The notes under the pieces were generated by a model. That model saw only the letters and a program-made list of their open reading frames with translations. It ran no database searches and was not told the origin of the DNA. A DNA stretch of 25,755 nucleotides from a virus: positions 1 to 25,755 of the IMG/VR virus record IMGVR_UViG_3300017992_000080. One strand, written 5' to 3'. A program made the position numbers and the translations under genes. This document shows, piece by piece, positions 1 through 25,755 of the stretch (positions are counted from its first letter, which is position 1; each line of letters begins with the position of its first letter).

Positions 1-59
1 AATCAGACGTGAGGTCTGATTACTCTCCCAGTTCAGGGTGATAGAGTAATCAGACCCAC
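1..59. repeat. Palindromic operator-like repeat at the window edge
   Basis: Bases 1-24 are a 27-bp palindrome (arms ATCAGAC / GTCTGAT) cut by the window edge, and 47-55 carries one isolated half-site (TAATCAGAC). These match the sites found between the genes further right, so they probably belong to the cassette of the next gene outside the window. Confidence 0.75.
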
Positions 60-84
60 CTACTCAGGTATGTGAAGAGTAAGT

Positions 85-113
85 AGCCCGGGTCGGGGAG
101 TCCGACCCGGGCT
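85..113 (-). terminator. Hairpin terminator after the 128-349 gene
   Basis: A perfect 12-bp inverted repeat (AGCCCGGGTCGG / CCGACCCGGGCT) surrounds a 5-nt loop, just past the stop codon of the 128-349 gene. Read on the minus strand it is followed by ACTTACTCTTC, which is pyrimidine-rich but not a true T-tract. An intrinsic terminator or a 3' stabilising hairpin is the likely role. Confidence 0.7.
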
Positions 114-127
114 GGGCGTGGCCTGAG

Positions 128-349
128 CTAGCCGTTCAGGACGGCGGCGATCTTGTCGCCCAGGGTCATGTCCCGGTACTGCCCGACCCACTCCCACTCG
201 GAGCGGATCCAGGCCTCGACCTGCTCTCGATCGACGCCCGCCCTGGGCTCCATGGTGACGCCGTCTGGCCCGATGCAGGCGACGTAGGTCGCAGCGTTGC
301 GGAGGGCTCGGGCGAAGCGGGTGAACTCGGTGGAGTGATCGTTCTTCAT
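128..349 (-). CDS. Small unknown early-type protein, 73 aa
   Basis: I do not recognise this protein. It is soluble-looking, with no signal peptide, membrane segment or cysteine cluster, and has an aromatic stretch (WIRSEWEWVGQYRD) in its second half. The start is well fixed: the ATG follows the shared leader block GGAGACACTAGC, giving a Shine-Dalgarno GGAG 8 nt upstream. It is a single-gene cassette with its own promoter (402-429), leader hairpin and 3' hairpin (85-113). Small, individually promoted phage genes of this kind often act on the host early in infection, but that is inference from context only. Confidence 0.8.
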   Translation of the reverse strand: MKNDHSTEFTRFARALRNAATYVACIGPDGVTMEPRAGVDREQVEAWIRSEWEWVGQYRDMTLGDKIAAVLNG

Positions 350-401
350 GCTAGTGTCTCCGTGGTAGTGCGGCTGGGGGCTCCCTTGCCGCGACAGGGA
401 G

Positions 402-429
402 AATGTAGCACAGGATGCTAGGGATGCAA
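402..429 (-). promoter_or_regulatory. Sigma-70-like cassette promoter for the 128-349 gene
   Basis: The -35 is TTGCAT (424-429) and the -10 is TACATT (402-407), with a 16-bp spacer. The first transcribed bases include TGTCGCGGC, shared by the other cassette promoters. The leader can fold as GCGGC...GCCGC before the GGAGACACTA ribosome site. Confidence 0.75.
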
Positions 430-449
430 CCCTGAATCCTGAGAAATCT

Positions 450-472
450 TCACCCTACTCAGGGTAGGGTGA
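450..472. repeat. Inverted repeat 20 bp upstream of the promoter
   Basis: Arms TCACCCTAC / GTAGGGTGA (9 bp) surround a 5-nt loop. On the minus strand it is followed by AGATTTCTC. The same element stands upstream of the promoters at 1047 and 1788. It could be a terminator protecting the cassette from read-through or a protein-binding dyad. Confidence 0.65.
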
Positions 473-483
473 GGCACCCTCCC

Positions 484-579
484 GGTAATCAGACCTGACG
501 TCTGATTACCCAGCACACACGGTAATCAGACCTCACTATCCTGATAGGCCAGAGTAATCAGACGTCAGGTCTGATTACT
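484..579. repeat. Palindrome triplet: palindrome, imperfect repeat, palindrome
   Basis: Two 27-bp palindromes (484-510 and 553-579), each with perfect 11-bp arms (GGTAATCAGAC or AGTAATCAGAC) around a 5-bp centre, flank an imperfect copy at 521-547 in which the right half is CTATCCTGATA. The first palindrome is centred about 102 bp upstream of the predicted start of the 128-349 transcript. The same arrangement recurs at 1129-1224 and 1870-1964. Confidence 0.85.
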
Positions 580-597
580 GGGAGGGTGAAGCGGGTC

Positions 598-623
598 GGG
601 GTGACCCCGTGAGGGGCCACCCC
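598..623 (-). terminator. 3' hairpin after the 632-994 gene
   Basis: An 11-bp stem with one G-U pair (GGGGTGGCCCC / GGGGTCACCCC on the minus strand) closes a TCAC tetraloop directly after the stop codon of the 632-994 gene. There is no T-tract, so it may stabilise the 3' end rather than terminate transcription. Confidence 0.55.
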
Positions 624-631
624 GTTGCGGG

Positions 632-994
632 TCACCAGCTGGAGCTGTAGGTGACCCGGTCCCCGGGTCGGCAGTTGTCGAGCACCTCCGTCACGTCCTG
701 GAGTGCCATGAAGGCGTCCTCCAGGTAGTCTACGTCGTACTCCGTAGACCCGAAGAAGAAGCCTTCGAGCGTGGGCAGCAGCTGCGGGCCCAGCTCACGG
801 CGGTTCACAACCCGCTTGAGGGTGCCTTGCAGCTGGCGCAGCTGCTCGATGGACACAACGTAGGTCCCACAGTCGTCCTGGCCGTCCTGTACGTTCTCCA
901 CGAACCAGCGGTGCAGGGCGTTCGCCTTGCGCCAGTCGAATGCCTTCGTGTGCAGGCCGGGGCGCTCCAGGGTGAGGGTCTGATCAAGTCCCAT
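632..994 (-). CDS. Conserved phage protein of unknown function, 120 aa
   Basis: This belongs to a family I recognise from many phages and prophages. Its hallmarks are the MGLD start, WRKANALHRWFVENVQ near residues 22-36, a DDCGTYVVS segment, and GFFFGSTEYD in the second half. The family has no established function to my knowledge, and the length is typical. The start follows the shared GGAGACACTAGC leader. It forms its own cassette: promoter 1047-1074, gene, 3' hairpin 598-623. Confidence is high that it is a real gene and low for any role. Confidence 0.88.
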   Translation of the reverse strand: MGLDQTLTLERPGLHTKAFDWRKANALHRWFVENVQDGQDDCGTYVVSIEQLRQLQGTLKRVVNRRELGPQLLPTLEGFFFGSTEYDVDYLEDAFMALQDVTEVLDNCRPGDRVTYSSSW

Positions 995-1046
995 GCTAGT
1001 GTCTCCGTAGGTAGTGCGGCTGGAGGCTTCCTGCCGCGACAGAGGG

Positions 1047-1074
1047 AATGTAGCACGGGAGGCTGGGGATGCAA
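1047..1074 (-). promoter_or_regulatory. Cassette promoter for the 632-994 gene
   Basis: The -35 is TTGCAT (1069-1074) and the -10 is TACATT (1047-1052), spacer 16 bp, followed by the CTGTCGCGGC leader start. It is nearly identical to the promoter at 402-429. Confidence 0.75.
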
Positions 1075-1096
1075 GCCTGAATCCGAAGAAATCCTG

Positions 1097-1115
1097 ACCC
1101 TACTCAGGGTAGGGT
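1097..1115. repeat. Inverted repeat upstream of the promoter
   Basis: Arms ACCCTAC / GTAGGGT surround a 5-nt loop, 22 bp behind the -35 box. It overlaps a second dyad at 1115-1129 (TGAGACA / TGTCTCA). It is equivalent to 450-472 and 1833-1861. Confidence 0.6.
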
Positions 1116-1128
1116 GAGACACTGTCTC

Positions 1129-1224
1129 AGTAATCAGACCTCACGTCTGATTACTCAGTCGCCACGGTAATCAGACCTCACTATCCTGATATGCTAGAGT
1201 AATCAGACCTCACGTCTGATTACT
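1129..1224. repeat. Palindrome triplet upstream of the 632-994 cassette
   Basis: Perfect 27-bp palindromes at 1129-1155 and 1198-1224 flank an imperfect copy at 1166-1192. Palindrome centres are 69 bp apart, as in 484-579, and the first is again about 102 bp upstream of the predicted transcription start. Confidence 0.85.
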
Positions 1225-1242
1225 CTGTGATGCGTTCCAATA

Positions 1243-1279
1243 TCTGGGAATCCTGGAGGGTATTTCCAGGATTCCCAGA
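1243..1279 (-). terminator. 15-bp hairpin after the 1288-1500 gene
   Basis: A perfect 15-bp inverted repeat (TCTGGGAATCCTGGA / TCCAGGATTCCCAGA) encloses a 7-nt loop and lies only a few bases after the stop codon. TTCC / GGAA flanks extend the stem. No T-tract follows, so termination is inferred from position and stability. Confidence 0.6.
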
Positions 1280-1287
1280 TGTGGGAA

Positions 1288-1500
1288 CTAGGCGGGGATG
1301 TAGGCGCCCCATCGGCGGAGGCGCGCCCGCATGATATCGGGCGTGAGATCCCCGCGCAGGAACGCCCGATAGGCATTCCGGCGCGTGGAGCCCCCGAAGC
1401 GTACGGCCTCTTCCGCCGCATACGTCCGGAGGAGGCGCCTCCCAGCGCCGTTGAGGCTTCGGAGGCGGGCGAGGAGGCGGGGTCGGTCGATCGTCGTCAT
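1288..1500 (-). CDS. Small arginine-rich protein, 70 aa
   Basis: I do not recognise this protein. It is very basic, with arginines along its whole length (RPRLLARLR, GRRLLR, RARLRRW), which would suit a nucleic-acid-binding role, though that is inference. The start ATG follows CGGAGACACTACC, a second copy of the cassette ribosome-binding block without a second promoter. It therefore appears to be translated from the same transcript as the gene at 1518-1733, 17 bp upstream. A 15-bp hairpin follows the stop. Confidence 0.72.
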   Translation of the reverse strand: MTTIDRPRLLARLRSLNGAGRRLLRTYAAEEAVRFGGSTRRNAYRAFLRGDLTPDIMRARLRRWGAYIPA

Positions 1501-1517
1501 GGTAGTGTCTCCGGGGG

Positions 1518-1733
1518 TTAGCGGGAGGCAGGAAGCTCGCAGCCTTCCTGGCGCCATCGGTTCTCGATAGCTTGAATGTGGTAGTGAGCGAGCGAATCGG
1601 GCATATCGAGCCCGTGCGCGCTGTAGTCCGCACACGCGTCCCGATAGGGCGCCCAGGACAGTCCGCGCCGGTCGTCTTCGATGGCATCGAGGAGGCGGGC
1701 GAGCTTGCTGGGGACATGGAACGGATTCGTCAT
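1518..1733 (-). CDS. Small unknown protein, 71 aa
   Basis: I do not recognise it. It is soluble and mixed in charge, with no membrane segment and a Trp/Tyr-containing middle (LSWAPYRDACADYSAHGLD). The ATG is placed by the cassette block GGAGACACTACC. It is the first gene of a two-gene cassette driven by the promoter at 1788-1815, with the arginine-rich 1288-1500 gene second. A role alongside that neighbour is possible but nothing in the sequence names it. Confidence 0.72.
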   Translation of the reverse strand: MTNPFHVPSKLARLLDAIEDDRRGLSWAPYRDACADYSAHGLDMPDSLAHYHIQAIENRWRQEGCELPASR

Positions 1734-1787
1734 GGTAGTGTCTCCGTAGGTAGTGCGGCGGGAGGCTTCCTCGCCGCGACAAGGGAG

Positions 1788-1815
1788 ATCATAGACCCGG
1801 ATCCGCAGGATGCAA
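1788..1815 (-). promoter_or_regulatory. Cassette promoter for the 1518/1288 gene pair
   Basis: The -35 is TTGCAT (1810-1815) and the -10 is TATGAT (1788-1793), spacer 16 bp. The leader start TTGTCGCGGCG folds with CGCCGC further down, giving the strongest leader hairpin of this subgroup. Confidence 0.78.
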
Positions 1816-1832
1816 GCCTGAATCCGAAGAAA

Positions 1833-1861
1833 GTCTCACCCTACTCAGGGTAGGGTGAGAC
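1833..1861 (-). terminator. 12-bp hairpin with short T-run upstream of the promoter
   Basis: Perfect arms GTCTCACCCTAC / GTAGGGTGAGAC close a 5-nt loop and are followed on the minus strand by TTTCTTC. This is the best terminator-like member of the three related elements (450-472, 1097-1115). It would stop transcripts entering from the right just before the promoter at 1788-1815. Confidence 0.7.
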
Positions 1862-1869
1862 TCTGTCTC

Positions 1870-1964
1870 GGTAATCAGACCTCACGTCTGATTACTCTGA
1901 TGCAGGGTAATCAGACCTCGCTATCCTGATATGCTACGGTAATCAGACCTCACGTCTGATTACT
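1870..1964. repeat. Palindrome triplet upstream of the 1518/1288 cassette
   Basis: Palindromes at 1870-1896 and 1938-1964, each with only the outermost base unpaired, flank an imperfect copy at 1906-1931. Spacing (68 bp between centres) and distance to the predicted transcription start (about 102 bp) repeat those of the two triplets to the left. Confidence 0.85.
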
Positions 1965-1980
1965 CACCCTGTATGGGGTG

Positions 1981-2031
1981 TTCCCAGATCTGGGAATCTG
2001 GGATATATTCCCGAGATTCCCGGATCTGGGA
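1981..2031 (-). terminator. Long imperfect hairpin after the 2038-2259 gene
   Basis: Two arms of about 22 bp (1981-2003 and 2009-2031) surround a 5-nt loop and differ by one substitution and one insertion. The stem repeats CCAGATC / GATCTGG and begins seven bases past the stop codon. It resembles 1243-1279 in sequence (TCTGGGAATC core), so the 3' hairpins are also a repeat family. Confidence 0.65.
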
Positions 2032-2037
2032 TGCGGC

Positions 2038-2259
2038 CTACTTCGGGTCGGGAGCGGACCACGCGAGGGCCGTGAGCCGTTCGAGCTGCGGGGGTTCCAG
2101 CTCCCCGATCCAGCGGAACGGGGAGCGCTGCAGCTGCCGCGCCTTCTCTTCGAGGTAGCCTTGCGCCTCGTCCCCGTGTACCCACGCAACGACGACGGCG
2201 GGAGGGGTGCTAAAGAGGGCGCGGGCGAGGTGGAGGATCGTCTTCGCTTCGTTCGACAT
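2038..2259 (-). CDS. Small unknown early-type protein, 73 aa
   Basis: I do not recognise it. It has a hydrophobic stretch (ALFSTPPAVVVAWVHG, around residues 14-29) too short and proline-broken for a clear membrane helix, then a charged amphipathic half. The ATG follows the cassette block CGGAGACACAAGC. It is a single-gene cassette with promoter 2312-2339 and a strong 3' hairpin at 1981-2031. Function unknown. Confidence 0.75.
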   Translation of the reverse strand: MSNEAKTILHLARALFSTPPAVVVAWVHGDEAQGYLEEKARQLQRSPFRWIGELEPPQLERLTALAWSAPDPK

Positions 2260-2311
2260 GCTTGTGTCTCCGTGGTAGTGCGGCGGGAGGCTCCCTTGCC
2301 GCGACAGTGAA

Positions 2312-2339
2312 ATCATAGACCCTAGTTCGGAGGGTTCAA
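2312..2339 (-). promoter_or_regulatory. Cassette promoter for the 2038-2259 gene
   Basis: The -35 is TTGAAC (2334-2339) and the -10 is TATGAT (2312-2317), spacer 16 bp. The CTGTCGCGGC leader start is present. The hairpin seen upstream of the other promoters is degenerate here (2361-2380). Confidence 0.72.
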
Positions 2340-2401
2340 GCCTATTCCCGGAGAAATCCTGACCCTACTCAGGGTGTGGTGAGGGGCCCCCAGGAGGCCT
2401 A

Positions 2402-2765
2402 CAGTAATCAGACCCGACTATCCTGATATCACGGTAATCAGACCTCACGTCTGATTACTGTGGTGCAGGATAATCAGACCCGACTATCCTGATATCACGG
2501 TAATCAGACCTCACTATCCTGATATCGCCCCGTTCAGGGTGAGACGGTAATCAGACCTCGCTATCCTGATATGCTCTGATGAGGGTGAGACGGTAAGCAG
2601 ACCTCGCTATCCTGATACGCCACGATAATCGGACCCCGCTATCCTGATATGCATGCGGCAGGGTAAGCAGACCCCTGCCACGGTAAGCAGACCGCCTTAT
2701 CCTCATACCGAGACCGAGAGTAAGCAGACCGAGACCGAGAGTAAGCAGCCCGCCTTACTGAGACC
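2402..2765. repeat. Non-coding repeat array of operator-like half-sites
   Basis: This stretch holds no gene. It contains one full palindrome (2433-2459) and about eight imperfect 25-30 bp copies beginning TAATCAGAC, TAAGCAGAC or TAATCGGAC and usually ending CTATCCTGATA. Copies start near 2403, 2470, 2500, 2547, 2593, 2624, 2662 and 2683. After 2705 the motif changes to ACCGAGACCGAGAGTAAGCAG units. All copies point the same way. Candidate roles are an operator cluster, origin iterons or a partition-like site; the sequence does not decide between them. Confidence 0.8.
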
Positions 2766-2770
2766 GAGAA

Positions 2771-2841
2771 TTCCCATCCCCGGGAACGTGCTCACTTTCC
2801 AGCACATTCCCGGGGATGGGAAGGAGGGGGATTTCTCCCCC
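2771..2841 (-). terminator. Double hairpin after the GP88-family gene
   Basis: Two hairpins follow the stop codon at 2848. The first (2826-2841) has a GGGGGA / TCCCCC stem closing GAAA, a GNRA tetraloop, when read on the minus strand. The second (2771-2822) is a perfect 16-bp inverted repeat (TTCCCATCCCCGGGAA) with an inner GTGCT / AGCAC stem, followed by TTCTC. Together they should terminate transcription or block 3' exonucleases. Confidence 0.7.
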
Positions 2842-2847
2842 TTTCCC

Positions 2848-3495
2848 CTAGTGTTTCCCGTAGCTCACCAGGGGAACCTCCCGGTCCCAGCATGCCCGGC
2901 AATCCCGGCACTCGTTCCCTTGATCGGGCGCCGGGCACGTCCGGCCGGACGTGCGGACCATGCTCCGGACGGCCCACGCGGGGAGGGATTCGGTCGGCTC
3001 CCGGTCGATCATAGCGCCGGACACGCGGATCGTGAGATTCGGGGGCGGGGTCCACCCGTTCCGCTCAGCCTCCCGAAGGATCCCCCGCTCTTGCGTCGGG
3101 AGCCAGAACCGGACGCCCGGAAGGGCCGACGCGATGCGCCCGATGGCTTCCAGCATCGCGAGCCCCTGCAGGTCCCCGCTATCGAACCAGCGGAAGACGT
3201 CGCGCCCGGCCTTCGCGATGCTCGCGACCATAGCAGCCTCCCACGCCGCCGGGTTGGCGTTGTAGAGGGCCAGACGCCGCTCAAGGGCCCCCTGCACGTT
3301 CCGGAAGACGTAGCGCCCTTTCAGAGCGTAGCAGCCGGAGCAGGGGGACCCCTTGACCTTCCGGAGCAGCGAGCCCATCCCGCACGCTTGCGCGGGGATG
3401 CTCCACCCGAAGGAAGGCATCTTGGAAGGCTTGCTGAGCCCCCCGGTGATGGCGTCAAGCGCCTTCCAGCTAGCGGACGAGGTGAGCGTGGTCAT
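2848..3495 (-). CDS. GP88-family phage protein, 215 aa
   Basis: I recognise this as the mycobacteriophage gene-product-88 type family found in many phages, of unsettled biochemical function. Visible hallmarks are IPAQACGMGSLLRKVKGSPCSGCYALKG (residues 33-60, given as two adjoining pieces IPAQACGMGS and LLRKVKGSPCSGCYALKG), a FRWFDSGDLQ segment in the middle, and a C-terminal Cys cluster at about residues 187, 196, 199 and 202 (CPAPDQGNECRDCRACWD). The seven or so conserved cysteines suggest metal or cluster binding. The start ATG follows GGAGATACGCTC. It has its own promoter (3545-3572) and double 3' hairpin. Confidence 0.82.
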   Translation of the reverse strand: MTTLTSSASWKALDAITGGLSKPSKMPSFGWSIPAQACGMGSLLRKVKGSPCSGCYALKGRYVFRNVQGALERRLALYNANPAAWEAAMVASIAKAGRDVFRWFDSGDLQGLAMLEAIGRIASALPGVRFWLPTQERGILREAERNGWTPPPNLTIRVSGAMIDREPTESLPAWAVRSMVRTSGRTCPAPDQGNECRDCRACWDREVPLVSYGKH

Positions 3496-3544
3496 GAGCG
3501 TATCTCCGTAGGTAGCGCGCGGGACCATCCCCGCGACAAGGGAG

Positions 3545-3572
3545 AATATAGCCGGGGATCCCGGGGATGCAA
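3545..3572 (-). promoter_or_regulatory. Cassette promoter for the GP88-family gene
   Basis: The -35 is TTGCAT (3567-3572) and the -10 is TATATT (3545-3550), spacer 16 bp. The leader differs from the rest: TTGTCGCGGGGATGGTCCCGCG, in which GCGGG / CCCGC can pair, given here as TTGTCGCGGGG then ATGGTCCCGCG. Confidence 0.75.
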
Positions 3573-3633
3573 GCCTGAATTCGGAGAAATCCTCACCCTA
3601 CCCTGAACAGGGAGAGGGGCGCCCCCGGGGCCC

Positions 3634-4010
3634 ACAATAAGCAGACCCCGCTATCCTCATACCCCCAGAGTAATCAGACCTGACGTCTGATTACTCTGGC
3701 GCCGGGTAATCAGACCTCGCTATCCTCATATCAGGGTAATCAGACCTCGCTATCCTCATATCAGGGTAATCAGACCTGGTTATCCTGATATCAGGGTAAT
3801 CAGACCTCACTATCCTGATATCAGGGTAATCAGACCTCACGTCTGATTACTCTGGCACAGGGTAAGCAGACCCCGCTATCCTGATATGGACGATAATCAG
3901 ACCTGACGCCTGATTACTCTGGCGCAGGGTAATCAGACCTCACTATCCTGATATCAGGGTAAGCAGACCCGACTATCCTCATAGCAGGGTAATCAGACGT
4001 GATTGTCCTG
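3634..4010. repeat. Repeat array with four tandem 30-bp units
   Basis: No gene is present. Four head-to-tail 30-bp units occupy 3706-3825 (starts 3706, 3736, 3766, 3796), each beginning GTAATCAGAC and ending ATATCAGG. A perfect palindrome follows immediately at 3825-3851. Other palindromes are at 3669-3695 and, degenerate, at 3892-3918. Single imperfect copies lie at 3634-3660, 3861-3887, 3929-3956 and 3958-3984. Thirty bp is close to three helical turns, so proteins bound to the units would lie on one DNA face. Confidence 0.85.
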
Positions 4011-4190
4011 AGACCGAGACCGAGAGTAAGCAGACCGACTTACTGAGACCGAGACCGAGAGTAAGTAGGGTAAATTACCCATACCGAGACCGAGAGTAAT
4101 CAGACCGACTTGCCCATACCGAGACCGAGACCGAGAGTAATCAGACCGACTCATACCGAGACCGAGACCGAGACCGAGGGTAATCAGCCC
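4008..4190. repeat. GAGACC hexamer repeats interleaved with half-sites
   Basis: Runs of two to four GAGACC hexamers alternate with GAGAGTAAGCAGACCGACTT-type units (dyad AGTAAG / CTTACT). The run length grows from left to right, reaching four hexamers near 4160-4180. Two similar units occur at 2705-2765. No coding signal is seen. Confidence 0.8.
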
Positions 4191-4239
4191 ATGTTACACC
4201 AATGGGGCCAACGGTAATCGGACAGAGGGAGCGTGTGAC

Positions 4240-4625
4240 GGCATGCGGTCGGGCTGGTATGCTGTCGGGCCGGTCGGGCCGGTCGGGCTGGTCAGTCTGG
4301 TAGGCTGGTCGGGCCGGTAGGCTGGTCAGGCTGGTAGGGCGGTCAGGCTGGTATGCGTGTAGGGCGGTCGGGCTGGTAGGGCTGGTAGGGCGGTAGGCTG
4401 GTAGGCTGGTATGCTGGTAGGGCGGTAGGCTGGTATGCTGGTAGGGCGGTCGGGCTGGTATGCGTGTATGTGTGTATGCTGGTAGGCCGGTACGCTGGTG
4501 CGCTACTGGTAGGCTGGCCGTGCTGGGCGTGCTACAGGCCGTGCTGGGCGTGCTGCTGGCGTGCTGCTGGCGTGCTACAGGCCGTGCTGGCGTTAGGCGT
4601 CTTGTTCGGCATATGCTCACTACCG
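4240..4625. repeat. G/T-rich degenerate short tandem repeat
   Basis: About 380 bp of degenerate units of roughly 9-10 bp built on GGTAGGCT, GGTCGGGCT and GGTATGCT, changing after 4500 to CGTGCTGGCGTGCTACAGGC-like units. The plus strand is G/T-rich and the minus strand C/A-rich. Many units contain GCTGGTNGG, one base longer than the E. coli Chi octamer, but exact GCTGGTGG is absent. I see no gene. Confidence 0.8.
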
Positions 4626-4902
4626 CTTAAGGTTAGTCCTGAAGAAGCGGAGGTGTTCCAGGGCGTGATCTAGTTGCGAGGGTTGTTGGTCATCACTCGT
4701 TCTTTCTTCCTTTCCCCTTATACCGTAACCCATAACAAGATACCTATCACATATAGCACTGCTGCTATGTATAGATCTAAGTTCTTGTCAGATAAGCACT
4801 TACGACACATTTAGACTTATAACCCCCATGGGAAGCTCGCTTTTCTTGGCCTATTTCTACGCACTTGTGCGTATGTTCATTAAGTGGTCTCGCAGGCCTT
4901 AA
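4626..4902. other. AT-richer gene-free stretch
   Basis: This is clearly less GC-rich than its surroundings and I find no convincing gene on either strand. It holds two small dyads: TAGCA / TGCTA near 4765-4780 and the near-perfect palindrome TACGCACTTGTGCGTA at 4858-4873. An AT-rich block flanked by repeat arrays on one side and a long inverted repeat on the other would suit a replication origin or a junction of transcription units; this is inference. Confidence 0.5.
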
Positions 4903-5003
4903 AATCGACGATTAGAGAGCGAATTTCGGCTTCTGTGAAGTGGTATGAGTTCTGTGTCATGTCAACCCCACGGAAGCCAGAATTCGATCTCTAATCGTCG
5001 ATT
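4903..5003 (-). terminator. Long inverted repeat after the 5017-5205 gene
   Basis: Perfect 16-bp arms (AATCGACGATTAGAGA / TCTCTAATCGTCGATT) lie at 4903-4918 and 4988-5003. The stem continues imperfectly inward through GCGAATT / AATTCGA and GGCTTCTGTG / CACGGAAGCC, leaving a loop of about 32 nt. On the minus strand the outer arm is followed by TT and then AAGG. It stands just past the stop of the last gene in this group, so termination is the simplest reading, but its length is unusual. Confidence 0.65.
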
Positions 5004-5016
5004 ATCCCATGCTGAG

Positions 5017-5205
5017 TTAGCAGATCTCGATGGTGTCCGGATCGACGTCGTTCCTGGAGGCCCAGCGCCATGCGTACTCGTACGCGTTGTCCAGGAAGTA
5101 GACGGCGGGGGATTCCTCGGGGAGGGAGACGTTCATGCGCGTTCTGATCTCCTCTCCGTCGCTGTCAAGCGCAGAGATGAGGAATTCCTTCGTCTCGTAA
5201 GCCAT
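5017..5205 (-). CDS. Small unknown acidic protein, 62 aa
   Basis: I do not recognise it. The ATG is fixed by a strong ribosome site, AAAGGAGAT, 8 nt upstream; a longer in-frame reading to the right lacks one and would overlap the neighbouring gene. The protein is acidic with an aromatic segment (YEYAWRWASRNDVDP) near the C-terminus. It sits 59 bp behind the 5265-5510 gene and has no cassette promoter, so it should be co-transcribed with that gene from 5565-5592. A long hairpin follows. Confidence 0.75.
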   Translation of the reverse strand: MAYETKEFLISALDSDGEEIRTRMNVSLPEESPAVYFLDNAYEYAWRWASRNDVDPDTIEIC

Positions 5206-5264
5206 GGTATCTATCTCCTTTCTTGGTTGTCGGGGTGTGAGTCTGGCTAGCTTATGGGAGGTGA

Positions 5265-5510
5265 TCAGGCGGCCTTCACGCCCAGCGTCTCCAGGGTCTC
5301 CTCGTCGAAGCCCTTCCACGCCTGGAGAAGAGCGTAGGCCTCCTGGATGGCGTCGGCGTCGGAGGTGGCCTCCAGCTCCTGACGGAGGGCGATCATGCCG
5401 TTCATGGTGTAGATGGCGAGGCCGAAGGCACCCTTGCGCTCGTAGACCATCGCGTCGAGAAGCCGGGGAGCGGAGAGGAGCAGGTCGTAGGGGAGGTCCA
5501 GCTTGTACAT
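5265..5510 (-). CDS. Small unknown protein, 81 aa
   Basis: I do not recognise it. It looks like a compact helical soluble protein (repeated Leu/Ala heptad-like spacing: DLLLSAPRLLDAM, AIQEAYALLQAWKGF). The start follows the leader block CAGGAGACACTACG. It is the first gene of a cassette with 5017-5205 behind it. The leader from 5511 to 5560 is almost identical to that of the 5647-6045 gene, so the two should be regulated alike. Confidence 0.78.
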   Translation of the reverse strand: MYKLDLPYDLLLSAPRLLDAMVYERKGAFGLAIYTMNGMIALRQELEATSDADAIQEAYALLQAWKGFDEETLETLGVKAA

Positions 5511-5564
5511 CGTAGTGTCTCCTGTGTTGGGGTGGTGTTGGTGCCGCCTTGTTGCGACAGAGGG

Positions 5565-5592
5565 AATATAGCCTGGGAAGGCGAGATCTCAA
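5565..5592 (-). promoter_or_regulatory. Cassette promoter with -35 inside an inverted repeat
   Basis: The -35 is TTGAGA (5587-5592) and the -10 is TATATT (5565-5570), spacer 16 bp. The -35 box overlaps the near arm of the inverted repeat 5580-5625. The leader starts CTGTCGCAACAAGGCGGC instead of the GTCGCGGC form used to the left. Confidence 0.78.
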
Positions 5593-5625
5593 GTAGATTC
5601 TCGGGAAACTTCCTGAGATCTCGCC
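5580..5625. repeat. 12-bp inverted repeat overlapping the promoter
   Basis: Perfect arms GGCGAGATCTCA (5580-5591) and TGAGATCTCGCC (5614-5625) are separated by 22 bp. Each arm contains the 8-bp palindrome GAGATCTC. It could be a two-site operator two helical turns apart, or a large-loop terminator of the upstream transcript sharing DNA with the promoter. Confidence 0.8.
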
Positions 5626-5646
5626 CGAGGGTGAGAGGTGAGGGGA

Positions 5647-6045
5647 TCAGGCGGGCAGGAAGCCCGTCTCCTCCGTCAGGCTGCCCAGCTCGCGGGCCTT
5701 GCTGGGACGCTTGAAGTACGACACGGCGCCGTTCTTGGACTCGGACACGGAGGAGGCCTTGAAGGCCACCACGGCGCTCGCTTGGAACCCGATGAGGGCC
5801 TTCGGCTTCGTGCCGAAGTACACCTCCCCGTTGCGTCCGACGACCCGCATCGTGACGCGGGGAGTAGACGGCCAGCCACGGCGGGCGTTGTAGTGCGCGT
5901 CAGCGAGGTCGCTCTTCGTGACCCCCTCCCACACGATCACGCCCGTGATCATGCCTTCGACCTCCGGGATGGCACGGAGGGCGGTGGTGGTGGGAACCTC
6001 CATGTACGTGCTGGACTTGCGCGTGATGGTGTAGGTCTTGACCAT
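5647..6045 (-). CDS. Unknown beta-rich protein, 132 aa
   Basis: I do not recognise it. The composition (many V, T and K, short strands such as GMITGVIVWEG and RVTMRVVGRNGEVYFG) suggests a small beta-rich soluble domain followed by a basic tail. There is no signal peptide or membrane segment. The ATG follows GGAGACACTACC. It is a single-gene cassette from promoter 6100-6127, and its leader is nearly the same sequence as that of 5265-5510. Confidence 0.8.
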   Translation of the reverse strand: MVKTYTITRKSSTYMEVPTTTALRAIPEVEGMITGVIVWEGVTKSDLADAHYNARRGWPSTPRVTMRVVGRNGEVYFGTKPKALIGFQASAVVAFKASSVSESKNGAVSYFKRPSKARELGSLTEETGFLPA

Positions 6046-6099
6046 GGTAGTGTCTCCTGTGTTGGTGTGGTGTTGGTGCCGCCTTGTTGCGACAGGGGG

Positions 6100-6127
6100 A
6101 ATATAGCAGAGGCTGGCGAGATCTCAA
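6100..6127 (-). promoter_or_regulatory. Cassette promoter for the 5647-6045 gene
   Basis: The -35 is TTGAGA (6122-6127) and the -10 is TATATT (6100-6105), spacer 16 bp. It overlaps the inverted repeat 6115-6159 and is followed by the CTGTCGCAACAAGGC leader start. Confidence 0.78.
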
Positions 6128-6159
6128 GTAGCTTCGTTGGAAAGTTTCGAGATCTCGCC
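6115..6159. repeat. 11-bp inverted repeat overlapping the promoter
   Basis: Arms GGCGAGATCTC (6115-6125) and GAGATCTCGCC (6149-6159) are separated by 23 bp. It is the same family as 5580-5625. The right part lies only a few bases from the stop of the 6170-6541 gene. Confidence 0.8.
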
Positions 6160-6169
6160 CTAGGCTGGG

Positions 6170-6541
6170 CTAGAACAGCCAGCCCCCGACCATCATGTGC
6201 ATCGCGTGGATGGCCCCCTCGGCCTGCTCCAGGGTGCAGCTGGGCGGCAGCATCTCGGACCCGAGGGTGGCGGTCGGGGCGACCTCAGGATCCAGCACCA
6301 GGGAGCAGCGGACCTCCAGCTGGCCGTCGTACCCGGCACGATCGCGGATCACGCACTCCAGGTGCCAGCCCTTGGGAGCGAACCCGTCGAACCACTCCAT
6401 CTTGTCCTTGATGGACAGGATGCGCTGGCAGGTATCGTCGGACTCGCGCTGGAGTTCCCATGCATCGACGACGTACTGGCCGTGCAGCGTGAGGGTGGAG
6501 CGGGAGGAGGAGAGCTTGATCTCGTGGATGGTGTTCTGCAT
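6170..6541 (-). CDS. Unknown protein, 123 aa, without a ribosome-binding site
   Basis: I do not recognise it. It is a soluble protein beginning MQNTIHEIKLSSS, with a central aromatic segment (KMEWFDGFAPKGWHLECVIRD) and a C-terminal Met-rich helix. The start is less secure than its neighbours': the leader matches the other cassettes up to CCCCAACACAG, then the GGAGACACTAC block is missing and ACGCC runs straight into ATG. The same loss is seen at 7614. The frame is otherwise open and cassette-like, with promoter 6590-6617. Confidence 0.75.
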   Translation of the reverse strand: MQNTIHEIKLSSSRSTLTLHGQYVVDAWELQRESDDTCQRILSIKDKMEWFDGFAPKGWHLECVIRDRAGYDGQLEVRCSLVLDPEVAPTATLGSEMLPPSCTLEQAEGAIHAMHMMVGGWLF

Positions 6542-6589
6542 GGCGTCTGTGTTGGGGTGGCGTTGGTGTCGCCTTGTTGCGACAGGGAG

Positions 6590-6617
6590 AATGTAGCCGA
6601 GGAACCCTGGATCTCAA
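6590..6617 (-). promoter_or_regulatory. Cassette promoter for the 6170-6541 gene
   Basis: The -35 is TTGAGA (6612-6617) and the -10 is TACATT (6590-6595), spacer 16 bp. It is followed by the CTGTCGCAACAAGGC leader start. Confidence 0.75.
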
Positions 6618-6645
6618 GCATCTTCTGCCAGAAATCCAGGGTTCC
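6601..6645. repeat. 12-bp inverted repeat overlapping the promoter, different arm sequence
   Basis: Perfect arms GGAACCCTGGAT (6601-6612) and ATCCAGGGTTCC (6634-6645) are separated by 21 bp. The geometry matches 5580-5625 and 6115-6159 while the arm sequence is largely different. Such covariation would be expected if pairing in RNA mattered rather than a fixed protein-binding sequence. Confidence 0.78.
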
Positions 6646-6685
6646 GTAACCTCTTGCAGCCAAACAGCTTATGACGGTCGCGGCG

Positions 6686-6991
6686 CTAGTCCCACGAGAA
6701 GGAGCCCTCAGCCTCCATCCCGAAGATCGCCGTCGCCCCCTCGTCGCGCAGGATACCGTCGATGGCGAGGATCCCCGAACCCTCGGTCAGCAGGCGGACG
6801 GCCAGCTTGCGGAGCAGCGTGGCCGCCGCCTCCGTCTCGCAGTTGTACCCCTGCGTCAGCTCGGCGTAGTCCGCCGCCTGCACGAAGTACTCGACGTCCT
6901 CACGACCGAAGCTGTCCATCGCCATCAGCTGGCGCAGTTCGTCGAGTGCCTCGATGCTGTTCGCCGTCATCTCCCAGTACGTCTTCTGCAT
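6686..6991 (-). CDS. Unknown acidic protein, 101 aa
   Basis: I do not recognise it. It is acidic and Ala/Leu-rich, probably helical (SIEALDELRQLMAMDSFG, AAATLLRKLAVRLL). I chose the ATG at 6991 (MQKTYWEMT...), because GGTGGAAGAC lies just before it and the cassette neighbours also begin MQ. A GTG at 7009 would add six residues and overlap the stop of 7006-7203. It is the second gene of the cassette from promoter 7262-7289. Confidence 0.72.
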   Translation of the reverse strand: MQKTYWEMTANSIEALDELRQLMAMDSFGREDVEYFVQAADYAELTQGYNCETEAAATLLRKLAVRLLTEGSGILAIDGILRDEGATAIFGMEAEGSFSWD

Positions 6992-7005
6992 GTCTTCCAC
7001 CGGAC

Positions 7006-7203
7006 TCACGCGGTCTCGTCAAGAGGTTTTTCGGTTTCGATGTCGAGAATCTTTTGAATTGCCCTATTGAGAGTCGGGTAGTCCTTCCTCCACTTCTCCC
7101 AGGCTTCGTCGTTCATCCACGCTACGCCACGTTCTAGGTCGGTTGCGAGCGCCTCGTACAGGTCGTCCTGAATGTCCTTGATGATGTTCTTCACGTTCTG
7201 CAT
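7006..7203 (-). CDS. Small unknown charged protein, 65 aa
   Basis: I do not recognise it. It is a charged helical protein (NVKNIIKDIQDDLYEALATDLE) with a Trp-rich middle (WMNDEAWEKWRKDYP). The ATG follows a slightly weakened block, AGGGGACACTACC. It is first in a two-gene cassette, with 6686-6991 directly behind and probably translationally coupled. Confidence 0.75.
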   Translation of the reverse strand: MQNVKNIIKDIQDDLYEALATDLERGVAWMNDEAWEKWRKDYPTLNRAIQKILDIETEKPLDETA

Positions 7204-7261
7204 GGTAGTGTCCCCTGTGTTGGGGTGGCGTGTCGCGGCGCCTTGTCGCGCCGACAGGGAG

Positions 7262-7320
7262 AATCTAGCCGAGGAACCCGGGATCTCAAGTAGATTCTTG
7301 GGAAACTTCCTGAGATCTCG
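7262..7320 (-). promoter_or_regulatory. Cassette promoter with a mismatched, hybrid inverted repeat
   Basis: The -35 is TTGAGA (7284-7289) and the -10 is TAGATT (7262-7267), spacer 16 bp. Near the promoter the arm is of the GGAACCCGGGATCTCA type, like 6601-6612. The far arm (7311-7322) is TGAGATCTCGCC, like 5614-5625. The two arms therefore pair only over about 8 bp (GATCTCA / TGAGATC), as if two cassettes had recombined. Confidence 0.7.
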
Positions 7321-7332
7321 CCCGAGGTGGGG

Positions 7333-7614
7333 TCAAGGCTGGACCTCGACGTGGAAGAGGCCGCAGAAGTGCGAGTCGAGGTCCAGGCGGTGGTGGGTGC
7401 GGCTGTTGTCGCTGTAGATGACCTCCACGTCGAACTTGTCGTAGCCAGGGTGGGTGAGGTCGTTGGCTGCCCTGGTCAGGTCGTCGTTCATCAGGTAGGC
7501 TTGTGTCGTGGTGTAGACCCGGGTTTCCCCGACGGGCCAGCGGTCGTCGGCGCGGCCCTCACCACGGGAGATGACGTAGGCGAGGCGGGCGGGCTTGGTG
7601 ATGGCGTTCTGCAT
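7333..7614 (-). CDS. Small unknown protein, 93 aa, without a normal ribosome site
   Basis: I do not recognise it. It starts MQNAITKPARLAYVISRGEGR and ends in a beta-rich half with FDVEVIYSD and a HRLDLDSHFCGLFHVEV tail. As in the 6170-6541 gene, the GGAGACACTAC block before the ATG is absent and replaced by ACACACGCC. An AAGGAGG does exist about 25 nt upstream, in the loop of the leader hairpin (CGCGGC / GCCGCG), too far for ordinary initiation. Single-gene cassette, promoter 7663-7690. Confidence 0.72.
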   Translation of the reverse strand: MQNAITKPARLAYVISRGEGRADDRWPVGETRVYTTTQAYLMNDDLTRAANDLTHPGYDKFDVEVIYSDNSRTHHRLDLDSHFCGLFHVEVQP

Positions 7615-7662
7615 GGCGTGTGTTGTTGTTGGTTGGCGCGGCCTCCTTGCCGCGACGGAGAG

Positions 7663-7690
7663 AATCTAGCCTGAGTAGGCGAGACCTCAA
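7663..7690 (-). promoter_or_regulatory. Cassette promoter for the 7333-7614 gene
   Basis: The -35 is TTGAGG (7685-7690) and the -10 is TAGATT (7663-7668), spacer 16 bp, followed by CCGTCGCGGC. The near arm (GGCGAGACCTCA) of the GAGATCTC-type repeat is present but its partner is missing; tRNA-Arg begins 38 bp away. Confidence 0.72.
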
Positions 7691-7727
7691 GCACTACTTG
7701 ACGGAAATCCGCGCAGGCTGACGTAAG

Positions 7728-7804
7728 TGGCGCGCCCGGCAGGACTTGAACCTGCGGCCCTCGGATTAGGAATCCGATGCTCTATCCTGCTGAGCTACGG
7801 GCGC
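7728..7804 (-). tRNA. tRNA-Arg (anticodon CCU)
   Basis: A complete cloverleaf is visible on the minus strand: acceptor GCGCCCG / CGGGCGC, D arm GCTC...GAGC, anticodon stem TCGGA / TCCGA around TTCCTAA, T arm GCAGG / CCTGC with TTCAAGT, discriminator G and encoded CCA. Anticodon CCU reads AGG, usually a rare Arg codon in GC-rich bacteria. It would support translation of phage genes that use AGG. Confidence 0.95.
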
Positions 7805-8016
7805 GTGGGGAGGGTGACCCGCCTGCCCGGCATACGACACACATGACGTGTGACGCACGCTTTGCACGCTACCACCCGTGCTCGACGGGCAGACGGATCG
7901 AAGGAGACACCTACCACGAGGTGTTCAAAAACGGTGGGTGACAGAACAGGCCAACCCACCTGACTCCAGCCGACAGCGACGCCAATAACCGCAGCCGGAG
8001 TGTACGCGACACCGAT
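7805..8016 (-). other. Gene-free stretch between tRNA-Arg and the 8017-8508 gene
   Basis: I find no gene here. It contains the terminator at 7927-7960 and, closer to the tRNA, small dyads (CACACATGACGTGTG at 7850-7864). A GGTGTCTCC / GGAGACACC pair at 7904-7924 resembles the cassette ribosome-site block on the opposite strand. No promoter of the cassette type is seen for the tRNA. Confidence 0.5.
7927..7960 (-). terminator. Rho-independent terminator after the 8017-8508 gene
   Basis: On the minus strand, GGTGGGT / ACCCACC pair around a 14-nt loop and are followed by GTTTTTG. This is the clearest classical terminator in the left half of the window and ends the transcript of the 8560 and 8017 genes. 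Confidence 0.78.
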
Positions 8017-8508
8017 TTAGACCGAGACCGGGACGTCCCACCAGTAGGGTTCGAGACGACCCCATCGCCAGCTAGCGATATCCGCCTTGGCGCCCATGTA
8101 GTACCTTCGGTAGGCCGAAACAGCGTCGCCTTCTACCTTGTACTCGTCGGGCATGCACTGCGGGGGCTCCGTGAACCCGATAGTGGGGAGGTCTGGGTTG
8201 TTGGCAAGCGGAGACTTTAGCTTGGCCCAAGACATATGAACCTTCTCGCGGCGGTAGAAGAACTCGTTAGTCAGCTCACGGAAAAGCTCATAGAGCCAGC
8301 TATAGTTGTCCTGTGAAGCACGTGCCCAGATCGCAGACGGGTGATTCTTGTGCGTGCTCTTGTAAACTAGGTCGGAGTAAATGCTGTCCGTCTCCCGGTG
8401 AGCGGTGCTTAGAAGTTGGGCAGTCTCAAGGATCATCTTTCCGACGTGAACGTCAGCGTGATATTGAGCGCAGATACGGGGGTCGTGATCGAGGTAGAAG
8501 ATGTTCAC
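8017..8508 (-). CDS. Conserved phage protein, possibly pyrimidine-dimer-glycosylase-like annotation, 163 aa
   Basis: I recognise a family common in cyanophages and other large phages: MNIFYLDHDP start, YHADVHVGKMILETAQLLST (residues 16-35), THKNHPSAIWARAS (52-65), NYSWLYELF, and MPDEYKV near residue 119. It is sometimes annotated as a pyrimidine dimer DNA glycosylase, but I know of no firm activity and the conserved His/Lys/Glu pattern is the main clue to an enzyme. The start is GTG, with CGGAGAAACCAA upstream. It follows the hexapeptide gene by 51 bp and ends at the terminator 7927-7960. Confidence 0.82.
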   Translation of the reverse strand: MNIFYLDHDPRICAQYHADVHVGKMILETAQLLSTAHRETDSIYSDLVYKSTHKNHPSAIWARASQDNYSWLYELFRELTNEFFYRREKVHMSWAKLKSPLANNPDLPTIGFTEPPQCMPDEYKVEGDAVSAYRRYYMGAKADIASWRWGRLEPYWWDVPVSV

Positions 8509-8559
8509 TTGGTTTCTCCGTACTTAGCCTGTAGTTCTTCTAGTAGCTTCCTTTCCTTA

Positions 8560-8964
8560 CTAATTTACTTCTTCCACTCCACACACCTCGGCATAATCAC
8601 ACACCATAGCAGTACCATGCACCCAGGCATTACCATACACCAAGGCAGTACCAAACACCCTGGCATTATCATACACCCTGGCATAATCATACACCTTGGC
8701 ATTACCAAACACCTTAGTACTATCATACACCTTGGCATAGCCAAACACCTTGGCATTGCCATACACCAAGGCATCTTCGCCAATATAGGCAGTATCAGCA
8801 ACATAGGCAGTATTAGCTACCCAACCACCGATACTACCATCAGGGTTCTTGTGCCTATGGGCAGGAACAGGTCCATTACCAAAATCAAAGGTAGTGGTTT
8901 CTTGTTCAGTCTTCAGGCTCTCAATGATTGCCTCAAGGCTTTTGATGATTTCTTGGTTATTCAT
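8560..8964 (-). CDS. Left-handed beta-helix hexapeptide-repeat protein, 134 aa
   Basis: From about residue 46 the protein is a run of six-residue repeats of the form (Y/F)GNA(K/R)V, (Y/F)DYAKV and similar, at least twelve copies. This is the signature of a left-handed beta-helix. The N-terminus (residues 1-22) is a helical segment rich in E, L and K, which could mediate trimer formation. Such folds occur in acyltransferases and carbonic anhydrases but no catalytic His or cofactor site is evident here, so a structural role is as likely. The ATG follows GGAGGGCTAGATACG. The coding DNA is far more AT-rich than its neighbours, suggesting recent acquisition. Confidence 0.85.
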   Translation of the reverse strand: MNNQEIIKSLEAIIESLKTEQETTTFDFGNGPVPAHRHKNPDGSIGGWVANTAYVADTAYIGEDALVYGNAKVFGYAKVYDSTKVFGNAKVYDYARVYDNARVFGTALVYGNAWVHGTAMVCDYAEVCGVEEVN

Positions 8965-8983
8965 CGTATCTAGCCCTCCGTTG

Positions 8984-9175
8984 TCAAATGCAGTGCTTGC
9001 GCTCTTCGGCGTCAAACGCAGCGACCCAGTCCTGCCCGTGGCTCTCAGCGATCTCGCGGTACTTGCGGATCGCGTCGCACCCACGGCGATACGCCGACGG
9101 GTCCTCAGACATCATGTAGTACCAGTCAAGCCAACGAAGGCGCTCGACAAACTCCTCAAAGGTGATCTCGTTCAT
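8984..9175 (-). CDS. Small unknown charged protein, 63 aa
   Basis: I do not recognise it. It is a charged, helical, Trp/Tyr-rich protein (FVERLRWLDWYYMMSEDPSAYRR given as FVERLRWLDW then YYMMSEDPSAYRR) with no membrane segment. The leader from the promoter at 9229-9256 has the best-formed leader hairpin of all cassettes (GTCGTGGC / GCCGCGAC). The ribosome site is weak: CACATAAACTACC precedes the ATG. The hexapeptide gene follows 19 bp behind, so both may be read from this promoter. Confidence 0.72.
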   Translation of the reverse strand: MNEITFEEFVERLRWLDWYYMMSEDPSAYRRGCDAIRKYREIAESHGQDWVAAFDAEERKHCI

Positions 9176-9228
9176 GGTAGTTTATGTGGTTGAGTTCGAG
9201 TCGCGGCTCTCCTTGCCACGACGAAGAG

Positions 9229-9256
9229 ATTATAGGCCATGAGCGCCCGGGTTCAA
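9229..9256 (-). promoter_or_regulatory. Cassette promoter with consensus -10
   Basis: The -35 is TTGAAC (9251-9256) and the -10 is the consensus TATAAT (9229-9234), spacer 16 bp. An 8-bp leader hairpin with an AAGGAGA loop starts about 10 nt downstream. The promoter overlaps the stop of the 9259-9705 gene. Confidence 0.8.
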
Positions 9257-9258
9257 GC

Positions 9259-9705
9259 TCAATCCGTGAACTTCTTGCTGAAGTACGTGACGTTCCTAAC
9301 CCAATGCCGATTCAGGCCTTCCTTGTCCCTCGGGTCGTCAACTGGACAGTACTTAGCCCCTAGATAGGCGATAAACTCGCCTTTACTGCCAGCCTTCTTC
9401 CATCTATCGTAGTTCTTCTGCACGGTGGCAGCGCACCATCCAGCCTGCGACCTGTAGGTCGGCTTCACCCTGGGGTGGAGGATGCCGTACTCCCGGCCTC
9501 GCCCTCCATTCTCCGCGTACCGGATTGCAGCCACGATAGGTGCAAGCCGATCGCGGCACTCCGGTCGAACGTTGACCTCGATCGCATCTACAAACGAGGC
9601 CGCGCACGCTTTCCCGTCCTTGGCCTCGATGGCCTTGCTGGCCGACGCGCCAGCCTGCCCGAAGGCGAGGCTGGCAAGCGCGACCATAGCAACGAGGACC
9701 CTCAT
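9259..9705 (-). CDS. Exported lysozyme/transglycosylase-like protein, 148 aa
   Basis: Residues 1-22 form a signal peptide (MRVLVAMVALASLAFGQAGA, cleavage probably after an AxA near 20-22). The mature part holds IRYAENGGRGREYGILHP (61-78), which looks like a lysozyme-fold transglycosylase core with Glu65 as the candidate catalytic acid, and YRSQAGWCAATVQKNYDRW (84-102), a segment I associate with phage peptidoglycan-degrading proteins. Four cysteines could pair in the periplasm. Role in lysis or in spanning the cell wall is inference; a purely structural secreted protein is the alternative. Its ATG overlaps the stop of the 9702-9932 gene (ATGA). Confidence 0.65.
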   Translation of the reverse strand: MRVLVAMVALASLAFGQAGASASKAIEAKDGKACAASFVDAIEVNVRPECRDRLAPIVAAIRYAENGGRGREYGILHPRVKPTYRSQAGWCAATVQKNYDRWKKAGSKGEFIAYLGAKYCPVDDPRDKEGLNRHWVRNVTYFSKKFTD

Positions 9706-9932
9706 CGCACCACCCTCGGCTCACCGTCCTTCTGGCAGTCCGCGCACACGGCGAAAACGACGATCTCGGCCCGCCCGAGGCGCTTCTCGAACGCCTCCCA
9801 GACGTGACCGCCCACGGTGAAGTAGTCGCCAGTGGACTCCTTGTAGGGGTCAACCAGAGCGTCCAAGCACTTGGAGCAGTGCAGCGGCTCATACCGGACT
9901 CGCCACTGGTACTCCGAGATCTTACGGATCAC
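9702..9932 (-). CDS. Small zinc-ribbon-like protein, 76 aa
   Basis: Two CxxC pairs, C19/C22 and C63/C66 (HCSKC and VCADC), frame a 40-residue middle, the layout of a zinc ribbon. I cannot assign a partner; such phage proteins often bind nucleic acid or act as adaptors. The start is GTG, with GGAGGTGG shortly upstream, and overlaps the stop of the 9929-10156 gene by four bases, so coupled translation is likely. Confidence 0.78.
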   Translation of the reverse strand: MIRKISEYQWRVRYEPLHCSKCLDALVDPYKESTGDYFTVGGHVWEAFEKRLGRAEIVVFAVCADCQKDGEPRVVR

Positions 9933-10156
9933 AGCACCACCTCCACGTTGTCGATGACCACGTCGTTGTGCAGGCCGAGATAGCCGTGCTTGCCCGTACG
10001 GAAGTTGTGAACGTAGACGTACCAGTTCTTGTCAGCAGCCTGAAAGGGTTGTTCGGTGCCGCCGTTGGCGATGACCCACGCATCGCGGCGCGCCATCCTG
10101 GCCTGCTCGTACTCCAGCTTGTGACGCTGGACTTGCTCGTCGTCGTAGTGGTACAT
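9929..10156 (-). CDS. Small unknown protein, 75 aa
   Basis: I do not recognise it. The N-terminal 26 residues are charged and helical (YDDEQVQRHKLEYEQARM), followed by a Trp/Tyr-rich beta-like part (NWYVYVHNFRTGKHGYLG). The ATG is set by the cassette block AGGAGACACGAGC. It opens a three-gene unit with 9702-9932 and 9259-9705 from promoter 10207-10235. Confidence 0.78.
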   Translation of the reverse strand: MYHYDDEQVQRHKLEYEQARMARRDAWVIANGGTEQPFQAADKNWYVYVHNFRTGKHGYLGLHNDVVIDNVEVVL

Positions 10157-10206
10157 GCTCGTGTCTCCTGGTAGGTGAAACGCCGCCCCCGTTGGCGACA
10201 GGGGGA

Positions 10207-10235
10207 ATATCGCACGGGGGCGGCCAGAACTCAAG
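10207..10235 (-). promoter_or_regulatory. Cassette promoter for the 10156-9259 unit
   Basis: The -35 is TTGAGT (10230-10235) and the -10 is GATATT (10207-10212) with a 17-bp spacer, followed by CCCCTGTCGCCAACGG. The upstream region runs into the end of the 10253-10582 gene, so no inverted repeat is preserved. Confidence 0.68.
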
Positions 10236-10252
10236 CCATTTCGAGAGGAAAT

Positions 10253-10582
10253 CTACTCGAACTCTCCCGGAACGGAGTTCTGCCGAATCAGCTTGACCTC
10301 GTCCTTGATCTTGTGCAGCACGTAGCACTGATCCGCAGCCCTGTCAGCGATGTCGAACACAACGCTCAGAGCGTTGAACATCGCCATCGTGGCTACGAAG
10401 CCGACCACGGACAGGACCATGCCTATGGCGGCAGACACGTAGCTGAACGCGCCGTTGTACGAGAGGGCGTACAAAAGCGTGCCAACAGATACGGCGAACT
10501 CAATCGCACACGCGCAGAGACCGAGAAGCGTCAGGAGCGCGATGATGCTGCGCGCACCCTTGTAGTTAGTTGCATCAGTCAT
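10253..10582 (-). CDS. Small membrane protein with two helices, 109 aa
   Basis: Two hydrophobic segments are clear: about residues 12-40 (SIIALLTLLGLCACAIEF onward) and 46-74 (VSAAIGMVLSVVGFVATMAM). A 35-residue charged C-terminal tail (IKDEVKLIRQN) follows, probably cytoplasmic. The ATG at 10582 follows GAGGATTCTT and overlaps the stop of the acidic gene 10575-10766 by 8 bp. A holin role is conceivable given the lysozyme-like gene downstream, but the tail is long and there is no further evidence. Confidence 0.78.
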   Translation of the reverse strand: MTDATNYKGARSIIALLTLLGLCACAIEFAVSVGTLLYALSYNGAFSYVSAAIGMVLSVVGFVATMAMFNALSVVFDIADRAADQCYVLHKIKDEVKLIRQNSVPGEFE

Positions 10583-10766
10583 AAGAATCCTCGCTTTCGA
10601 TTGACACAGACGAGTCACCGTCGTCATCGCCAATCTCATCCATGATCTCCATAATCTCAACCAGAAGCCTATCGTAATCGACAAAGTTGGACAGTGCGCC
10701 GTCCGGTGCGTGCTCTTCCCGGCGCTCGACCTCGTCCTCGTCGTTCTCCCACTTGCGTTCAGTCAT
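10575..10766 (-). CDS. Very acidic small protein, 63 aa
   Basis: I do not recognise it. About 40 percent of residues are Asp or Glu, with clusters at the start (ENDEDEVERREE) and end (DEIGDDDGDSSVSIESED). Such small acidic phage proteins can mimic DNA, but composition alone cannot show that. I chose the ATG at 10766; a GTG at 10781 would add five residues and overlap the upstream gene. It overlaps the next gene by 8 bp. Confidence 0.7.
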   Translation of the reverse strand: MTERKWENDEDEVERREEHAPDGALSNFVDYDRLLVEIMEIMDEIGDDDGDSSVSIESEDSYD

Positions 10767-10768
10767 GG

Positions 10769-11143
10769 CTAAATCAGACACCGAGACAGGGCCTTGGCGA
10801 GTTGACGAGTGCCTGGGGTGGACAGCCCACCCACGATCTCGACCGACACGAGCGCGCTGCCCTCATCGATTGAATCATGGGATAGGTTAGCCTCAGCCCT
10901 GGGCATACCGCTCTTGAACGACATCACGATCCTATTGGCAGCGTTAGTAACACGGCACTCGTGGTAGTAAACGTCAGTACCTACGTCTCGGATGTCCTGG
11001 TTGATGTTGTCAACAATCTGCGACGCTACTGTAGCCAGCACGAACATCTCACCTACAGTGAACCGAGGGGATCCAGTACGATTCTTGCTCTCGCAAGCGT
11101 CCGGAGTAAAGTCTTCAGCCTCGATCTTCAATTGTTGCACCAC
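10769..11143 (-). CDS. Unknown protein, 124 aa
   Basis: I do not recognise it. It is a soluble protein with an alpha segment (VGEMFVLATVASQIVDNINQ) and a beta-rich second half (RVTNAANRIVMSFKSG). The frame starts with two consecutive GTG codons (11143 and 11140) inside the end of the 11128-11334 gene, with no clear Shine-Dalgarno, so translation probably depends on coupling. Confidence 0.72.
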   Translation of the reverse strand: MVQQLKIEAEDFTPDACESKNRTGSPRFTVGEMFVLATVASQIVDNINQDIRDVGTDVYYHECRVTNAANRIVMSFKSGMPRAEANLSHDSIDEGSALVSVEIVGGLSTPGTRQLAKALSRCLI

Positions 11144-11334
11144 CAGAGATTCATTTCGTCAATAAGCCTAGGAACAGTGATGGCGTCGGGCAGCGGGATA
11201 GCCGCCTTACGCTTCTTGCCGTAACGAATATTGGCTCTGTCGAAGAACAGATCCAGGGCGTCCTTGTCGTACTCCTCGAACTCGTCGCCACCGTCATACG
11301 GGACATGCCATTGGTTTTCGTCTTCACTGTGCAT
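11128..11334 (-). CDS. Small unknown protein, 68 aa
   Basis: I do not recognise it. The N-terminal half is acidic (MHSEDENQW, DGGDEFEEYDKD) and the C-terminal half basic (RYGKKRKAAIPLP), ending LWWCNN. The ATG at 11334 lies within the end of the DUF3310 gene and follows GAAAAAGACG. It overlaps the next gene by 16 bp, as is typical of this dense run. Confidence 0.7.
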   Translation of the reverse strand: MHSEDENQWHVPYDGGDEFEEYDKDALDLFFDRANIRYGKKRKAAIPLPDAITVPRLIDEMNLWWCNN

Positions 11335-11551
11335 CGTCTTTCTCCATCTGTTCAATGATTGCCGTGATGTACCACCGCGCCTTCGACAAGTCCTCCAGCA
11401 TCTTGCCCTTGTACCTGCAACGGAGGAGATACTTGAGAGCATTGCCGTGGCAATACGCTACGAACCCCTCGTCCCCCAGCTTCGACGCAATCACATCGAT
11501 CGCCTCGAAACCGCCTGCGGTGTAATGCGGGGGATGATTCACGTTATCCAT
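11324..11551 (-). CDS. DUF3310 (SaV-like) phage protein, 75 aa
   Basis: The family is recognised by VNHPPHYTAGGFEAIDVI at residues 4-21, GNALKYLLR in the middle and EDLSKARWYI near the end. DUF3310 proteins are widespread in phages and are sometimes called nucleotide-kinase-like, without firm biochemistry. It lies beside dCMP deaminase, with which it overlaps by 8 bp, so a nucleotide-metabolism link is plausible. Length is typical. Confidence 0.9.
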   Translation of the reverse strand: MDNVNHPPHYTAGGFEAIDVIASKLGDEGFVAYCHGNALKYLLRCRYKGKMLEDLSKARWYITAIIEQMEKDDAQ

Positions 11552-11969
11552 GATGTTGCTCCAGGATCACCTTGGCCTCACGCGCCATTGTGTCTGTATA
11601 TGTGTAGTCGATGTTGTCATGCCTCCTACCGTAAATCACACGAATGATTCCAGCTTGGATGATCTGCGCCATGCACTGCGAGCACGGGGCCAGCGTGGTG
11701 TAGATCGTGCAGCCCTCGGTTAGGGAGGCATTGTGGATAGCGTTCACCTCAGCATGCACCGTACACGCATGCTTGGCGTCGTGATCAGCCAAGCGAGATG
11801 CAACGTCGATCACGCCTCGGGGAAAGCCATTGTAGCCGACTCCACAGACTCTGAAGCTCGTGTCGGCAATGACGGCACCCACCTTGGTCCTGGGGTCTTT
11901 CGACCAACTAGCGACCAGCTCAGCAAGGCCAAGCATGCGCTGGTCCCATACTCTAGTCTTGGCTGACAT
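11544..11969 (-). CDS. Deoxycytidylate (dCMP) deaminase, 141 aa
   Basis: It converts dCMP to dUMP, feeding thymidylate synthesis during phage replication. The zinc site is complete: H72 and catalytic E74 in HAEVNAI, and C96/C99 in PCSQC. SKDPRTKVGAVI (23-34) and GYNGFPRG (45-52) are typical of phage T4-type dCMP deaminases. The ATG is fixed by GAGGAGGATC. It sits between an unknown ORF and DUF3310 with overlaps on both sides. A second deaminase of different type is at 22021-22377. Confidence 0.95.
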   Translation of the reverse strand: MSAKTRVWDQRMLGLAELVASWSKDPRTKVGAVIADTSFRVCGVGYNGFPRGVIDVASRLADHDAKHACTVHAEVNAIHNASLTEGCTIYTTLAPCSQCMAQIIQAGIIRVIYGRRHDNIDYTYTDTMAREAKVILEQHHG

Positions 11970-12201
11970 GATCCTCCTCGCAAAAGTACATCGAATCGTA
12001 GTCCGCCACCATCTTGCGTAGCCTACCCAGGCTGACGCTGTCCAGCGTCGCGACCCACCGCAGCGGATCAGTAGCGATACTGTGTTCCTTAGCGCCAAGG
12101 TAGCTTTGCTCGTGTTGGCTGCCGTAGACGTACTGTGCAATGCCCCTAGGGGACACGTTGCACATCATGAGGCAAAACGCCTTGAGGTATCCGGATTCCA
12201 T
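11953..12201 (-). CDS. Small unknown protein, 82 aa
   Basis: I do not recognise it. It begins MESGYLKAFCLMMCNVSPRG, has a segment with conserved-looking AQYVYGSQHEQSYLG, then a DPLRWVATLDSVSLGRLRKM stretch. There is no signal or membrane segment. Its ATG shares one base with the stop of the previous gene (TAATG) and it overlaps dCMP deaminase by 17 bp, so all are coupled. Confidence 0.72.
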   Translation of the reverse strand: MESGYLKAFCLMMCNVSPRGIAQYVYGSQHEQSYLGAKEHSIATDPLRWVATLDSVSLGRLRKMVADYDSMYFCEEDHVSQD

Positions 12202-12404
12202 TACTTCGTAGCCTCAGTAAGAACCACCTTGTTCGACTCGGTGAGCGTAAGCCCCTTACGGCCCAGATCGAACGCCAACTCAGTCCTGGTTTGCCAGCCA
12301 AACTGGCCGTCCAGGTCGATGAGGCTGGATTCGTTGTAGGCACCGGGAGCGCCGAAGATAAGGCGCCAGACCTGCGCCACCTTGCAGTATTCCGCGTACA
12401 TCAT
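12201..12404 (-). CDS. Small unknown protein, 67 aa
   Basis: I do not recognise it. It is a soluble protein starting MMYAEYCKVAQVWRLIFG, with a beta-like second half (GQFGWQTRTELAFDLGRKG). Its start overlaps the previous stop (TGATGATG), so it should be translationally coupled to the zinc-ribbon gene 12404-12688. Confidence 0.7.
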   Translation of the reverse strand: MMYAEYCKVAQVWRLIFGAPGAYNESSLIDLDGQFGWQTRTELAFDLGRKGLTLTESNKVVLTEATK

Positions 12405-12688
12405 CAGACCGTATCCTGCCTGTAGTCGCTAAGGTAAAACTCCACTCCGGGCTCAATCTCAGCCCACGCATCGTTGATGGCCGAAACCCACAGCTGAGCC
12501 GACAGCGGGTCGTCACACGTCACATCGAAGATGGACACCATCTTAGGCGCACACCCGAGACAGATGTGGTACGTACCATCCTGGCTGGGCACTAGCTGTG
12601 CAACGCCATCGGCGATACTCGCCTTTGCTTTGATGCTGGGGATCAGCGAGGGCAGCGGGCACTCGCACATGTGGCATGTCTGAATCAT
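12404..12688 (-). CDS. Zinc-ribbon-like protein, 94 aa
   Basis: CHMC (residues 5-8) and CLGC (43-46) form two CxxC pairs, with extra Cys10 and His41, suggesting one bound zinc. The second half is acidic (NDAWAEIEPGVEF). The start is chosen at 12688, because the cassette block AAGGAGACACTACGACG stands directly before it; a longer frame to 12808 has no such site and would cover the promoter. It is the first gene of a long overlapping unit reaching at least to 10253. Confidence 0.78.
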   Translation of the reverse strand: MIQTCHMCECPLPSLIPSIKAKASIADGVAQLVPSQDGTYHICLGCAPKMVSIFDVTCDDPLSAQLWVSAINDAWAEIEPGVEFYLSDYRQDTV

Positions 12689-12736
12689 CGTCGTAGTGTC
12701 TCCTTCGGTTGGAATCGCGATTGGCGCGACAACCAG

Positions 12737-12765
12737 AGTATCGGCTACCGCCTCCAGGAACTCAA
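12737..12765 (-). promoter_or_regulatory. Cassette-type promoter between the sigma gene and the zinc-ribbon gene
   Basis: The -35 is TTGAGT (12760-12765) and the -10 is GATACT (12737-12742), spacer 17 bp. The transcript begins near GGTTGTCGCGCC and forms a TCGCG / CGCGA leader hairpin before GGAGACACTACG, so all cassette elements are present within 110 bp. Confidence 0.72.
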
Positions 12766-12801
12766 GAACAATCTTCGGAATTACGCCATCTTTACGTAGG
12801 C

Positions 12802-13812
12802 TCAGCACGGCAGATAGGGCTCTGAGATGCTGTAGATCTTGTGCGTGCTCATCTTCCCAAGCGCACGTCGGTGAATCTGCTGGATCCGCTGAGAGCTAAC
12901 GCCGAGATCCCGGGCAATGCTAGGCATGCTCTGAGCCTCGCAGCCGATACCGTAGTACCGTGCAATGACCTCCTGCTCCCTCTCCAGCAGGCGCTCCATG
13001 GCCGCAGCCACACAATCCTTCGGAGACATGTCCTCCATCTTGGGGCTGTAGACCTCGTAGCCTTCGTCCTCGATGGTATCACCGATCTCACCTTCGTCGT
13101 CGCCGTCGTCGGGCCCATGGATCGACATGGTACGACGACTGTCTTGGCTGAGCAGGTAGTCCGCCCGCTCGCTGCTAACACCGAGTTGCTCAGCAACCTG
13201 CTCGGAAACCAGAGACTCGTAGGTGGACGCGATGCTGGCTGCCCGTCGAGCCTCCTTCTGGAGACTCCTGGAAACCTTCACGACATGCCGATCATAACAG
13301 GTATTCATGGCACGCTCGTGGACCCAGTAGGAAGCGTAAGTAGTAAAGCTGATGCCCCGCCGCCACTCATACCGATCGACAGCATCGAAGAGTGACAGAC
13401 TGCACTCCTGGAGAAGGTCGAGGCGGAAGTCGTCGTCTTGCTTAGTATACTTGTCGAGCTTCTTGAGTACCAAGCGCATATTATGCACGACGAAGAGGTC
13501 CCGAACCCTGTGAAGTTCTGCCTCACGCGCCTCGCTCGGGTCGTCCTCGTAGCGGGCACGGCAGTATTCGAGGAGGCGGGCAGCTTCAGTGCTCTTCTTG
13601 GCGCTCCACGCCGGGTACTTGTAGAGGTCGCGGCGGAAGGCCCGCTCGGCGGGTAGTGGGAACTTGGACGGTCGAACTTCGCGGCGCTCCTGCTGGATCT
13701 CCAGCCGGATGCCCCGGTGCTGCTCGACTAGCGAAGCGAGTTTCGTGTCGTAGGTCTCCATGTCGGCAGCGTACTCAGTGAGCAGCGCCGTGATGTCAGT
13801 AGAAGTGATCAT
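12802..13812 (-). CDS. Phage-encoded sigma-70-family RNA polymerase sigma factor, 336 aa
   Basis: It would bind host RNA polymerase and redirect it to phage promoters. Region 2 spans about 104-175 (HNMRLVLKKLDKY, DLLQECSLSLFDAVDRYEW, SFTTYASYWVHERAM), covering core binding and -10 recognition. A degenerate region 3 lies near 180-225. Region 4 is at about 268-320, with a helix-turn-helix in MPSIARDLGVSSQRIQQIHR (296-315). An acidic insert (DGDDEGEIGD, 236-245) precedes region 4, and region 1.1 is replaced by about 100 unrelated charged residues. The ATG has no Shine-Dalgarno (see promoter at 13819). Which promoters it reads cannot be told from sequence. Confidence 0.93.
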   Translation of the reverse strand: MITSTDITALLTEYAADMETYDTKLASLVEQHRGIRLEIQQERREVRPSKFPLPAERAFRRDLYKYPAWSAKKSTEAARLLEYCRARYEDDPSEAREAELHRVRDLFVVHNMRLVLKKLDKYTKQDDDFRLDLLQECSLSLFDAVDRYEWRRGISFTTYASYWVHERAMNTCYDRHVVKVSRSLQKEARRAASIASTYESLVSEQVAEQLGVSSERADYLLSQDSRRTMSIHGPDDGDDEGEIGDTIEDEGYEVYSPKMEDMSPKDCVAAAMERLLEREQEVIARYYGIGCEAQSMPSIARDLGVSSQRIQQIHRRALGKMSTHKIYSISEPYLPC

Positions 13813-13818
13813 GGCGCT

Positions 13819-13847
13819 ATCTTGGCACAGAAAGGCCCGCAGGTCAA
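13819..13847 (-). promoter_or_regulatory. Possible promoter immediately before the sigma gene
   Basis: TTGACC (13842-13847) and CAAGAT (13819-13824) are spaced 17 bp apart. The -35 box lies inside the right arm of the hairpin 13834-13874. A transcript from here would start at or very close to the ATG (13812), making it leaderless; no ribosome site is visible either way. The conserved TGTCGC leader of the other cassettes is absent. Confidence 0.45.
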
Positions 13848-13874
13848 CTCATTTCCTGAGAGAACCTGCGGGCC
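13834..13874 (-). terminator. Terminator-like hairpin between the 13901-14170 gene and the sigma gene
   Basis: Perfect 11-bp arms GGCCCGCAGGT / ACCTGCGGGCC surround a 19-nt loop and are followed by TTTCTG on the minus strand. It should end the transcript of the secreted-protein genes. The downstream arm overlaps the candidate sigma-gene promoter. Confidence 0.72.
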
Positions 13875-13900
13875 GCCCTAAGTGCGTATCCTATAGTAGG

Positions 13901-14170
13901 TTACGTCTTCTTGATCCAGACGAAGATCGGAGTATGCTCTCCCATGTGCGCCCCGAACACGTTGAAGTCCAGGAACTCCATCGCTTCCACAGTTGTCATG
14001 CCCTCGTCCTCTACCAGGACGTCGATGCACTTGTAAGCGTCGTATACGGCACGCACGGGGCCGCATGGGCCCAGCACAGTATGCCCAACATACGCAGACT
14101 CGAAGCCGTCAGCCACGAGGGCATCCGGGTTCATCTCTTCGAGGTGAGCATAGATCTCGTCGTCGGACAT
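13901..14170 (-). CDS. Small unknown acidic protein, 89 aa
   Basis: I do not recognise it by name. The C-terminal part, EFLDFNVFGAHMGEHTPIFVW, given as EFLDFNVFGAHMGEH then TPIFVW, resembles short conserved proteins I have seen in other phages. It is acidic throughout and has no membrane segment. The ATG follows GGGAGTGATCCG, only 4 bp past the previous stop. It is the last gene before the hairpin at 13834-13874. Confidence 0.78.
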   Translation of the reverse strand: MSDDEIYAHLEEMNPDALVADGFESAYVGHTVLGPCGPVRAVYDAYKCIDVLVEDEGMTTVEAMEFLDFNVFGAHMGEHTPIFVWIKKT

Positions 14171-14174
14171 CGGA

Positions 14175-14876
14175 TCACTCCCAGGTCAGCCAGAGGAGGG
14201 TGGTCTGCTCCCATCGGATTGCCACGGGCCAAGCGTGGCTGCCATCCCACACGCCCTGGGCGTCGTACCACTCCAGCACCGGGACGAAGTGGATTGTCGA
14301 GCCGGGGGTCTGCGCGGCAGGATACCAGGGAGAGCCCTGCTGAATCGTATACTCCCTCCAGGTGTCGCGGTGGCTCTTCGGGCCGTCGTAGGTGGCCGCG
14401 CCCCAATAGCATGTGGGGTTGTTCTCACACGCCCACTCCCAGTCCTGGGGGTCGATGTACTCCGAGGGAGAAGCCGGGAGGGTCGGACCCCACTCCCAGA
14501 GGACCAAGTGTGCGTTCCAACTGCTCGGCAGTCCGGCGTAGCCGTTGTCGTCGTAGAAGTATTGCTGGAGCGAGGCGCGAGCGTGCTGGGGGTTCTCGAT
14601 GTTGTAGTCGAACCCAGGGTGGACCTGCCCGCTGCGGTTCTGACCGCCCACCCGAGTCCACTGCCTCGTGAACAGTTGCATCCGCAGGGTGTCCGTGCCG
14701 ACCGGCTGGTCGGGAATCTGGAAGCTGCGCGGAACCCCGGCACCGATCAGCTCTCGGTTAGTGAGAACAATCGGCTTCCTGGCAGGCCCAGTGGCTACCG
14801 AAGTGTTGGCGAACTGGGCCGACGCGGAGGCTGCCATAAGGCAGACCATAACGACTGCTTTGAGTAGGCTATTCAT
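14175..14876 (-). CDS. Secreted protein of unknown function, 233 aa
   Basis: Residues 1-21 are a clear signal peptide (MNSLLKAVVMVCLMAASASA, cleavage probably before QF). The mature protein is rich in Trp, Pro and Tyr (WNAHLVLWEWGPTLP, DPQDWEWACENNPTCYWG), with two nearby cysteines that could pair, and looks like a beta-sandwich or carbohydrate-binding type fold, though I cannot assign a family. Its ATG overlaps the stop of 14869-15486, the other exported protein, so both are made together. A virion or periplasmic role is possible. Confidence 0.8.
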   Translation of the reverse strand: MNSLLKAVVMVCLMAASASAQFANTSVATGPARKPIVLTNRELIGAGVPRSFQIPDQPVGTDTLRMQLFTRQWTRVGGQNRSGQVHPGFDYNIENPQHARASLQQYFYDDNGYAGLPSSWNAHLVLWEWGPTLPASPSEYIDPQDWEWACENNPTCYWGAATYDGPKSHRDTWREYTIQQGSPWYPAAQTPGSTIHFVPVLEWYDAQGVWDGSHAWPVAIRWEQTTLLWLTWE

Positions 14877-15486
14877 AGTAGTAAATCACCGTGATTGCGG
14901 CAGCCGCCGTGGTGCTGCGCTGGATCGAAGCGTTGCTACCACCAGCAAGGTGATCCTCGCTGGTGAAGACGTAGGGAAGGAACACCTCACCGTCACCGAC
15001 GAAGTTGGCGATGACCTTGGGATCGGTAGTGGAGTTCACGCCGACGAACGCGCCCCCGTCATAGCCGAGGAAGTCGGTCTCGCCGGGCTGAACCAGCACC
15101 GTCTGAATGATGCGCGAGACGCGAGCAACCGATCGCATTCCGAAAGCACGCACATCGAGGTCAACAAAGGTGTCGCCAAAGCTACCGTAGTCGCCCTGCG
15201 ACGGAAGGCCGCCTCGCTCGGGGTAGTCCCACGAAGCGATCACGGCTGCCGGAGTCTCGCCAGCCGTGATCGTGTCGAGCCACTCGATGCTGTAGCTGGC
15301 ACGAAGCTCAACTCGGACAGGTGTGGTGGGCGACTGGGGCAGGTTTACGGACGCGAACCCGTTCTCCTGAACCTCAATCTGCTGTGTATGTACAACGGGG
15401 CGAGCACCCTGCCCAGCAGTCGTGCTCGCTGGCATGACGGCCAGCGCAAACAGGCAGGCCGCAATGGTGGGAAGTAGGTATTTCAT
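14869..15486 (-). CDS. Secreted beta-rich protein of unknown function, 205 aa
   Basis: Residues 1-24 form a signal peptide (MKYLLPTIAACLFALAVMPA, then an STTA cleavage region). The mature part is beta-rich (VVHTQQIEVQENGFASVNLP, RVELRASYSIEWLD), with many Ala, Val, Gly and Thr and no cysteine. The last residues are YYYE. I do not recognise the family. The next exported gene starts inside its 3' end. tRNA-Ile lies 51 bp upstream and the ribosome site is weak, so transcription probably continues through the tRNA. Confidence 0.8.
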   Translation of the reverse strand: MKYLLPTIAACLFALAVMPASTTAGQGARPVVHTQQIEVQENGFASVNLPQSPTTPVRVELRASYSIEWLDTITAGETPAAVIASWDYPERGGLPSQGDYGSFGDTFVDLDVRAFGMRSVARVSRIIQTVLVQPGETDFLGYDGGAFVGVNSTTDPKVIANFVGDGEVFLPYVFTSEDHLAGGSNASIQRSTTAAAAITVIYYYE

Positions 15487-15537
15487 GACTTAGTGTAGGG
15501 TTGCGAGTTAGTCACGCTGCGAAGCCGGGTGTGAGTG

Positions 15538-15614
15538 TGGTACGCCCACTAGGACTTGAACCTAGAACCTATCGCATATAAGACGAGTGCTCTGACCAAT
15601 TGAGCTATGGGCGC
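15538..15614 (-). tRNA. tRNA-Ile (anticodon UAU)
   Basis: On the minus strand: acceptor GCGCCCA / TGGGCGT, D arm GCTC...GAGC, anticodon loop CTTATAT, T arm CTAGG / CCTAG with TTCAAGT, discriminator A and encoded CCA. The anticodon stem has one mismatch at the outer pair. UAU reads AUA directly, a codon normally served by a modified CAU tRNA and rare in GC-rich bacteria. Together with tRNA-Arg-CCU it points to codon compensation. Confidence 0.9.
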
Positions 15615-15620
15615 ACTTGA

Positions 15621-15680
15621 AGCCGACGAGGCCGCGTCTTACTCGGAGCAGCTGACCTTCCGGGCAGCCCCTCGTCGGCT
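15621..15680 (-). terminator. 11-bp inverted repeat after the 545-aa gene
   Basis: Arms AGCCGACGAGG / CCTCGTCGGCT are 38 bp apart, just upstream of the tRNA-Ile. There is no T-tract and the interior can itself pair partly (AGCTGCTCC region). It may be a large-loop 3' structure or a processing signal separating mRNA from tRNA rather than a true terminator. Confidence 0.45.
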
Positions 15681-15692
15681 GTACTGCGTTAT

Positions 15693-17330
15693 CTAGTTCA
15701 GATCGCCGTAGAACGAGTTCGCTGGGTGATCTCCGGTCCACGGGGTTGGGTACGTCTTCGTTAGTTCGATGACCTCATCTCTACCATACCCCAGGATGTA
15801 TTCCGTCCACGTTGCAACGTCGTGGGTTCCCCAGCGACTGTTACCCCAGACACCAAGCGTAGGATTGTTCTCGGCCATCCGCTCACGCATACGCTCCACG
15901 ATGTCCTCTAGCTCGTGATCTTCGTGGCCTAGAACGCCGTTGAGTACCTCCTCAACCTCGCGCAGACCGCCGAAGGTGAGTGCGGCCTCGAAGCCCTTCC
16001 ACACAGCGGGCTTCTCACCCTCTGGAATGTGGTGAGGCCACTGCTCCTGCTCCACCTTGTGCTTCCATGCGTTGTTCGGCTGGTAGCCATTGTCAGCAGT
16101 ATAACCCAGGCGGTAAAGCAGGCCCTCATCCCACGAGAAGCAGTGCTTGACGAACTTCACGACCATCTCAAGCCCGCTGACATAGGGGTCGTAGAACACC
16201 TCGGGATCCGGCTCAGCGTGGCACAGAGAGGCCCAAACCTGAGCCGTCAGCGCGCGCATCAGGCCGTTGAGGCCCCTACCACCGAACTGTGATCCACCGC
16301 CCACGGGTCGGCTGTTGGCCGCGCCCGCTAGGCTCCAGTAGTGCAGGTTCGTGCCAGTGTCGTGCTTGGTGGGGATGATCCAGCAGGCACGCGCATCGGC
16401 GGCTAGGCAGAGCGTCATCAGGAAGCCGAACTTGCTACCGTGGATTGCTACCGCCTCGGCCACGTGAACCATACGCACGATGTGCGAATAGTCCAGCTGG
16501 TTGAGTGCCCCCTGGCGCTCGCCAACAGGCTTGGTGAACTCGTACCCCTGAGCGGGGAACGTCTTGGTCTTGTCAACCCCGTTGAACGGAGCATCGAACT
16601 CAAACTTGTGCGGCACGATCAGACCCCGCGCCCAGCTTGCACGATCAAACCGGAAGATTGCGTTCCTGTTAGCCCAGCCCTGGAGGACGTAGTGCGCGAC
16701 CTCCATACCGTCACGGCAGCCAACAGCCCAGGCATTCTCCATGTAGATACCAGTGCCTCCGGGTCCATTGGCATCCTTGGGAGTCGAGATCCTAAGGCCG
16801 TCGTGGAAGCTGAACTGGAACTTCTCAAGCGTCTTGCGAGCGTTCTCACGCCCAGGCCCGGTCGCTGTCTGCGGGTCCGGCACATCATGCAGCTTCGAAA
16901 CATGCCAACGCCCGAAGCCGGGGTGGATGATCACGTCGTCCGCAGTAACTGTCGTGCCGTCCACGACAACGGTAAGCTCATCGATCTGAACACTACCGTT
17001 ATCCGCGAACGGATTCAGCACGCCGACAGCATAGCCACCAAACGTCGGCATCGCGACGGCACAAACGCCACCAGCGACGTCAGTCATGAAGACTTCCGGA
17101 AGGTTCTCGCAGGCACGGAACGTCAGCGTCTTCGGCTGTCCGCCCAGAATCATCCTGACCTGCACGGGAAGACCAGAGACAGGCGGGCGAACCGGCGCGG
17201 GTTCGCGGACAGGAGCGGGCTCGCGAACAGGCGCGGGCTCGCGGACAGGCTCGTCGCCCTGCCGCATGTAGTGTACCTCGCTAAGAATGCGCTTCGCTAG
17301 CGACTCGATGTTGTTAAGTCGTTGTTCCAT
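15693..17330 (-). CDS. Large unknown protein with N-terminal coil and Pro-rich linker, 545 aa
   Basis: I do not recognise the family. Residues 1-24 are a short coiled-coil-like helix (NNIESLAKRILSEVHYM). Residues 28-48 are three EPAPVR repeats, encoded by an 18-bp DNA repeat, acting as a linker. The next 100 residues are beta-rich (QVRMILGGQPKTLTF, VQIDELTVVVDGTTV), and the rest is mixed with many aromatic and His residues (HDGLRIS, HIVRMVHVAEAVAIHG), which could be an alpha/alpha-barrel enzyme or a virion appendage. There is no signal peptide. Its ATG overlaps the stop of the HNH-like gene (TGATG). Confidence 0.85.
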   Translation of the reverse strand: MEQRLNNIESLAKRILSEVHYMRQGDEPVREPAPVREPAPVREPAPVRPPVSGLPVQVRMILGGQPKTLTFRACENLPEVFMTDVAGGVCAVAMPTFGGYAVGVLNPFADNGSVQIDELTVVVDGTTVTADDVIIHPGFGRWHVSKLHDVPDPQTATGPGRENARKTLEKFQFSFHDGLRISTPKDANGPGGTGIYMENAWAVGCRDGMEVAHYVLQGWANRNAIFRFDRASWARGLIVPHKFEFDAPFNGVDKTKTFPAQGYEFTKPVGERQGALNQLDYSHIVRMVHVAEAVAIHGSKFGFLMTLCLAADARACWIIPTKHDTGTNLHYWSLAGAANSRPVGGGSQFGGRGLNGLMRALTAQVWASLCHAEPDPEVFYDPYVSGLEMVVKFVKHCFSWDEGLLYRLGYTADNGYQPNNAWKHKVEQEQWPHHIPEGEKPAVWKGFEAALTFGGLREVEEVLNGVLGHEDHELEDIVERMRERMAENNPTLGVWGNSRWGTHDVATWTEYILGYGRDEVIELTKTYPTPWTGDHPANSFYGDLN

Positions 17331-17653
17331 CAGAACTTAGGGCTGTGGACAATGCGTTGTCCGGTATCGACCTCCTCAAAGACTCCGACCATGCGCTGAG
17401 GTTTCGGTGCGCGCAGGTCGTGCAGCGGGTTGACGCAGCCTGGGACGCCGCAGTGGGTGCCCCTGAACGGCGCGTCGTTATCGTAGCCGAACTCCTGCCG
17501 GAAAAGCTCCTGACGCGCTCTATACCGAACACCATTCACCCACAGGCTGGGCTCACCATGATCGAAAGCGGCATCCCACAACCAGCAGGAGGTCACATGA
17601 TTCGTCGGATCAACAACCCGCGTGTTGCCCAGAATTAGCGTGATGAGGTGCAT
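17330..17653 (-). CDS. HNH-like zinc-binding nuclease-fold protein, 107 aa
   Basis: CWLWDAAF (23-30), a RYRARQELF helix and THCGVPGCVNPLHDLR (66-81) match the layout of phage HNH_3-type endonucleases (W-tagged first strand, then H-C-x4-C-V-N-P-x-H). The zinc ligands C68 and C73 and the Asn/His of the finger are present; the usual first catalytic His is shifted, so activity is uncertain. Such genes are often mobile or help DNA packaging. It lies between the terminase-small-like gene and the 545-aa gene. Confidence 0.72.
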   Translation of the reverse strand: MHLITLILGNTRVVDPTNHVTSCWLWDAAFDHGEPSLWVNGVRYRARQELFRQEFGYDNDAPFRGTHCGVPGCVNPLHDLRAPKPQRMVGVFEEVDTGQRIVHSPKF

Positions 17654-17698
17654 GGCTATCGCTAGGCGCTCAAGGCGGCTGCAGCAAGCTGGCGAGAG

Positions 17699-18193
17699 TT
17701 AGAGGAAACTGGGGTCTGGTGCGGTTCCGTCGCTCTCAGCTCCGCTGGAGAAGCCATCGCGAGGATCGTCACGGAAGTCTGGATCGCGCTTTTCGAGGAG
17801 CATCTTCAGCAGCTGCGGGTTGCCCTCCATAGCCAACTCGGCAGCTCGCCTACGTAGCGCAGCCAGCCCGTCGGCCCGCCACGACGCGATCTGACCAGCA
17901 AGCGCCGGGTACTCATCTAGCCACCGCTGTAGCGTACCCTCCGTAACGCCGACACGCGCCGCTATTGTGCTGTACGACGGAGAGACATCACCCTGACACA
18001 CCGCTCGGATGTTCGCCAGAAGGTGCTCATCTAGCTCTGCCGCTGGATTGGAGCCGAACACAGGGTGAGACCCTGGAGCACGCCGGATAGGCGCCATGAA
18101 TGGTAGATCCATCCGGCGTCCTGTCCTTGCTATAGGCGCGGAGTATGGCTCTATAGACACGTCTCGGCGCTCCCTCTTGGGCTTCTCACTCAT
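17699..18193 (-). CDS. Terminase-small-subunit-like DNA-binding protein, 164 aa
   Basis: Residues 73-92 form a helix-turn-helix (YSTIAARVGVTEGTLQRW), followed by a long helix (ALRRRAAELAMEGNPQLLKM, 111-130) and the KMLLEKRDPDFRD end seen in small terminase subunits of several phages. It would recognise DNA for packaging. No large subunit is in the window, so a transcriptional or replication DNA-binding role is the alternative. The ATG is inside the end of the 18186-18443 gene (8-bp overlap). Confidence 0.7.
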   Translation of the reverse strand: MSEKPKRERRDVSIEPYSAPIARTGRRMDLPFMAPIRRAPGSHPVFGSNPAAELDEHLLANIRAVCQGDVSPSYSTIAARVGVTEGTLQRWLDEYPALAGQIASWRADGLAALRRRAAELAMEGNPQLLKMLLEKRDPDFRDDPRDGFSSGAESDGTAPDPSFL

Positions 18194-18443
18194 CAATATC
18201 GTCAACCCACGTGAGAGTGACATTGCAGTCGTTTGCAACGGGAACACCCAGCGCATCCTCAATGTACTCCACGATCGCAGACTGCGTCAGACGTTTACGC
18301 CTGCCGCTGTACTCGTCAAGAGAAACCCAATCCCAGACATCGTCGCCCAGGAAACGATAGCGGGCCTCGATCTCCCCGCCATCAGTGTATAGAACGTGAA
18401 TCTCTTCGATCTCCTCGAAGTCATCCATGTATAGATCGCTCAC
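18186..18443 (-). CDS. Small acidic unknown protein, 85 aa
   Basis: I do not recognise it. It is acidic with beta-like segments (IHVLYTDGGEIEARYRFLG, VTLTWVDDIDE) and one basic patch (GRRKRLTQ). No membrane or signal segment is seen. It overlaps both neighbours by a few bases, so it is part of the sbcC operon tail. Confidence 0.75.
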   Translation of the reverse strand: MSDLYMDDFEEIEEIHVLYTDGGEIEARYRFLGDDVWDWVSLDEYSGRRKRLTQSAIVEYIEDALGVPVANDCNVTLTWVDDIDE

Positions 18444-18796
18444 TTCTCTGGCTCCCCGTCCAGATCCTCTGGCATGTAGTCAGGAGTTGTCAGGGTTGGA
18501 TCCACAGCGTCGTAGTGGACGATGCTCTCGATGCCAATCTGGTGGGCCTTGAACATGAAGTACTGGGCAAGCTCCTTGGCGTCATCGCGAGCCATGAGCG
18601 TGGCGCACTCAGGCTCATGGCACCAGCACAGCTTGCCACCGTCGATGTTGATGTAAAGACCGCTATCCTGCTCTCGTAAAACATGATCCTCTGCACGGAT
18701 AGGGCGCTTACCAACTAGCGATAGCTGCCCAAGCATGGCCGCCATCGGTGCCCAGAGCACGTCTAATCTAGGATCTGGTGATTGTACAAAGCCCAT
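18440..18796 (-). CDS. Unknown protein, 118 aa
   Basis: I do not recognise it. A Cys/His cluster (KLCWCHEPECATLM) in the middle could bind a metal. The start is uncertain: ATG at 18796 (used here) lies 28 bases inside the end of sbcC; a GTG just before it and an ATG at 18745, past the sbcC stop, are alternatives. It follows sbcC and precedes 18186-18443 with a 4-base overlap. Confidence 0.68.
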   Translation of the reverse strand: MGFVQSPDPRLDVLWAPMAAMLGQLSLVGKRPIRAEDHVLREQDSGLYINIDGGKLCWCHEPECATLMARDDAKELAQYFMFKAHQIGIESIVHYDAVDPTLTTPDYMPEDLDGEPEK

Positions 18797-20603
18797 CACT
18801 CTTGGTTACCGTGACAGTGCCTGAGAAGATACCCTGGTCCAGAGCCCTGTGATCCACGAGATACACAGGCCTTGACTGTGCCCTATCCCCAAGCAGACGA
18901 ATCAGGTCATCCACGCCATCTGCGTTCAGATGCGTCGTGGGCTCATCCCAGACTTCGATTGACGGGGGATTAGACATCCTGCTTCGCAGTAGAGTACTCA
19001 ACGCAATTGATATGGCAAGACGAAGGCGCTGCGTCTCACCGCCAGACCAAGATGTCCACGGGACATATCCGTCTGTTGCGTCACATCTTACCAGAATCTC
19101 GAAACTTCGTGTTACTTTACCTGCCGAATTCTCCTTCTCAAGCCTGTATTCGATCTCCCAGCCAGACAGGCCGAGTTGCGAAAGGGCGGAAGATGTCAGC
19201 GCAGAAAGCTCATCAACCGCCTCTTCCAGCAGCCAAAGACGAATCTGCCTGAACCTCTTGGGCCACGGCTTCGCTATCTCCAAAGCTGTTGCTACGGCGT
19301 CGCGGGCTTCCTCAAGCTCGGCGATAGCGACGTCACCCTCATGGATCCTCTCCTCCTCCTGGCGGATCATGTCCATATAGGGTGAAGTCCCCATTTCAAG
19401 GTTCTCAAGGTCAGAAACGACCTCTGAATACGCCCTCTCCGCCATCTCGATCTCACGGGGCAGTGATGCGACGGTCGCGGATAGCCCCGCCGCTTCTTTA
19501 CCAGTACGCGATAATCGACGTTCTGCATCCAAAACAGACGACTTGAGCGTCTCCAGGTCTTCCAGGTCGTCCTGGAGCTTGGACTCAAGTTTTGCGATAT
19601 ATTCGCCTGTCTTTTGGGCCGCTAGGGCGCCCTCCGCGCAGAAGTGCTCGCGGGCGGCCTCCGTGATTGGTTGAAGGCACCCCGGGCAGGCCCCCTCGGA
19701 GGACCTCATGCCCTCGATCTTGGCCTGGATGGAGGTCAGGTTCTCACGCTTGTTGCGGAGATCCGTGCGTGTCTGTAGGATTGCGGCGTTTGTATTGTCG
19801 AGCGCCAGCTTTGCACTAGCAAGGAGTCGGCGGCAGTCTGCCTCCTCGGACCTCTTCTCGCGGACCTCGTTTCGGGCCCGCGCAAGCTCCGAACTCAGGG
19901 CCTCCATTTCCGCACGCTTTACCCCAAGCCTCCGCTCTAGGCGCTCCCTGTCGTTCTGGACGCCCTCAAGCCACTCGTCGTCACGCTGACGCATATCGCG
20001 CAGATCTGCCACCCGGCTGTCCTGGACGGCCCTGGCGGAGGAGAGATCAGCCTCAAGAGCCACGAGCCGACGCTCGGTCTCGCGTACGTCATCCTTGGAC
20101 GCGGCAGAGTACGTATCCCAGACGTCGAGACACAGCGCGGAGCTAAGGGCGTCCAGCCGCTGTGCTGGCGTCTTGTCCGCGAACTGGGAGTTGAACTGAC
20201 CGAAGATCGTCGTGTTTAGAAACGCCTCATAGTTCATCTCCAGTAGCGAGTCCACGTCGGATTGCACCACCGTGTCGCCGTCTAGGATCAGGGCGTTGGG
20301 TTTCCTGGTTCTCTCGATGATGTGCCCGCGACCCCCGACCTCGATCGACAGCGTGACCCGGGAGTGTCCGTCCCCTCCCCAGCTGGATACGGCAGAACCG
20401 TATGTGCCCCGGACAGTCTTGCCGTACAGACACCAGCAAAGGGCGTCCCATAGCGTTGACTTTCCGGCCCCGTTGGCTCCTAGGGCGGGGGAGTCCAGGT
20501 TTCTGCCCTGAACGAACCACAGGCCAGCCTCCTCGTCGAAAGCCAGCCCGGTTGGTTGTCGAAACGCCTTGAAGCCCTCGGCCTCGATGTGGTTCAGTCG
20601 CAT
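18768..20603 (-). CDS. SbcC / gp46-like SMC-type ATPase of the recombination nuclease, 611 aa
   Basis: With SbcD (20757-21764) it forms a Rad50/Mre11-type complex that processes DNA ends for recombination-dependent replication. Visible features: Walker A GANGAGKST (42-50), two long charged coiled-coil arms (about 175-300 and 325-440), zinc hook CPGC at 306-309, ABC signature WSGGETQRLRLAIS (519-532), Walker B IEVWDE (549-554) and a D-loop/His region ending VDH (583-585). All expected catalytic motifs are intact. The ATG overlaps the 20594-20770 gene by 10 bases. Length suits phage gp46 relatives (shorter than E. coli SbcC). Confidence 0.95.
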   Translation of the reverse strand: MRLNHIEAEGFKAFRQPTGLAFDEEAGLWFVQGRNLDSPALGANGAGKSTLWDALCWCLYGKTVRGTYGSAVSSWGGDGHSRVTLSIEVGGRGHIIERTRKPNALILDGDTVVQSDVDSLLEMNYEAFLNTTIFGQFNSQFADKTPAQRLDALSSALCLDVWDTYSAASKDDVRETERRLVALEADLSSARAVQDSRVADLRDMRQRDDEWLEGVQNDRERLERRLGVKRAEMEALSSELARARNEVREKRSEEADCRRLLASAKLALDNTNAAILQTRTDLRNKRENLTSIQAKIEGMRSSEGACPGCLQPITEAAREHFCAEGALAAQKTGEYIAKLESKLQDDLEDLETLKSSVLDAERRLSRTGKEAAGLSATVASLPREIEMAERAYSEVVSDLENLEMGTSPYMDMIRQEEERIHEGDVAIAELEEARDAVATALEIAKPWPKRFRQIRLWLLEEAVDELSALTSSALSQLGLSGWEIEYRLEKENSAGKVTRSFEILVRCDATDGYVPWTSWSGGETQRLRLAISIALSTLLRSRMSNPPSIEVWDEPTTHLNADGVDDLIRLLGDRAQSRPVYLVDHRALDQGIFSGTVTVTKSDGLCTITRS

Positions 20604-20770
20604 CGTGGTGTCATGATCTGCAGGATAACCACGCCCATGATGTGGGCGATCTCGTCAGTCGTGAATCCAGCGCCTACAAGTTTACGCCTAAACTTCTGCA
20701 TTGCAGGCACAAGCTCACCACACGCATCTAGTGCCTGCTGCGCCGACTTTATAGCCTCATCCCTTGTCAT
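20594..20770 (-). CDS. 58-aa ORF nested between sbcD and sbcC
   Basis: I do not recognise it. It is helical and basic in its middle (QKFRRKLVGAGFTTDEIAHIMG), with a possible helix-turn-helix-like FTTDEIAHIMGVVI. It overlaps sbcD by 14 bases and sbcC by 10, which fixes it as co-translated with the nuclease pair. The ATG at 20770 is preferred over an upstream alternative inside sbcD. A small accessory subunit is possible. Confidence 0.68.
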   Translation of the reverse strand: MTRDEAIKSAQQALDACGELVPAMQKFRRKLVGAGFTTDEIAHIMGVVILQIMTPRCD

Positions 20771-21764
20771 TGGTGAACTTGAGAGCGTATCGCTCGTCCT
20801 CTTGCCCAAGACCAACGCTCATGATGAAGGAACGCACGATGTCGCTGCTTGACTTGGCGTCCTTAGAGTATCGATGGGCCGTACCCTGCTTGTGGTTCAC
20901 GTCGGTGAACTTACACTCCATCCCGCGAAGCACGGCACCTGCGAACTCGACGCACGTACGAACATCGTTGCAGATCTCGTCCCAGCGTCCGATCTCCGAC
21001 CTTTCGAGGTTGTAGACGACCTTGATCTGGTCGCCAGCCCTTAGCTTGGGTAGATCCTCAAGCGTCGTCATCTGTACGACCATCTTCCTGATCGAATCCA
21101 CGGGCACTGGCCGAACCTCGACATCACTACCAGAGCCATGCACCTCAAGGTATCGCGGGGAATACGTATCCCCGAAGACCACCGGGTATTGAGTTCCGAC
21201 GTAGGTGACATCACCGATAGCCTGCGGCGTGTGAATGTCGCCGGACAGCACGACCCCATTGAAGCCTCGCTTACTGAAGTAGCGCGGCGTCAGCTTCGAC
21301 TCCAGCTTGAAGCCGTTTGCGGCCATGGCCCCGTCGTAGCTCTGGTGCGTCAGGACAATGTCCACGCCCTTTAGGCTCTGCTTGGCCCAGTCCTCTACAG
21401 CCGTCCTCGTGTGAGGTAGCCACAGGACGCGGCCAGCCGGAGTGTCCTCCAGGGTCGGCTCTGTGTAGTAGTAGATATCCTCAAAACTATCGAGGAACTT
21501 GAAGAACGGCATCTCGCCGTTGATGTAGTCGTGGTTACCCTTCAGGATACGCACTGGAACGTCAAACGACAGTACCCAGCCCACAAGCCGGTTTACCAGC
21601 GCGGATGGGTGCTTGTCCTTGGCGTCTGTGATGTCTCCGAGGCACCACACTTCGTCAACGTCGTCGCGTGCGTTGACCTCGTCTCGGAGACGGTACATGA
21701 CTGCCCAGCGGTACTCATCGAGTGGCTGGGCAGTCAGGTGTAGATCGCTGATTACAACGATCAT
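20757..21764 (-). CDS. SbcD / gp47-like metallophosphoesterase nuclease, 335 aa
   Basis: This is the Mre11-type nuclease partner of SbcC. The metal-binding motifs are in order: SDLHL (D7, H9), GDITD (D44), GNHD (76-79), LTH (H140) and SGDIHTP (174-180). After residue 230 a capping/DNA-binding domain follows, ending EDERYALKFTNDKG. Length is as expected for phage gp47. Its ATG shares a base with the stop of the upstream gene (TAATG). Confidence 0.95.
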   Translation of the reverse strand: MIVVISDLHLTAQPLDEYRWAVMYRLRDEVNARDDVDEVWCLGDITDAKDKHPSALVNRLVGWVLSFDVPVRILKGNHDYINGEMPFFKFLDSFEDIYYYTEPTLEDTPAGRVLWLPHTRTAVEDWAKQSLKGVDIVLTHQSYDGAMAANGFKLESKLTPRYFSKRGFNGVVLSGDIHTPQAIGDVTYVGTQYPVVFGDTYSPRYLEVHGSGSDVEVRPVPVDSIRKMVVQMTTLEDLPKLRAGDQIKVVYNLERSEIGRWDEICNDVRTCVEFAGAVLRGMECKFTDVNHKQGTAHRYSKDAKSSSDIVRSFIMSVGLGQEDERYALKFTNDKG

Positions 21765-22024
21765 TACTCGGAGCCCTCCTTCTCCCTCATGTGCTGAAGG
21801 TACACATCAACAGCCCCCTGGATAACCTTGTAGATCTGCGACTCCTGCCACGAAGTCTCAGCGTTGGTTACGACGCTATTCCGAACGGCGTTCCTGCCGA
21901 CCTCGAAGCCCTCGTAGAACGCGGCCTTGTGGCTACGAATAGTCTGCTCAGCCTCCTGCTCGGGGGTCAGGTCGTCAACGACAGGCACCTCCTGGACGCC
22001 ATCGGGTAGGGTTTCTTCAGTCAT
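21764..22024 (-). CDS. Small acidic unknown protein, 86 aa
   Basis: I do not recognise it. The first 30 residues are acidic and disordered-looking (EETLPDGVQEVPVVDDLTPE), the rest helical (FYEGFEVGRNAVRNSVV, YKVIQGAVDVYLQHMREKE). It overlaps the deaminase gene upstream by 4 bases (ATGA) and sbcD downstream by one. Confidence 0.75.
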   Translation of the reverse strand: MTEETLPDGVQEVPVVDDLTPEQEAEQTIRSHKAAFYEGFEVGRNAVRNSVVTNAETSWQESQIYKVIQGAVDVYLQHMREKEGSE

Positions 22025-22377
22025 CGTAGCTTCTCCATCTTGTGGCCGCCATCAGCAGTAGTGTACACGACAGCCTTTAGGTTATGTGAAATGATGAGTT
22101 CCATGCAGTCCGGGCACGGGCGGGAGATGTGGCTGCATCGACCGTGTCTGGCAACGTAGATCGTAGCCCTCGCAATGTCGATTCCACGGCTAAGTGCATC
22201 GCGGATGGCAGCAGCCTCTGCGTGGATGGAGCAGATAGGGCCAGACCCCCACCTCGGGTGCGTCTTGGTGCTGTCGCAGATGCCGCAGCCAAGCACCCGG
22301 TTTCCCTTCGCGATCACAGCTCCATGCTTGAACCTGGACTCGGCCCTCTCGGCCAGCTTCCTTGCGATCCTCAGCAC
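22021..22377 (-). CDS. Second zinc-dependent deaminase-family protein, 118 aa
   Basis: The cytidine-deaminase fold is shown by HAEAAAI (H52, E54) and PCPDC (C88, C91), with the usual beta strand GAVIAKGNRVLG before. It is shorter and unlike the dCMP deaminase at 11544-11969: the SKDPRTKV block is absent and HPRWGSGPICS precedes HAE. The substrate may be a free nucleotide or nucleoside, or possibly tRNA or DNA bases; sequence alone cannot tell. The start is GTG, one base past the mazG stop, with AGAGG upstream. Confidence 0.85.
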   Translation of the reverse strand: MLRIARKLAERAESRFKHGAVIAKGNRVLGCGICDSTKTHPRWGSGPICSIHAEAAAIRDALSRGIDIARATIYVARHGRCSHISRPCPDCMELIISHNLKAVVYTTADGGHKMEKLR

Positions 22378-22378
22378 T

Positions 22379-22777
22379 CTACCTCTGATCCCCGCTGCCG
22401 GTCAGCGTGCCACGCGAGGCGCGCTGCCGCAGCTTGAAGAGGTTGCGGCTCGCAACCTCGCTCATGTCAATTCCAATAACGTCGCAGATATACGCGACGT
22501 ACCAAAGCACGTCGCCAACCTCAGAAGCTAGAGCATCCACGGTTTTCGCGTCTGGATTACAGAGGTCATCACGCATGATCTTCTTGACTTTGCCAGCAAC
22601 TTCGCCTGCCTCAGAGCACAGCCCCATCGCGCCATAGTGCATACGAAGCACGCCTGCCATATCTGACTTCGCTACCTCAGAACCAGGGTAGACGTAGAAG
22701 TCGGCCACCTGCATGGTAGCGTTGTTGGCTGGGGAGGCTGTCTCGATCGCTAGTTTCTGGTACTCGTCGAAGTTCAT
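22379..22777 (-). CDS. MazG-like nucleotide pyrophosphohydrolase, 132 aa
   Basis: The MazG/all-alpha NTP pyrophosphatase metal motifs are visible as EAGE (E56, E59, in GLCSEAGEVAGKVKK) and EVGD (E86, D89, in SEVGDVLWYVA). Such enzymes hydrolyse (d)NTPs to monophosphates and in phages are linked to nucleotide-pool control or (p)ppGpp lowering. An N-terminal 45-residue segment precedes the core. It lies between ruvC-like and deaminase genes, consistent with nucleotide metabolism. Confidence 0.9.
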   Translation of the reverse strand: MNFDEYQKLAIETASPANNATMQVADFYVYPGSEVAKSDMAGVLRMHYGAMGLCSEAGEVAGKVKKIMRDDLCNPDAKTVDALASEVGDVLWYVAYICDVIGIDMSEVASRNLFKLRQRASRGTLTGSGDQR

Positions 22778-22782
22778 GGGTA

Positions 22783-23274
22783 TCAGATGTAGTGTAGGGT
22801 CTTAGCGTAGGTGGCAATCAGCAGAGCGTCGGCTGTGGCGTGTGTCACGTTAGCCTTCGGATACAGCTGCTGTGCCCTACTCTTAGTCACGTTCTTGTCC
22901 CCCTTCGAGAGGCATTTCATGCTTTTCTGCCATGTGGCGGGGGTAACCAGCGTGAACGGGACGCCAATCGCTGTAAGGGCCATCTTCAACTCGCCAAAGC
23001 TAGCCCCAAACTTGAACGTGCTTGACACGCCTTGCCCAGGCATGGCAGACACCTTCTCAAGCACCGCGTGAGAGGGCTGTAGCCTACCGACAGCCGCGAA
23101 GACGTGCCACAGGTCTTGGTCGGTCATGTCCGAGATCTTGCGACACCAGCCCAGCTTGGGCGCATCCCCAGGCCCGATATACGCAATACCACCGGATGAG
23201 CGGCCTGGATCCACACCAACGAAGCCACCGGTAGGGAGCATGGAGATATCGCCCGGATCGAAATAGAACCGCAT
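22783..23274 (-). CDS. RuvC-like Holliday junction resolvase, 163 aa
   Basis: It should cleave four-way junctions or branched replication intermediates. RuvC/RNase-H-fold motifs: GVDPGRSSGG (D22), VLEKVSAMPGQGVSSTFKFG (E73) and HATADALLIA (D149). These three acidic residues form the active site. An ATG at 23274, inside the previous stop (TGATG) with GGAGGGGGAG before it, is preferred to GTG at 23277. It is next to mazG and the Cys-rich gene, in the recombination operon. Confidence 0.92.
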   Translation of the reverse strand: MRFYFDPGDISMLPTGGFVGVDPGRSSGGIAYIGPGDAPKLGWCRKISDMTDQDLWHVFAAVGRLQPSHAVLEKVSAMPGQGVSSTFKFGASFGELKMALTAIGVPFTLVTPATWQKSMKCLSKGDKNVTKSRAQQLYPKANVTHATADALLIATYAKTLHYI

Positions 23275-23582
23275 CACTCCCCCTCCAGCGCATCAATGAC
23301 ATCCTGCTTGTCCGGGGCCCAGGAAGGCCTATCGCCGGGCTTGGCTCCAGGACGCACGCACCAGAGCGGGCATGTATCGCAAGTGCATTCGGCAACCTTC
23401 GTCAGTTGGTGCTCGCCAAGGCACGAGAGGCACATGGCCTCAATCGCCACCTTCCTGGACCTACCCCACACGACGTTGAGAAGTCGGCGCGGGTGCTTGA
23501 TGTACTGCGCCGTATCGAGACGCCTACCAAGAACCTCACCATACTTCTCTCTGAATGCCTTGGCCGCTTTCTTCAGTGCCAT
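23274..23582 (-). CDS. Cys-rich zinc-binding conserved phage protein, 102 aa
   Basis: The cluster CLSC (51-54), ECTCDTCPLWCVRPG (65-79) follows the CxxC ... CxxxxCPLxxxR pattern that I know from many short phage proteins of unknown role. A basic N-terminus (LKKAAKAFREKYG, HPRRLLNVVWGRSRK) would suit DNA contact. The ribosome site is weak. It is the first gene after the recA terminator at 23594-23646, so a promoter may lie in that gap, but I see no good one. Confidence 0.8.
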   Translation of the reverse strand: MALKKAAKAFREKYGEVLGRRLDTAQYIKHPRRLLNVVWGRSRKVAIEAMCLSCLGEHQLTKVAECTCDTCPLWCVRPGAKPGDRPSWAPDKQDVIDALEGE

Positions 23583-23593
23583 TGTTCTACTTT

Positions 23594-23646
23594 AGAAAGA
23601 GGGGGCGACTCTACCCGACGACATGTTGGTTAATAGAGCCGCCCCC
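23594..23646 (-). terminator. Rho-independent terminator after recA
   Basis: On the minus strand, a 13-bp stem with one G-U pair (GGGGGCGGCTCTA / TAGAGTCGCCCCC) encloses a 20-nt loop and is followed by TCTTTCT. It separates recA from the ruvC-mazG-sbc genes and may set their relative expression by partial read-through. Confidence 0.82.
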
Positions 23647-23656
23647 ATCCCCGAAC

Positions 23657-24685
23657 TTAGCCCCGGTACTTCTTACGTTTAGGGGCGAACGTGTCCTCGA
23701 TAGCGTTCCAGCAGCTTATCGTGAACGGTTTTACAACCTCCATCGCAGCCGCGTAGCTATCCGCTTCGAGATCGTAGGCGTTGAAGCCCGTGCAGAGGTA
23801 CTTGAGATCAACGCCCTCAGGTAGCTTCTCGTCGAGAACCTTGACCTCGGAATCCTTCAGAGTCTTCTTCAGCCACTTCGCGCAAGACGTTAGCTCCTCC
23901 GTACCATAGCCGAAGTACAACTCGTACTCCGCGTCACGGAAGGGCGCTGCAACCTTGTTCTTCTTGACTGATGCCTTGACCTTCACGCCGACAGTCCTGT
24001 CGATGCCACGGATTGTACGCTTGATCTTGCCAATGTGCGCGAGCCACACGATAGTCGAAGCATAGAAGTCGATCGACTTCCCGCCTGAACGTGTGTGCTT
24101 GTCGCCAAACGACACCCCGATGTTGTCCCTGATTTGCGAGACGATCAGCAGGGTGACGTTGCTCTTGGTCATCTTACGTACATCACGGCGGAAAAGCTCG
24201 GAGAGCTTCTTCTGCTTGGTGGCACCATAAGTACCCGCACGGATGTCCCTGTCCGCCTCAGCCTCGTCAGATAGGCTGTCGAGGGAGTCGATCACGACGA
24301 ATGTCGGAACCTTCTCCTCGTACAGGGGCTGCATCGCGTCAAACACGTCCTCGACGGTGTTCACAGAGGGGAACGCGACGCTCTCAAGGGGCAGCCCAAG
24401 ACTTGCTGCGTATTCCGAATCGAAAGCGGATTCCGCCTCGAAGTAGATAACGCGCCCGTCTGGGTACTTCTCCATGAAGTTCGTTGCAGCCTCGATAGCC
24501 AGGAGAGTCTTACCGCTGGACTTGTTGCCAACCAGATTCGACATCCTGCCAACAGGCCACCCACCGCCGATGACGCAGTCAAGCATCGTACAGCCAGTGG
24601 GGATAACCTCCTCGCAGCGAGGAGAGAGCGTCCCGTAGATGGACGGGACGCTCTCCTTAGCTGCGGCCTTTGCCTTGGCCGCCAT
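23657..24685 (-). CDS. RecA / UvsX-like recombinase, 342 aa
   Basis: It forms filaments on ssDNA and catalyses strand exchange for recombination-dependent replication and repair. Walker A is GNKSSGKT (53-60), the catalytic Glu lies in VIYFEAESAF (E83 or E85), Walker B is VVIDSLDSL (130-138), and the loop DKHTRSGGKSIDFYAS corresponds to DNA-binding loop L2 of RecA. The final residues KRKKYRG are basic. Length and motif spacing suit phage UvsX-type RecA. It directly follows ssb by 5 bp. Confidence 0.95.
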   Translation of the reverse strand: MAAKAKAAAKESVPSIYGTLSPRCEEVIPTGCTMLDCVIGGGWPVGRMSNLVGNKSSGKTLLAIEAATNFMEKYPDGRVIYFEAESAFDSEYAASLGLPLESVAFPSVNTVEDVFDAMQPLYEEKVPTFVVIDSLDSLSDEAEADRDIRAGTYGATKQKKLSELFRRDVRKMTKSNVTLLIVSQIRDNIGVSFGDKHTRSGGKSIDFYASTIVWLAHIGKIKRTIRGIDRTVGVKVKASVKKNKVAAPFRDAEYELYFGYGTEELTSCAKWLKKTLKDSEVKVLDEKLPEGVDLKYLCTGFNAYDLEADSYAAAMEVVKPFTISCWNAIEDTFAPKRKKYRG

Positions 24686-24690
24686 CTAGC

Positions 24691-25464
24691 TCAGCCCCCG
24701 AAGGCGCGGCTGACGGCGTCAGCAAAAGCGTCGTTGCTGGGCTCGGAGTTCTGGCCGGTATACGGCTCAGTCTGCTCAACAGCGCCCCCGAAGACGCGGG
24801 AGATGTAGTCGTAGTCCTTCCAGTTGAAAGCCTTCGGGACGGGGTTCTCGGAGATAACCCGGAGCACGCGCTCCAGCTCGTCAGGGCTGTCCATGGCCGG
24901 GCTCGCGTCACGCGCAATCTGAAGGCCGGAGTACTTCGTCATGAGACCCTGACCAGCACGACGGAAGTCGATGTCAAACCCCTCGATGGGGTGATCAATC
25001 GCCAGAACGCTGTTACCAGAGAAGCTCAGGTCACAGATGTCGCGGAAGATGGACATTGGCATCTTCCACAGCTTCGGACTGTCCTGAGGCTTATCGCGGT
25101 CAACGATGTAGACGACAACGGCACGGCTGACGCGCAGTTCCTTGGCACCTTCCTCGTCACCAAGGCGACTGAGACGTGCCCGCTCTTCGCACACAGGGCA
25201 CTTCTCACCCTTCATCGTCTGGTTGCACAGGAAAGAACCCTTGTCAGGCCCAATGCTGTAGTGGATCGCGACCTCGTAGCCCCAGTGTGCGGGGCCCTCG
25301 TCGTCGCCCCAGGTGCGGGGGAGGATGCGGACTCGGTTCTTACCCTCGGCAGGAACCCAAACGCCAATGGGGGTTTCCAGGGCGTTGTCAAAGCGGGAGC
25401 CAGTACCACCCTGGGCGGCACGGCTGGCGATGTTCGGATCAGACGGCTTGTACTCGAAAGTCAT
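24691..25464 (-). CDS. gp32-like single-stranded DNA-binding protein, 257 aa
   Basis: It would coat ssDNA and support RecA loading. The zinc-binding core is visible as FLCNQTMKGEKCPVCEERARL, here split as FLCNQTMKGEKCPVC (78-92) and EERARL, with C80, C89, C92 and probably H68 as ligands, as in T4 gp32. An N-terminal basic/Ala segment and a C-terminal tail rich in Asp/Glu (NSEPSNDAFADAV) match the gp32 layout. A hairpin (25501-25521) lies in its leader and the ribosome site is weak, which may reflect translational control. Confidence 0.88.
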   Translation of the reverse strand: MTFEYKPSDPNIASRAAQGGTGSRFDNALETPIGVWVPAEGKNRVRILPRTWGDDEGPAHWGYEVAIHYSIGPDKGSFLCNQTMKGEKCPVCEERARLSRLGDEEGAKELRVSRAVVVYIVDRDKPQDSPKLWKMPMSIFRDICDLSFSGNSVLAIDHPIEGFDIDFRRAGQGLMTKYSGLQIARDASPAMDSPDELERVLRVISENPVPKAFNWKDYDYISRVFGGAVEQTEPYTGQNSEPSNDAFADAVSRAFGG

Positions 25465-25500
25465 GACTAGTGCTTTACTTGCTAGGTGTCGTTGTGTACA

Positions 25501-25521
25501 CCGTACCCGAAGTGAGTACGG
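25501..25521 (-). promoter_or_regulatory. Leader hairpin upstream of ssb
   Basis: CCGTAC / GTACGG pair around a 9-nt loop, 37 nt before the ssb start, without a T-tract. T4 gp32 represses its own translation by binding its leader; this hairpin could play a similar role, which is inference. It could also end the preceding small-gene transcript. Confidence 0.4.
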
Positions 25522-25533
25522 CTGTTCTTTATT

Positions 25534-25632
25534 CTAACTAATTGCTACAATCAGAGCCAGCAGAGCCACAACAATCGCTACTGCCGTGACGATGATCTCC
25601 AACGATTCCTCTGCTGTCCTGAATACCTTCAT
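25534..25632 (-). CDS. Tiny single-helix membrane protein, 32 aa
   Basis: After MKVFRTAEESLEI a hydrophobic helix (IVTAVAIVVALLALIVAIS) runs to the C-terminus. The ATG at 25632 overlaps the stop of the upstream partial gene (ATGA), which supports this short form; a longer in-frame reading would run over the upstream gene. The function is unknown; tiny phage membrane proteins can be toxins or lysis helpers. Confidence 0.6.
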   Translation of the reverse strand: MKVFRTAEESLEIIVTAVAIVVALLALIVAIS

Positions 25633-25755
25633 CGGGACGACATTCCGATTGACTTCTGATGCTGAAGCTCGATATCCGCCAGCTTCAGAAGCGCAAAACC
25701 ACGGCTGTGGACGGCGTCCTGCATGGCCTGCCACTTACGGCTGGTCGTGATAGCC
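25629..25755 (-). CDS. Partial gene at the window edge, last 41 aa
   Basis: An open frame enters from the right edge and ends at 25629, encoding AITTSRKWQAMQDAVHSRGF then ALLKLADIELQHQKSIGMSSR. It looks helical and soluble. The start lies outside the window and I cannot name it. It overlaps the tiny membrane-protein gene by 4 bases, the same coupling style as the rest of the operon. Confidence 0.65.
   Translation of the reverse strand, partial: AITTSRKWQAMQDAVHSRGFALLKLADIELQHQKSIGMSSR

Follow-up and report, generated by a model that had tools for sequence, protein, structure and literature searches.

Repeated short DNA elements are known from several systems. In Bacillus phage SPbeta a 15-bp motif, SPBRE, is found in about ten promoter regions and is bound by MrpR, a recombinase-like repressor and the master regulator of the phage (PMC10516654). 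The stoperators of Cluster A mycobacteriophages are 13-bp asymmetric sites, distributed genome-wide, which stop elongation (PMC6550527, PMC9283540). Cluster O mycobacteriophages carry 17-bp palindromes of unknown function, single and genome-wide, a good part of them within genes (PMC4351075), and Cluster K mycobacteriophages have SAS and ESAS elements, the SAS being located at the translation start (PMC3203893). A further kind is the iteron replication origin, of which P1 RepA is an example (PMC7157519).

The locus described here belongs to a previously undescribed environmental phage and lies in a 25.8-kb virus record (the window, 25,755 nucleotides, which is the whole stretch analysed). About 40 copies of a short palindromic motif form regular arrays before at least five early-gene promoters. 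As with SPBRE and MrpR, a single motif recurs in several of the phage's intergenic promoter regions (here five, predicted), but its sites are grouped upstream of the promoter into ordered arrays of 3 to about 12 units and come in two half-site types. The many copies of a phage-specific motif, with a putative regulatory role, recall the Cluster A stoperators, to which the first-pass annotation had likened them. That likeness fails where it was tested: the sites are palindromic or composite and not 13-bp asymmetric, and they are clustered within about 4.2 kb, upstream of promoters, and not spread genome-wide. The broader suggestion of dispersed operators near early promoters is still the best reading. 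Like the Cluster O phages, this phage has a short palindrome in more than 30 copies whose centre varies, but it differs from them in the regular arrays and fixed promoter distances. It resembles the Cluster K elements in having a repeated cassette with inverted repeats before a subset of small genes, but the arrays precede the predicted transcription start site (TSS) by about 90-170 bp or more. Tandem units about 30 bp long, next to AT-rich DNA, are reminiscent of an iteron origin, but here the sites are repeated at five promoters. Most likely, the arrangement is of a known kind but unusually well ordered.

Site arrays and their units

Six site arrays lie between window positions 1 and 4223 (Table 1), and this number is a minimum since the window starts inside an array. 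The first-pass annotation had reported three identical palindrome triplets. The triplets do exist, with their palindromes at the positions reported and a start-to-start spacing of 69, 69 and 68 bp, but they are not identical, and they are part of the six-array family. The element between the two palindromes, earlier taken for an imperfect copy, is present as a composite unit, GTAATCAGACCTCRC-TATCCTGATA.

Table 1. Arrays, genes and other features of the early region, in window coordinates
Feature	Position	Strand	Remarks
Array 0	1-55		Truncated by contig end; palindrome 1-23 and half-site 46-55
Array 1, triplet palindrome/composite/palindrome	484-579		Palindromes 484-510 and 553-579; upstream of gene 128-349
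Array 2, triplet	1129-1224		Palindromes 1129-1155 and 1198-1224; upstream of gene 632-994
Array 3, triplet	1870-1964		Palindromes 1870-1896 and 1938-1964; upstream of genes 1518-1733 and 1288-1500
Array 4, 1 palindrome and 7 composites	2403-2760		Degenerate half-sites near end; upstream of gene 2038-2259
Array 5, 3 palindromes and 9 composites	3636-4223		30-bp period; upstream of GP88 gene
Small early gene	128-349	-	No family match
Small early gene	632-994	-	phrog_7971 (unknown function)
Small early gene, 70 aa, arginine-rich	1288-1500	-	No family match
Small early gene	1518-1733	-	No family match
Small early gene	2038-2259	-	No family match
GP88-family protein	2848-3495	-	PF17338
Predicted promoter, cassette 1	402-429	-	TTGCAT-16-TACATT
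Predicted promoter, cassette 2	1047-1074	-	TTGCAT-16-TACATT
Predicted promoter, cassette 4	1788-1815	-	TTGCAT-16-TATGAT
Predicted promoter, cassette 5	2312-2339	-	TTGAAC-16-TATGAT
Predicted promoter, cassette 6	3545-3572	-	TTGCAT-16-TATATT
Second dyad, cassette 1	451-471		CACCCTAC-CCTGA-GTAGGGTG; about -66 from predicted TSS
Second dyad, similar copy	1097-1115		
Second dyad, similar copy	1834-1860		
AT-rich non-coding stretch	4650-4850		Ranks second in AT content among 200-bp stretches of the phage; candidate unwinding element in the case of an origin at the array

The units fall into two main types, 10 full palindromes of the form GTAATCAGAC-N5-GTCTGATTAC and 19 composites of the form GTAATCAGAC-N5-TATCCTGATA, in which the second half-site is exchanged for TATCCTGATA. 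Further half-sites beyond the ordered units decay into CCGAGA-rich repeats, and array 5 ends in such a degenerate tail. The centres of the palindromes vary, as had been noted, but they are of two types and not three: when both strands are considered these are CTCAC and CTGAC, GTCAG being CTGAC on the other strand. In the composite runs the half-site cores flip orientation every 15 bp, while in the palindromes the cores are 14 bp apart and usually followed by a gap of 22-23 bp.

The sites are confined to the early region. Half-site GTAATCAGAC, with at most one mismatch, gave 46 matches compared to 1.1 expected, all of them within window positions 14-4223, and the full-palindrome pattern with at most three mismatches gave 10 matches in the window and none in 100 shuffles. 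Exact TAATCAGAC is absent from a 70.9-kb sister contig of the same phage except at the corresponding end, the other 68 kb or so being free of sites. When the three triplets were pooled in a gapped alignment, 226/240 were identical in the sites (~94%) as compared to 24/56 in the spacers (~43%), a conservation judged from this phage and the strain nearly identical to it; a Fisher P for the difference is indicative only, because the pairwise comparisons are not independent.

The palindromes follow the end of one gene and precede the next promoter. They fold as RNA at about -14 kcal/mol and could thus be hairpins in read-through transcripts, acting in processing or termination or as antitoxin-like or crRNA-like repeats. 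We consider such a role extremely unlikely: the hairpin is impossible in 19 of the 29 units, namely the composites, which mostly fold at about -3 kcal/mol, and the dyad-breaking changes in them (T to G in 5/19, G to C in 5/19) are uncompensated. In the Rfam search only a tRNA reached the gathering score, with no match at that score in the array region. It appears that the half-sites, and not the pairing, are conserved, and since the composites cannot form RNA hairpins and their changes are uncompensated, recognition of half-sites in the DNA is favoured. A CRISPR-like reading was rejected, as the units are not set apart by unique spacers of constant length.

Promoter cassettes and early genes

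Every complete array sits upstream of a repeated cassette with a sigma70-like promoter and a leader, and there are five such array-bearing cassettes; their promoters and TSSs are predictions from sequence match alone. Read along the minus strand, a second dyad (approximately TCACCCTACCCTGAGTAGGGTGA) is followed by the promoter with its 16-bp spacer, then by a conserved start region (CTGTCGCGGCAAGG...) and lastly by a leader that ends in or near GGAGACACTA ahead of the ATG. The second dyad, which may be a terminator-like hairpin, is degenerate in cassettes 5 and 6.

In each of the three cassettes that start with a palindrome, 78 bp separate the first half-site from the -10 hexamer, and in both of those that start with a composite, 87 bp. 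The palindrome-first layout proposed earlier is therefore valid at three promoters, but the last two start with a composite and have a second fixed distance. Where the palindrome comes first, 90 bp separate its centre from the start of the -10 hexamer downstream (3/3), and with the TSS placed about 12 nt beyond, the reported distance of about 102 bp was confirmed. From every array site to the predicted -35 box downstream, the distance exceeds about 50 bp. Array and second dyad are separated by sequence that diverges strongly in most cassette pairs but is similar in cassettes 2 and 4 (8/9) and 5 and 6 (13/18), so that shared descent contributes to the constant distances. Duplication of cassettes, already put forward as an explanation of the spacing, clearly contributes, since promoter, leader and second dyad are repeated as well, and the fixed distances could in part reflect it.

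The -35 boxes are weaker at all five array promoters (TTGCAT, TTGAAC) than at the early promoters without arrays (TTGAGA). The latter belong to other early genes (5508-6690), which have the same start region and no array. It was also possible to observe long inverted repeats at array-free early promoters (5575-5640, 6105-6165 and 6600-6650), the right arm overlapping the -35 box; their arms, GGCGAGATCTC...GAGATCTCGCC and CCTGGAT...ATCCAGG for instance, differ between promoters and stay complementary.

A comparison of the genes downstream of the arrays bore out that they are unrelated to one another. The family search of the genes between the arrays gave GP88 and one PHROG family of unknown function, and nothing else. 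The recognisable genes of the window are all on the minus strand. Their products are a UvsX/RecA-like recombinase, SSB, a RuvC-like resolvase, SbcC/D-like proteins, dCMP deaminases, a sigma factor and a probable small terminase subunit, and many small genes are among them. Among the proteins scanned, which are a part of the phage's proteins, there was no cognate repressor, motif-binding protein or initiator, and no family match pointing to an MrpR-like protein (tyrosine-recombinase fold) was seen. A 545-aa protein (15693-17330) was considered as a regulator and rejected, having no match in Pfam or PHROG and a marginal PDB match to a peptidase. At 8560-8820, 18-bp tandem repeats code for a beta-solenoid-like repeat protein (PF18836).

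Strain differences, neighbouring DNA and relatives

The sister contig, IMGVR_UViG_3300028895_000202, overlaps the window from 1727 to 25755, window positions 1-1727 reaching past its end. Outside the array region the two are about 99.9% identical (99.991% over the 10.8 kb of 4632-15478), and recombinase or capsid proteins are 100% identical in three shorter contigs. Between 1727 and 4247 there are eight substitutions, several of them close to where the sister contig ends and its assembly is least reliable. Four are in palindromes, one borders the GGCTGGTA repeats and the remainder are in non-coding DNA of the cassettes; none was found in the 877 coding bases counted. Two of the substitutions convert one palindrome centre from CTCAC to GTCAG, and as this variant is already present in array 1, an exchange between array copies is suggested. 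Simple repeats of the GGCTGGTA type occupy 4230-4631, and about 270 bp of them are missing in the sister contig, which is either a real length variation or an assembly collapse.

Such observations would also fit a minisatellite that has spread by slippage and cassette duplication and been homogenised in the absence of selection. Promoter and leader are duplicated together with the sites, degenerate CCGAGA repeats and the GGCTGGTA repeats, part of which the sister contig lacks, adjoin the arrays, and the palindrome variants of one strain are found elsewhere in the arrays, as exchange would produce. We regard non-functional repeats as clearly unlikely all the same, because the sites are far more conserved than the spacers, which are of constant length, the distances to the -10 hexamer are exact in two classes, and the orientation alternates in the ordered part.

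A replication origin is the main rival to a regulatory role, as the largest array has an AT-rich non-coding stretch beside it (Table 1). The arrays would then be iterons that bind a phage initiator, the AT-rich stretch would melt, and the smaller promoter arrays would be secondary, for copy control or autoregulation. Tandem 30-bp units are found in one locus beside this stretch, as in iteron origins, a long inverted repeat was seen by eye near 4905-5003, and the distant relative Vibrio phage SSP002 (NC_041910) has 23-24-bp tandem repeats near a ParB-like gene in a comparable part of the genome. An origin would, however, not need five separate arrays at fixed promoter distances, the GC skew has no clean switch at the array, and an initiator is missing from the proteins scanned, so that we hold this explanation to be possible but unlikely. 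The SSP002 repeats (65265-65311 and 68156-68202 of that record) contain AAGTGCCTAGG, flank the ParB-like gene in opposite orientation and are possibly partition or origin sites. SSP002 also has the heptamer TTASTAA 300 times in 76 kb, as compared to 13 expected from dinucleotides, evenly spread and in all frames; the sister contig of the window has only 3 copies, and a literature search linking the heptamer to Vibrio phages found no paper.

The nearest annotated phages are distant Vibrio mardecaviruses, with a capsid identity of about 45% over aligned pieces and a gene order partly in common. Viral contigs, bacterial and archaeal genomes, a phage BLAST and capsid relatives were searched, and the array was seen in no sequence other than the same phage; no independent, diverged relative that carries it was found, and the early genes occurred in this setting in near-identical strains only. 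The palindrome pattern search of viral contigs and the promoter leader search both matched the same phage only. In 84,980 bacterial and archaeal genomes the pattern gave single or paired palindromes in unrelated contexts and no arrays. One such case is the AT-rich Treponema MAG JAAYQG01, with four TAATCAGAC-N5-GTCTGATTA palindromes over three contigs, two of them 204 bp apart, which are probably an unrelated hairpin repeat. When window positions 1-8000 were compared by BLAST with 50,697 phages, tRNA matches came out on top and the array was absent. Relatives chosen by capsid protein lacked the motif, 2 of the 11 searched having one chance-like site with three mismatches, and five of them, like SSP002, had other repeats on inspection but not the array lattice.

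These searches also bear on the idea that the arrays are partition or packaging sites, or sites of a host global regulator, which appears very improbable. A ParB-like protein is encoded by the related SSP002, and control of phage genes by a host regulator has a precedent in CtrA of alphaproteobacterial phages (PMC9437464). Against this, BLAST from SSP002 to the phage and the scanned proteins gave no ParB match, and the motif arrays are absent from the bacterial genomes searched.

Repeats of other kinds were observed in the relatives. The contig ends of IMGVR_UViG_3300034409_000017 have tandem arrays of 11-13 bp (types GGATTTCATTT and GGATTGCATTT) and 87-bp repeats. In a distant relative with 38% capsid identity, IMGVR_UViG_3300036857_000320, seven hammerhead-ribozyme-like elements are found at about 55780-60610, each just ahead of a small gene. 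The core CTGATGAGTCC...GGACGAAAC is present in five of the seven and a variant core in two, the closing stem is like CCCG/CGGG, and stem III is variable but self-complementary. Four were matched to the hammerhead by Rfam with scores short of the gathering threshold (35.2 bits at best, E 4e-5), and the other three were judged by sequence only. Elements are located at 16284-16339, 16797-16853, 17275-17331 and 18578-18634 in piece L261 of this record.

A possible role in early gene control

We think it probable, but by no means certain, that the arrays are clustered operators or upstream activating sites for a DNA-binding protein with a block of small early genes under its control. This putative sequence-specific protein, encoded by the phage or its host, would recognise half-site GTAATCAGAC, and its binding unit would be two opposed half-sites in the palindromes, or one half-site and the related TATCCTGATA in the composites. 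In this reading the stacking of units would let neighbouring protein molecules bind cooperatively, and the bound complex, at a fixed distance beyond about 50 bp on the upstream side of the -35 box, would stimulate a weak sigma70-like promoter. Because the sites are that far upstream and the -35 boxes are weaker, stimulation is likelier than a steric block, and an upstream activator is more likely than a promoter-blocking repressor; repression by looping or spreading is possible. Arrays and promoter cassettes may have spread over the early region through duplication and exchange between copies, with selection preserving the sites, their spacing and their distance to the promoter. A bolder version, which we find quite improbable, is that one phage protein forms an ordered filament on the lattice of alternating half-sites, and both opens an origin at the largest array and switches on the neighbouring early promoters, while the lattice has been copied to a place before every early gene as a mobile control module.

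Should the arrays have a regulatory role, the phage would have kept one long-range control module nearly identical before several unrelated early genes. The two interchangeable half-site types and the two exact promoter distances would then amount to a compact natural experiment on the dependence of promoter output on spacing and site number, and the motif would serve as a probe to fish out the DNA-binding protein.
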